DNA of 44,269 nucleotides. Origin: a virus. The number at the start of each line of letters is the position of its first letter. The first letter of the stretch is position 1. This document shows, piece after piece, positions 1-44,269 of the stretch. The notes beneath the pieces were generated by a model. It saw only the letters and a program-made list of their open reading frames with translations. It was not told the origin of the DNA and ran no database searches. The stretch is from positions 1-44,269 of the IMG/VR virus record IMGVR_UViG_3300047509_000381; one strand, written 5' to 3'. Position numbers and translations under genes: made by a program.

Positions 1-90
1 GTCCACGAACTCCCAACCAAGGCGCTTCGCGAGCAAGGTGCCAATGGTGGTCTTGCCGGAGCCGGTCGTGCCCATAACGATCACGGTCAT
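1..90 (-). CDS. gntK: Gluconokinase, N-terminal 30 codons (cut by window edge)
   Basis: The minus strand from the ATG at 90 encodes an N-terminus typical of the gluconate kinase / shikimate kinase-like P-loop family: a hydrophobic beta strand, then a Walker A motif G-T-T-G-S-G-K-T-T at residues 7-15, then L-A-K-R-L-G-W. Gluconokinase phosphorylates gluconate to 6-phosphogluconate in the cytoplasm with ATP. Only 30 residues lie inside the window. It is a cellular metabolic gene, so the left edge is probably host chromosome flanking the phage. Another small NTP-binding kinase of the same superfamily is possible, but the spacing and following residues fit gluconokinase best. Confidence 0.75.
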   Translation of the reverse strand, partial: MTVIVMGTTGSGKTTIGTLLAKRLGWEFVD

Positions 91-345
91 GGCAGTCTCA
101 CTTGCGGGAATGTTGCGGGCAGCGGCACAAAAAATGTTTGGCTGGGAGACCTGGACTCGATTTCCGTAGGGGTGGAAATCCTCAGTAATATTGTAAAATT
201 TTAAGTGCTTAGCTGTCAACGGGCGAAAAGGGCGTTCTCCGTTTTGACATATACCTCTGGGAAATTTGGACCCTCCGGCATTTAGCGATTCCTTACACGA
301 TTCTTACAGGATTTTAGGTAGAATTGTTTACAAGAGAGGCACACG
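91..345. other. Intergenic region between gluconokinase and small ORFs
   Basis: This is a gene-free stretch between divergent genes and must hold both their promoters. It is AT-richer than its surroundings, and similar T-T-A-C-A words occur twice at about 291-310. I could not choose a convincing -35/-10 pair. Confidence 0.4.
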
Positions 346-522
346 ATGGCGCAGAAAAAAGAACGAACAGAACCAACCTTAGAGTGGACGATCACATCTG
401 GTGGCGCAACATACGCCTGTCCAGATTGTTCTTGGAAATACTTCCATGAAACACAAAACATCCGAGCGGCTCGGCAATTATTCTATGGACATGTTTGCGC
501 TGAGAATCCGCCGCTGAGGTGA
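346..522 (+). CDS. Small Cys-rich (zinc-ribbon-like) hypothetical protein, 58 aa
   Basis: This short ORF has a good Shine-Dalgarno (AGAGAGG, 331-339) about 7 nt before the ATG. The 58-aa product has C-P-D-C at residues 25-28 and a later H-V-C at 49-51, a possible single-zinc fold. The N-terminus is basic. Function unknown. It may belong to the host flank rather than to the phage. A clean RBS and balanced amino acid use favour a real gene. Confidence 0.55.
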   Translation: MAQKKERTEPTLEWTITSGGATYACPDCSWKYFHETQNIRAARQLFYGHVCAENPPLR

Positions 523-594
523 AGGATTTCCAGCAGTGTGGGAATTCAATTGGGCGATGGCAACCGCTGTGCTTCAGGGCTGGGCACCGGAAGA

Positions 595-813
595 ATGAGC
601 GCAATGACAAGAGCACGGGGTCGTAAGTCATCCAAGCTAAGTTCCTCTGTTACTCCTGCCGCCGCAACGAGCATTCCATCCAACACTGATACAGACACCG
701 ACACGTGGGAACAACGCGTTCGGGCGTTGGAAGAGGAGGGTCTTACACGGAGTGACGCACAATCTGTGGTAGACGCCGAAGATCAGCGCAAGACTTCGGG
801 AGGAACAAAATGA
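595..813 (+). CDS. Small hypothetical protein, 72 aa
   Basis: The frame is open from a GTG at 538, but the ATG at 595 has a purine-rich leader (CCGGAAGA) and is preferred. The N-terminal half is basic and Ser/Thr-rich, with a run of T-D repeats. The C-terminal half is a predicted acidic helix ending in L-T-R-S-D-A-Q-S-V-V-D-A-E, a pattern seen in small helical regulators of soil bacteria. The stop overlaps an ATG that follows a strong GGAGG and opens a 19-codon ORF ending at 869 inside the methyltransferase end. This looks like a downstream partner gene that has been cut off. Function unknown. Confidence 0.45.
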   Translation: MSAMTRARGRKSSKLSSSVTPAAATSIPSNTDTDTDTWEQRVRALEEEGLTRSDAQSVVDAEDQRKTSGGTK

Positions 814-819
814 AAACGA

Positions 820-2409
820 TTAGGCCAGTTTTCGCGCGATCTCTTCGTTCAGGATCTCGTCCACAGTGAGTGCGATGATGATTTTGCCGCTCTTTCGAAA
901 GAACGCATCAATCTCGGTCCGTGCATCCTTGGAATAATCGAACGACACAAAAAAACCCTTTGTCCGGTCCGTGCGGGTCATCATCGCTTCAAATGCGTCG
1001 ATGTCCGGGCGTCCCGCCTTGTCCTTCTGCTTCACCTGGACGGGATACCACACGTCCATGAATTCAAGATGGCCTGTATCCTTTCCGAGTTTCTTGGGCG
1101 CAGCGGCGACAGGGTAGATTCGACCGTCGATGCCCATGTCGCCCACCTGCGTTTTATTCGGAATGCCGCCGAGCGCGATCACGGCCCAATTCTCAAACTC
1201 GAATGGCGGCATCGTTCGAAGCTTTTCGGCTGACCATGGAAGATCGCGCACGATGAAGCCGCGCCCCGTCTTCCACAACTTCTCACTCTCCGGCAGCCCG
1301 CACACGTCCCGCAGCCGCTTCGCCATGACGCGGCAGGCTGTCGGCGATATGTCAATTCCAATCCATTGGCGCTTCAAATTCTGCGCTGCTACCAAGGCCG
1401 TACCGCAACCACAGAAAGCATCTAAGACGATTTCGTTTTCGTTGCTGCTCAGGGCGAGTATCCGTTCTAGCAACGCAAGCGGCTTTTGTGTCGGATACCC
1501 AATCGCCTCTTCAGCCGAGGACTGAATTGGGCCTATGTCATCCCACACGGTTCCAATGGGCACGCCCTTGCCAGTATCCAAGTACCTTTTCTGTCGCGGG
1601 ACTGCGCCGGGTTTCGCCTGAACGATATCGCCGACCTTGTACAGGCGCTCCATCTCCAACTTGCTGAAACGCCAATACCGTTCAACGCCGAGAAACTCAT
1701 AGAACGGGTTGCCTTTGGATTCAGCAGCTCCGCCAGGCGCTGTGATGTCTCCGAGCGAATACTGGCGTCCGGTGCTGGGATCGACGTGCTTGTAGAACTT
1801 CTCGATATAGGAGGCGTCGTAAGGTTTATATTGATGATTGAATTCGTAATCTCCGCCGCCTGAATAGAAAAAGATGCTGTCATGCACGCGGCCTAGGTGC
1901 TTGCTCCCTTGCTTCGCGTCGTTGTGGGCACTTTGGCGCTTCCATATGATTTCATTGATGAAATTGTTCTCCCCGAAAACTTGGTCGAGCATCACCTTCA
2001 CATAGTGCGATGCGTGCCAGTCGCAATGGTAGTAGAAGCTGCCGGTCTCTTTGAGCACGCGCGCCAGCTCGACGCATCGCGGGCGCATAAATTCAATGTA
2101 TGCCTGCGTGCTTGCGTGCCGGTCGTCGAAGGAGCGCTTCTCTTTCGACTCGCCCCAGAACACTTCATAGTTGCGATTGGAGTTGAACGGCGGATCGATA
2201 TAGACAAGATCAACGCACGCATCCGGCAGTCTAGCGAGGTGTTCGAGATTATCTCCGCAGTAAACGACCCGCGTATCGACGACTGCTGACGGCTTGAATG
2301 GGAGCGCTACGACACGGCGCGACCTCGTTGCTGGCGCCAATGGCGGGATGTTTGTGGTCACATTCCATGTTGGTAAAATGGGACGGGGGACTGCTGCACC
2401 ATTAAGCAC
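820..2409 (-). CDS. Fused beta-class DNA methyltransferase / Mrr-type restriction nuclease
   Basis: The 529-aa product has N6_N4-methyltransferase motif IV, D-P-P-F, at residues 72-75 and the SAM-binding motif I, A-F-C-G-C-G-T, at 331-337. Motif IV before motif I defines the beta class, which methylates adenine N6 or cytosine N4. A variable recognition segment lies between them. Residues about 400-529 form a second domain with G-D-M-G-I-D-G-R (423-430) and V-Q-V-K (457-460), the PD-(D/E)xK core of Mrr-like nucleases. One polypeptide could therefore modify and cut, as in type IIG-like enzymes, although an inactive or homing-like role is possible. No separate specificity subunit is nearby. It may defend the lysogen or protect phage DNA. 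The first about 45 residues are not conserved-looking, so the true start may be internal. Confidence 0.85.
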   Translation of the reverse strand: MLNGAAVPRPILPTWNVTTNIPPLAPATRSRRVVALPFKPSAVVDTRVVYCGDNLEHLARLPDACVDLVYIDPPFNSNRNYEVFWGESKEKRSFDDRHASTQAYIEFMRPRCVELARVLKETGSFYYHCDWHASHYVKVMLDQVFGENNFINEIIWKRQSAHNDAKQGSKHLGRVHDSIFFYSGGGDYEFNHQYKPYDASYIEKFYKHVDPSTGRQYSLGDITAPGGAAESKGNPFYEFLGVERYWRFSKLEMERLYKVGDIVQAKPGAVPRQKRYLDTGKGVPIGTVWDDIGPIQSSAEEAIGYPTQKPLALLERILALSSNENEIVLDAFCGCGTALVAAQNLKRQWIGIDISPTACRVMAKRLRDVCGLPESEKLWKTGRGFIVRDLPWSAEKLRTMPPFEFENWAVIALGGIPNKTQVGDMGIDGRIYPVAAAPKKLGKDTGHLEFMDVWYPVQVKQKDKAGRPDIDAFEAMMTRTDRTKGFFVSFDYSKDARTEIDAFFRKSGKIIIALTVDEILNEEIARKLA

Positions 2410-2546
2410 AAGTCAGCATAAGTGCCCTAGCTGACAACAGCCAGCGAATGCCTTGAAGTAAATTCGGAATCAGCGAGTAGAGCGGCGGGAGCGCTTAGCG
2501 GCGTTTCCGCGGTTTTTATTTTCCGCAACGCCACACGGCGGTCAAT

Positions 2547-2717
2547 TCATTTCCCTTCGATCCCTTCGATAGCGTCAATCGCAGCGAGCTTCCGGTCTAC
2601 GTGTGGTTCTGAGCGTGGAGCACCCGAATGCAGGACGCAACGTTCCCCGACAGGGACACCACATGTAGGACAAGGGACGGAGGCTGCTTGTTCGGGCGTG
2701 AGTTCACTCTTTTTCAC
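2547..2717 (-). CDS. Small zinc-finger protein, 56 aa
   Basis: A GTG start at 2717 opens a 56-codon frame. The product carries C-P-T-C-G (16-20), then C at residue 27, H at 30 and a second His in S-E-P-H. The pattern C-P-x-C-x6-7-C-x2-H-x-G-x3-R-x3-H recurs in small phage and actinobacterial/acidobacterial proteins of unknown function. The RBS is weak. It lies 138 bp upstream of the methyltransferase on the same strand and may be co-transcribed with it. Function unknown; nucleic acid binding is the obvious guess. Confidence 0.55.
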   Translation of the reverse strand: MKKSELTPEQAASVPCPTCGVPVGERCVLHSGAPRSEPHVDRKLAAIDAIEGIEGK

Positions 2718-2900
2718 TCCAGGCACGGTACGCTAAGACACGTCGCAAAAATAGTACAATATTGAACAACTTGAGATAAGGCTAGCTTGATGACGCGCAC
2801 CGTGAGACTGTTACCACAAGAGAATTAAATACCATCGGGGCAGGGTTGGAAGTCTGCACATAAACAGGTCAAGCGCGTTTGTACCAAAGCAAAGGCCATA

Positions 2901-3227
2901 GTGAAAGAACATCTAGCACGTTGCGCTGAACAGCTTCGCTACGCAGTTCATCATCTAGCCAACGGTTCCGGCACAGCCCAAGAGAAGCTCACAAGTATGT
3001 ACAACGAGACTATGTTTGAAAGCATTTGCCAAGACGATTTTACCGAAGGCTCTTTGAGGCACGATTTTCAGACTATCAGAGGCTCGCTAATCAAAGCCAG
3101 TGAAGCTCAAGCTGTCGTCAACATCGGGGCCATGTCCGATGAACAAGCACACAGGGTCATAGGGAAAATCTGCTCTCTTTCTGAGGCCGTTGCGTACGTG
3201 CTGGGCAGACAGAGCAATTCCGCGTAA
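2901..3227 (+). CDS. Hypothetical helical protein, 108 aa
   Basis: The frame begins with GTG, with AAAGG 7-8 nt upstream. The product is predicted all-helical, mildly charged, without membrane segments or Cys motifs, and I recognise no family. It stands alone on the plus strand, convergent with the end of the late minus-strand operon. This is a usual position for a moron or for the last host/phage boundary gene. Confidence 0.5.
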   Translation: MKEHLARCAEQLRYAVHHLANGSGTAQEKLTSMYNETMFESICQDDFTEGSLRHDFQTIRGSLIKASEAQAVVNIGAMSDEQAHRVIGKICSLSEAVAYVLGRQSNSA

Positions 3228-3271
3228 AGGAGGCTAGGGATGAAGAGGCACTACGACTAGATCACTGAACG

Positions 3272-3445
3272 TTAATCTTCGGGATCGACGTACTCTGGAG
3301 GATGTTTCTGAAACTCTCTCGGCAGCTCGGCCTCTTCTTCAGGGCCGAGTTCTTCAGGCGGATTCCCCAGATATGCCATTTCGAGATATTTCTCTCGCGT
3401 CAACGGCAGGTTGTTTTTCTTCATGTACTCCAAAACGTGGTCCAT
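3272..3445 (-). CDS. Small acidic phage protein, 57 aa
   Basis: The open frame extends further upstream, but the ATG at 3445 has AAGGATAAT in front of it and lies 32 nt after the stop of the preceding gene. The 57-aa product starts M-D-H-V-L-E-Y-M and continues with a G-N-P-P-E-E-L-G-P-E-E-E-A-E-L-P segment. This layout is familiar from small ORFs of virion operons, but I cannot name a function. It is the last gene of the leftward late operon. Confidence 0.6.
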   Translation of the reverse strand: MDHVLEYMKKNNLPLTREKYLEMAYLGNPPEELGPEEEAELPREFQKHPPEYVDPED

Positions 3446-3477
3446 AGCTTTATTATCCTTCACAGTGGTTAAGAAGT

Positions 3478-4695
3478 CTACCGCGTTGACTTTGCCCGCC
3501 TCTGGGCTTCGTTCGCGATGTTCATACGGGCTTGGTCCGCAGTGATCTTTCCAGCCTTCGATAAAGCCCACTGCGATTTAGCGAACTGCAACCCCTCCTC
3601 ATTTTTCACACTCGCAAAAGTGCTTCGAGCCCATTCCCAAACCACGGATTGCAATTCACGGGGCTTGACGTTCATCTCTTTTGCGACCTGCCTGTAAGCG
3701 TCAGCGTAAAGCGGATACGATCCCACAACCCCTGTCGCGTTCGACTCGATGCCGCCGAAATTATTCAAAACTTCTTTCGACTTTCCGGAAAGCGGCTCCA
3801 TGTGCGCAGCGGCCACGGCGTGGGTGTCAACCGTCACATCCTTCGTGTTACTGGGGTCGATGATGTTGTTGTAAAAATTGCGTACTTTGTGCGCACCACC
3901 AAGCTGTTCCGAGATATTCTCGCGGCTTCCATCCTGCATGATGCTGATAGCCTTCGCGCCTTCCTTCAAACTCCCCCACGCCACCTTAGAATTGGAGCCA
4001 TCCTTATTAACGGACAGACCGACCTGCCCACCTGTTGCCGGGTCGATCCGGTGATACTCTCTAGGATTATTGGTTTCGTCATAGATACGAGCCCAAGCAG
4101 CCTTTTGAAACGGGTCGGTTAATTGGTCGTAGGTTTTACCTTTGATGTTGCCTAGCAATGCTTTCAAGTCGTTCGACTTCGTGCCAAGTTCTGCGCCCTT
4201 GGCCTCCATCTCCGGCGACATCATGGTATCGCCTTGCAAGTGATGAATGTCCGCGATGCGATGAGCAAGCGAAACATTCATATCCCAGTCTTTTTGCGGG
4301 GACATCGAGGCGATCACACCCGCGCCTTGCCTTGTTTCCATCCCATGCTTCTTGGAGATATCACTGGCAATCGAGTTCGCGCTCTCGTACCACTTCGCGT
4401 TTGCCGCTTGAGTTTCCTTTGGGACTTGGTTGTATATCCAGCGCAGATTGTCTTTTACGTGCGCTGTGAATCGGTCAAGTATCTTCGCGGGGTCTGTGAT
4501 GTTGCTAGGAACTTTCACGCCGTCGTATCCGCGAACCTTGTCTGCCATTTTCTGAGCCAGCCCGTGCGCGCCGTCTACAGCAGCACGGTCGATTACTAGT
4601 GGCTCACCTTGCAGCGCATTCTCGGTAGCTTTGACGGAGGTGGGAACACGAGTCGAGATGCGGTCGGTTGTCGGAACAGGGGTCGAGGCATTGTC
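3478..4695 (-). CDS. Downstream half of a +1 frameshift fusion virion protein (405 codons)
   Basis: This frame is entered by +1 frameshifting from the upstream 808-codon gene; the first in-frame codon after the shift is GAC at 4695-4693. The first 49 codons contain no ATG, GTG or TTG yet read as a coherent Pro/Thr/Ser-rich linker followed by a globular domain. The first possible start, the ATG at 4548, has no Shine-Dalgarno. The domain has a conserved-looking G-V-I-A-S-M-S-P-Q-K-D-W motif (about 126-137 counted from the GAC) and a V-D-T-H-A-V segment. It resembles a phage family I recall as DUF7178; that assignment is from memory and unverified. Since it is fused to an internal-virion-type protein, it is probably carried in the particle. 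Confidence 0.8.
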   Translation of the reverse strand, partial: DNASTPVPTTDRISTRVPTSVKATENALQGEPLVIDRAAVDGAHGLAQKMADKVRGYDGVKVPSNITDPAKILDRFTAHVKDNLRWIYNQVPKETQAANAKWYESANSIASDISKKHGMETRQGAGVIASMSPQKDWDMNVSLAHRIADIHHLQGDTMMSPEMEAKGAELGTKSNDLKALLGNIKGKTYDQLTDPFQKAAWARIYDETNNPREYHRIDPATGGQVGLSVNKDGSNSKVAWGSLKEGAKAISIMQDGSRENISEQLGGAHKVRNFYNNIIDPSNTKDVTVDTHAVAAAHMEPLSGKSKEVLNNFGGIESNATGVVGSYPLYADAYRQVAKEMNVKPRELQSVVWEWARSTFASVKNEEGLQFAKSQWALSKAGKITADQARMNIANEAQRRAKSTR

Positions 4696-4708
4696 AAAGA
4701 TTCCCCCT
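4693..4708 (-). promoter_or_regulatory. prfB-like programmed +1 ribosomal frameshift site
   Basis: Read on the minus strand the site is AGG GGG AAT CTT TGA C. In bacterial prfB (release factor 2) the signal is an internal Shine-Dalgarno AGGGGG, three spacer bases, then CTT TGA C, where peptidyl-tRNA-Leu slips from CUU to UUU. The match here is exact in the Shine-Dalgarno-like element, the 3-nt spacing, the slip codon, the weak UGA and the following C. It forms the last five sense codons and stop of the 808-codon frame, and the +1 frame is open for 405 codons. Confidence 0.85.
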
Positions 4709-7120
4709 CGGACGGTCAGCAGAGCCGCCGCCCATGCCGCCCAATCCCACGTTGAAATCGGCGGGGCTGTTCGCGCCGCGCACGTTCCTCAGGCTCGGCT
4801 CGCCGGCAACATCCGCCGCGTCCGCGCCCAGCTTGTCAGCCGCGCCCAGTGGGTTCCTATTTCCGCCATCTCCGGCGTACGTGAGGAGCGCCAGGATGCT
4901 TTTTTGTATGGTGGGGTTCTTCAATGCGTAAGTGCCACCCTCCAACGCGACGATTTCCCCGATATCGGCAGGCAGCTTGTCGTAATCTCCATAGACGAAA
5001 TCCTTGACCGCTTTGAGCGCCGGCACGCCAGCGGGGCCGTGGCGCAATAATCCGGACAGCAACTGCGACCCAGGCGTTTGCAGCTTCTGCAACCGCGCCT
5101 TCATGGCATCGAGTTGCGCGGTTTTGGTGGCGAGGCTGTCGCCTGGGCCAGCATCACCCGTCCGCACTTCGGCGGCGAATTTCAAGTCGGCAGCAACGTC
5201 GTCTATCTTGCTGCCCCAGATTTGTGCGCGGACTTCCTCGGGAATTTTGAAAAAGTTGGCGGTGAACTTGTCGAAATCAAGGTTCCTTGTTCCGCTGGTG
5301 AAATCCGAGGACTTGTTCAGAAGCTGCTCGTACATCTCGCTCTCGACTCCGGCCATGTTCGTTGAGCCCACGCGGGCGAGCAATCCGCGCAAAGTCTGCA
5401 CGTTGTCGCCCACGGTATCGCGGCTCATCAATAGTTTTGCCACGCCATCGAGGTCTTTATTCCGCAGCGCGGAGATCACGGAGTTGTCCTGCAATTTCCC
5501 GATGGTCACGCCGTAGTCCGTGCGCATGTCCGAGAGACCCTTGGCAATATCCGGCGCTCCCCCCTTGGTGGCCGCGTCCTCCAAGGATTGCCCGACTGCG
5601 GCTTTCAGATCGCTAAACACACGCTTCGTCGGATCTCCGAAATCGGTGATGCTGTACGCCTTGTTGCCGAGCGTCTTCTGAAGCTCGACGGCTTGCGACC
5701 ACGACATAGGCTCGCCCTTCGCCAACTCTTCCAAGATGGGCTGCACCTTTTCCATCAGCGGAACGGAGCCTTTTAATGCGTCTTGAATTCCGCTCGGCAG
5801 AGTCGAACCTTTTCCGATGATCTCTTGAGCTTTTTGGGCGATTGCGGAATCTTGCCCGCCGACCATGATTCCTTTTGCGGTCGCTTGCTGCGAGAATTCG
5901 TCGAGCTTCGCGCCGTAATCGGTCCCCAATTTCGCCTGCACCGCGTCGAGGTCGCCTTGGACGCCCTTGACCAATGCCTGCCCTCTCAACCCTTCGCTCA
6001 GTGGGCTCGGGGCGCCCGTCTTGGCAGCGGCAATGGCCTTCTCAGCGTCGCCTGGCTGGCCGAACTCGTCGTGGAACGGGATCGATTGGCCTTTTTCGGC
6101 GGCCGCTTTTCCGAGTTGACTGACCTCATCTATTTCTCCTTGGTGCGCCGCGATGCCGGTCTCGGCCTTGGTGATGCGGTCGGCGAGGCCGAGCTTGTCG
6201 AACAGTTTGCCCATCACCGTTTTGGCGAATGGTGCGACGGCTTCGATGGTTCCGGCAGTGGCGGCGGTGATTCCGCCCGTGATGGCGCCCGACTCGGCGG
6301 CCTGCCCTGGCGTGGGCGGTGCGGCGGCCGTTGAATCCGGAACAAGCGACTTCTCATTGGTTCCGCTGCCTTCTGCCTGCAGCGTCCCCTGCACGGCGCC
6401 GACAGCGCCGACGCGCATCGAGTTCATCCCGATGTTCAGCATGCGCGCGATTCTCGGGCTGGACTTCGCCATGTTCGCGATCTTTTGCGCGTAGCCCAAT
6501 TTCTCGGCGAAAGACAGCCCTTTTACAGCCTCATCGCCCGCCATGAACTCAAAAATGTTTTCGGCGAGGCCCCCGATGTGCATTGCCACGCCTTCTTGCT
6601 CCGTCTCGCCGCCGTCGAACAATCCTGTGCCTTTGTCGTTCGACAAATAATGCGGGACGGGGGCGCCTGTGGCGGCGTAGAGCCTGCCGATTCCTTGCCC
6701 TGTCGCGCCAGCGGACCTGACGAACCCTTCTCCCAAATTGTCGATCACGCCTGGAGGAGTGAAGGTCTTGCCTTGCCGCGTGAGCGCATGCCGTGCAGCG
6801 ACGGCGTCGGGAGTCTGATCTGGAGGAACGAGTTTCCCTCCGGCTTTCAGCGCCGCATCGACTTGGTCATGCGGTATCACGCCCTGCGAGCCGTCCGGCG
6901 CGGTCATCCATGTTCCGGTTTTTCCGCCCGCCTTGATGGCGTCGGCGACTTTGCTTTGCGGCACGGTCCCTGTTTCGCCTTGCGGCGAAAGCATGGTCAC
7001 CATCGGCTCAGGGTCGGGAGAAGATCCCGCTGGTGGAGCGGGAGGCTGCAACGACGCCGGAACCGGCATCGGAGAGATCGGCTGTTGTGCTGGAATTGGG
7101 CTGGCGTTGGCTTCTGGCAT
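4694..7120 (-). CDS. Internal-virion-type protein, 808 aa (zero frame of the fusion)
   Basis: The product has a Pro-rich N-terminus, then two tandem repeats of about 28 residues (about 43-100), each of the form G-x-V/I-P-x3-V-x2-A-x-K-A-G-G-K. Next comes a long Ala/Gly-rich helical region with a weakly hydrophobic segment near 270-310. This composition and position, following a 651-aa Ala-rich protein and behind the tail gene, fit the ejection/internal-core proteins of podoviruses, which leave the head and cross the cell envelope. Its ATG at 7120 directly follows the stop of the upstream gene, so translation is coupled. It ends at the prfB-like recoding site, so both an 808-aa and an approximately 1213-aa product are expected. 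Confidence 0.75.
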   Translation of the reverse strand: MPEANASPIPAQQPISPMPVPASLQPPAPPAGSSPDPEPMVTMLSPQGETGTVPQSKVADAIKAGGKTGTWMTAPDGSQGVIPHDQVDAALKAGGKLVPPDQTPDAVAARHALTRQGKTFTPPGVIDNLGEGFVRSAGATGQGIGRLYAATGAPVPHYLSNDKGTGLFDGGETEQEGVAMHIGGLAENIFEFMAGDEAVKGLSFAEKLGYAQKIANMAKSSPRIARMLNIGMNSMRVGAVGAVQGTLQAEGSGTNEKSLVPDSTAAAPPTPGQAAESGAITGGITAATAGTIEAVAPFAKTVMGKLFDKLGLADRITKAETGIAAHQGEIDEVSQLGKAAAEKGQSIPFHDEFGQPGDAEKAIAAAKTGAPSPLSEGLRGQALVKGVQGDLDAVQAKLGTDYGAKLDEFSQQATAKGIMVGGQDSAIAQKAQEIIGKGSTLPSGIQDALKGSVPLMEKVQPILEELAKGEPMSWSQAVELQKTLGNKAYSITDFGDPTKRVFSDLKAAVGQSLEDAATKGGAPDIAKGLSDMRTDYGVTIGKLQDNSVISALRNKDLDGVAKLLMSRDTVGDNVQTLRGLLARVGSTNMAGVESEMYEQLLNKSSDFTSGTRNLDFDKFTANFFKIPEEVRAQIWGSKIDDVAADLKFAAEVRTGDAGPGDSLATKTAQLDAMKARLQKLQTPGSQLLSGLLRHGPAGVPALKAVKDFVYGDYDKLPADIGEIVALEGGTYALKNPTIQKSILALLTYAGDGGNRNPLGAADKLGADAADVAGEPSLRNVRGANSPADFNVGLGGMGGGSADRPRGNL

Positions 7121-9076
7121 TTAGTGTTTCACTCCGCCGAATTGCCCGAAGAAGCCGCCCGTGGCGGCGGCAGACCCCGGCCCGTAATCGAAATCGAGTC
7201 TCTGGGCGATGTAGCGGTTGTGCCCCACGCGGGCGCTGACCTGCGATTTCAGCGCGTCACGCGCCGCTTGGATCGAGGCGGCCCTTTGCGAATCGTTTTG
7301 CGCGGCAGTGAAAGAATCGACCAAGCGGTTCAATGCGGCATCCGTGGCTTGCCCGCCTCCGAGAACTTTTCCGTAATCGTCAGCGACTCCGATCAAGGTC
7401 TGCTTGAACGCCGCCTGCGCCGGAGAGCCGGTTTCGTGCTTCACGAAATTGTCCCAAGTGTTGATGCGCGGAAATGGCGACGCCTTCAACGCGGCGCCCT
7501 GCTTGGCGAGCTGGTCCAGCAATCCATCAGGGTGCAGCAACGAGCCGGCCGAAGCGTAGAACGTCTGGTTGGTGACATTGCTCATCGCCTTCTCGCCGAC
7601 GACTTCATCGGATGCGTTGTATTTCGGGTCGAACGTTTTCGCGGCGTTCACGGAATCCACGATGAATTTCGGAGTCGTGCCGCGCGCCTTCAAATCGGTG
7701 AGCGTGAGTTCGCCGGACGCCAGCATTTTTCCGGCGTTCATCGGGTCGCCCTGCTTCGCCATCTGCGAGGCGTTCTCTTTGCTCTGCGTGTCCGCCAGCC
7801 ACGAGGCGTGCGCGAGAGTGGCCTGGCCGAACAAATTCTTTTCGCGCTTGAACTGCTTGGGGTCCGTCTCCGTGCCCATCTTGTTCGTGAGCAGCGCGAG
7901 GGCGTCGGAGGATTTCTCGCCTTCCATTTGAGACGGGTCGTTTTCCAGCTTATACAGCGGGTCGGCTTCGTTCTTTTCCTTGGCGATCTTGTCGGCTTTT
8001 TGCTGCCCCGTGACGAGCGTCGAGAGCGGCCCCGCGATTCCCATGTGCAAGGTGTAAAGCTGGTTCGCCGTGGGCTTTCCGCCCTTGTCGATGTTGTCTT
8101 TTAATTGGTTGTAGCGCGCCTCGATGCCCTTGTAAATCGGGTTGTCCTCCAAGCCGCCAGCTTTCGCTTGCGCGAGCATGGCTTCCGTTTCCGCCTGTGT
8201 GTTGGCAACTTGTCGCGGCGTCGCGGGCATGCTGAGGAAAGGAGAATCGGTCGGTACCAGCGTCGCGGTTCCGCCAGCGGAATGGTCCGAGCTGTCAACG
8301 TGGTTTGGGAACACTTGATAATCGGCCGAAGTTTTCCCAGCGGGGATCGCCTGCCGGATGGTCGCCACTGCGGCGGCGCTGTCGCTTCCGCCAGGAAGGG
8401 AAACTGAAATCGCCCCCGGCTGCTGCGCGGCGTCGCCGATGCCTGCGCGTTTTTCGAATTCGGCTTTCTGCGCGGGATCGGTGGTGTCATAGCCCATCGA
8501 AGCGGCGTCGCTGCTGGTCTTCATGAACGAATTCACGGTCGCGTCTTTCAGCGCGATCTGGCGCTGGCGGTCTTCTGCGGGCCATTGCGAAATCATGTGA
8601 TTGTAAATGGCGGTGTCCTGCTGAGTTTTCGCGACCATCGCTTTATTCCGCACAGCAAATTCTTGCATCTTCATTGCTTGGTCTTGCTGAGCGCGAGCTT
8701 CCTGCTTCTGCTGTTCCTGATAGGCGACAACATCTTGCGCGCCGCCCTCGCGACCGTGGGTTCCGATGGATTTTCCCGCAGCGGAAATCGCCACGCCCAA
8801 ACCGGCGAGCATTCCGACGAGCTTCGCGTGATTGCCAGGAACGTCGGGAGGAAGAGTCATTCCGCCAACGTTGGGGCCGCCAGGGCTTGCGCCCGCTGGC
8901 GCGAACGGCTGTGCCCCGACCATGGATGCGTCGGTCGGGGGTCCGCCCGTGGGGAATGCGGACGGCGCGGGCGCCGGTGCTGGCGCGGCTGCGGGAGAGC
9001 CTTGCGGCCCTGCCGTCGCGGTATCCGCCTGCGCTTGCGGTGTGGGTTCTGCAGCTACTGTCGAGTCGTCTGCCAT
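7121..9076 (-). CDS. Internal-virion-type protein, 651 aa
   Basis: The product has an N-terminal about 70 residues rich in Ala, Pro and Gln (disordered), a small hydrophobic segment around 85-100, and then a long stretch predicted as coiled, Gln/Lys/Ala-rich helices (about 120-200 and 400-640). No enzyme motif is visible. It sits between a 209-aa Gly/Ala-rich protein and the 808-codon virion gene with no intergenic space, the usual cluster of three podovirus internal-core proteins (a small, a middle and a large one). The assignment rests on position and composition only. Confidence 0.65.
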   Translation of the reverse strand: MADDSTVAAEPTPQAQADTATAGPQGSPAAAPAPAPAPSAFPTGGPPTDASMVGAQPFAPAGASPGGPNVGGMTLPPDVPGNHAKLVGMLAGLGVAISAAGKSIGTHGREGGAQDVVAYQEQQKQEARAQQDQAMKMQEFAVRNKAMVAKTQQDTAIYNHMISQWPAEDRQRQIALKDATVNSFMKTSSDAASMGYDTTDPAQKAEFEKRAGIGDAAQQPGAISVSLPGGSDSAAAVATIRQAIPAGKTSADYQVFPNHVDSSDHSAGGTATLVPTDSPFLSMPATPRQVANTQAETEAMLAQAKAGGLEDNPIYKGIEARYNQLKDNIDKGGKPTANQLYTLHMGIAGPLSTLVTGQQKADKIAKEKNEADPLYKLENDPSQMEGEKSSDALALLTNKMGTETDPKQFKREKNLFGQATLAHASWLADTQSKENASQMAKQGDPMNAGKMLASGELTLTDLKARGTTPKFIVDSVNAAKTFDPKYNASDEVVGEKAMSNVTNQTFYASAGSLLHPDGLLDQLAKQGAALKASPFPRINTWDNFVKHETGSPAQAAFKQTLIGVADDYGKVLGGGQATDAALNRLVDSFTAAQNDSQRAASIQAARDALKSQVSARVGHNRYIAQRLDFDYGPGSAAATGGFFGQFGGVKH

Positions 9077-9706
9077 TTACGCTCCAAAGATCCCGCCAGG
9101 GTTGGCGCTCACGAATCCAGCGGCTCCGGTTGCGAGTCCGCCTACTGCGCCGATGACGCCAGCGGCGTCTTGCCAGCCCGCCTGTTGCGACGCCAGCAAT
9201 GTGCTGCCGAGGTTGGCGGTCGAGCTTCCGACGCTGGCCGCAGAGTTGCTAGTTCCTGTTGGGTTGTATGCGGCGCCGACGCTTCCTAATCCGGAGATTG
9301 CATTCCAATATGAAGCTTGTTTTGCCTGCGCGTCGGCCACGCTGATGGTATTTTGTTCGCCGGAATTCGCGGCCGCCGCGCCAGCGGCGATTTGCCCGCC
9401 GATCTGCGCGGAAACTCCGGAAGGAAGTCCGGCCCCGCCGTGCGCGGCGCTGACTGCGTTCGCGCTTCTCGAAGCGTTTTCGAATTGTGTGGCGACGGTA
9501 TCCGTGGCTCCGGTCCTCATCGCGGCCACGCGGTCTGCGCCGAGGCCCGTGGGGTTCGTCAATTGATTTGTGAGCACGCCCTTGAGCTGCTGCTGAATTT
9601 GCTGTGACTCGGCAAAGGTCGTCGCGTAGTCTTTCCCAAGTTCCGCCGTCAACGCGGCGTTGGATGCCTCGGTGCTCGCAACTGCGGAATCTCCGGCGCT
9701 ACACAC
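9077..9706 (-). CDS. Small internal-virion-type protein, 209 aa
   Basis: It starts with GTG at 9706, overlapping the end of the GNAT-like gene by 8 nt, with GAGGTG as Shine-Dalgarno inside that gene. The first about 100 residues are helical and Gln/Ala-rich. The C-terminal half is Gly/Ala/Ser-rich with a hydrophobic stretch at about 180-200 (A-A-G-V-I-G-A-V-G-G-L-A-T-G-A-A-G-F). This resembles small podoviral core proteins of the T7 gp14 type, which insert in the outer membrane at infection. There is no direct motif proof. Confidence 0.6.
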   Translation of the reverse strand: MCSAGDSAVASTEASNAALTAELGKDYATTFAESQQIQQQLKGVLTNQLTNPTGLGADRVAAMRTGATDTVATQFENASRSANAVSAAHGGAGLPSGVSAQIGGQIAAGAAAANSGEQNTISVADAQAKQASYWNAISGLGSVGAAYNPTGTSNSAASVGSSTANLGSTLLASQQAGWQDAAGVIGAVGGLATGAAGFVSANPGGIFGA

Positions 9707-10115
9707 TTTTCACCTCTGGGCGAGGCAGCGTCTTGACAAACGCCTGCCGATCTTCCAGTTCGAAGCCGTGCTTGACCGACCATTCCGCGATTTTGTACTT
9801 GGGATTCGAGAAGCCCTGGATCGCGTTTATCCGGTAGTCGGAACAGAACTTCTCGACGACTTGGAGCGCGAAATTCATGGCCTTGATTCTCTTGCGCCCG
9901 TCCGCATCGGGGTTGAAGCCGAAGAAAGCGACCTGCATGATCGCGTAAAACGGCAGAATCAAAAGGATTTCGCCGTCTTCCTCGATGGCGATGGCCTCGG
10001 TGGTCTGGTGGTTCTTCAGCGAGCGGGCGTCTGCGACGGGAATGTCGGGATTGGTGCTGGCCCATCGGGCGAGAATCTCAGCATCTTCCTTGCCGCTCAG
10101 AAATCGAAATCTCAT
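9699..10115 (-). CDS. GNAT-like acetyltransferase-fold phage protein, 138 aa
   Basis: The ATG at 10115 has AGAGG about 8 nt upstream and is preferred over a start 7 codons earlier. The product has the strand-helix rhythm of a short GNAT fold: an N-terminal F-R-F-L-S-G-K-E-D-A-E segment, central strands, an A-L-Q-V-V-E-K-F-C helix, and a C-terminal A-E-W-S-V-K-H-G-F-E-L-E-D-R, the usual last strand of N-acetyltransferases. A clear acetyl-CoA loop (R/Q-x-x-G-x-G/A) is not visible, so it may be non-catalytic. GNAT-like proteins next to core genes are known in podoviruses (T7 gp13), where they act in assembly. Confidence 0.6.
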   Translation of the reverse strand: MRFRFLSGKEDAEILARWASTNPDIPVADARSLKNHQTTEAIAIEEDGEILLILPFYAIMQVAFFGFNPDADGRKRIKAMNFALQVVEKFCSDYRINAIQGFSNPKYKIAEWSVKHGFELEDRQAFVKTLPRPEVKSV

Positions 10116-10154
10116 CGGTCTGTATCCTCTATTCAAGGGGTCGAATAGATGGAT

Positions 10155-10625
10155 TTAGGCGAGTGAAATCGTCTTCACGGGGCAGGACGATACAGGCGTG
10201 CTCCCCCAATTGCCGCACGCTTGGACGTGGACGGTGCTTGGCGCGTTCGTTTTCGTGACCGCGATTTTCAGGGGGCTTTCCGTGCCCGCGCCAATTTGGA
10301 TTGGCTGACTGTTTCCGGTCGTCAGATGCACGACAGCGTGGGTATAAAATTGGTCGGTCGGGTCTCTCGTGAAAGAAATCGTCAATTGGTGTTGCGTCGG
10401 CGAGATGCTCGTTTTGACAATCTGCACGTTGGAAAGATTTTTCGGCTGTCCCTGCGTTGCCGGCGTCACGTTTGCCGGCGAGACGGGGACGGCGGTGCTC
10501 GCCTTCGGGGAGATCCCCGCTACCTTCACCTGCTGCAACTGCGTCATCGTCGAGCGAGGATTCGGCCCGCCAATGGGTTGGCTCGGGACCGAATCCAACG
10601 TGCCGTCCAGTTTGCTGTTAACCAT
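10155..10625 (-). CDS. Beta-rich virion-associated protein, 156 aa
   Basis: The start overlaps the stop of the giant tail gene by 8 nt, so it is translationally coupled. After an N-terminal Pro/Ser/Thr linker (1-60), residues 65-150 alternate polar and hydrophobic as in a fibronectin-III/Ig-like sandwich, including a T-I-S-F-T-R-D-P-T-D-Q-F-Y-T-H-A-V-V-H-L segment. Two Cys near the C-terminus (C-G-N-W and S-S-C-P) could form a disulfide. It is probably an accessory surface or tail protein. No specific family is recognised. Confidence 0.55.
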   Translation of the reverse strand: MVNSKLDGTLDSVPSQPIGGPNPRSTMTQLQQVKVAGISPKASTAVPVSPANVTPATQGQPKNLSNVQIVKTSISPTQHQLTISFTRDPTDQFYTHAVVHLTTGNSQPIQIGAGTESPLKIAVTKTNAPSTVHVQACGNWGSTPVSSCPVKTISLA

Positions 10626-13600
10626 TTTCGTTCTCGAAGCGCAGGACCAGCGCCAAAATTTCGTTCATGACGGCATCCGAGCCGAAATCCACTTTGATTT
10701 GCACGTGATGCGCGAGCTGGCTCTTTTTTGCGACGTTGTTCATGGTCGGCCACTTCTTTTGCATCAAGGAAAGCGACGGGTCCGTCCCGAGCGGCGGCTC
10801 GTTCGTGGGATTCAGCAGCGGCACGAAAACGGAAGTGCTCGTGGCGAAGATTTCATTCCACAAAACGCTGACTGCGGGGATGTTTCCCGCTTGCGCGAAA
10901 TATCCGGTGATGCTATGGACCGGCTCAAGGGCTTGCCCTGGCTCGCTGACGGTTATGCTTCCGACGACCACCGACGCCGGATAAGGAGTGCCAGCATCCG
11001 TGAACGATGTTAAGTCGCGGAATTTCACGGTGTCGCCAGGCACGGTGCTCGACGTGAGCAGCGAATAGACGCCTGGGCTGGTCTCCACGCTCGCGATGGG
11101 GCCGGACTTCGGCACGGGCGGCGCGTCGGGGCTCGGGCCGAGCATGAGATAGTAAGCCGTGTTCGGCGTCGGGTCGGGGACCGAGGCGTTCATCGTGAAT
11201 CCGTCCGCGTCGAGGCTCGCCACGGAAATCTTCCCGAGCAGCGGCGGGATTCCGCCGAGCACGGGGGCCACGCCGACGTTCGCGTAAACGGCGTCGGCAT
11301 ACATCGCGCCGCTGGTGGTGGGCGACAAGAGGTTGCTGTTCGCGTTGACCGCGCTGACGCCCTGGCTGGTCCCGAAGAACCCGCCGATGCTCATCGAGCC
11401 GTTTTGCGTGAGGGTGTTGACTGCGCTGGTAGGCTTGAGCCCGCTAAGGACGAATCCCGCGAACGGGGTGAACCCCAATCCTGTCGTCGAGAACGGCCCC
11501 GTCGCAGTGGGCGTCTGGAAATTCCCCACCTTGGCGTCGATCACTTGCATCGCGCAATAGCCCAAGGCGAAAGTGTCCCCGCCAGACAGGACGGGCGTGA
11601 CGACGAACTGGCCGTTGTTGCTGGCGTCCATCGAAGTCACCTTTCCGCTGTTGCGGAGCAAGTTGGTCGTGGGGAACTGGTTGTAGTGCGCGTCGCAAGC
11701 GTAAAATTGGTTGGGCTGGTTGTAGCTTCCGGTAAAGCAAGTGAACGGGGTGTTGTTCTGGTTGGAGTTTGCCCAAGCGGCGACCACGCCCTGGTTCAGG
11801 CTCGCGTCGCATATCCCGACGCTGAGCGACCAGTCGCTGCCCGCGTAGCGGAACGTCCCGCTGCCGTTGTCCGCCGCATCCGACTTGCCGATGGTCGCGC
11901 CGATCACGCACGTCGGCAGGAAGCCCACCGACTGCGGCACAGCGCCGCTGCCGCTCATGCTCATGGTGCCAGCGACGGCGTTCTGGATTCCTTCGCCGCC
12001 GAGCGCCATCCACTGGATTTGGTACGCGCCGATTTGCGGGGGCAGGAGGTTGCTGCCGCTGAAATCGCGCGCCAAGGTGAAGCCGTCAGGGTTGAAAATC
12101 GCCACCGCATACGACCCCGAATTATCGGGATTCCGGTTGCCCTGGCAAAGCGTCACGCGGTCGTTCAGGCACGCGCCGTAGCTCTGGGCGCCGAATGCCG
12201 TTTGCATCCCCGCCGCGCAGGACCATTGCCCGATGACGGAACAGACGGGAGTCGCCGTGGCGGCGTGCGTTTCCAGCACGCCGGACACGCCGTTGTTCAT
12301 CACGATGAGCGAGGTGGTGTTGGAGCCTGAATAAATCATGAACGTCCCGTTGTTCGCAGGGTTCGCGAATCCCGCGATGGTGACGAAGTTCCCGCTGATG
12401 GGGAGGTTGCCCGAGGCGAAAGCCCCCGCGTAAGTGATCGTCGCCGAAGTGATCGCCGAGACGGCGGTCAGCGCCACGGGCGCGGCGGTCTCCGCCACCC
12501 CTCGGGAGTTGACGACAGTGATCGAAGTCGCGGTCGCGGCGGTGACGAGATAAGCCGTGCCTCCGGCGCCGCTCTCGGCGGGGCCGCTTATGCGGGAATT
12601 GTTCGCGCCGCCAGACAGGCGGAATCCTTGGATGTTCACGAACGAACCGGCTGCGGGGATCGGCGAAAAATTCCCGTGGTAGGTCGTGAGGTTGCTCACG
12701 GCGGCGTCTACGCTTGTGACCAATCCGATGGGCGTCGCGGCGCCGAAGCTGTTCATCTCGGGCGCTGGGCCGAGGTTGAGGCCGCTGGCGATGCCGCCCA
12801 CGGTCCAGAAATAGACCGCCTTCGGCTGGAACCCGCAAGAGATGCTGAGGGTGTCGTGGTTGGTGGTGTTGGGCGAAGCCCCCGCAGTGAACGTGCCGCT
12901 GGCGCTCGCCACGGTCGGGCTGACTTGCGAAGCCGGCAACACGGGCTGGTATTTCGTGCTCCAGTTTTGCGTGTTCAATCCGTAGCGCATGATGGCGTTG
13001 TTGCCGTTCGAAAGAAAAACTCCGGCGTCCTCGCCGTTGCGGTGCATGGCTAGATAGGAAGTCGCGGGCGGGAATCCCAAAATTGGCGACAGCGTGCCCG
13101 ACAGAAGGTTTCCGATGCGCTGCCCGTCTTCTTCTTTCCCGCTCATGCTGAGCGAAAAATACTGCTTGCTCGTGGTGTAGCAATAAATTTGATCGCCGTC
13201 CTGCTTCAGGCAATTCGGCGAGGAGATCCCAAAATTTTCCAAAAGTGGCTCGGGATAAAACGAAAGCGTCTGCGGCCCGCCTTGGATGGCGTACAAAGCA
13301 TCGTGCGTGAAAACGAGCAAGCCCTTGGTGGTCGCTGCCAATCCGGTGATCTCGCCTGGAAAAACGAATGTATTCGCTGGAGGCCAGCAGCTTTCAGGGA
13401 TTCCGTTCAAAATATCTGGCCCGCCACTAAAGTAAAGGAAGTGGCCGACTACCAGCCAGATGCGACCTTGCCACCATGCCATGATGGTTCCGCCGAGCGG
13501 CTGCGTGCTGCCGACCGTCCCTGGAACGCTGTCATTGATATGGCCTGTCGGCGCGATCAAAAAATTATCCAAACCCGCGTCAGGAACCGTGTCGTAAAAG

Positions 13601-16413
13601 GTAAAAAGCGACGTGGCCGAGCCGCCCGTGGAGCCGAACACTTCGGTGTTGACGTTGCGAATCGAGAACGTGAACGGCCCGCCAGACTGCGGGAAGAGAT
13701 TGGCGGTGACCGAGAAGCCGTAGTTCGGGTTCGACAAATCCGCTGGCGTGAACGTCGTGCCCCACAAATCGGCGGGTCCGCCGAGCGTGTAGACCGGAGA
13801 AGTCGGCGGCGACGCTGTTCCGGTCGGCGTGACGGTCTTGGGGACTCCGACCGGCGTTCCGTTTTTCAATAGCTGCACGGTCAATGTGCCTTGCCCCGCC
13901 GCGCCGTTGTAAAGCGCCTCGAAGCTCATTTGCACGCCCGAGATGCCGATGCTCGCGGGGACCAGCAAAGGGAATTGCGTGGCCCTCAGTCCGTCGCTCG
14001 GGGCGTAAGAATTCAGCTTGAACGCGACGGTCGAGCCGATGCCGATGAACTGGGGGCTGGTGGTGAACCATGTGGGGCTTTGCGTTCCGGCGCTCGTCAC
14101 CTGCTTGTAAGCCATCCCGAAATGCCCGACGCCGGAAGCGGCCGCGATATCGACGGCCGTGAAGCCTGCGGGCACGGTGAGGCTTCCGGCCCCGCTCCAT
14201 GCCGACGTGAAAATCACGTCCGCCGCGTTCGTGGTGGTCACGCTGCCGGAAGAAAAGGAATTTCCGGACTGCGTCCCTTCGGCGCCGTTGATTCCGTCCG
14301 TCACCAAAGACTGCGCCAGTCCGGCGACTTCGCCCGCCGCCGCGACGATGAAGGAGTTGCTGTTGTACGAAGTGGACGGATGGATGGTGATGTGCATCGT
14401 CCCGCCCGTCGTGATTTGCGCGTGGTAGAAGTGCTCGTGGTGCGCGCCGGGGAAAAACTGCGTATTGTCCTGCGTCCAAGTGTTCCCAAGATTGTCGCTG
14501 ACCACGACGGCGTAACCGGCGTTTGTGTAATCGAAGGCGTCGAAGGACAAGACCACGGTATTTCCGACGACAACCGGATTCGGCAAGCTGAACGTGATCG
14601 ATTGCTGGCTCGCGCCCAAGGATACTGGGCTGTAATGCGCGCTCTGCACGAACGAAAAGGCCCCGCCGCTGCCGACTGCGGGAGTCAGCGAAACCGTGCT
14701 GTATGCGCTTGCGGAAGAGACGTTGGCGGGATTCAGCCACGGATGAGCGCCAGGGGCGCCGTCGTCCGCGCCGAAATTCGCGAGCGCGCCATCCGTGTAG
14801 GGCACGGACGGGGATGTTCCGGTGGCGGCATTGAGCGCCGCGCCTGCCAAGAACCACAGGCCGCCACCATCCGCTGGTCGGTACACCTCGCAAGCAAGGA
14901 ACGTGGCTGTTCCGTTGTCTGGCGTCGCCGGATAATCCGGAATTCCCGCGCCGTTGGGTCCGAGAAAATTCGCTTTCCAACTTGTCGGAGTGGCCTCGCT
15001 GACCACCACCGTTTGCCCATTCATAAAGGTCGCGTTGATGAGCCCGCTGATTCCGATGCTGAGGCCGACGCTGAAATTGTTGGCGCCACCGAAGGTGACG
15101 ACATTGCCGGCGACGCTCACGCTGACGATGGTCGAAACAGAATTGCAATCCGGATTTGTGCTCGGAACGCCGTTGACAATACAAATCGCCGGATTCCCTT
15201 GCCCCGCTTCGGGAGTGACTCCAGTGTTCGGCCCGACCACGCTGGCGGTGAACGATGTGGCGTTCGCGGAGAAAACGGTCACGGGCTGCCCGTTCAGGAA
15301 AGTCGAGTTCGTGAAGCCGTTCAGAATCATCTGCGATTGCGGTTCCAAATTGTTGTTCGCAGCGAACGTGCCGATGCCCGAAGAGATCGAGTAACTCGTG
15401 ATATTGACTGGGCTGATTGGCACGCTGCCAAGAATCGCCCCCGTTTGAGCCGAGACCGGCGAAGCGGTGCTGAGATTCCCATCGATGGTGCGGTAGGCGC
15501 TGAGATAGCTGTATCCCGAGTACGCGATCACGATGCCGGGGCCAATATTAGTCCATGTGATCAGTCCCCCGCTGTCAGAGGTGGTCGCGGCGAAGGTGGT
15601 TGACCACACAGGGACTGTGGTCCCGCTTGTGCCCGTTCCGCTGATCGCAGTGATAAGTTGAAGATTGTTGTTCGAATCGAGCACAACCGAGGGGAGCGTG
15701 TAGATGGTCCCAGGAATCCAGCGACCGATTCCGCCGACCATTTCCCATTGCGCATTTCCATCAAAAACTTTTCCGCCTACGACAGTCGGCCAGATAGGGA
15801 CTACAAGCGCCGACAGTCCGCCCTGCACGCAATATTCGACGTTTCCATTACTGTCGAGGAGCGCTTGCCCTGTGAAGTAGTTCGTTGACTTAATCCAGAA
15901 GCCAGGCTTCCCGAGCTGCTGCAGGACCGGCGCGACCGTGGGCGCGGCGACTCCCCAGCTCGACAACCTTGTGCCGTCCCACTTGAAAATGTCCGTGCCG
16001 TTCGTAGCGAACGTAACATCGCCAACTTGCTGAATAAAAAATTGATCGGGAATCGTCTTCGCGAAAATCTGCGTGAGCGCGGTCGGTGTCATCGTGTACA
16101 GCGCGAGATTCGTGTCGAGCAAAACCGTTATCGAGCCGTCCAGCCTGCGGACGGAATAGAACTGGTTCACGGTCTCGTTGGGGAGGAGTTGCTGACTGCA
16201 ATACGTCGAGAACCCTGGACGGCGCTGGAGCGTAAGGTTATCTGAACATTCTATATTCACCGAGGGTTCGGTGAGGGCATCGAAAAACTTGACAAGATTA
16301 ATCGGGGAACCGAGTGCTTTGAGGGGTGGAATTAATTGGCTTCGGCGGGTGATCAAGCCGCTCAAAAACCTGTCGATGTTCAACGGTGGGCGAGGCCCAG
16401 CTTGACGGCTCAT
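10618..16413 (-). CDS. Giant tail nozzle / tail-tip protein with inserted beta domains, 1931 aa
   Basis: The N-terminal about 170 residues (L-Q-R-R-P-G-F near 65, followed by alternating strands and W-D-G-T-R-L) match the start of podoviral tail-nozzle (tail tubular B-like) proteins, where a leading R-R-P-G segment precedes a beta-propeller platform. Propeller-like sequence returns near 1000-1130 and the last 150 residues. Between lie long Gly/Ser/Thr/Asn-rich beta domains, several Ig-like, that could act as receptor-binding decorations. At 1931 aa it is more than twice the usual nozzle size (about 800 aa). It follows the neck gene and precedes the core genes, as in T7-like order. The nozzle assignment is by pattern, not search. 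Confidence 0.65.
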   Translation of the reverse strand: MSRQAGPRPPLNIDRFLSGLITRRSQLIPPLKALGSPINLVKFFDALTEPSVNIECSDNLTLQRRPGFSTYCSQQLLPNETVNQFYSVRRLDGSITVLLDTNLALYTMTPTALTQIFAKTIPDQFFIQQVGDVTFATNGTDIFKWDGTRLSSWGVAAPTVAPVLQQLGKPGFWIKSTNYFTGQALLDSNGNVEYCVQGGLSALVVPIWPTVVGGKVFDGNAQWEMVGGIGRWIPGTIYTLPSVVLDSNNNLQLITAISGTGTSGTTVPVWSTTFAATTSDSGGLITWTNIGPGIVIAYSGYSYLSAYRTIDGNLSTASPVSAQTGAILGSVPISPVNITSYSISSGIGTFAANNNLEPQSQMILNGFTNSTFLNGQPVTVFSANATSFTASVVGPNTGVTPEAGQGNPAICIVNGVPSTNPDCNSVSTIVSVSVAGNVVTFGGANNFSVGLSIGISGLINATFMNGQTVVVSEATPTSWKANFLGPNGAGIPDYPATPDNGTATFLACEVYRPADGGGLWFLAGAALNAATGTSPSVPYTDGALANFGADDGAPGAHPWLNPANVSSASAYSTVSLTPAVGSGGAFSFVQSAHYSPVSLGASQQSITFSLPNPVVVGNTVVLSFDAFDYTNAGYAVVVSDNLGNTWTQDNTQFFPGAHHEHFYHAQITTGGTMHITIHPSTSYNSNSFIVAAAGEVAGLAQSLVTDGINGAEGTQSGNSFSSGSVTTTNAADVIFTSAWSGAGSLTVPAGFTAVDIAAASGVGHFGMAYKQVTSAGTQSPTWFTTSPQFIGIGSTVAFKLNSYAPSDGLRATQFPLLVPASIGISGVQMSFEALYNGAAGQGTLTVQLLKNGTPVGVPKTVTPTGTASPPTSPVYTLGGPADLWGTTFTPADLSNPNYGFSVTANLFPQSGGPFTFSIRNVNTEVFGSTGGSATSLFTFYDTVPDAGLDNFLIAPTGHINDSVPGTVGSTQPLGGTIMAWWQGRIWLVVGHFLYFSGGPDILNGIPESCWPPANTFVFPGEITGLAATTKGLLVFTHDALYAIQGGPQTLSFYPEPLLENFGISSPNCLKQDGDQIYCYTTSKQYFSLSMSGKEEDGQRIGNLLSGTLSPILGFPPATSYLAMHRNGEDAGVFLSNGNNAIMRYGLNTQNWSTKYQPVLPASQVSPTVASASGTFTAGASPNTTNHDTLSISCGFQPKAVYFWTVGGIASGLNLGPAPEMNSFGAATPIGLVTSVDAAVSNLTTYHGNFSPIPAAGSFVNIQGFRLSGGANNSRISGPAESGAGGTAYLVTAATATSITVVNSRGVAETAAPVALTAVSAITSATITYAGAFASGNLPISGNFVTIAGFANPANNGTFMIYSGSNTTSLIVMNNGVSGVLETHAATATPVCSVIGQWSCAAGMQTAFGAQSYGACLNDRVTLCQGNRNPDNSGSYAVAIFNPDGFTLARDFSGSNLLPPQIGAYQIQWMALGGEGIQNAVAGTMSMSGSGAVPQSVGFLPTCVIGATIGKSDAADNGSGTFRYAGSDWSLSVGICDASLNQGVVAAWANSNQNNTPFTCFTGSYNQPNQFYACDAHYNQFPTTNLLRNSGKVTSMDASNNGQFVVTPVLSGGDTFALGYCAMQVIDAKVGNFQTPTATGPFSTTGLGFTPFAGFVLSGLKPTSAVNTLTQNGSMSIGGFFGTSQGVSAVNANSNLLSPTTSGAMYADAVYANVGVAPVLGGIPPLLGKISVASLDADGFTMNASVPDPTPNTAYYLMLGPSPDAPPVPKSGPIASVETSPGVYSLLTSSTVPGDTVKFRDLTSFTDAGTPYPASVVVGSITVSEPGQALEPVHSITGYFAQAGNIPAVSVLWNEIFATSTSVFVPLLNPTNEPPLGTDPSLSLMQKKWPTMNNVAKKSQLAHHVQIKVDFGSDAVMNEILALVLRFENENG

Positions 16414-16464
16414 GTTCCCTCAGTCAGCGGCTAGATTGCCGCTACAAATGAGAGGGAAAGTCGA

Positions 16465-17493
16465 TTAGAACGCCATCACGCCGCGTTCTGGAGCCAGCCC
16501 TTCGCCGGAATCTTCGTTGTCGTCACCCTGCAGTGCGGACATGATCGCCGCTTGCGCCATCTGAAACTGCGCCCGCGTTTCGGCCGCTCCGACGCTCTTG
16601 GCAAATCTATAGGCAAAATACAACGCAACTTCATGGAACACGAAACTCAAATTGTCCGGCCATGCGACCACATCGGTGGGGAGCAACAGTTTCGGCGCCC
16701 GCCCTTGGTAGACTACGTTGATCTGCATCGGCTGTGTGCCGTAAGGCTCCGACAAGCGGAACTTCAAAATTCCGTTGTTGTTGTCGATGAGCATGCAAAC
16801 GCTGGGCATTTCTCCGGTCGAGTAGTAAGAGGGCGCCAAGCGGTCAACGATATCAACTTTCGAAACCGGCTGAGGAAACGAAGCCGCAAAAGGATCGGTC
16901 AGATAGGCTGATTCGCCCCAGCCCCAATTCGCAATTCCCGGCGCGCCGCTCGGGATAGTCTGGCCTGCGCCTGCAGCAAACTGGAAGTGAGTGATATCCG
17001 GAACTGCGGTGATGACATAGCCATTGGTCCAGGCGCTGGTCGGAACGATGTTGCTGAAAGTGAAAATCGAGTTGTATACAGCATCAACTAAACCGCTGAG
17101 ATAGACCGTGTCGCCGATTTTGAACGGATGTTGCTGGAGAGTTTGTACAGTGACCGTGCCGCCTACGGAAGTCACTCCGTTGTTGGTCTTCAGGTCGATT
17201 CCCACCCCGCCGCCGATAGTGAAAGCGGAAGCGCCCGTGTGGAGCACATCCTGCACGCCGTACTGGGTGATGAAGAAGTTTCCGGTTCCGTTTGGCGGCC
17301 CGCTCAACTCGTTCCTGTTGAATTTCCACGCTTTGCTTTTCGCAAGCAGCATCTGGTTCGTGCGCGTGCAAATCGTGAGCCCTGGCTCGTACGTCGAAAC
17401 GCCGCCAGCGTTGAAATAGTTCTGCAAGTTCGTGTTCAGCGTGAGCTGATCGACAATGTTCTGCACGGTTGTGCTCTGGTTTAGTAACGCCAT
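16465..17493 (-). CDS. Neck / tail-adaptor-type protein, 342 aa
   Basis: The product combines helical N-terminal (1-60) and C-terminal (280-342) parts with a middle beta region. The C-terminal segment L-S-F-V-F-H-E-V-A-L-Y-F-A-Y-R-F-A-K followed by a Q-M-A-Q-A-A-I helix resembles helical bundles of adaptor proteins that join the portal to the nozzle. The gene lies between the capsid cluster and the giant tail gene and directly follows an intrinsic terminator, so it may begin a separate tail transcription unit. Assignment by position and secondary-structure pattern. Confidence 0.5.
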   Translation of the reverse strand: MALLNQSTTVQNIVDQLTLNTNLQNYFNAGGVSTYEPGLTICTRTNQMLLAKSKAWKFNRNELSGPPNGTGNFFITQYGVQDVLHTGASAFTIGGGVGIDLKTNNGVTSVGGTVTVQTLQQHPFKIGDTVYLSGLVDAVYNSIFTFSNIVPTSAWTNGYVITAVPDITHFQFAAGAGQTIPSGAPGIANWGWGESAYLTDPFAASFPQPVSKVDIVDRLAPSYYSTGEMPSVCMLIDNNNGILKFRLSEPYGTQPMQINVVYQGRAPKLLLPTDVVAWPDNLSFVFHEVALYFAYRFAKSVGAAETRAQFQMAQAAIMSALQGDDNEDSGEGLAPERGVMAF

Positions 17494-17510
17494 CTGGCCT
17501 CTCTAAATAA

Positions 17511-17540
17511 AAAGCGGGATGGGGTCATCCCCCACCCCGC
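17511..17540 (-). terminator. Intrinsic terminator after the capsid cluster
   Basis: On the minus strand an 11-bp GC stem (17530-17540 with 17514-17524, one G-U pair) with a 5-nt loop is followed by TTTTTATTT. It lies between the 174-aa and 342-aa genes and would separate head from tail transcription. Confidence 0.85.
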
Positions 17541-17562
17541 GTCTGTTGCCGACGTGATTAGC

Positions 17563-18087
17563 CTACTCTTGGAAAATGTCAATTTGCTGCAAGACAGGAA
17601 CGAGGCTCCCGACGCTGTCGTTCACGAAAGTGATCTTGACCAAGCCGCGATTACCACGGCAGGTCCACACGACGGTGTTGTCCGTGATGGTGTCGCCCGC
17701 AGTGAAAGTAAATTTCGGAGGTGTCGCTCCGGTCGTGCCCGCAGCGGCGCTGAACAAACACCCGTTGATCGTCACAAAACTGGAATCCGCAGGGCTGCTG
17801 CCAAAAGAGTTGGTCACGGTCGCGCCAGCAGTCCAGATCGGCGCGATGCACTGCACGGACCCGACGATCAAGCCAGCAGGATTGGTCCCGCCAGTCACGC
17901 AAGACGTGCGCCAGCCGGTCTTGAACTTGCTGTTGGTCATGACATACGCGCTGGCTGCGGCTCCCGCGCCCACGGTAAGCGGCAGCACGGGCTGCACTCC
18001 GGACGGAGGAGAAAGCACGCCCCAGTCACTGGCAGCGATGCTGTAGAACGATTGGACAGGGTTAACCGACCTGGCGTATGAATTCAT
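17563..18087 (-). CDS. Capsid-decoration-type hypothetical protein, 174 aa
   Basis: The ATG at 18087 is preceded by AAAGAGG. The product is beta-rich, Gly/Thr/Ser-rich and has few charges. Four Cys are spread over the central part (C-V-T-G-G, Q-C-I-A-P, N-G-C-L-F, W-T-C-R-G). The composition fits a small outer capsid or tail-decoration protein. It is last before the terminator at 17511-17540. No family is recognised. Confidence 0.5.
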   Translation of the reverse strand: MNSYARSVNPVQSFYSIAASDWGVLSPPSGVQPVLPLTVGAGAAASAYVMTNSKFKTGWRTSCVTGGTNPAGLIVGSVQCIAPIWTAGATVTNSFGSSPADSSFVTINGCLFSAAAGTTGATPPKFTFTAGDTITDNTVVWTCRGNRGLVKITFVNDSVGSLVPVLQQIDIFQE

Positions 18088-18149
18088 TTAAATTACCTCT
18101 TTGAAATTTTCTGAACGTCTTTACCGTTCATCTATGGGTTAAAAAGTCG

Positions 18150-18641
18150 TTATAAGTAATTGTTACCCGAAACCTGCGACTCCGCGATCTCAAGAATCTT
18201 CGAGTACATTGGGTCTGGAGGATTCAAGCGATACTTGCCCGCAGGATCGCTCGCGTCGTAATCGACCGTCCAATGCGCTGGCATAAACCATTTTTCACAT
18301 CGAACGCACAATCCACGCGGCTGGTTCGCCGGTTCGGAATTCAACGTGTTATAAACGAGATTGATCGCGGTCGAGACCAGCCCGCCTGGCGCCGTGATCG
18401 TGTGCGGGCAGGCGTTCTGGCGCGCTTCGCGCTCTTCGAGCTGGCGCTTGATATCGGCCTGCGCCATCTTGCGCAAGCGGAGGTCGGACGCCTCTTTCAG
18501 CGGATCGATGTACGGCCGCTTAAGTTCATTAAGTTCCGAAGGAGTAAGTCTCGCGTTCTTGACCGCCTCGCCGATGGCTGGCGCCAAGCCGCGCATGACC
18601 TCGGCGACGATGGATGCTGTGTCTTTCTCTTTCTCTGGCAT
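18150..18641 (-). CDS. Zinc-finger hypothetical protein, 163 aa
   Basis: The ATG at 18641 has AGAGG 7 nt upstream and is preferred over a start nine codons earlier. The N-terminal half is a charged helix with a long Lys/Arg/Glu-rich coiled segment (about 40-78). Then follow C-P-H-T (about 78-81) and C-V-R-C-E-K-W-F (about 111-118), likely one zinc site. Function unknown. It lies inside the head operon, so it could be a minor virion or assembly protein. Confidence 0.5.
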   Translation of the reverse strand: MPEKEKDTASIVAEVMRGLAPAIGEAVKNARLTPSELNELKRPYIDPLKEASDLRLRKMAQADIKRQLEEREARQNACPHTITAPGGLVSTAINLVYNTLNSEPANQPRGLCVRCEKWFMPAHWTVDYDASDPAGKYRLNPPDPMYSKILEIAESQVSGNNYL

Positions 18642-18706
18642 GTAGTTCCTCTGCCTTAGATACTGCAAAGTCGAGAAGTAAGCCCGATTCAGCCCGTGAA
18701 TCCGGC

Positions 18707-19234
18707 TTAGGCCCCGTAAGCGGCCAAGGTGCTGGCGATTTTCGAGCAGCAGTTCTCCGCCCTAAAAATCTTCGTGGACTGCGCCCATCGGTAGGAATTG
18801 ACTGTTTCGGAATCTCCGAAGGTCCGCAGCACTTGGCGCCAACTCAGCCCGCCCTTCTTCAAAAGATTGCACAACGCGGATCGCCAACCCACTACTTGCG
18901 AATCGGGCAGGTTCTGGTGGTCGAGGATGATGTAGCTGAATTCGGGGAGCCACCCCTTCGTGAGTTGGCTGAGGAACACTTTCGTGCCGTCGATTTCCGT
19001 ATACAACCCGAGATCATTTTCGAAATTTATGCTCTGCTCGACCCAGATGGTGGGATTCAGCGCGGTGACTTTCGTGACGAATTCGGAGTGATGCATTCTC
19101 TGGCCGGAGCGCATCTCGACGTTCCGCAAAATGTCGTGGTCATAGAGCGTATAAGTGTCGTAAAGGAATTTCGCGGTGTTGGCGACGTATTTGTCGTAAG
19201 CTTCCTTGCCGCGAACGTTTCCATCGTCGAGCAT
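18707..19234 (-). CDS. Hypothetical virion-operon protein, 175 aa
   Basis: The frame is open up to an ATG at 19267, which would overlap the previous gene by 26 nt. The ATG at 19234, 7 nt after that gene's stop, is taken as start, though its RBS is weak. The product is mixed alpha/beta, aromatic-rich, with G-W-L-P-E-F-S-Y-I-I-L-D-H in the middle. No family is recognised. The tight spacing (7 nt upstream, 38 nt downstream) places it in the head operon. Confidence 0.5.
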   Translation of the reverse strand: MLDDGNVRGKEAYDKYVANTAKFLYDTYTLYDHDILRNVEMRSGQRMHHSEFVTKVTALNPTIWVEQSINFENDLGLYTEIDGTKVFLSQLTKGWLPEFSYIILDHQNLPDSQVVGWRSALCNLLKKGGLSWRQVLRTFGDSETVNSYRWAQSTKIFRAENCCSKIASTLAAYGA

Positions 19235-19241
19235 CTTTCTG

Positions 19242-19715
19242 TCACTCACTACTAGCACTGTCCACATCCTCCAGAACCGCGCCCAGCTTGGGCTCCAGTT
19301 GCACCGCTTTTGTCGAATCTGTATAAACCGCGATGATTCCGCCAGGCATCACGGCGTTCGTTGCCTTGGTGGTTGCGGCGATGTTGTCGTCGTGAGTGAC
19401 GATCACGGGCGGGAAATTGGTGTCGGCGCGTTCCTTGATTTTGTCGTCGAGGAATTCCTTCCACCGCAGGTCGAACTCTTCCTGCGTTTCGAATTCCTGC
19501 TTCGGGCGGGCTTTCGCATCGAGATCCAAATGCGGCGTGACAGAAAACGGGAGGGCCGCTTCTGCGGTGAGGACGGCGAGGGGATTGTCGCTGGCAGTTA
19601 CCTGACCGAGGCGTTCGAACGAAAAGTAATTCGAGAGCGCGATGGCGGAAACGTCGTCCGCCAAGCTCAGGGAGCGCACGATGTAAAGCGTCGGCTTGCG
19701 CTGGTTCCAGAGCAT
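19242..19715 (-). CDS. Hypothetical protein, 157 aa
   Basis: The start overlaps the stop of the 51-aa gene as TAATG. The N-terminal half is beta-like with S-L-S-L-A-D-D-V-S. Residues 80-110 form a charged helix (F-D-L-R-W-K-E-F-L-D-D-K-I-K-E-R), followed by beta segments containing V-I-V-T-H-D-D-N. No motif identifies it. It is probably a minor structural protein given its operon. Confidence 0.5.
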   Translation of the reverse strand: MLWNQRKPTLYIVRSLSLADDVSAIALSNYFSFERLGQVTASDNPLAVLTAEAALPFSVTPHLDLDAKARPKQEFETQEEFDLRWKEFLDDKIKERADTNFPPVIVTHDDNIAATTKATNAVMPGGIIAVYTDSTKAVQLEPKLGAVLEDVDSASSE

Positions 19716-19870
19716 TATTCGTCGTCGTTGCGGCTCGCTGCTGGCCCGAGCCCAAGCCCGAGCTGCGAAGCGCCGCCGACAACGGCTGCGGATACTTCGA
19801 GCAACAAGGCCCCGCTAACTTCCAACAGGATGTGCCCCGCGCCCGATTCGAGTTCGAATTTGTCTGCCAT
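19715..19870 (-). CDS. Small hypothetical protein, 51 aa
   Basis: This short frame starts with M-A-D-K-F-E-L-E-S-G-A-G-H and is dominated by Leu, Val, Ala and Gly, with a helix such as L-L-L-E-V-S-A-A-V-V-G-G. It overlaps the 229-aa gene stop by one base (19870) and its own stop overlaps the next start, so it is embedded in a coupled run of genes. The hydrophobic stretch might be membrane-active or buried in the capsid; this cannot be decided from sequence. Confidence 0.5.
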   Translation of the reverse strand: MADKFELESGAGHILLEVSGALLLEVSAAVVGGASQLGLGLGPAASRNDDE

Positions 19871-20559
19871 TAGCTGACGAACGTGAAGCTCCAGAAGCCT
19901 GGGCACTGGATGTTGAGCGCGGTTTCGGTGATGGTCGTCACGCCCGTGAAGTCGCCGCCGCCTTGGTACATCCCGTAGACTCCTGTGTTGATGGAATTGA
20001 GAGGCAGGCCGATGCTGCCGTTCAGGTTCGCCCCAGCAGGGCCTGCGGAGTCGGCGTCCAAGAAGTAGCCGACCCAGTAATCGTGGTCCGAATCGAGCTG
20101 GAGGGACACGGTGTCGCTGGTGACGAATGCGGGAGAAGTCGCTGTCGGAGTCGTCCCGAAAATCGCAGCGATGCTGGTCTGCCCGCCGAACAAGACTGGC
20201 GTGTTTGAAATCACGGAAAAGCTCATGGGGAGCGTCTTCAGCACGGAAGCGGCGGCGATATGGATGCCAGTCCCGCTCACTGCGGCGAGGACGATTTTCC
20301 ATGCAGCCGGAAGTATGCGGAGACGGTTGCCGCATAGCTGAGCCCAAATCGTGTAGCCGTTGAATCCGGATGTGGACCCGCTGCAACGCGGGCCGGATAT
20401 GATCGGAGTGCCGACGCGCGGATAAGTCCCGCCGCCTGCGAGCGCGGCGATGCTCGTCGCGGTCACGCCGACGTTGGTTCCGGCCCGCGCGACGGGAATC
20501 ACATCGGTCCCCAGCGCCGGATTCCCAGCCGTTAATGCGCTAATTTTTGTGTCAGCCAT
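19870..20559 (-). CDS. Phage surface/fibre-type protein, 229 aa
   Basis: The ATG at 20559 follows GAGGCGAA, while the open frame runs on upstream without an RBS. The product begins M-A-D-T-K-I-S-A-L-T-A-G-N-P-A-L-G-T-D-V-I-P-V-A. This A-D-T-K-I-S-A-L-x-A-A/G leader is common at the N-terminus of phage head-fibre and tail-appendage proteins. The remainder is beta-rich. It lies between a 113-aa protein and a 51-aa protein within the capsid cluster, so a head decoration or fibre is more likely than a tail fibre. Confidence 0.6.
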   Translation of the reverse strand: MADTKISALTAGNPALGTDVIPVARAGTNVGVTATSIAALAGGGTYPRVGTPIISGPRCSGSTSGFNGYTIWAQLCGNRLRILPAAWKIVLAAVSGTGIHIAAASVLKTLPMSFSVISNTPVLFGGQTSIAAIFGTTPTATSPAFVTSDTVSLQLDSDHDYWVGYFLDADSAGPAGANLNGSIGLPLNSINTGVYGMYQGGGDFTGVTTITETALNIQCPGFWSFTFVS

Positions 20560-20567
20560 TTCGCCTC

Positions 20568-20909
20568 TTAGTAATAAATTATTACTTTGCCGGAGCCGAT
20601 GGTCTTCAAGACCCATCCGCCCATTTTCAATTTGACCGGAGCCTCGGTGGACTGGAAAACGACCTGCGAGCCTGCCGAGACTTCGCAGAGCGCGTCGATG
20701 ATGGGATTGCCATTAACGTCTTCTATCCTCAACACGTCGCCGATGGTGGCGGGGTTAAACCACTCGATGCGCTTCGCTTCGATAGGCTCGTTGCGCGCGG
20801 GCGGGCTGGTGCTGGCCGCCGACGTGGGCGGCAGCAGCGCTGCAGGAATCGTGGTGCTGGTCCACGGCGTGTCAAGTTCCATCGGATTGTTCGTGTAAAG
20901 ATTCGCCAT
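20568..20909 (-). CDS. Hypothetical capsid-cluster protein, 113 aa
   Basis: The product has a Pro/Thr/Ser-rich N-terminal third followed by a beta domain (about 50-113) with V-V-F-Q-S-T-E-A-P-V-K-L-K and a C-terminal G-S-G-K-V-I-I-Y-Y. It lies immediately downstream of a bidirectional terminator and 8 nt before the fibre-type gene. The size and C-terminal strand pattern resemble small capsid-associated beta proteins. Function unknown. Confidence 0.5.
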   Translation of the reverse strand: MANLYTNNPMELDTPWTSTTIPAALLPPTSAASTSPPARNEPIEAKRIEWFNPATIGDVLRIEDVNGNPIIDALCEVSAGSQVVFQSTEAPVKLKMGGWVLKTIGSGKVIIYY

Positions 20910-20928
20910 TCGTTTTCACCTTTTACTA

Positions 20929-20967
20929 AAAAGCCCGACCAGACTGGAGAGAGTCGGTCGGGCTTTT
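20929..20967. terminator. Bidirectional intrinsic terminator
   Basis: A perfect 12-bp inverted repeat (20929-20940 with 20956-20967) with a GC core GCCCGACC/GGTCGGGC is flanked by A- and T-runs, so it can act on both strands. It follows the 197-aa gene and probably gives high capsid-gene expression relative to downstream genes. Confidence 0.9.
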
Positions 20968-20990
20968 CACTTCAACTAGGAAAAATCAAT

Positions 20991-21584
20991 TTAGACCTGC
21001 GAGATAGAAATCTCCGTAAGGGTGATCAAATCACCCGCTGTTCCAGTGCCCATGGTGGCCGCGACGATGAAGTTCAAATCGCCGTCGCCGACGAGGCCGG
21101 TGACGATTGTGCCCGCTGCGGAAGCATCGACGAGCCCGTTGATCGCGAAACCGCCCGACCCGAAAAGGCGCTGCGAAACCGGCTCATATTGAAAAACAAA
21201 ATCGATATACCAAGGAGCGGTCCCGTTCGCGATGCTGCGCGCGGTGGAAGCCTTCACGAGGTTGTCGTTGGCAAGGACGCCTGCGGTCCCTGCGGCCGCA
21301 ATCACGCCAGGCACTTGATACAATCCGATCAGGACCGTCTCAGTGGCCTTCGTCAAAGCGGTCCCGTACGCTGTGACTTTGAACGGACGGCATCCGGCGT
21401 AGTAAGAGGGAGTGTTGTTCTCCGCTGGTCCCATGAGCACTGCCGGCCCGCCGCCGCCACCCGTGATGGGATTGACGTTCATGCTAAAAGCGGTAGCGAC
21501 CGTGCTGGTTCCGATTGCGAGCGGGGCAATGCTGCCCTGCAGGAAACCGCCAGTGAGGCTTGCGATTACGTTGGCATTCGCCAT
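20991..21584 (-). CDS. Probable capsid decoration/minor head protein, 197 aa
   Basis: The gene follows the major capsid gene by 42 nt and ends just before a strong terminator, a usual place for an abundant decoration protein. The product is Gly/Ala/Thr-rich and beta-rich with a glycine run at about 43-47 and few charges. A central segment W-Y-I-D-F-V-F-Q-Y-E is followed by alternating strands. It has no enzymatic motif. An RBS-like AGAGGTAAC precedes the ATG. Confidence 0.6.
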   Translation of the reverse strand: MANANVIASLTGGFLQGSIAPLAIGTSTVATAFSMNVNPITGGGGGPAVLMGPAENNTPSYYAGCRPFKVTAYGTALTKATETVLIGLYQVPGVIAAAGTAGVLANDNLVKASTARSIANGTAPWYIDFVFQYEPVSQRLFGSGGFAINGLVDASAAGTIVTGLVGDGDLNFIVAATMGTGTAGDLITLTEISISQV

Positions 21585-21626
21585 TTTCTTTGTTACCTCT
21601 CTAAAAATTTTCCCAACAACTGCAAG

Positions 21627-22619
21627 TTAGACAATGCTGACTTCAGCGCGAATCCTGCGGAACCCAGAAGTGCCGTTCAGGTTCGGACGCGGAGAAACGC
21701 CGAGATAGAAATTAAAAGACGCAAGGCAGCTCGTCTGCAGGGTTGGGTTGGACAAATCCGGCTCGGTGAGGTACGTGACCTTCACCGCGTAATTTGGACT
21801 CTTGGGAGCGGAAACTCCGGCAAGCTCGCTGGCAAACATCGCGTCGCGGCCCACGACGAAGGTCCCATAGCCGGTCTTTCCGGCGCTCGGGTAATTCGCG
21901 TAGGTGGGAACGGTGCTTGTGCGGATGATGCGGCAACCCGCCCACTCCATCACGTTGAAGCTGCGGACGATTCCGGCCTTCAGCTCGGACGCACCCTGAG
22001 GCGTGCGCTTGAGCACGTCAACGGCACTGCCCGCGCTGTTATCCGAAAACAGGTCATATGACGTGAGCGCCGACATTACTGTTGAGTACATGCCGTCGTC
22101 GCGGCCTGGTACGTTGTTGTTGACTAGACTCGTCTCACAACGACGTATAGTTGCTGAGGACAAAAATTCATTGTCACCGAGATCCACCCTGGCAGTACTG
22201 TCCAGCACGGCGGCAGCGTCGAACGCGGAACTTGCGACGAGGTTGCCCGTGAGCGCGCCGCGATAGGAAAGCTGGCGGGTCGCGTCAGTGACGGCAGAAT
22301 TGATGAACATGTCCTGCACAACGTCGCTGATGCCGATCCAATCAACATACTGGTCGAGGTAAACCTGACTGATGGCCTGGCTCAGCGAGAGGGACGGCCC
22401 TGGAATGCCTTCTGTTGCCTTAGTAGTACTTCCAGAAAAATTCCGTACACCGTAGAATTGCATCGTGCGGCCCGACCGGCGCGGGAACGGCTTGGGGTCG
22501 GTCAACTCGGAGAGGAAGGGGGTATTCGCGAGCCAAGATTCGACGGCCACGCGATTATAAAAGATCTGAGGAAATCCGGCGAGCGAGTTACTTACAACGC
22601 CAGGCGGTAGAATCGGCAT
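21627..22619 (-). CDS. Major capsid protein, N4-gp56-like HK97-fold
   Basis: The 330-aa product matches the N4 gp56-like major capsid family by layout. An N-terminal helix is followed by F-L-S-E-L-T-D-P-K-P-F-P-R-R-S-G-R-T-M-Q-F and an E-G-I-P segment (E-loop region). An alpha-rich P-domain follows with Y-L-D-Q-Y-V-D-W-I-G-I-S-D-V-V-Q-D, and a C-terminal beta part ends in R-R-I-R-A-E-V-S-I-V. Hexamers and pentamers of this protein form the head. It comes after scaffold and portal genes and is followed by a decoration-type gene and a strong terminator. GAGGTAACAA precedes the ATG. Confidence 0.85.
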   Translation of the reverse strand: MPILPPGVVSNSLAGFPQIFYNRVAVESWLANTPFLSELTDPKPFPRRSGRTMQFYGVRNFSGSTTKATEGIPGPSLSLSQAISQVYLDQYVDWIGISDVVQDMFINSAVTDATRQLSYRGALTGNLVASSAFDAAAVLDSTARVDLGDNEFLSSATIRRCETSLVNNNVPGRDDGMYSTVMSALTSYDLFSDNSAGSAVDVLKRTPQGASELKAGIVRSFNVMEWAGCRIIRTSTVPTYANYPSAGKTGYGTFVVGRDAMFASELAGVSAPKSPNYAVKVTYLTEPDLSNPTLQTSCLASFNFYLGVSPRPNLNGTSGFRRIRAEVSIV

Positions 22620-22656
22620 ATTATTGTTACCTCACTTAAAAGTTCAAAAAGTCGTG

Positions 22657-23598
22657 TTAATTCTGCTGGGGAACCCTGCCCAAGCTGACTTGGGTGTTCC
22701 ACCATTCTTGTTGTTCCCTAGTGGGCAGCTTCATCGCTTCATTCAGCTCGGCTTGGGTCACTTGCGCGACCGGCGCCCGCTGGCGCGTACCCGATTCACC
22801 CCCTGTTCCGAACAAACCGGAAGAGCTACGGGGCTTTTTGGGAGGAGGAGGCGTTTTCGGCGCTTCCTGTACAATAATGGGCGCCGAAGTTGCATTTTCG
22901 GGCGCCAGGTCCAAAGTTTCCTCTTCCACGCACCGCTGGTAGGCCCTTTCGATGGCTGATTTCGGGCTCAAATCAGGGTTTTCGCCCTTGACCATCCAAA
23001 TCTCGGCGGCCAAGAGCTTCATGTTTCTTTTGTTTGGCAAATATTCACCGTGCTCCGATTTGAACTGGTCGGTCGCGGCCTGCCAAGCTGCCGCTTCGGC
23101 ATCTGCGGCCTGCTTTTTCAGGTCTGCGGGCCGGATTCCACGCTTCTCCAACGCGCGGTCGATGTAGCCGCTGCGGTCGAGGTATTCGTCCACCGCTTCG
23201 ACCTTGCCGGACGACAATTTCACCCCAAGATCGAACAATTCGTCGGGTGTCAGCGGCGCGGGCTTCACTTCGGGGGTCGCAGCGACTTCTTCCTTCACTT
23301 TTTCAGCGACTGCGGCGACCGTCTGTTGCACCAGTTCTGCCTTTTGCGCGACTTCGGCTTCATCAACGCCGGTGATCGTCACGAATTTACCTGGCGCGAC
23401 CTCGACTTCCTGCCGGAATTCGACCGTGGCGGCCTCCGCTGGCGGCGCGTCGGCGCGGGTGACAAACTGGCCGCGCTCATTACGCGGAGCGGCGGTAGGA
23501 TCGACACCGGTTTTCGCGGCCTCTTCTCCAATCAACCGATTGGCGCCTGTGATATCTCCAGCATTAAGCATCTGTTCCAATTGTTCTTGCGGTGTCAT
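22657..23598 (-). CDS. Scaffolding protein, 313 aa
   Basis: The highly charged, helical product is rich in Glu, Ala, Lys and Pro and directly precedes the major capsid gene. It has a coiled-coil-like centre (V-D-E-A-E-V-A-Q-K-A-E-L-V-Q-Q and V-A-E-K-V-K-E-E-V-A, about 75-105). A Pro/Ser-rich hinge (about 245-275) precedes a short basic/aromatic C-terminal segment (E-Q-Q-E-W-W-N-T-Q), the kind of tail that binds capsid in other scaffolds. Scaffolds guide procapsid assembly and leave before packaging. Position and composition support the call; no specific domain was identified. Confidence 0.75.
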   Translation of the reverse strand: MTPQEQLEQMLNAGDITGANRLIGEEAAKTGVDPTAAPRNERGQFVTRADAPPAEAATVEFRQEVEVAPGKFVTITGVDEAEVAQKAELVQQTVAAVAEKVKEEVAATPEVKPAPLTPDELFDLGVKLSSGKVEAVDEYLDRSGYIDRALEKRGIRPADLKKQAADAEAAAWQAATDQFKSEHGEYLPNKRNMKLLAAEIWMVKGENPDLSPKSAIERAYQRCVEEETLDLAPENATSAPIIVQEAPKTPPPPKKPRSSSGLFGTGGESGTRQRAPVAQVTQAELNEAMKLPTREQQEWWNTQVSLGRVPQQN

Positions 23599-23609
23599 CT
23601 CTACTCTCC

Positions 23610-24026
23610 TTAGAACGACCCTGCGGGCCGTGAATCCTGAATTAACTGATCGATCCCCTCGAAGACGTGGAGCGACGCGGCCCTCAATTCGTCCGCTTCT
23701 TGCACGACCTCGCGTGGGCTGCGGCGCGAAGCGTCATCTTGGGCGATATTGTTGGACTCGCGGCTGGCGTCGACGAGCGCTTCGTTCACGAGGGTGAAAA
23801 GCATGGCGTGGTGTTCCGTCGCGGCTTGCGCCCTCGCTTTCAAAATTGCGATCTGGGCCTGGTCCCACCCCGGATATTCCACCAGCGCGGCGATGGCTTT
23901 TTTAACCAACGTGTCGCTGATGCGATATAGGTCTCCGTAGCCAGGGCTCTGCTTCAAAGCGTGCAGCCGGTTGCCGAGGGCGACCGTGTCGCTCGTATCA
24001 AGGATGGTGGGGAAGGGCAGGGCCAT
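23610..24026 (-). CDS. Hypothetical helical head protein, 138 aa
   Basis: The ATG overlaps the portal stop as TAATG. The product is almost entirely helical and charged, with R-A-Q-A-A-T-E-H-H in the centre and R-R-S-P-R-E-V-V-Q-E-A-D-E-L near the C-terminus. It lies between portal and scaffold, a position often held by small head-assembly or head-completion factors. No family is recognised. Confidence 0.5.
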   Translation of the reverse strand: MALPFPTILDTSDTVALGNRLHALKQSPGYGDLYRISDTLVKKAIAALVEYPGWDQAQIAILKARAQAATEHHAMLFTLVNEALVDASRESNNIAQDDASRRSPREVVQEADELRAASLHVFEGIDQLIQDSRPAGSF

Positions 24027-26104
24027 TAAATATTCATGACCTGCTTATCTGATTGCTGGTACATGTGTTCCTGCTGTTTTAAGAGCGCGCGATTTTCCGC
24101 TTGATTTTCGTTGACCGCGATTTTCGATTGCGTCGCGCCTTGTTGCAATGCGACCTTCGACTGCGCCTGTGCCGCTTGGCTCTGGTCCGCGACGCGCTTT
24201 TTGTCCTCATCGCTCATGTCGCCAATCAGCTCTTCGTAGCTGTAGCCAGTTGAATCCAGAATGTTGCGCATCAGGTTGTCATACAGAATCTTTTTTCCAG
24301 TGACTTCGAGCTGTTGCGTGATTCCTGGCGACTGCAAAATTTGGACCACGAATCCGAGCCTGCTCTGCAGCGCTTGCGCGGCCGCCAATCTTGTTCCCGC
24401 GCTGATCGAAATTTTGTAGTCCGCGTTAATCACGGTGAGCGGGTCGCCCGTGTAGGCTTTGTCGAGTTCCTTGCTGAGAATCTGCCGCACCTGGCTGGGC
24501 TTGAGCTTCTTGTTCTGCTTGACGCAATACTGCAAAAAGGGGAGCAGCACCAAATCGCAAATTTGGTCGATGAGATCTTGGCTCTTGGTGTTCTCGCCGC
24601 TCGCGAGCAAATTGACTCCGGCGCCAGTGCGGAAATCACCCGTCTTGCCAGGATTGGAGCCGGTCTGGGCCGCGCCGATGCCCGTCAAAGATGCCGCCCA
24701 GGCTTTGACCTGACCTATTATCGATAAAATGTCCGGCCCAGCGCCGTTCCGGCTAAGCTGCTGGAAGCCGCCGCCCTGGCCGCTCGGCGAAGAATCGAAA
24801 GTGAAGACCTTGCCTGGGAAAATGAAGTCGGACTGCGAACTCGTGTTTAACCCTCGTGGACGTGCATAAGTTCCAAGCAAGTTAAGCGTGAGGTCGTCCA
24901 TGAAATAGTTGCAGACCCCTGTAGCCAACCGCTGAAAATTTGCCAGCAAACTTCCGAGGCCCACGCCGTGCAGGGAATCTGGGGACTCCCTGAAGTTGAA
25001 GGTGAGGAAAGGATTCTGCCCCTCATCATGTTCTTCCTTGAGCAATATGTACTGCTTCTCCAAAACCATGACGTGCAAATTGTTGGTCCAGTAGTCTACG
25101 ATTTCAAATTTCGAGCTGAGCGGGTCAACGTTGTTGCGCTCGCTGTCGGACTCCGGATGGGCCTTCTGCATTCCTTCAACGGCGGACGTGGGGTAGATTC
25201 CGCCAGGGGTGTAATCCAGCGGGTTGCGCTCCGACCCTGAAATATTCGTCGGCGTGGTCAGCGCGATCAATTCGGAGCGTGAAGGGATGTTGTAGCCCTC
25301 AGTGTCGCGAAGTTCGTCGAGTTGATAGGAAGTCAGATACAAAAGCCGCGCGGCCCACGTGGCAGAGCGCGCCTGCGAGCGCCGGCAATCCGGCGCGCAC
25401 CTGAACCTGCGAATCGGGACGTGCTCAAAACATGGCTTGTTCACTTCGACTTCGGTGACCACGTCGATCAGCTCGTCGGGATCTCCTTGCGGGACGGACA
25501 CGTTGCCCATGTCGGCGCCGATGCTGACGGGCGGATTCTTGTATGCCTTGGTGGTGATCTGCTTTTTTGACTTGCGCCATCCGATAAAACTGCAGCCGGT
25601 TCCGTAGAGGAAGCCGTCATAAAGCACGAGCCTCATTTCCTGTTTTAGACTACCGTCGAACGGGCCGCACGTTTTCGTGGCCCACTCCACCAATCCCTGC
25701 TGCGCGCGGCTAACATCCAATTCCGTGGCCTGCGTTGAATCGATTTTGAAAAACGAGACGCCGGCGAAGATGGCTTGCTGGATCGAGGATAGCAAACTGT
25801 AAAATTGCTCCGCTAAAATCGGGAGCCCGAGATGGCTGCGAAATTGATCGCTACCGCGCCATTTTTCTGGCTTGACAAACGCCCGCAGCAAAATCTCCGA
25901 TAAGTTCCATTGAGACTCCATCCCTTTTGATTGCATGAACGAAGTGCTGAGCTGGATATTTTGGTTGATCTCGCTGAGGAGCGCCGCGTCGGGCCGTTCG
26001 TCGCCCGCGAACCCAACGTCTTTCGCCTGCAGCAAGCCGGTTTGTTCGGCGAGCGGGACTGCGCCAGGAAGCTGGTCAAGCGTAATCTGCTGTGTTGTAG
26101 CCAT
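24026..26104 (-). CDS. Portal protein, 692 aa
   Basis: Size and layout fit the large portals of N4/P22-like podoviruses. The N-terminal wing contains K-P-E-K-W-R-G-S-D-Q-F-R-S-H-L-G-L-P, followed by a long central clip/stem region with a D-D-L-T-L-N-L-L-G-T-Y-A-R-P-R helix. A Gln-rich C-terminal barrel-like coiled coil (about 640-692, Q-A-A-Q-A-Q-S-K-V-A-L-Q-Q) closes it. The dodecameric portal is the DNA entry and exit vertex and the dock for terminase. The gene follows the large terminase by 31 nt, the standard order. Confidence 0.85.
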   Translation of the reverse strand: MATTQQITLDQLPGAVPLAEQTGLLQAKDVGFAGDERPDAALLSEINQNIQLSTSFMQSKGMESQWNLSEILLRAFVKPEKWRGSDQFRSHLGLPILAEQFYSLLSSIQQAIFAGVSFFKIDSTQATELDVSRAQQGLVEWATKTCGPFDGSLKQEMRLVLYDGFLYGTGCSFIGWRKSKKQITTKAYKNPPVSIGADMGNVSVPQGDPDELIDVVTEVEVNKPCFEHVPIRRFRCAPDCRRSQARSATWAARLLYLTSYQLDELRDTEGYNIPSRSELIALTTPTNISGSERNPLDYTPGGIYPTSAVEGMQKAHPESDSERNNVDPLSSKFEIVDYWTNNLHVMVLEKQYILLKEEHDEGQNPFLTFNFRESPDSLHGVGLGSLLANFQRLATGVCNYFMDDLTLNLLGTYARPRGLNTSSQSDFIFPGKVFTFDSSPSGQGGGFQQLSRNGAGPDILSIIGQVKAWAASLTGIGAAQTGSNPGKTGDFRTGAGVNLLASGENTKSQDLIDQICDLVLLPFLQYCVKQNKKLKPSQVRQILSKELDKAYTGDPLTVINADYKISISAGTRLAAAQALQSRLGFVVQILQSPGITQQLEVTGKKILYDNLMRNILDSTGYSYEELIGDMSDEDKKRVADQSQAAQAQSKVALQQGATQSKIAVNENQAENRALLKQQEHMYQQSDKQVMNI

Positions 26105-26135
26105 CGAAACCTCTAATTACGGCTCCGAAAGTCGC

Positions 26136-27872
26136 TCAACACAGGATGCCCGAGCCACAACCGCCGTCCGGTTCTGATTCCTTCACATCCTCTTCCGGCA
26201 ACTGCAACCACTTCGGAAGCGTGGGCCTGGCCTCCGCCTGCGTCAGTTGATAGCCGCTGGGGACCCCCACGACCAATCCGAGGGCATCAGCAAAATCGTC
26301 ATGCTTGCCAAGTTTAGGAAAGCGTAACAATTGGGTTTTAAGAGTGTCGTACTCGTCCATCCCAGCGAACAACCAGAGCCGTCCTTTGCTGAGCGGCCCC
26401 TGGATGGAACGGATGCGCGTGCGCTTGGCGTCGGCGACGTTGCTAATGCGGACCCACTCGACGGGAAATCTCTGGATGTTTTTATCCAGGGCGAAAGCAT
26501 TGAAAAATGTGTTGAAGGCGTCCCAGCCCAGAAATTGCTCCAAATAAACCACGCGCGGCCGGAATTGCAGGATCGCCGTGAACAGTGTCTGGGTGACCTC
26601 TTCGCAGTTCCATTTTCCGCTGATGCAATGCGTGACAAAGATTTGGCCCTGGTGCAAATAGCAAACGTAAATGACCGATTTGTCCCGCTTGTCCTCCCCG
26701 GCATAAGAAAGATCGCCGCACAGAAAACATGGAGATATCTGCGGGCTCGGAAGTTGGTGCAAGTGATACAGAGTTTGTCTCCCGATCAATTCCGGAGAAA
26801 AAACTTGGTCGGACGAAGCGATGGGGTTATTTTCGTATTGACAGGAAAAAAATTCGTCGCCCTTCTCAGCCTGTTCACTGACTAGGTACTGCACGGAATG
26901 ACCCACTTTTCGGCCGTCCTTCAGGGTGGCCTCGGGGAACAGGAGGTCGCGCTTGCCGGAATCGACGAACGACTGGCAGCCGCAGGAGGTGCACGGCGGG
27001 TGCTGGTAATTCAGATCGCGGTTGTGGACGGTGTCGGCGTGGTTGCAAGTGGCGCACCATTTGACCCAGCAGGTGCGAATGGAGATTCTCCAAACGGAAG
27101 CGCCACGGGCTTTGACCTCCGCAGCGGCGCTCTCTTGGATTCTTTCATAGGTGTCTCCAAAAGAGTAACGTGTACCTGACACCAACAGGTAGCCGTTGGG
27201 CTCCAGCAGCGGGCCGCACTCTTTGTATTCTTGCCAGCACTTTTCGAGAGCCTTGACTGATTTATAGTTCTGTTCATTAACCAAATCATCGATACACAGA
27301 GCATCCCAGTGCGAGCCAGCCTTCACGCTCTTGGCCGTCGAAATGGCGCAGCTAGGCTCCGCGAAAGGTCTTTCAGCGCTCTGGCATGGGACGGAGAATT
27401 CCTCGGCGTCCCCGAGCTTCGTCTCGGTGCAGAACTCCGGATAGAAATAGCGGAACTTGGAGTGCTGCTCGAAGACGCGCTTGATGCGCTGGAGCTGGCG
27501 CTTGGCGAGTTCCTTGCTGCCCTCCATGATGCAAATCCTGATATCGGGATAGTTGACGATCAACTGGATGATGTGCACCGCCACCGCAGTCGTCTTGAAG
27601 GTGCCTCTGGGCCAAAGTATGAGCCGCTTTTTCGCGAGCTTGTCGAGGTCGAACAGCGGGACGCCAGGCTTGATCTGCAGGAACTCCGAGAACAATTTGC
27701 GGTGGGGCACTTCTTGGAAATCCCACCCGAGTATCTTGCAGGCCATGAACATCAAGTCGGCCTGGCCGCGCTCGCGCACGGAAATCCACTTCTCGCGCTC
27801 CTCGGGCGTGAATTTGTCAAAAGTGTGGTTGCGGAAATCGAGCGGGAGAACTTCGGGGTTGAAGTCCGTCAC
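26136..27872 (-). CDS. terL: Terminase large subunit, 578 aa
   Basis: The ATPase domain shows Walker A W-P-R-G-T-F-K-T-T (87-95) and Walker B A-L-C-I-D-D-L (191-197), with V-S-G-T-R as coupling motif (231-235). The C-terminal nuclease domain begins C-G-D-L-S-Y-A-G (385-392), whose Asp binds metal. Between the domains lies a Cys cluster (C268, C273, C276, H278, C294, C297, C299) that could bind zinc and is not typical of the family. The start is GTG at 27872, overlapping the upstream small gene stop (GTGA). With the small subunit it packages DNA through the portal. Confidence 0.93.
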   Translation of the reverse strand: MTDFNPEVLPLDFRNHTFDKFTPEEREKWISVRERGQADLMFMACKILGWDFQEVPHRKLFSEFLQIKPGVPLFDLDKLAKKRLILWPRGTFKTTAVAVHIIQLIVNYPDIRICIMEGSKELAKRQLQRIKRVFEQHSKFRYFYPEFCTETKLGDAEEFSVPCQSAERPFAEPSCAISTAKSVKAGSHWDALCIDDLVNEQNYKSVKALEKCWQEYKECGPLLEPNGYLLVSGTRYSFGDTYERIQESAAAEVKARGASVWRISIRTCWVKWCATCNHADTVHNRDLNYQHPPCTSCGCQSFVDSGKRDLLFPEATLKDGRKVGHSVQYLVSEQAEKGDEFFSCQYENNPIASSDQVFSPELIGRQTLYHLHQLPSPQISPCFLCGDLSYAGEDKRDKSVIYVCYLHQGQIFVTHCISGKWNCEEVTQTLFTAILQFRPRVVYLEQFLGWDAFNTFFNAFALDKNIQRFPVEWVRISNVADAKRTRIRSIQGPLSKGRLWLFAGMDEYDTLKTQLLRFPKLGKHDDFADALGLVVGVPSGYQLTQAEARPTLPKWLQLPEEDVKESEPDGGCGSGILC

Positions 27873-27982
27873 TTCTTCTTCGCGGATTTTTTGGGCAGCA
27901 TTTTCACGATCTTCTTCGGCGCCTCCGTTGCCGGCGCTGCGAGGCCGGCGACAAGTTTCTTGATATCGGCTTTATCGGGCAT
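27869..27982 (-). CDS. Small basic protein between terminase genes, 37 aa
   Basis: The ATG at 27982 lies within the end of the small terminase gene (11-nt overlap), and the stop overlaps the large terminase GTG. The peptide is short, with an Ala/Pro centre and an all-basic tail (K-K-S-A-K-K-K). It may be a DNA- or nucleotide-binding helper of packaging, or merely a translational coupler. Its perfect fit into the overlap chain supports it. Confidence 0.5.
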   Translation of the reverse strand: MPDKADIKKLVAGLAAPATEAPKKIVKMLPKKSAKKK

Positions 27983-28472
27983 TTTCGGTTTCGAATTCCT
28001 CAAGGAAATCCTCCTCGTCTGGGTCCACGATGGGTTCGTCCTTGGACTTGCCCTTTCCGACCCGCCGCTTGCGCTGCAGCGACTGCTCGAACACGTCGCT
28101 GGCATTAGGCTGCCGCGTGCGCGTGCGCAACTGGCGAACGTCGGCATACAGCAGCAGGGCGTTCAAGTTGACGCGGTTGATCTTGCGCTTCACGATCATT
28201 TTCCAGAGGAGGTTGCTGAACGCCTCCGCTGGGCTGTTGCCGAAATAAAGGCTGACGCAGAACTGCACCGCAGGGTGATCGAGAATTTGATAGCTCAGGC
28301 GCTTGGCGTTCACGGTCACGTCGTACGCGGCGGCGCAGGCGGCCTCCGCGTCGCAGCCGTTGCTGCAGTAGGCATCGACGAATTTCTGCTGCTTCTCGGT
28401 CATTTGGCGGTATTCGAATTGCTGCCGCAGGCGGTCGAGGCCCATCCCTGTCGGGCCGGTGTCTTTACTCAC
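27972..28472 (-). CDS. terS: Terminase small subunit, 166 aa
   Basis: Residues about 24-60 read M-T-E-K-Q-Q-K-F-V-D-A-Y-C followed by a D-A-E-A-A-C-A-A-A-Y-D helix. This is the classical N-terminal helix-turn-helix of Terminase_2-like small subunits (M-T-x-K-Q-x-x-F-V-x-x-Y ... G-x-N-A-x-x-A-A), which recognises packaging sites. The central part is an oligomerisation helix and the tail is acidic (D-E-E-D-F-L-E-E-F-E-T-E). The GTG start at 28472 overlaps the GroES-like gene stop. It is immediately upstream of terL. Confidence 0.85.
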   Translation of the reverse strand: MSKDTGPTGMGLDRLRQQFEYRQMTEKQQKFVDAYCSNGCDAEAACAAAYDVTVNAKRLSYQILDHPAVQFCVSLYFGNSPAEAFSNLLWKMIVKRKINRVNLNALLLYADVRQLRTRTRQPNASDVFEQSLQRKRRVGKGKSKDEPIVDPDEEDFLEEFETENAR

Positions 28473-28857
28473 GTTTGATCACCGTGCCAAACACCTCGGG
28501 CTCGCGCATGATGAGATAGAGCACGTTGCTGATTCTTATCTCGGAGCCCGCGTATTTCCCGAAGAGGATGCGGTCGTTGGGCTTCACCGACATTGCCATG
28601 AGGTTGCCCGCGTCATTGCGGGCGCCGGGGCCGACCGCGATCACCGTGCCGCTGCGCATCTCCTCGCGCGCCGTTTCCGGTATGTACAGGTCGCCGATTT
28701 TCCGCGCCTCGGTATCCTCCAAAATCAAAAGCCTGTCGAACAAAGGGGCGAAATCGTACATGACCTCGGGAACGCGCTTGGGCGCCTGGGGGATTTCCGC
28801 GTCGGGCTTCTCTTCTTTGGCTTCGCCGCGACGGTCGATTATTTGGTAGTTGCTCAT
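28465..28857 (-). CDS. groES: GroES-like co-chaperonin (Cpn10), 130 aa
   Basis: After a charged N-terminal extension of about 35 residues, the product follows the Cpn10 fold. F-D-R-L-L-I-L-E (about 40-47) opens it, a mobile-loop region ends in G-D-L-Y-I-P, and G-T-V-I-A-V-G-P-G (about 70-78), V-K-P-N-D-R-I-L-F-G-K-Y-A-G and a C-terminal L-Y-L-I-M-R-E-P-E-V follow. In bacterial GroES the mobile loop holds the I-V-L tripeptide that docks on GroEL; here L-Y-I takes its place. Phage co-chaperonins such as T4 gp31 adapt GroEL for capsid folding. It lies just before the terminases and capsid genes, consistent with that role. Confidence 0.88.
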   Translation of the reverse strand: MSNYQIIDRRGEAKEEKPDAEIPQAPKRVPEVMYDFAPLFDRLLILEDTEARKIGDLYIPETAREEMRSGTVIAVGPGARNDAGNLMAMSVKPNDRILFGKYAGSEIRISNVLYLIMREPEVFGTVIKRE

Positions 28858-28940
28858 TGTTTCTCCGAATCAAATTGTGGTTGCGGCTTGCTTAGCTTCT
28901 TGCGTCCAAGAACCGCGCGCCCTGCGGGACCATCTTGCAT
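28854..28940 (-). CDS. Possible 28-aa leader peptide of the co-chaperonin gene
   Basis: An ATG at 28940 opens a 28-codon frame whose TGA overlaps the ATG of the GroES-like gene (ATGA). The peptide is basic and polar, ending in Q-F-D-S-E-K-Q. No Shine-Dalgarno is visible, so it may be spurious or act only by translational coupling. Confidence 0.25.
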   Translation of the reverse strand: MQDGPAGRAVLGRKKLSKPQPQFDSEKQ

Positions 28941-29006
28941 TTTGCAGTGACGTTTGTAGGATGGCTTACGCCCCTATTGCACTTTCGCGCTTCCACAACC
29001 ACAAAC

Positions 29007-29231
29007 TCATGTCTGTATCCCGTGATAGCTTGCGCGCTTCGCCGGCAGGCTCTTTTCGTCTATTCGGCGCGCGACTCGCCCGCAAATGAGGCGGTCGCCG
29101 GCCGCTTCCAGCAATTTGACGGTCGGATGCTCGGATTCGTGGAAACACATCAAAGCGTCGCTGTCCGCGAAGCACTGGACGATCTTCTCGGTCTCGTGGC
29201 CTTCATCGCACTTGAAAACGTATAGCGGCAT
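29007..29231 (-). CDS. FmdB-like small zinc-ribbon protein, 74 aa
   Basis: The start M-P-L-Y-V-F-K-C-D-E-G-H-E-T-E resembles FmdB-type zinc ribbons (M-P-x-Y-x-Y-x-C-x2-C-G-x3-E). The second Cys of the first knuckle is replaced (C-D-E-G-H), and later C29 and C50 do not form an evident C-x2-C, so the site is degenerate or uses His. Such proteins are frequent beside phage terminase genes. Its start overlaps the previous gene by 29 nt. Confidence 0.55.
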   Translation of the reverse strand: MPLYVFKCDEGHETEKIVQCFADSDALMCFHESEHPTVKLLEAAGDRLICGRVARRIDEKSLPAKRASYHGIQT

Positions 29232-29400
29232 AAAGCCTCCTCCACCACGGCTTCTTGAGAGTCACTCGGAACACTTCACGGCCCGCCGCGTCGTAAGTGA
29301 CCTCGTGCAGCAAGTAGGTCAACACGAAGTAGCTCCCCTCGATGCGCACCGACTTCGGCCGCGTAACAATGCGGCCCCAGTTAGGACAAGTGACTCGCAC
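29203..29400 (-). CDS. Hypothetical basic protein, 65 aa
   Basis: A GTG at 29400, directly after the TAG of the preceding 42-aa gene, opens this frame (the frame upstream of it is a shadow). The product is beta-rich and basic: V-R-V-T-C-P-N-W-G start, S-Y-F-V-L-T-Y-L-L-H-E-V-T-Y-D in the centre, and a W-W-R-R-L-Y tail. Function unknown. Confidence 0.5.
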   Translation of the reverse strand: MRVTCPNWGRIVTRPKSVRIEGSYFVLTYLLHEVTYDAAGREVFRVTLKKPWWRRLYAAIRFQVR

Positions 29401-29401
29401 A

Positions 29402-29530
29402 CTATTTTTTCTTCTTCGCGGCTTTCTTCTTGTGCGCTTCCTGCGCCGCCTTTTTCTTTTTCCAACGCTCGGCCACGAGGCGCCAGTATTTTTCATCCGA
29501 ATAGAAAGAAGCCCATTGGCTGACAGGCAT
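29402..29530 (-). CDS. Small Lys-rich protein, 42 aa
   Basis: The frame from ATG 29530 encodes M-P-V-S-Q-W-A-S-F-Y-S-D-E-K-Y-W-R followed by a Lys/Ala tail ending K-K-K-K. The aromatic N-terminal half and basic tail suggest a small nucleic-acid or capsid-binding peptide. It is tightly packed between two genes (start directly after the 75-aa gene stop at 29531). Confidence 0.55.
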   Translation of the reverse strand: MPVSQWASFYSDEKYWRLVAERWKKKKAAQEAHKKKAAKKKK

Positions 29531-29758
29531 CTAGTTCACAGGCTCCTTGTAGAGGAAATCCGCCAGGTAGGCGCGCAGCTCGTTGCCCTTCGCCTCGCCG
29601 TGGAATTCCTCGCCGAGGGAGATCAACAGCTCGCTCAGCGAAATGAAAATTATCCCTTTCTCTTCGCCCTTCAGAAGCCTGCGGATGCGGTCGCCGATTT
29701 TCAGCGCGGCATCGATATCGTCATCGGAAATGTATGGCGTGGTGGTTTTATACGGCAC
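29531..29758 (-). CDS. Hypothetical acidic helical protein, 75 aa
   Basis: The product begins M-P-Y-K-T-T-T-P-Y-I-S-D-D-D-I-D and is helical thereafter, with R-I-R-R-L-L-K-G-E-E-K-G-I-I-F-I-S-L-S-E. No motif is recognised. The start lies inside the 3' end of the previous gene (58-nt overlap). Confidence 0.5.
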   Translation of the reverse strand: MPYKTTTPYISDDDIDAALKIGDRIRRLLKGEEKGIIFISLSELLISLGEEFHGEAKGNELRAYLADFLYKEPVN

Positions 29759-29952
29759 GGGAAACCCCCTTTATCGCGAACATCGCGGCGGTTTCGATAC
29801 TCGTGCGCGCGTGCGATTGGTATCTCCCGGGGGGAACCCGCAGGCGGATGGATTTCGTCCAAGATGCGGAACGATTCCCGAATCTCGGCGATGTTCTCTA
29901 ACTGAACTTCGGTCAGTTCCACGGAATCGAATGTGATCGCGGCCTCGCTCAT
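29701..29952 (-). CDS. Hypothetical protein, 83 aa
   Basis: The ATG overlaps the preceding stop (ATGA at 29952-29949). The N-terminal 45 residues form an acidic helix (L-T-E-V-Q-L-E-N-I-A-E-I-R-E). The C-terminal half becomes basic and Pro-rich where it overlaps the next gene, so its real length is uncertain. Function unknown. Confidence 0.45.
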   Translation of the reverse strand: MSEAAITFDSVELTEVQLENIAEIRESFRILDEIHPPAGSPREIPIARAHEYRNRRDVRDKGGFPCRIKPPRHTFPMTISMPR

Positions 29953-30137
29953 AGCAAAATCCCTTCTTTCCTTATGGCTCTCTCGTCCTCTTCCATCAGC
30001 TCATCTAATGCCATGCAGCAAACAGTGATGCTGGTCTGGTCGCACAGCCGGAGATAGACGGCCAGCAAGTTGTCCACGTCCTCGGTCTCCACCGCGAGTT
30101 TCAATTCCTTCTTCACCATCTTGAGCGTGTCTTTCAT
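29949..30137 (-). CDS. Hypothetical helical protein, 62 aa
   Basis: The ATG at 30137 has CGGGAG upstream and overlaps the stop of the Zn-finger gene. The open frame before it is a shadow. The product is a charged helical protein (M-K-D-T-L-K-M-V-K-K-E-L-K-L-A-V-E-T-E-D-V-D-N-L) with two adjacent Cys near the middle. Function unknown. Confidence 0.5.
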   Translation of the reverse strand: MKDTLKMVKKELKLAVETEDVDNLLAVYLRLCDQTSITVCCMALDELMEEDERAIRKEGILL

Positions 30138-30559
30138 CGGCACTCCCGATAGCATTCGATCTTGGCGTGCGTTTCCGCCCAGCCGTGGCCGAACCCGAAA
30201 CATCCGGCGTTCTTCATGATCTCGTGCGCCCCGAATCCGCAATCGCTGGCCTCGCTGAACTTCATCGCCTGGTCGGAACTCAGGTTCCCTTCGTAGGCCA
30301 AGCCGTTGTGCCCGCGCCATTCCGCACAGCCGTTGTCCTTTAAAACGTAGTTCCATTTGCTCGCATCGTCCGGCGCGGCGCTGATGCGAGCCGCTTTCCT
30401 GGCGTCGGACTTCTTCCGGTAACTGGCGGCGTTGGCCGTTCGAGAACAGGGCTTGCAATAAATCTGCAGGCCGAGCCGGCGCTTGCGGTCAGCGCCAAAG
30501 GCCGCCCAGTCCTGCTCGCGGCAGCGCGGGCAGCACGGCGATGGCTTGAACTGGCTCAC
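30134..30559 (-). CDS. Zinc-finger protein of unknown function, 141 aa
   Basis: The N-terminus holds C-C-P-R-C (9-13) and C-K-P-C-S-R-T-A-N (35-43), one four-Cys zinc knuckle of the type that begins phage endonuclease VII/HNH-like proteins. The catalytic His-Asn-His part is not visible, so nuclease activity is not supported. The C-terminal half carries further C/H residues (C-F-G-F-G-H-G-W, C-Y-R-E-C). It lies in the run of small genes ahead of the packaging genes. Confidence 0.5.
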   Translation of the reverse strand: MSQFKPSPCCPRCREQDWAAFGADRKRRLGLQIYCKPCSRTANAASYRKKSDARKAARISAAPDDASKWNYVLKDNGCAEWRGHNGLAYEGNLSSDQAMKFSEASDCGFGAHEIMKNAGCFGFGHGWAETHAKIECYRECR

Positions 30560-30562
30560 AGC

Positions 30563-30754
30563 TCATCGCGTCGAGGCGATGGAGTGATAGCAGGAATCAC
30601 AGATCACGAGGCGCCGGTTCGGCGTAGTGAGGACATGCGGAGCCGGAGAATTCGAACACGTGAAAAGCACCTCCGCGTGGAGGATCGACGAGCCGATATT
30701 GAAATTGGAAATTCTTACGATGTTCTGGCAAACGGTCTGCTGCGGGTCAGTCAT
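30563..30754 (-). CDS. Small Cys-containing protein, 63 aa
   Basis: The ATG at 30754 overlaps the preceding gene and uses its GAGGAGG as Shine-Dalgarno. The product ends with L-V-I-C-D-S-C-Y-H-S-I, a C-x2-C-x-H knuckle, and has two earlier Cys (T-V-C and F-T-C), so it may hold one zinc. Function unknown. Confidence 0.5.
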   Translation of the reverse strand: MTDPQQTVCQNIVRISNFNIGSSILHAEVLFTCSNSPAPHVLTTPNRRLVICDSCYHSIASTR

Positions 30755-30980
30755 TAGAATCATCCTCCTCGATCACGTCGTCCTCGGTTTCAGACCACTC
30801 GCCGCTGGAATATTCACCGGCCCCGGAATAATCAGACCACTCGCCGTGTTTTTCCTTGTGCTCTGTCCAGTGCCGAAAACACATGGCGTGGCCGTGCTCG
30901 TCTTCGTGGGTCGCTTTTTCCGAGCAAGTCGTGCGGTCGGGGCGGACGCCGGTAAGGTGCTGGCAAATTTTCTCTTCCAA
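30747..30980 (-). CDS. Small acidic zinc-finger protein, 77 aa
   Basis: The frame is open from 31142, but those residues do not look coded. A TTG at 30980 preceded by GGAGGAGACC is the best start; this choice is uncertain. The product has C-Q-H (6-8), C at 19, and M-C-F-R-H-W (33-38), a plausible single zinc site of C-x-H ... C-x2-H type, and an acidic Ser/Glu/Asp tail. It is the first gene of the leftward late operon. Confidence 0.5.
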   Translation of the reverse strand: MEEKICQHLTGVRPDRTTCSEKATHEDEHGHAMCFRHWTEHKEKHGEWSDYSGAGEYSSGEWSETEDDVIEEDDSND

Positions 30981-31560
30981 GGTCTCCTCCAGAATCAAGG
31001 CGGCGCTCTCACCATGAGGGCTGGACCGTAGGTTTGGCCGCCACACACTAAATACTGGCGAAGCCGAAAAATAAGTTTGTTTCAGTTTGTTCTGAGCGTT
31101 GAGCGTTGATTTTTTAGGTGGCGTTCGCACCGCAGCGGGCAAGGTCGGCGGGGGCGGAGCCCCCAGCCTGGTCCCGTGATCTTAGGATCTCCCTTTTTCC
31201 CACAAGCAGCTTTGTTTTCAAGCACTTGCGACGACGGCGCGAGCATGATTCGCGGACCATACGGCGGCCAGGAATGCTGTGGGGGTTATGGAAAACGACG
31301 CTGGCTGGCAACACTATGGCAGGACACAGCTTGCGGTGATGTAGGCGAACGAATGGCGAACTATTAGCGTCCGATAAGAACGATTATGTCTCGACTTTGT
31401 GTTGCAAACAAAAGACTTAACACCTATTGGTACTGAAGTGCTGCCCTGAAACAGTGCATGTGACACTTTTTGTCTAGTACGCTGGCTGGCATTTTCCCGC
31501 ATGGAGGTCGCGCGTTCGCGGTGGAGTAAAGTGGAGTAGGCGAAACAAAAGCGAATGCAT
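30981..31560. other. Gene-free control or packaging region upstream of the late operon
   Basis: This stretch of about 580 nt has no convincing gene on either strand. It holds the palindrome GGGGGC-GGA-GCCCCC at about 31149-31163, a 13-bp direct repeat ACGCTGGCTGGCA at 31298-31310 and 31479-31491, and AT-rich blocks around 31060-31110 and 31370-31440. The late-operon promoter must lie here, and it is a reasonable place for a cos or pac site. No strong sigma-70 promoter could be chosen by eye. Confidence 0.5.
31298..31491. repeat. 13-bp direct repeat pair in the pre-late region
   Basis: ACGCTGGCTGGCA occurs at 31298-31310 and at 31479-31491, same orientation, 181 bp apart, in otherwise non-coding DNA. 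Possible regulator or terminase binding site; chance cannot be ruled out. Confidence 0.6.
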
Positions 31561-31959
31561 TCAGTTATTCAACTTAATCACAATAGGCGTGTGCTCGCCC
31601 ATCTCACTGGCTTCGAGATTGTACGATAGCCACTCGGCGACGGCGTCTTCAACATCATCTTCAAGAACACCCAAATCATAATCCTCGATGGTCTCACCAG
31701 CTTCCAAATCAGTGGACGCATCAGCCAGCATGGTTTCGAAGAACATCTCAGACAACGCTTCGATCAGCTTGTCACGGTCATACACCAAAACATTGGACCT
31801 ATTCGCCGGTGACGTTGTGTAACCGAGAATGGCTGCGTCGAGGCACGGCTTCCCATTGCGTTCTCTTGGTTCGAAAAACAGGGCATTCGGATTCAACTGC
31901 TCGATTTCGCGGAGCGTTTCTTTTGCGGAAACTGGCTCGCTGGTTTCGTTCGCTTGCAT
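31561..31959 (-). CDS. Hypothetical acidic protein, 132 aa
   Basis: A strong Shine-Dalgarno (GAGGAGGG) precedes the ATG, which lies inside the end of the NusG-like gene (67-nt overlap). The product is acidic. Its central part alternates beta and helix (N-V-L-V-Y-D-R-D-K-L-I-E-A-L-S-E-M-F-F-E), and the second half is rich in Glu and Asp. Proteins of this charge can be DNA mimics, but nothing specific supports that here. Function unknown. Confidence 0.6.
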   Translation of the reverse strand: MQANETSEPVSAKETLREIEQLNPNALFFEPRERNGKPCLDAAILGYTTSPANRSNVLVYDRDKLIEALSEMFFETMLADASTDLEAGETIEDYDLGVLEDDVEDAVAEWLSYNLEASEMGEHTPIVIKLNN

Positions 31960-32990
31960 TGCACCCTCCTCACAATATCTGGCGGCGTCTCAATCCCAAT
32001 ACCCGAATCAGGGCAGGCCGCTGCGATTTGCATGGGTGAAAAACTCTTGTAAGGCTCTCCGAGCGCCAGGGCGAGTTCGCGCCACGTTCTCCATTTCGGA
32101 TGCGCATGTTGTTTTTCCCAGTCTAATAGCGAATTTTTAATCATCGTGGCGAGGATGACGAGATTTCTCACAGGCGGCTGGATATCGCCCGCCTGGAAGC
32201 CCGCTAGCACCATGGTTGCTATATCCAGAGGGTTATGTGTACCAGTTTTGACCATCCTGATAATTGATTGCGTGGCCGAAGCGTCACGCGAGGTCGGGAT
32301 GCGAGCCAGCAATTGCACCGGCTGCGTTTCTTCCACGAATATCGGCAGCAAGAATGAATCGTCCAAATCCTCAACAAGACTGCAAAAATAATAATGTCGC
32401 TTGTTCGCGGGAACATCGAGAACCAACAGGTTGGCGCGCATCGTGTCGATATAGACTCGCCTGGTGGTTTGAACCAGCACAACGGCGCGCGTGTTGGTCA
32501 GCGATTCCACTGTCCCGCAATAGCCTTTGGTCTCGCCATCGATAATGCGAACAAACGACCCGATTTTCACAGCGGCACTGAGCTTTTCATGGCGTTGCTG
32601 GTCCTCAGCGATGAGGGTTTGAATGTATTCGTCTTGAACGATGATCGCGTTCTTGTAGCGGTACGCATTTTCATCGCTCATGACCAAGCCAAGCACGCCA
32701 GTGCATTGGCACAATCGTCCCAGCGCTACAGTATTGCGGGATCTCGCGAACATCATCGTGGATGCGGCCGTCTCGAAAATATCGAGATCGCGCTTCAACA
32801 TCGGACAGAACAATTCCACGGGGTCTTTTCGAAAAAGCACCGGAAGCTTATAGCAAAGCCTTTTTAACGTTGCTTCGACGGTGTGTTCTGTCGCGAATTC
32901 GACGCAATTCCACGCACGGCCTTTAAGCGCGGAAACGTCAAGATATTCAAGAATCAATGGATAGTGCGACTGCAAGGGATGGATAGCCAT
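31893..32990 (-). CDS. NusG/RfaH-like transcription elongation factor, 365 aa
   Basis: Residues about 40-130 follow the NGN domain. L-F-C-P-M-L-K-R-D (60-68) comes first, then R-S-R-N-T-V-A-L-G, then C-T-G-V-L-G-L-V (96-103) and a P/E-x2-Y-I-Q-T-L-I helix, as at the end of NGN domains. Residues 142-190 are a KOW domain (V-K-I-G-S-F-V-R-I-I-D-G, Y-C-G-T-V). About 170 extra C-terminal residues are unfamiliar. NusG paralogs bind RNA polymerase and reduce pausing or termination. An intrinsic terminator lies about 150 nt upstream of the gene, consistent with antitermination control of its own or late genes. The first residues overlap the 61-aa gene, so the start is uncertain. Confidence 0.65.
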   Translation of the reverse strand: MAIHPLQSHYPLILEYLDVSALKGRAWNCVEFATEHTVEATLKRLCYKLPVLFRKDPVELFCPMLKRDLDIFETAASTMMFARSRNTVALGRLCQCTGVLGLVMSDENAYRYKNAIIVQDEYIQTLIAEDQQRHEKLSAAVKIGSFVRIIDGETKGYCGTVESLTNTRAVVLVQTTRRVYIDTMRANLLVLDVPANKRHYYFCSLVEDLDDSFLLPIFVEETQPVQLLARIPTSRDASATQSIIRMVKTGTHNPLDIATMVLAGFQAGDIQPPVRNLVILATMIKNSLLDWEKQHAHPKWRTWRELALALGEPYKSFSPMQIAAACPDSGIGIETPPDIVRRVQCKRTKPASQFPQKKRSAKSSS

Positions 32991-33139
32991 CCAGGCGGAG
33001 GTCCGAGCATGAGGAACGCATTGAGCACGAGCTTATAATCTCCGCTGAAACTGACCACGCTCTTGAAATCTCCGCGCGGGGAGCTGACAGTCCCTTGACC
33101 AAACAAATGGTGCCAAACTACCGTGCCGCTTTTGAACAT
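32954..33139 (-). CDS. UvrD C-terminal Tudor-like small protein, 61 aa
   Basis: The product reads M-F-K-S-G-T-V-V-W-H-H-L-F-G-Q-G-T-V with a later V-V-S-F-S-G-D-Y-K-L-V-L. This is the pattern of the C-terminal Tudor-like domain of UvrD/PcrA helicases (G-x2-V-x-H-x2-F-G-x-G-x-V ... V-x-F), the part that contacts RNA polymerase. Here it stands alone. The ATG follows the U-tract of a terminator with no Shine-Dalgarno, so translation may depend on read-through. Its neighbour is NusG-like, so a joint effect on RNA polymerase is an attractive inference. Confidence 0.5.
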   Translation of the reverse strand: MFKSGTVVWHHLFGQGTVSSPRGDFKSVVSFSGDYKLVLNAFLMLGPPPGWLSIPCSRTIH

Positions 33140-33140
33140 T

Positions 33141-33176
33141 AAAAAATGCGGAGGGGATCAGGCCGAACCCCTCCGC
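33141..33176 (-). terminator. Intrinsic terminator directly ahead of the Tudor/NusG-like genes
   Basis: Minus-strand stem GCGGAGGGG/CCCCTCCGC (33168-33176 with 33148-33156), 11-nt loop, followed by ATTTTTT at 33147-33141. The next gene starts 2 nt beyond, so the terminator would block it unless transcription reads through. Confidence 0.85.
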
Positions 33177-33234
33177 CTACCCTATCACCTGAAACACAAC
33201 TGTAGATGTAATACTGCGTCGGGCGGAGTTTTAT

Positions 33235-33337
33235 AGAACGGGGCGACGCATGATGTGTGGGTGAACGCTTGTTCGGAGGCCGCCCCGTTCTTGCAGGCGA
33301 CGCACTATGTCAGGGTGTCGGACACCTTTCGGTCGCC
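33235..33337 (+). repeat. Stem-loop array F (2 units)
   Basis: Unit 1 has arms 33235-33245 and 33281-33291 (11 bp, AGAACGGGGCG). A 30-nt apical part (33248-33277) carries T-G-G-G-T-G at its positions 11-16. Unit 2 has arms 33296-33301 and 33332-33337 (GGCGAC/GTCGCC) with an exactly 30-nt loop carrying A-G-G-G-T-G at positions 11-16. The units are 4 bp apart and share architecture, but not stem sequence, with the arrays at 39.2-42.6 kb. Confidence 0.8.
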
Positions 33338-33372
33338 ATCACAACTTAGATGCCAACTCCAGCCGCACCCAC

Positions 33373-33669
33373 CTACTTGGGAGCTTTCCCGCCCAATATC
33401 TCAGGTAAACTTCCCGCGAGTCCCGCCAGGCCACCCCGCAGGTCCGCAGGAAGCTGTGATTCAGTAATCGACTTGGAGCGCGTCTCGTCGATAGCTCCGA
33501 TGAAAGAAAGACCCTCGGTAGCTAGAATAAATTCTTGCCCGACCCTTAGCCCTATTTGCTGACTGTCCGGCAGATTGAGTTGAATGTTTCCGTATTCTCC
33601 CGCAAGTTGCACAAGCAGTTTACCAGTGGTAACTGTCGTGACGGCCTTGACCGCGAATTTCATTTTCAT
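33373..33669 (-). CDS. Hypothetical small beta protein, 98 aa
   Basis: GGAGAGGGAATTT precedes the ATG at 33669. Residues 1-60 are alternating beta strands (F-A-V-K-A-V-T-T-V-T-T-G-K-L-L-V-Q-L, then N-I-Q-L-N-L-P). The C-terminal 40 are Gly/Leu/Pro-rich. No family is recognised. It lies between the iteron cluster and stem-loop array F. Confidence 0.55.
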   Translation of the reverse strand: MKMKFAVKAVTTVTTGKLLVQLAGEYGNIQLNLPDSQQIGLRVGQEFILATEGLSFIGAIDETRSKSITESQLPADLRGGLAGLAGSLPEILGGKAPK

Positions 33670-33989
33670 AAATTCCCTCTCCTACCAGACTGTACATCAA
33701 TTTTCGGGGAGTATCCCTCGTGTGTCAACTCCGCCGGAAAGGTTGGGGCTGTATCCTCGCTTCGCGCCCACGGTTCCGGCGAGGGAAAGAAGTGTCACCA
33801 GAAGTGTCACCAAATGGGGTGGTGACACTTCTTTTTGGCGTAAGTCCAACGTTCGCAAGACCTTCGCCAAGTGTCACCAATTTTCCCTATAAATGTGCTA
33901 AAAAATATCCCATTTTATCGATACTAATAATGAGGTTTAGCTGGGCTTTTCCGATGCAGTGCATAGATAAGGTGACATGGTGACACTTC
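33670..33989. other. Candidate replication origin: iterons plus AT-rich stretch
   Basis: Non-coding DNA between the primase/helicase gene and the 98-aa gene. It contains at least five copies of GAAGTGTCACCA or its complement. A 55-nt AT-rich block (about 33880-33945) lies between copies four and five. Closely spaced iterons flanking an AT-rich unwinding region and adjacent to a replicative primase/helicase are the usual signs of an origin, although an operator cluster is an alternative. A separate 8-bp inverted repeat lies at 33732-33739 and 33774-33781. Confidence 0.6.
33789..33989. repeat. 12-bp iterons GAAGTGTCACCA
   Basis: Exact copies lie at 33789-33800 and 33801-33812 (tandem, plus strand), and at 33820-33831 and 33978-33989 (minus strand). 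An 11-bp match lies at 33869-33879 (plus), and a partial GGTGACAT at 33971-33978. The first and third copies face each other as an inverted pair. Confidence 0.9.
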
Positions 33990-36131
33990 TCATTCCCCGC
34001 CTATGAGCATGATCATTTTCGTCGCCCGCCCTTCGCCCACAGTGGCGCTCCCGAACTCGATCACCTCCCGCGACTTGAGGCTCAGCAGCACCCGCTGCAA
34101 CGTTGCCGACCCATAACGATCAAGATGATGCTTCCGGCTGAACGCGCGGAAACTGATAGGCACGTCCACGCCGACTTCCTCCAGCCCCCGCAAAACGGTC
34201 TGGGTGCACCTCGCCTCCAGCGAGTTCTCAGCGATGCCAGGGCGGTAGCGGCGCCGCAGCCGTTGTTGGTATTCCGCGAGCATTAGCCCGAGGCTCATAT
34301 CATCCTTCGTCACCGGCGAAGTCCAAACGTCATCCGCCCTCACCCCAGGTATCTCGCTCCGCCCAGCGGTGAGCCGGTCGGCCTTGCGGTTTTCTGCGCT
34401 GCAGATGAGGATGGCCGCCCGCAATCCCAATTCCCCGAGGTTCTTCCGTTCCTTCAGGTCTTCCTGCATCCAATCCGTTTTCATTTGCGCCACATTGTCC
34501 GGCAGCGAAATGCTGGACTGCGGGCGCAGCTCCACAGGATCCGCCACCCAGTTGTCGCGGCCCACCCAATTGTCGGGTCCGTCAGCGAAAAGCATCCTGC
34601 GAAAGAACCCGTTGATTGTGGACTTGCCGAACAGCTCTGCGAACTCCGCTGGCGAATCCACCGTCAACCCCATCAGCAAGCTGACCTTCGCGTAGCAGCG
34701 CATTTCATGCTGCCCGACTTTCTTGCCGTAATGCGACTGGTAAAAGAGTTGATTGAACGCATAGCACAGGCCGGAATTTTCAATGTTATTTTTCGACAAT
34801 AAATTTGCGCCCTCGTCCTGATATAAGAGCGTCGCCTTTGGGACGCGCAATTCCTCGGTGAGGTCCGCGACTTTCACCCCGCCCAACACCAGCAGGAGGC
34901 TGTTGTCGCTTATGATCAGATCGTCGCGCACGGCTTCGCGGTCGTTGTAGATGAAAGTTTCCCTCGCCCGCTGCGCGACCAGGCTCTTGCCGCCGCCCGA
35001 TTCCGCAAGGTTCGTACAAAAAATATTAGTCGGCAGGCTCCCGACGTAGGGCACGCCCTGGCCCGCGTAATACGCGAGCGCGGAAAGGAAGCTCCATGCC
35101 GGAGGCCCTTCGAACGTGCGCGCCACTTTCCCAAGTTTGCAGTCCATGAGATCCCTCGGGAAAGGGATCTCATTGCCCGCATACACGCGCGATTCCGTTT
35201 TCACATTTGGGGCTTCTGGCTCTTCCGTCGCCGGCTTCTCCATTGCCGCCTGCGCGGCGGTCCCGTCCACGTTGCCGCGCGGCTTCGTCCATTCCGAGAT
35301 ATCTGGCGGCGCTTCCACGGCGGCGCGGAAATCCTCCCACACGAAATGCAGGCATGAGTGATGCTGGCATTTGAAATCCAGTCCCAGATGGTCGGCCACC
35401 AGTATCGCGGCGCTCGAATCATTGCCGGTTCCAAGCGTGTGGTTGTGCTCGTTGAAACACCGCACATACATCTTGTATCCACGCTGCTCTTCCGGCGCCA
35501 CGTAGTCCAGCCAGCCGCTGCGCGTTTCCCACGGATTCGCCGCCAGGAACCCGTCAACATATTCCCGCTGCTCTGTGGCGAAACCCTCGGTTTTGAATTC
35601 CGCGACAGGCCGCTCCTTGCCCTTCGTTTCACGCGAGCCGAGGTATTCAACCAGCCAATCCGGCGCCTGAACTATTGGCATCCCGTTCGATTTGTATTCT
35701 TTCCCGCTCGGATGGATGCTTCCTGCCGCCACCACATAGCGGTTATTGACCTGCCACTGCCCGCGCCCTTTTATGGCGCCGTTCTTCATTTTGCGGCTGG
35801 CGTCGGTCTGTAGGAAATAATAATGGAACGCGCCCCCGCCGACGCGGCCGCTTTCGACGATCAATGTCATCGGCATCTTGTGGCCGGTGTCGCGCTCAAT
35901 CTCCAGAATCAGCTCGATGCAATCCACGTCGAGCATCCAGACGGTTTCGTATTTTGCGATGCACCCGCAGTTGTCGTCTGGATGGGCTTGGCTCCATTCC
36001 AGTATCTGCGTTTCGCTTGCCATCTCCATTTTTTGGAAGTTCTTCCAGTAGGCGTCCTTGCTTCGGACTTCCAACGGTATCACGTGGATGCCTAGCCTTA
36101 GCATCGGCAATGCGCGTTCTGCGAAATTCAC
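33990..36131 (-). CDS. Bifunctional primase-polymerase / helicase-like ATPase, 713 aa
   Basis: The N-terminal prim-pol (archaeo-eukaryotic primase) domain shows catalytic L-D-V-D (67-70), S-G-R-V-G-G-G-A-F-H-Y-Y-F (94-106) with H103, and A-A-G-S-I-H-P-S-G (135-143). A Cys/His-rich linker (C225, C255, H257, C260, H262) probably binds zinc. The ATPase half has Walker A E-S-G-G-G-K-S (377-383) and Walker B L-L-Y-Q-D-E (435-440), as in DUF3987-type helicase domains. The start is GTG at 36131. It would prime and unwind phage DNA. The iteron cluster lies directly behind it, and the polymerase genes lie on the other side of a divergent promoter region. Confidence 0.82.
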   Translation of the reverse strand: MNFAERALPMLRLGIHVIPLEVRSKDAYWKNFQKMEMASETQILEWSQAHPDDNCGCIAKYETVWMLDVDCIELILEIERDTGHKMPMTLIVESGRVGGGAFHYYFLQTDASRKMKNGAIKGRGQWQVNNRYVVAAGSIHPSGKEYKSNGMPIVQAPDWLVEYLGSRETKGKERPVAEFKTEGFATEQREYVDGFLAANPWETRSGWLDYVAPEEQRGYKMYVRCFNEHNHTLGTGNDSSAAILVADHLGLDFKCQHHSCLHFVWEDFRAAVEAPPDISEWTKPRGNVDGTAAQAAMEKPATEEPEAPNVKTESRVYAGNEIPFPRDLMDCKLGKVARTFEGPPAWSFLSALAYYAGQGVPYVGSLPTNIFCTNLAESGGGKSLVAQRARETFIYNDREAVRDDLIISDNSLLLVLGGVKVADLTEELRVPKATLLYQDEGANLLSKNNIENSGLCYAFNQLFYQSHYGKKVGQHEMRCYAKVSLLMGLTVDSPAEFAELFGKSTINGFFRRMLFADGPDNWVGRDNWVADPVELRPQSSISLPDNVAQMKTDWMQEDLKERKNLGELGLRAAILICSAENRKADRLTAGRSEIPGVRADDVWTSPVTKDDMSLGLMLAEYQQRLRRRYRPGIAENSLEARCTQTVLRGLEEVGVDVPISFRAFSRKHHLDRYGSATLQRVLLSLKSREVIEFGSATVGEGRATKMIMLIGGE

Positions 36132-36534
36132 TCTTATTGTCCTTACGGGCGAGACTGGTCGGCGGAAACTTGCCGCGCCTCACGGTCGCCCGTTGGAGCG
36201 GGCGAGCACTGTCGTAATACTCTGCGGCGTCCCCGAATTCGTTTTCGGAATCGGAAAACTGTACTTCGGTACAGGCAAAGGCCGCGCGGAAAACCTGTAC
36301 GAAATAGTTTAAAAAACATTCAGAAAATTCCTCGGCACTTTGCGGGCACGCAGTATTTGGTTTGCAGAGCGCGTCCAAGAAGCCCCCGCACTTCGGTGCA
36401 CCAGGGTGATTTGGGCCGGAGGCTCACTGCGAAAGTGGTGAGTCTCCCTCACGGAGACCTCTTTCGTGCAGACACTCTCGTGAGCGCGGAGATTGGTCCC
36501 GCCCGCATGACAACTAAACGACCTAGAGAAACGT
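36132..36534. other. Divergent promoter region between primase and SSB/polymerase genes
   Basis: No well-supported gene lies here. Promoters for both directions must lie in it. It contains the palindrome at 36259-36274, an 8-bp inverted repeat at 36145-36152/36186-36193, and several smaller hairpins between 36341 and 36484. One of these (36341-36347 with 36382-36390) resembles the phage's stem-loop units but has a 34-nt loop and a bulge. A 12-codon leader-type ORF runs from 36508 across the start of the next gene. Confidence 0.5.
36259..36274. promoter_or_regulatory. Palindrome CTGTAC-TTCG-GTACAG
   Basis: A perfect 16-bp inverted repeat in the divergent intergenic region. As DNA it fits CTGT-N8-ACAG, the spacing of the Escherichia coli LexA operator. 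As RNA on the plus strand it is a 6-bp stem closed by a stable UUCG tetraloop. Either reading is possible. Confidence 0.55.
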
Positions 36535-37284
36535 ATGCCCTTTGAAATTCCAGATGATGATTTGAACGCAGATGATTTGAAATCAGCAGTTCCGCCGCAG
36601 TTCAACACAGCGCCAAAACCAAACGGGAAAACGACGGGGAAAGTTCCTTCCACGCCGCCCGTGAACCCAACAGCAAAAAACCCCGTCATCAAATGGGGAG
36701 ACAGCCGAATCCAAGCTGGCGATGGCCTGCTTCGCCTCAAGAGCACGACGGAGCGCGCCCTGCGTTTCACGCTGGTTCCTGGCGTGGACCCTGTCAGCAA
36801 CCTCACCCATTACGTCGCGGTGGGCCAGAAAAAAGGGATGTTTGTTTGCCCTGGCGAGGCGGGATGCGTGCTTTGCCCCCGCGAATACGCCAAGTGGAAC
36901 ACCGTGGTTCTGGTCGCCGGTTACAACAACGCTGACGCCGCTGGGAAGCTGGCTGCGGGCGTGAAGCCGGAATACACCATCGGTTACATTTCCCTCTCTC
37001 CGACACATTTCAAGACCTTGTCGGACGCCACCGAAACTGCCGGGGTTTTTGATATCGATTGGATTCAAACCTCGGATGGCAAGCGTTTCAATTACCGCGC
37101 CATGACCTCCTCGCGTTACCGCCAGGCAGGTGATGAAGCGGCCCTCATCAAGCTCGCGCAGCCTTTCATCGCGCGCCTGAACGGCAAAGTGGGACGGACC
37201 ATCTCCGCGCTCGATCTGAAGGCCATGGTAGCCGGTGGCCCTACGATTGAGAGCGGGCTGGGGTCGCCGGAGGACGACGAGTAA
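36535..37284 (+). CDS. Probable single-stranded DNA-binding protein, 249 aa
   Basis: After a disordered 45-residue acidic/Pro-rich N-terminus, the product has a beta-rich central domain with K-K-G-M-F-V-C-P-G-E-A-G-C-V-L-C (about 99-114). This is a Cys cluster like the zinc site in T4-type SSBs. It is followed by W-N-T-V-V-L-V-A-G-Y-N, strand segments and an acidic C-terminus ending E-D-D-E, as in SSBs that recruit partners through an acidic tail. It is the first gene of a two-gene unit with DNA polymerase, only the stop codon separating them. Function inferred from these traits. Confidence 0.6.
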   Translation: MPFEIPDDDLNADDLKSAVPPQFNTAPKPNGKTTGKVPSTPPVNPTAKNPVIKWGDSRIQAGDGLLRLKSTTERALRFTLVPGVDPVSNLTHYVAVGQKKGMFVCPGEAGCVLCPREYAKWNTVVLVAGYNNADAAGKLAAGVKPEYTIGYISLSPTHFKTLSDATETAGVFDIDWIQTSDGKRFNYRAMTSSRYRQAGDEAALIKLAQPFIARLNGKVGRTISALDLKAMVAGGPTIESGLGSPEDDE

Positions 37285-39225
37285 GTGCTGCTCCATATAG
37301 ATGTTGAGACCCTCAGTGAGGCCGACCTTAAAAAAGTCGGCCTTGCTGCCTATGCCGCCCATCCTTCGACAAAAATAATAATGTTGGCTTACGCCACGGA
37401 CGACGGCCCAGTCCAGCAGTGGCAGGCGCACCAAGGCCCGATGCCCGATGATCTGCAGGCGATGCTGCTGAACCCCGCGATCACCAAGATTGGATGGAAC
37501 GTGACATTCGAGCGAGCGTTGCTCGCTTCCACCCTCGGGATAGTCCTTCCGCTCAAATCCTGTTTCGATACCATGTGCCACAGCCGGTATCTCGGCTACC
37601 CCGGCGCGCTCGACGCCGCCAGCCGCGTGTTGGGCTTGGGTGACGCGGGAAAAATGAAAGAAGGAAAGCAGCTCATGAAGCTGTTTTCCATCTTGACCAA
37701 GGCCACCGAGAAAAAACCGGCGCACTTCAAGAATCATGAAACGAATCCCGTCGAATGGGAAACCTATCTCCAGTACAACCGCCAGGACGTTTCCGCCGAG
37801 CGCGCCTGCGCGCACCGGCTCAATGAGATCGGCGAATTCCCCGCGTCCGAATACCAAGTCTGGATTCTCGACCAGCTCATAAACAATCGCGGCCTGACAC
37901 TCGATGAAACATTCATCGCGAATGCCCGCCGCCTCACGAAAGGCGAAGTCGAGGAGATTGTCCAAAAGATCAAAGCGATCACCAGCGTCGCCAATCCCAA
38001 CAGCGGCCAGCAGATGCGAAAGTGGTTCGCGGCGCAAAGCTACGCCATGAAGAGCCTCGACAAGCCCCACGTGGAGGCCGCGCTGAACGACGCGAAGTTG
38101 CCGGCTCCGTGCCGCGAAGTGTTTTTGCTTAAGCAGCGCCAGGGCGGGAGCGCCAGCTCGAAGCTTGTGTCCATCGCCGAGCGCGCCCACGGCGGTCGGC
38201 TCCAGGGCCAATTTGTTTATTTTGGCGCGCACACGGGCCGTTGGGCGAGTTGGGGCGTCAACATTCAAAATTTGCTGCGCCCCACGCCGAGGGTGAAAAA
38301 ATTGACGGCCGAAATCACCAACGCGATTCTGTGCGGCGACGACCTCGGCATGCTGGGAATTCCCGTGGTGGAAGCGGTCAGCGGCGTCCTGCGGAGCTGC
38401 TTCCGCGCGCCGTCCGGCAGCCGGTATCTCATCAGCGATTTGGCTCAAGTTGAAAATCGCGTTCTGTCTTGGTTTTCCAACTGCGTGAACATGCTCAAGA
38501 TTTACGAGGATGGCAGATGCGCGTACAAGACTTTCGCGTGCCTGATGTACAACAAGCTTTACGACGAGATCACCGCCGACGAGCGGCAGCGCGCCAAGGC
38601 GCCGGTATTGGGCTGCGGCTTCGGCATGGGTTCCAAGCGCCTCGCGGCCTACGCGCGCAACATGGGCATTGATATGAGCGAGGAAGAGGCGCAGGTCTAT
38701 GTCGAATTGTTCCGCGCAACGTATCCCGAGATTCCGGATTTTTGGTACAACCTGGGCGCGGCGGCGATGCAAGCGGTGCAGGATTTTTGCGTCTTGCGGT
38801 TGGGAAAGCTGCGCATCGACGGATCTCAGCCGGAGATGCTGAGAATCATTCTCCCGTCTGGCCGCGCGCTCCATTACGTGAAGCCGATGGTGATCGAGGA
38901 CCCTGATTGGGCCGGAAAGTCCATCCTGGTTTACGAAGGCATGGGCAAGGCTTGGGGAGTTGTAAAAACTCGCGGCGCGAAAATTGTCGAAAATGTTGTG
39001 CAGGCGGCGAGCAGGGATTTGCTGGTGAACGCCATGATGCGCGCCCATAAATTGGGGTATCCCCTCGTTTTGCATTGTCATGACGAACTGGTTGCCCAGC
39101 TCGCGCATTCATCGCCGCTCACGTTGGAAGGTTTCAATTCTTGCATGACCGATGTTCCCGCGTGGGCCACCGGATTGCCCATCGGAGCCGAGGGATTTGA
39201 ATCCGAATTCTACCGGAAAAACTAG
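37285..39225 (+). CDS. Family A DNA polymerase with 3'-5' exonuclease, 646 aa
   Basis: The N-terminal exonuclease has I-D-V-E-T-L (5-10), N-V-T-F-E-R (72-77, Glu in place of the usual Asp) and Y-N-R-Q-D (164-168). The polymerase part has T-G-R-W-A-S (317-322), motif A D-L-A-Q-V-E-N-R-V-L-S-W-F (385-397), motif B R-x2-K-x4-G-x2-F-G-M-G (435-449) and motif C H-C-H-D-E (597-601). T7-like polymerases of this size replicate the phage genome. Motif A reads E-N-R instead of the usual E-L-R. The start is GTG, next to the stop of the SSB-like gene. A long stem-loop begins at its stop codon. Confidence 0.93.
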   Translation: MLLHIDVETLSEADLKKVGLAAYAAHPSTKIIMLAYATDDGPVQQWQAHQGPMPDDLQAMLLNPAITKIGWNVTFERALLASTLGIVLPLKSCFDTMCHSRYLGYPGALDAASRVLGLGDAGKMKEGKQLMKLFSILTKATEKKPAHFKNHETNPVEWETYLQYNRQDVSAERACAHRLNEIGEFPASEYQVWILDQLINNRGLTLDETFIANARRLTKGEVEEIVQKIKAITSVANPNSGQQMRKWFAAQSYAMKSLDKPHVEAALNDAKLPAPCREVFLLKQRQGGSASSKLVSIAERAHGGRLQGQFVYFGAHTGRWASWGVNIQNLLRPTPRVKKLTAEITNAILCGDDLGMLGIPVVEAVSGVLRSCFRAPSGSRYLISDLAQVENRVLSWFSNCVNMLKIYEDGRCAYKTFACLMYNKLYDEITADERQRAKAPVLGCGFGMGSKRLAAYARNMGIDMSEEEAQVYVELFRATYPEIPDFWYNLGAAAMQAVQDFCVLRLGKLRIDGSQPEMLRIILPSGRALHYVKPMVIEDPDWAGKSILVYEGMGKAWGVVKTRGAKIVENVVQAASRDLLVNAMMRAHKLGYPLVLHCHDELVAQLAHSSPLTLEGFNSCMTDVPAWATGLPIGAEGFESEFYRKN

Positions 39226-39327
39226 CTGGGGCGACGCCATCAACATGGTCGTCGGGGCCAAAATGGTCGCCCCAGCTTTTATCTGGCGACGCGAGCGAAT
39301 TGGGTGGCGTACGGGCCACAGTCGCCA
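39224..39327 (+). repeat. Stem-loop array C (2 units)
   Basis: Unit 1 has perfect 12-bp arms 39224-39235/39266-39277 (AGCTGGGGCGAC) and a 30-nt loop with T-G-G-T-C-G at positions 11-16. A T-run follows, so it may also terminate the polymerase unit. Unit 2 has arms 39284-39290/39321-39327 (TGGCGAC/GTCGCCA) and a 30-nt loop with T-G-G-G-T-G at positions 11-16. Confidence 0.85.
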
Positions 39328-39333
39328 AACTCA

Positions 39334-39624
39334 TCAGTTCTCAACCTCCACAGTGGCGCCCTTCGAGCGGTCCATCGTCCTGCACACTTCGCGGTATTCT
39401 TTGTCCTGGTAGCTTTTGCGGTTCAAATACACTCGGTACCTTGTATTGGTTGCCGGGTCGGTGAAGCCGATTGCTCGGTTGTCGGACGGCGCGTGGCCGC
39501 AGGGCATGTCGAATTTAGACAACCCGAAGAACACGCTGCCGTTGGCCGTTCCCCCGACAGCGTTTCTCACGAACGCCTGGGTGTCGGCGGTCGCCTCGGC
39601 ATAAATGATTTCAACGTATTTCAT
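39334..39624 (-). CDS. Hypothetical early protein, 96 aa
   Basis: A strong AAAGGAG lies 5 nt before the ATG. The product is mixed alpha/beta with M-K-Y-V-E-I-I-Y-A-E-A at the start and R-Y-R-V-Y-L-N-R-K-S-Y-Q-D-K-E-Y near the end. No family is recognised. It is framed by stem-loop array C at its 3' side and array B at its 5' side. Confidence 0.6.
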   Translation of the reverse strand: MKYVEIIYAEATADTQAFVRNAVGGTANGSVFFGLSKFDMPCGHAPSDNRAIGFTDPATNTRYRVYLNRKSYQDKEYREVCRTMDRSKGATVEVEN

Positions 39625-39644
39625 AATTCTCCTTTTGAAAACCA

Positions 39645-40047
39645 GGCGCGGACGTTGCTTAAACGGTTGTGCAAGTCCACAACGGCCCGCGCCCAGCTAT
39701 TGGCGGCGAGACTGCGTGGGGTGACACGGGCATCCTGGCCGCCAAACATTTTTGGTGGGCGGCGAATAAGCATTGGGTGATACTCCCACGGTGGCCGCCC
39801 ACCTTTTTGCGGCGCGCCCACATTGGTGTGACAGATGAACGAGAGCCGCAAAATCTCGGGGCGGCGATTTTTTCCGGCCGCCCCTTTTTGCGAGCGCAGC
39901 AGCACCATGGTTGTCGCCACTCCCGTGGCGCCCGCAAAATCCTGGGACGGCGATGTTGTCGAGGTTGAATTATCCACTTGAAGGCCGTCCCCCTTTCCGA
40001 GCTGCGGCCGCCCCTCGGGAGTCGCCTTCAAGTTGGCAGCTCGAAAA
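39645..40047 (+). repeat. Stem-loop array B (8 back-to-back hairpins)
   Basis: Arms are 39645-39651/39686-39692, 39699-39706/39738-39745, 39754-39763/39794-39803, 39805-39813/39845-39853, 39858-39865/39877-39884, 39886-39897/39928-39939, 39944-39951/39984-39991 and 39998-40005/40036-40043. The first has a 34-nt loop that shrinks to about 30 nt with one extra pair, and its core C-G-G-T-T-G starts one or two places off. Six more have loops of 30-32 nt with a G-rich core (such as T-G-G-G-T-G, T-G-G-T-T-G, A-G-G-T-T-G or C-G-G-G-A-G) beginning at loop position 11. The fifth is a short hairpin with an 11-nt loop and T-run. Gaps are 1-8 bp. Stems differ between units but remain paired. Confidence 0.88.
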
Positions 40048-40158
40048 TTTCTCGCATCGGCAAAACCGCAGTTTCGCCACGTCCGAATATCCTGTGCACG
40101 AACGATCGTGGTGATGAAGATTCCGCTCATGGCCGCACGCGCAGATTTCTTTTGTCAT
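39970..40158 (-). CDS. Small zinc-binding protein, 62 aa
   Basis: The product begins M-T-K-E-I-C-A-C-G-H-E-R-N-L-H-H-H and continues with C-T-G-Y and C-R-C-E-K-F. This is the C-x-C-G-H-x4-H ... C ... C-x-C-x2-F pattern of a widespread small zinc protein of phages and bacteria. The recognisable part ends near residue 40; the remaining Gly/Arg/Ala tail is encoded by stem-loop units of array B and may be a non-conserved run-on. An alternative start is the ATG at 40170. Function unknown. Confidence 0.55.
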   Translation of the reverse strand: MTKEICACGHERNLHHHDRSCTGYSDVAKLRFCRCEKFSSCQLEGDSRGAAAARKGGRPSSG

Positions 40159-40178
40159 GTTCTGTCTCATAAAAATTT

Positions 40179-40373
40179 AGGGGCGGCCCCGGCTGGTAGG
40201 GGCGTCACTTCCGTTATGGGCCGCCCCTTTTCTCCACCGCGCTTCCACTCCGGATGATTACAAATACTCTGGCAGCGGAAATTTGTTCGGGGCGGCGCCC
40301 GCCGATTGGTCGGACACGCATTTATAGGCCCGCCCCCTGGCGCGTGACGAAGGAGAACGGACGCCACGCGCCA
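40179..40373 (+). repeat. Stem-loop array D (2 clear, 2 atypical units)
   Basis: Unit 1 has arms 40179-40188/40219-40228 (AGGGGCGGCC) and a 30-nt loop with G-G-G-G-C-G at positions 11-16. Unit 3 has arms 40289-40296/40328-40336 with one bulge, a 31-nt loop and T-G-G-T-C-G. Between them, about 40237-40278, lies a degenerate unit with a 4-bp stem but C-G-G-A-T-G at the expected place. The last hairpin (40338-40346/40365-40373) has a 9-bp stem and an 18-nt loop. Confidence 0.7.
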
Positions 40374-40378
40374 AACTC

Positions 40379-40984
40379 TCAAAACTCCTTCAATATCTCG
40401 GACTCCAGCGTCCGCAGCGTCTGGATGATGAATTCCGGCCCCGCGCCGCATGGCCGCCAACGCAAGAGCCTGACTTTCCCATCCTCAATGAACGCCCTGG
40501 CGATATCCGAAAGGTTTTGCGATTTCAGGTCGATGATGCGCTGCGCCCCTTCGCCGGTGCTGACGACGGTGGGCATCGAAATCCGCGCGCCGCTCTGCAA
40601 GGTGATCGGCACTCTTGTGAACGTGAAGATTAGGTTGCATGCCTGGCGAAGCAGTCCCGAGAAATAGTTACTCGCGGTATCGTAATTTAATGCTCTTCCG
40701 TGATTCGCGCTGAGATCCCACGCGATGAACGACAAGCTGTCATCCAGGCGCTCGACGCCATCAACGACGATGCTCTGCGCCGATGTTTTTAGCGCGAGGA
40801 ATTCTCCGACGAGCGCCGGAGGATTCTGCAACGCGACCATCTCTGCGGCGATAAGGTCCATCGCTGTTTGTCGCGTTGCCGGCGCCTTGCCTTCTGCGAT
40901 CCAGCGTTTCCATTCGGCCACGCACGCTATCGCGTACGCCCGCCTGGTGAATCTCTTAGGTTGCGGTGTGGGCAGTGAAGCCAT
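40379..40984 (-). CDS. Hypothetical early protein, 201 aa
   Basis: CAAGGAGAAAAG precedes the ATG. The N-terminal 60 residues are basic and helical (R-F-T-R-R-A-Y-A-I-A-C-V-A-E-W-K-R-W). The middle has beta segments (S-I-V-V-D-G-V-E-R-L-D-D-S-L-S-F-I-A-W-D) and a helix L-L-R-Q-A-C-N-L-I-F-T-F. No motif is recognised. It lies between stem-loop arrays D (3' side) and A (5' side). A replication or host-takeover role is only a guess from position. Confidence 0.55.
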   Translation of the reverse strand: MASLPTPQPKRFTRRAYAIACVAEWKRWIAEGKAPATRQTAMDLIAAEMVALQNPPALVGEFLALKTSAQSIVVDGVERLDDSLSFIAWDLSANHGRALNYDTASNYFSGLLRQACNLIFTFTRVPITLQSGARISMPTVVSTGEGAQRIIDLKSQNLSDIARAFIEDGKVRLLRWRPCGAGPEFIIQTLRTLESEILKEF

Positions 40985-41011
40985 TCTTTCTTTTCTCCTT
41001 GACTAAATTTG

Positions 41012-41219
41012 TGGGGCAGGTGTCCCCTCACAGGTTGTCAAGTCGGTCCCGACCTGCCCCATTGTCGCGCGAACATACTCAGGGTGACGCGAGTGGTTCG
41101 GCGCGAAACTTTTGGGAGCGTTCGTCGGGCTCGCAATGGATGTCGCGCCGCCGATGGGCGCTCCCTTGTTTTTGGCGACGCTGACTTCATGGGTGCCAGG
41201 CTCTGATCAGTCGCCAAAA
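41012..41219 (+). repeat. Stem-loop array A (4 units), between the 201-aa and IS110-like genes
   Basis: Unit 1 arms are 41012-41021/41052-41061 (TGGGGCAGGT, loop 30, core A-G-G-T-T-G). Unit 2 arms are 41065-41070/41101-41106 (TCGCGC, loop 30, core A-G-G-G-T-G). Unit 3 outer arms are 41114-41120/41159-41165 (GGGAGCG); extra inner pairing leaves a 30-nt loop with core T-G-G-A-T-G. Unit 4 arms are 41170-41179/41210-41219 (TTTTGGCGAC, loop 30, core T-G-G-G-T-G). The array begins 28 nt upstream of the 201-aa start and ends 8 nt from the IS110-like stop. Confidence 0.88.
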
Positions 41220-41227
41220 TTCCACGA

Positions 41228-42211
41228 TCAAGCCGCCGCGCTCCGTGAAATTCGCTTCTCTCCACGCATCCGCGTCCACCAGGCGCACAAAGCGTCCTTT
41301 ATCACCCGCCGTCGCGCCCGAGCGTTGCAATGCGTCTCAGTCAGTTCTGGGTGCTTAGCAATAATTTGCTCGCGGTAGAAGTCGTAAGCGGGCCGCCATT
41401 TCGGGTTTTTCACTTTCAGCATGCTGTCGCACCAGAGCCACCAGGCCGTTCTCAACGTCGGACTATAATGGAGCGATTCTCCGCGAGTCCTTTTTTCAGT
41501 TTTTCCGCCGACGACCGCGAAACCGCTGAACCTCCAAAGTTTCGCCACGGTCGCGAATTTTTCGGCGCCGCCCGTGAGGCCCACGACCGTGCTCGACGTG
41601 CCCCAGCTCTTGTCGGATATCGCGAGGATTTCATTCAAAATCACGCACTCCGGAATTGCTTTTGCGCGCCGCCCGATCTCTTTCTCCAAGGGCGATTCGA
41701 ATCTTTTGATATCTTCGCGGTGCTCGATCTCGGCCGCGCGCAACCATTCCGGCCGGTTCGGGTCGTCGTCCGTGTAGCCCATGGCGCGCGTCGATTCTGT
41801 TATCTTTTGCCCGCACGAAACACGGAAGTGCATGATGGCCTCGCGCAACTGCACCAGGGAGCGAAGCTCCATCAAGTCCTTGCGGAAAGTTACGACGCGG
41901 AACAATTCTGCGGGCAACGCGGCATACGCGGCGACGGCTTCTTCCGGCCCCAACCCTTTCTTGATTCCAAGATCGTGAAAGTGCCTATAAACTAGGACGA
42001 CGCCGTGAGATTGCAATTCCAGCAGCAGCGGGCCGAACGTTCCCAGGCTTGTTAGTCGCACTGTGCAATTGGGATTCAACGAGTTAATCCATTTGGAAAT
42101 TCCCGTGCCGGCGAGTTTCTGCGGCGGATTCGTTCCTTCACAAATGTAATAGATCGGGTCGCCGCCCCTTGGCCCCGAGAATGTCCGGTGTAAAACAAAG
42201 GTTTTAGTCAT
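41228..42211 (-). CDS. IS110-family-like transposase protein, 327 aa
   Basis: The ATG at 42211 overlaps the stop of the 91-aa gene (ATGA). Residues about 50-135 correspond to the end of the IS110 RuvC-like domain: L-x2-L-G-T-F-G-P-L-L-L-E-L, H-G-V-V-L-V-Y, K-K-G-L-G-P-E-E-A-V-A-A-Y-A and E-L-R-S-L-V-Q-L-R. Residues about 190-315 match its Transposase_20 part: I-L-A-I-S-D-K-S-W-G-T, F-A-T-V-A-K-L-W-R-F-S-G-F, Y-S-P-T-L-R-T-A-W and H-C-N-A-R-A-R-R-R. The E of the usual E-A-T/S-G motif and the T-D-x2-D-A acidic pair are not seen, so catalysis may be lost or divergent. It lies in a phage early operon bracketed by stem-loop arrays A and E, and no insertion-sequence ends are evident. Confidence 0.62.
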   Translation of the reverse strand: MTKTFVLHRTFSGPRGGDPIYYICEGTNPPQKLAGTGISKWINSLNPNCTVRLTSLGTFGPLLLELQSHGVVLVYRHFHDLGIKKGLGPEEAVAAYAALPAELFRVVTFRKDLMELRSLVQLREAIMHFRVSCGQKITESTRAMGYTDDDPNRPEWLRAAEIEHREDIKRFESPLEKEIGRRAKAIPECVILNEILAISDKSWGTSSTVVGLTGGAEKFATVAKLWRFSGFAVVGGKTEKRTRGESLHYSPTLRTAWWLWCDSMLKVKNPKWRPAYDFYREQIIAKHPELTETHCNARARRRVIKDALCAWWTRMRGEKRISRSAAA

Positions 42212-42483
42212 GCGGACCTCCGCGACACCCAGGTTAATATCAGCTCGCCTTCCATTCGCGGATTTGCGGCAGGTGAAAACAAGGGCATCGAGTGTTCGCA
42301 CATTCGCGAGAACCATTCGGACGCGCTTAGCATGTGAATCTGTCCGCCATCGCTCTCGTCGATGATTGGGGCCGCGTCGTCCATGCATGATGGGCACGGG
42401 CAATCTGGGCCGCTCAAAAGCGGCCCCATGCTTTCGCTGACGGCGCACTTTTCAAAGATAGTCAAATCAAGGTACGCGCTCAC
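42208..42483 (-). CDS. Hypothetical early protein, 91 aa
   Basis: A GTG at 42483 with AAAGGAG 7 nt upstream opens the frame, whose stop overlaps the IS110-like start. The product carries C-P-C-P-S-C-M-D-D (about 28-36), a compact Cys motif, and a C-terminal W-F-S-R-M-C-E-H segment, so it may bind zinc. The strict coupling to the IS110-like gene suggests a joint function. No family is recognised. Confidence 0.6.
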   Translation of the reverse strand: MSAYLDLTIFEKCAVSESMGPLLSGPDCPCPSCMDDAAPIIDESDGGQIHMLSASEWFSRMCEHSMPLFSPAANPRMEGELILTWVSRRSA

Positions 42484-42506
42484 TTTTTGTTCTCCTTTAG
42501 AATTTT

Positions 42507-42609
42507 GTGGCGGCGCTCGTGCCGTTCGGGCTGTCCATATCAACCGCGGCGCCGCCCACTTTGGAGCGGGCGCTATTTCGACGCTTGAAAATTGCGGCTC
42601 GGCCCGCTC
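42507..42609 (+). repeat. Stem-loop array E (2 units) upstream of the IS110-like operon
   Basis: Unit 1 has arms 42509-42516/42549-42556 (GGCGGCGC/GCGCCGCC), extended by 2 bp past a bulge, and a 32-nt loop with core C-G-G-G-C-T-G at position 11. Unit 2 has arms 42564-42571/42602-42609 (GAGCGGGC/GCCCGCTC) and an exactly 30-nt loop with core C-G-C-T-T-G at position 11. Confidence 0.82.
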
Positions 42610-42864
42610 ACAAATCGAAAATTAAAACAACTCGAATTGCGCGTCTGTATCGTTTAGTACAACATTGCCGTCGCGTCTCAGTTTTTAACAGAGAATCTTC
42701 AAAAAAATTTCACCGCGACGAGGTTTGCGACGTTTTCTAAAAATCCGCATCTAACCTATTTTTGCGAGCGCCGTTTTTGCTGCGGCGGGAGCGTTTGGCG
42801 CCCAGCAATTCCATAAAGAGTGACGGGGATTGACACGGAAAAAACGGCGGCGGAGAATTTAACG
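42610..42864. other. AT-rich intergenic region with a further imperfect hairpin
   Basis: This non-coding stretch lies between array E and the 56-aa gene and probably carries the promoters of the leftward 91-aa/IS110-like operon and of the rightward small gene. An imperfect hairpin (42762-42772 with 42797-42808, 24-nt loop) resembles the array units in stem but not in loop length. Confidence 0.45.
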
Positions 42865-43035
42865 ATGAAAACGAAGACGGTCGTGGTGGAGGTCCATCAC
42901 GTCCCGCAGAAGACCATCACCTTCACGCTATACAGCTGGACGTGCCCGAAGTGCCGGTCAAGATTCAGCCAGGCCGGCGCGCCCTTCAAGAAGAAGCCGA
43001 AATGCGATCACAGGTGGCAAAGCCCCGAACATTGA
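42865..43035 (+). CDS. Small zinc-ribbon protein, 56 aa
   Basis: The ATG at 42865 follows GGCGGAGAATTTAACG. The frame upstream lacks an RBS. The N-terminal half is beta-like (T-V-V-V-E-V-H-H-V-P) and then W-T-C-P-K-C-R-S-R-F and K-C-D-H complete a zinc ribbon (C-x2-C ... C-x-H). It is convergent with the integrase, 10 nt apart. It could be a regulator such as an excisionase or small DNA-binding factor, but no such motif is seen. Confidence 0.55.
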   Translation: MKTKTVVVEVHHVPQKTITFTLYSWTCPKCRSRFSQAGAPFKKKPKCDHRWQSPEH

Positions 43036-43045
43036 AGGGCGAAAT

Positions 43046-44269
43046 TTAGGCGCTGCGCACCATTCTCGGAATAACCTTCAAACTTGCATAGCGGTCTGTT
43101 TCACGGTTGGCAGATTCTCTGGTTTGTGAAGACTGACTGCTCAGCCAGTCGGCATAACCTTTCGTCTCGTTAATATCCGTATGCCCCGCCCATTTCGCAA
43201 CGGTGCAAATATCCTCACCATCCCGCAATTTGTTGGTGCAAAACACGTCCCTGAACCGATGCAGTTTTACTTTTTTGACAGCGGATTCCTCGACCGCTTC
43301 TTGCAGTTGGCGGAGAAGGTGACCCTCCACTTTCCCGTCGTCGGTTGGGAACAACAAACCCTTTTGTGGCAGCGCCAACAACTCCTCGATTAACGTATCG
43401 CTGATCGGAATTTCTCTGGTGCTCTCCGGCGTCTTGGGATGCCACGTGTTGTCCCGTGAGCGGCAGTTGGCGCAATCGACGCACGGCTTCTGCTCGATTG
43501 AAATTGTCATCGTGCGGCGGTCCACGTTCTCCCGGCGCAAGTGCGTGATCTCCTGCAACCTGCAACCCGTGGAGCGAAACAAGCGAATCAACAGGTTGAA
43601 AATGTATTTGTCCTTGGTGCAGGATTCCATCGCCACGATCTCCCACGGCTCGTACGGTTCCGGTGGCGGGTATTTGTTGTACTGGGGCCAGTCGGAAGCC
43701 AGCATCCCCCAGGTCTTCTTGCAGGACAAGAACGCCGGATCGACGACCCGCATCCAAGTGGAGACTGCGGCCATCATCGTGTCCACAGTTTTGTGGGCGT
43801 ACCCTTCGTCGAACATCGCGTTCTTGAATTTCAGCATGTCGTTGCGACCGAGCTGGTCCACATGAATTTTATTTTCCGCCAGCGCGGCGAAGGATTTCAA
43901 GATCCGGAATTTGTCCTTGATGGTTTTATCTGGCCGTCTGGCGAGGCGCAGGGCGGCGATGTAATTGTCGATCTCCGCCAGAATGACTTTCCGTGCGGAC
44001 GGCGGAGCGGCCCGGCGCTCGCGCTTCTCCTTGTCGATCCGCACGAGTTCCGATGCGCGGTTGATCTGGGCGTCCGGCAGGTTGTCCCCGACATAAAGCC
44101 AATCGCCGCTGTAGTTGATGTGGTACGTCCCACCGTCGTACCGGATCTCTTGCTTCTTGAATACAACGAAATTCGCCTTGGGCTTGTTGCAAGTGGGGTT
44201 GACGGCGAGCCTGCAATAGCGCGGGCCTGCGTCCATATTGCAGAGCTTGTACAGCGGGTATTTCAGCAT
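43046..44269 (-). CDS. int: Tyrosine recombinase/integrase, 407 aa (start at window edge)
   Basis: The catalytic residues of the family are all visible: R237 in S-T-G-C-R-L-Q-E-I, K279, H337-x2-R340 in K-L-H-R-F-R, H363 in W-A-G-H-T-D, and Y372 in K-G-Y-A-D. The N-terminal 80 residues include a Cys-containing arm-binding-like part. Residues about 95-185 are the SAM-like core-binding domain. An unusual three-Cys insertion C-V-D-C-A-N-C (263-269) lies in the beta region. The enzyme would integrate and, with helpers, excise the phage. The ATG is the last codon of the window, so a longer N-terminus is possible and the attachment site is not in view. Confidence 0.9.
   Translation of the reverse strand: MLKYPLYKLCNMDAGPRYCRLAVNPTCNKPKANFVVFKKQEIRYDGGTYHINYSGDWLYVGDNLPDAQINRASELVRIDKEKRERRAAPPSARKVILAEIDNYIAALRLARRPDKTIKDKFRILKSFAALAENKIHVDQLGRNDMLKFKNAMFDEGYAHKTVDTMMAAVSTWMRVVDPAFLSCKKTWGMLASDWPQYNKYPPPEPYEPWEIVAMESCTKDKYIFNLLIRLFRSTGCRLQEITHLRRENVDRRTMTISIEQKPCVDCANCRSRDNTWHPKTPESTREIPISDTLIEELLALPQKGLLFPTDDGKVEGHLLRQLQEAVEESAVKKVKLHRFRDVFCTNKLRDGEDICTVAKWAGHTDINETKGYADWLSSQSSQTRESANRETDRYASLKVIPRMVRSA

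What the first reader, a model, noticed from the sequence alone, without database searches (positions are those of the whole stretch)
33235..42609. A family of about 20 stem-loop units with fixed 30-nt loops between early genes
Nearly every gap between early genes contains palindromic units of about 50 bp. Stems are 6-12 bp and differ in sequence (AGCTGGGGCGAC, TTTTGGCGAC, GGTGGGCGGC, GAGCGGGC) yet stay complementary, which implies selection for pairing. Loops are almost always 30-32 nt with a core near N-G-G-K-Y-G at positions 11-16. All have the core on the plus strand although most flanking genes are on the minus strand. The inner stem end often reads GGCGRC/GYCGCC. I know of no described element with this form. 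It could be a structured RNA, a DNA hairpin bound by a recombinase, or a regulatory site set.
Basis: partly seen in the sequence, partly recalled or inferred. Interest (0 to 1): 0.95.

Follow-up and report, generated by a model that had tools for sequence, protein, structure and literature searches.

The report
Phage guide-RNA stem-loops (TIGR-Tas array)
The stem-loops are almost certainly guide RNAs of a TIGR-Tas system, a recently described RNA-guided DNA-binding machine of phages, and relatives in near-identical mycobacteriophages show that the guides change very fast while the hairpins around them stay fixed.

Summary
The early-gene gaps hold 11 perfect stems of at least 6 bp with a loop of exactly 30 nt; 9 carry the core. 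Dinucleotide shuffles give 0.004 (maximum 1 in 1000). Pairing covaries in every stem position. About 19 units can be called, two of them atypical.

The units form a TIGR stem-loop array (Faure et al. 2025, PMC12045711). Read on the minus strand, each is stem, box C (CCA-like), 9-nt spacer A, box D' (YG), linker, box C' (CC), 9-nt spacer B, box D, stem. The gene among them (41228-42211, minus) is a Tas protein: phmmer E=6.9e-11 to the solved TIGR-TasR chain, and Foldseek top hits TasR and TasH. DNA patterns alone led to 30-odd phage loci with the same arrays. In all 33 loci with an identified tas gene, every unit lies on the tas strand.

So the kind is known. New here: in 13-14 near-identical cluster A1 mycobacteriophages the stems are conserved and both spacers are hypervariable (array diversity 0.26 against 0.03 in flanking genes). 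In 15 of 50 Tas loci, units lie inside the tas reading frame. A second gene, phrog_4604, recurs beside tas in several lineages. No spacer targets were found.

The parts
41228..42211 (-). Tas protein gene (327 aa; ATG after GGAGG): Nop-domain / IS110-C-terminal-like RNA-binding protein with coiled coil and an N-terminal beta-rich extension of uncertain fold
   Evidence: phrog_4285 E=1.5e-13; phmmer to 9mty TIGR-TasR E=6.9e-11; AlphaFold model, Foldseek top hits TasR 1.5e-7, TasH, IS621
33235..33291 (-). stem-loop unit (31-nt loop, one mismatch in stem)
33296..33337 (-). stem-loop unit, 30-nt loop
39224..39277 (-). stem-loop unit, 30-nt loop, 12-bp stem; overlaps the polA stop codon region
39282..39329 (-). 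stem-loop unit, 30-nt loop
39640..39698 (-). stem-loop unit, 31-nt loop
39700..39745 (-). stem-loop unit, 30-nt loop
39754..39803 (-). stem-loop unit, 30-nt loop
39805..39853 (-). stem-loop unit, 31-nt loop, shifted core
39886..39939 (-). stem-loop unit, 30-nt loop
39944..39991 (-). stem-loop unit, 32-nt loop
39998..40043 (-). stem-loop unit, 30-nt loop, variant core
40179..40228 (-). stem-loop unit, 30-nt loop (alternative inner pair)
40289..40336 (-). stem-loop unit with bulge
41012..41061 (-). stem-loop unit, 30-nt loop
41065..41106 (-). stem-loop unit, 30-nt loop
41114..41165 (-). atypical longer hairpin, possible diverged unit
41170..41219 (-). stem-loop unit, 30-nt loop
42509..42556 (-). 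stem-loop unit, 32-nt loop
42564..42609 (-). stem-loop with 30-nt loop but degenerate core

Best explanation
The units are a dispersed TIGR stem-loop array and the gene at 41228-42211(-) is its Tas protein. Inferred working: the units are transcribed from the minus strand as intercistronic parts of early polycistronic mRNAs and fold into hairpins. They are cut out one by one and bound by a Tas dimer through box C/D-like motifs at the stem mouth and in the middle of the loop. Each mature RNA exposes two 9-nt spacers that act in tandem, spacer A pairing with one strand and spacer B with the other strand of one DNA site (top strand A + 0-2 nt + reverse complement of B). With no recognised nuclease the likely effect is RNA-guided DNA binding or bending (blocking transcription or replication of a competitor, or regulation) rather than cutting. 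Shown here: unit anatomy, covariation, strand rule, Tas homology and fold, guide-like spacer hypervariability in relatives. Inferred from the published systems: transcription, processing, loading, DNA targeting. Not known: the targets.
For: Unit anatomy: among 253 distinct 30-nt-loop units of Tas loci the two 9-nt stretches carry 0.01-0.16 bits per position, while positions that were not imposed by the search stay conserved: A 94% ending box C, A 86% ending box C', C 92% before the stem G; the published CCA box C recurs. Tas: phmmer of the window protein alone to 9mty E=6.9e-11; 9MTY is the TIGR-TasR structure of PMC12045711; family profile 2.9e-34 to TasR, 2.8e-21 to TasH, only 0.006 to IS621; Foldseek top 9 for the window model and top 11 for the Omega model are TasR/TasH. 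Association: loci found by DNA pattern only nearly all encode Tas, and in 33 of 33 loci every unit is on the tas strand. Guide-like variation: 14 distinct cluster A1 mycobacteriophage sequences, flanking genes pi 0.026 and 0.036, array 0.259; at two orthologous stems spacers differ by 0.58-0.69 per site. The paper describes stem-loop arrays with two 8-12 nt spacers, variable palindromes, nuclease-less TasA and separated subarrays.
Against: No expression or processing data. No target found for any spacer, so guide function rests on homology and on variability. In this window boxes C and D are looser than in relatives (CCN and YG) and some units are degenerate. Units spread over 9.4 kb, up to 8 kb from tas, wider than the published arrays. 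The N-terminal 100 residues of the window Tas were modelled poorly (pLDDT mostly below 50), so TasA versus inactive TasR is undecided. The fixed boxes C, D', C' were partly imposed by the unit search.
Confidence: 0.93

Rival explanations
1. The units are bridge-RNA-like elements of an IS110-type mobile element and the protein is a transposase.
For: phrog_4285 is annotated transposase; Omega gp21 was called IS110-like on a 2.2-kb insertion with a 5-bp target duplication (PMC3706429); IS621 is a remote structural match.
Against: TasR and TasH match far better than IS621; no Pfam match for the window protein and only marginal Transposase_20 matches (best E 0.009) in 3 of 22 relatives, no DEDD domain; many hairpins per locus instead of one two-loop bridge RNA; array and tas sit at conserved genome positions in the A1 phages.
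Confidence: 0.03
2. The units are regulatory hairpins (terminators, antiterminators or protein-binding operators) of the early operons.
For: They lie in intercistronic gaps upstream and downstream of early genes, and some stems are followed by T runs (sequence).
Against: Conserved boxes at fixed register around two zero-information 9-mers are not needed for terminators; spacers, not stems, vary between near-identical phages; Tas linkage. A secondary regulatory effect is not excluded.
Confidence: 0.03
3. DNA hairpins used by a recombinase (integron attC-like cassettes) together with the nearby integrase at 43046-44269.
For: Palindromes variable in sequence but conserved in pairing; a tyrosine integrase is near.
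Against: Many tandem units with no gene between them (L039); conserved positions are CCA/CG boxes, not attC R and L boxes; exact 30-nt loop; constant linkage to Tas across loci.
Confidence: 0.01

Closest known systems
TIGR-Tas systems with stem-loop arrays (TasA; Faure et al. 2025, PMC12045711)
   Different: Units spread over five gaps in 9.4 kb and among replication genes; boxes looser (CCN/YG); Tas has an uncertain 100-residue N-terminal extension; expression untested
TIGR dual-repeat arrays with TasR/TasH
   Same: C-spacerA-D-loop-C-spacerB-D order with 9-nt spacers; homologous protein
   Different: Edge repeats replaced by variable palindromes; no recognised nuclease
IS110 / IS621 bridge RNA recombinases
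   Same: Homologous C-terminal RNA-binding region and split-guide loop
   Different: No DEDD transposase domain found; many single-loop units instead of one bridge RNA; no element ends seen in the window
Box C/D snoRNPs (Nop5)
   Same: Box C/D-like motifs around guides; Nop fold (1nt2 is a weak Foldseek match, E 0.52)
   Different: No K-turn modelled here, DNA rather than RNA targets expected

Membership tests
TIGR-Tas, stem-loop array type | Tas protein with Nop domain encoded in the locus | tested here: met
TIGR-Tas, stem-loop array type | repeated units with variable but consistently palindromic flanks | tested here: met
[quoted passage not shown]
   two 9-nt zero-information stretches with CCA / CG-UG boxes; looser in the window itself
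TIGR-Tas, stem-loop array type | array transcribed and processed into single stem-loop RNAs bound by Tas | not testable with these tools
   only the strand rule supports co-transcription with tas
TIGR-Tas, stem-loop array type | spacers act in tandem on both strands of a DNA target | tested here: inconclusive
   no targets found; 12 units had no gapless exact site in 50,697 phage records, positive control worked
IS110 transposase with bridge RNA | N-terminal DEDD RuvC-like transposase domain | tested here: not met
   no DEDD_Tnp_IS110 Pfam match in 22 members; window N-terminus modelled poorly
Rfam families incl. skipping-rope RF02924 | match to the covariance model | tested here: not met
CRISPR array | identical direct repeats separated by single spacers | tested here: not met
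   stems differ between units and spacers are split in two
Integron attC sites | R (RYYYAAC/GTTRRRY) and L boxes in the stem | tested here: not met
   conserved positions of the units are CCA/CG only

The most novel reading that the evidence does not exclude
In these phages the guides diversify in place: stems and boxes stay fixed while both 9-mers of a unit are rewritten between otherwise near-identical phages by an unknown route (targeted mutagenesis, or exchange of short alleles under strong diversifying selection), for competition between phages. Units nested inside the tas reading frame would couple guide production to destruction of tas mRNA, a built-in feedback.
Probability: 0.3. Interest if true: 0.82.

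Novelty: new member of a known kind. Interest (0 to 1): 0.62.

Why it matters
How TIGR spacers arise and what they target are stated open questions (PMC12045711, Discussion), hard to study because most systems are known only from metagenomes. The relatives found here place stem-loop TIGR arrays in laboratory mycobacteriophages (cluster A1, Omega, Rich) and Gordonia phages, with many sequenced near-identical genomes that differ mainly in their guides. That makes guide turnover, targets and function testable in Mycobacterium smegmatis. It also suggests that many 'transposase' annotations of phrog_4285 proteins should read Tas.

Tried and rejected
Rfam at gathering and at permissive thresholds: nothing relevant; skipping-rope RF02924 checked and absent. 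Relatives by PolA or primase in viral contigs: none close. Mycobacteriophage SAS/ESAS repeats read and rejected: different motif, 4-13 bp spacer, no pairing support. Plus-strand RNA reading (boxC=CG, boxD=UG) considered and set aside because all units of 33 loci lie on the tas strand and that reading gives the published CCA box C. Target searches: all distinct spacers against 3.6 Mb of fetched loci with shuffled pairing, A1 spacers against six whole A1 genomes and Omega, 12 units against 50,697 phage records with positive control, two units in viral contigs (the hits to one unit are one unrelated gene shared by six contigs, the two to the other lie in unrelated contigs, about chance level), one unit in 118 genomes of the genus of the Mycolicibacterium locus L244: no signal. 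BLAST covered only gapless sites. Genome-contig pattern hits were mostly single chance matches.

Full report
CHECK OF THE OBSERVATION. The window is a 44,269-bp virus record. In 1.7 kb of gaps between early genes (33.1-42.8 kb), perfect stems of at least 6 bp have one outstanding loop length, exactly 30 nt. Nine of eleven carry the core .GGKYG at loop positions 11-16 on the plus strand and none on the minus strand. Dinucleotide shuffles give 0.57 such stems and 0.004 with the core. On 12 units every one of the six inner pairs has two-sided changes, with all cells paired. That alignment was chosen for pairing, so the cleaner test is motif-first on the related loci: 158 of 293 loop-motif matches on the tas strand are flanked by complementary arms at the right register, against 0 of 65 on the other strand and 0-5 at shifted registers. 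About 17 units are good and two are atypical.

FINDING RELATIVES. A pattern scan of viral contigs using only stem and core letters gave L039, a tandem array of 11 hairpins with 30-nt loops and alternating stems. Further scans gave many arrays with variable stems and loops of the form G-N9-TGGGTGNCG-N9-TG. One locus (L210) lies in a 110,865-bp record, the length recalled for mycobacteriophage Omega, and it is 97-98% identical over 72% of its length to cluster J phages. The array sits on a 2.2-kb insertion absent from phage Courthouse, which carries a gene described as IS110-like gp21. That protein is phrog_4285, and so is the window gene 41228-42448 amid the units.

IDENTITY. TIGR-Tas systems (PMC12045711) comprise a Nop-domain Tas protein and arrays of dual-spacer guides. 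[quoted passage not shown] The window protein alone matches 9mty, the TIGR-TasR structure, at E=6.9e-11. The family profile matches TasR at 2.9e-34, TasH at 2.8e-21 and IS621 only at 0.006. AlphaFold models of Omega gp21 (pLDDT 89.6) and of the window Tas (71.4) have TasR and TasH as top Foldseek hits, followed by IS110 recombinases. The window gene probably starts at 42211 (ATG after GGAGG), giving 327 aa.

ANATOMY. Loci found by DNA pattern nearly all encode this family, and in 33 of 33 loci every unit is on the tas strand (at least two pairs of loci, L362/L375 and L162/L218, carry the same array). The RNA therefore most likely reads: stem-C, CA, spacer A (9), CG, linker, CCA, spacer B (9), C, G-stem. 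In 253 distinct units the two 9-mers are information-free, whereas box positions that were not imposed stay conserved. In the window the boxes are looser, and the units lie in intercistronic gaps of minus-strand transcription units, including the convergent gap after polA.

WHAT IS NEW. (1) In 14 distinct cluster A1 phage sequences the genes on both sides differ by 2.6-3.6% while the array differs by 26%. At two orthologous stems, 13 phages hold 8-9 distinct A and 8-11 distinct B spacers that differ at about 60% of sites; random sequences would differ at 75%. Some phages share spacer A but not B at one stem, so the halves change independently. This is the behaviour expected of guides under diversifying selection, and it argues against growth of the array by adding units. 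(2) In 15 of 50 Tas loci (some redundant) units lie inside the tas reading frame, many at one insertion point in the Nop domain (alignment). (3) A gene of family phrog_4604 precedes tas in Omega, the A1 phages, Gordonia phages and three further loci.

HOW IT LIKELY WORKS. By homology, each hairpin is excised, bound by a Tas dimer, and guides it to a DNA site read on both strands. From the published cleavage rule I derive a target top strand of spacer A, 0-2 nt, reverse complement of spacer B. No nuclease domain was recognised, so binding, bending or blocking is more likely than cutting. Transcription, processing and targeting are inferred, not shown.

TARGETS. None found in own genomes, six A1 genomes and Omega, fetched loci, or, for 12 units as gapless sites, all 50,697 phage records; a positive control shows that an 18-mer would have been seen. 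Sites with gaps or mismatches in the large collections remain largely untested.

VERDICT. A real, functional-looking feature of a kind described in 2025; new member, with useful new evidence on guide evolution from culturable phages.

Noticed in passing
L383, L388, L390-L402 (cluster A1 mycobacteriophages), about 4650-4980: Orthologous stem-loops have conserved stems but nearly random spacers between phages whose neighbouring genes are 97% identical; spacers A and B vary independently.
   Followed up: yes
L045, L149, L159, L206, L275, L357, L369, L370, L385, L389, L404, L405: Guide stem-loops lie inside the tas coding frame, several at a common insertion point before the GVAPxRRxKG region, so one stretch may serve as both protein and guide code.
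   Followed up: partly
L382:7810-8340 and upstream of tas in L383, L385, L389, L404, L405, L275: A small gene of family phrog_4604 (unknown function) is repeatedly found beside tas: candidate accessory gene.
   Followed up: partly
84 phage records: Proteins annotated transposase or hypothetical (phrog_4285), 76 of them in mycobacteriophages, are better described as Tas proteins; the Omega 'transposon' looks like a TIGR cassette.
   Followed up: yes
window 33784-33985: Several copies of AGAAGTGTCACC in both orientations in a non-coding stretch next to the primase-polymerase gene: possible replication origin iterons or operators.
   Followed up: no
window 39858-39884: GGGGCGGC-11 nt-GCCGCCCC hairpin in the middle of the unit cluster with a short loop: a collapsed unit or a terminator.
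   Followed up: no
window 22678-22758: Long hairpin (19-bp arms with mismatches, 43-nt loop) between structural genes.
   Followed up: no
L251 (Sphingomonas pseudosanguinis DSM 19512): Three units on one strand in a cultured bacterium, without a tas gene detected in the 8 kb held.
   Followed up: no
L388:4714-4778 and orthologues: The second A1 unit has a 39-40 nt loop whose linker can itself form a small hairpin (e.g. GCGGCAACTCGCCGC).
   Followed up: no
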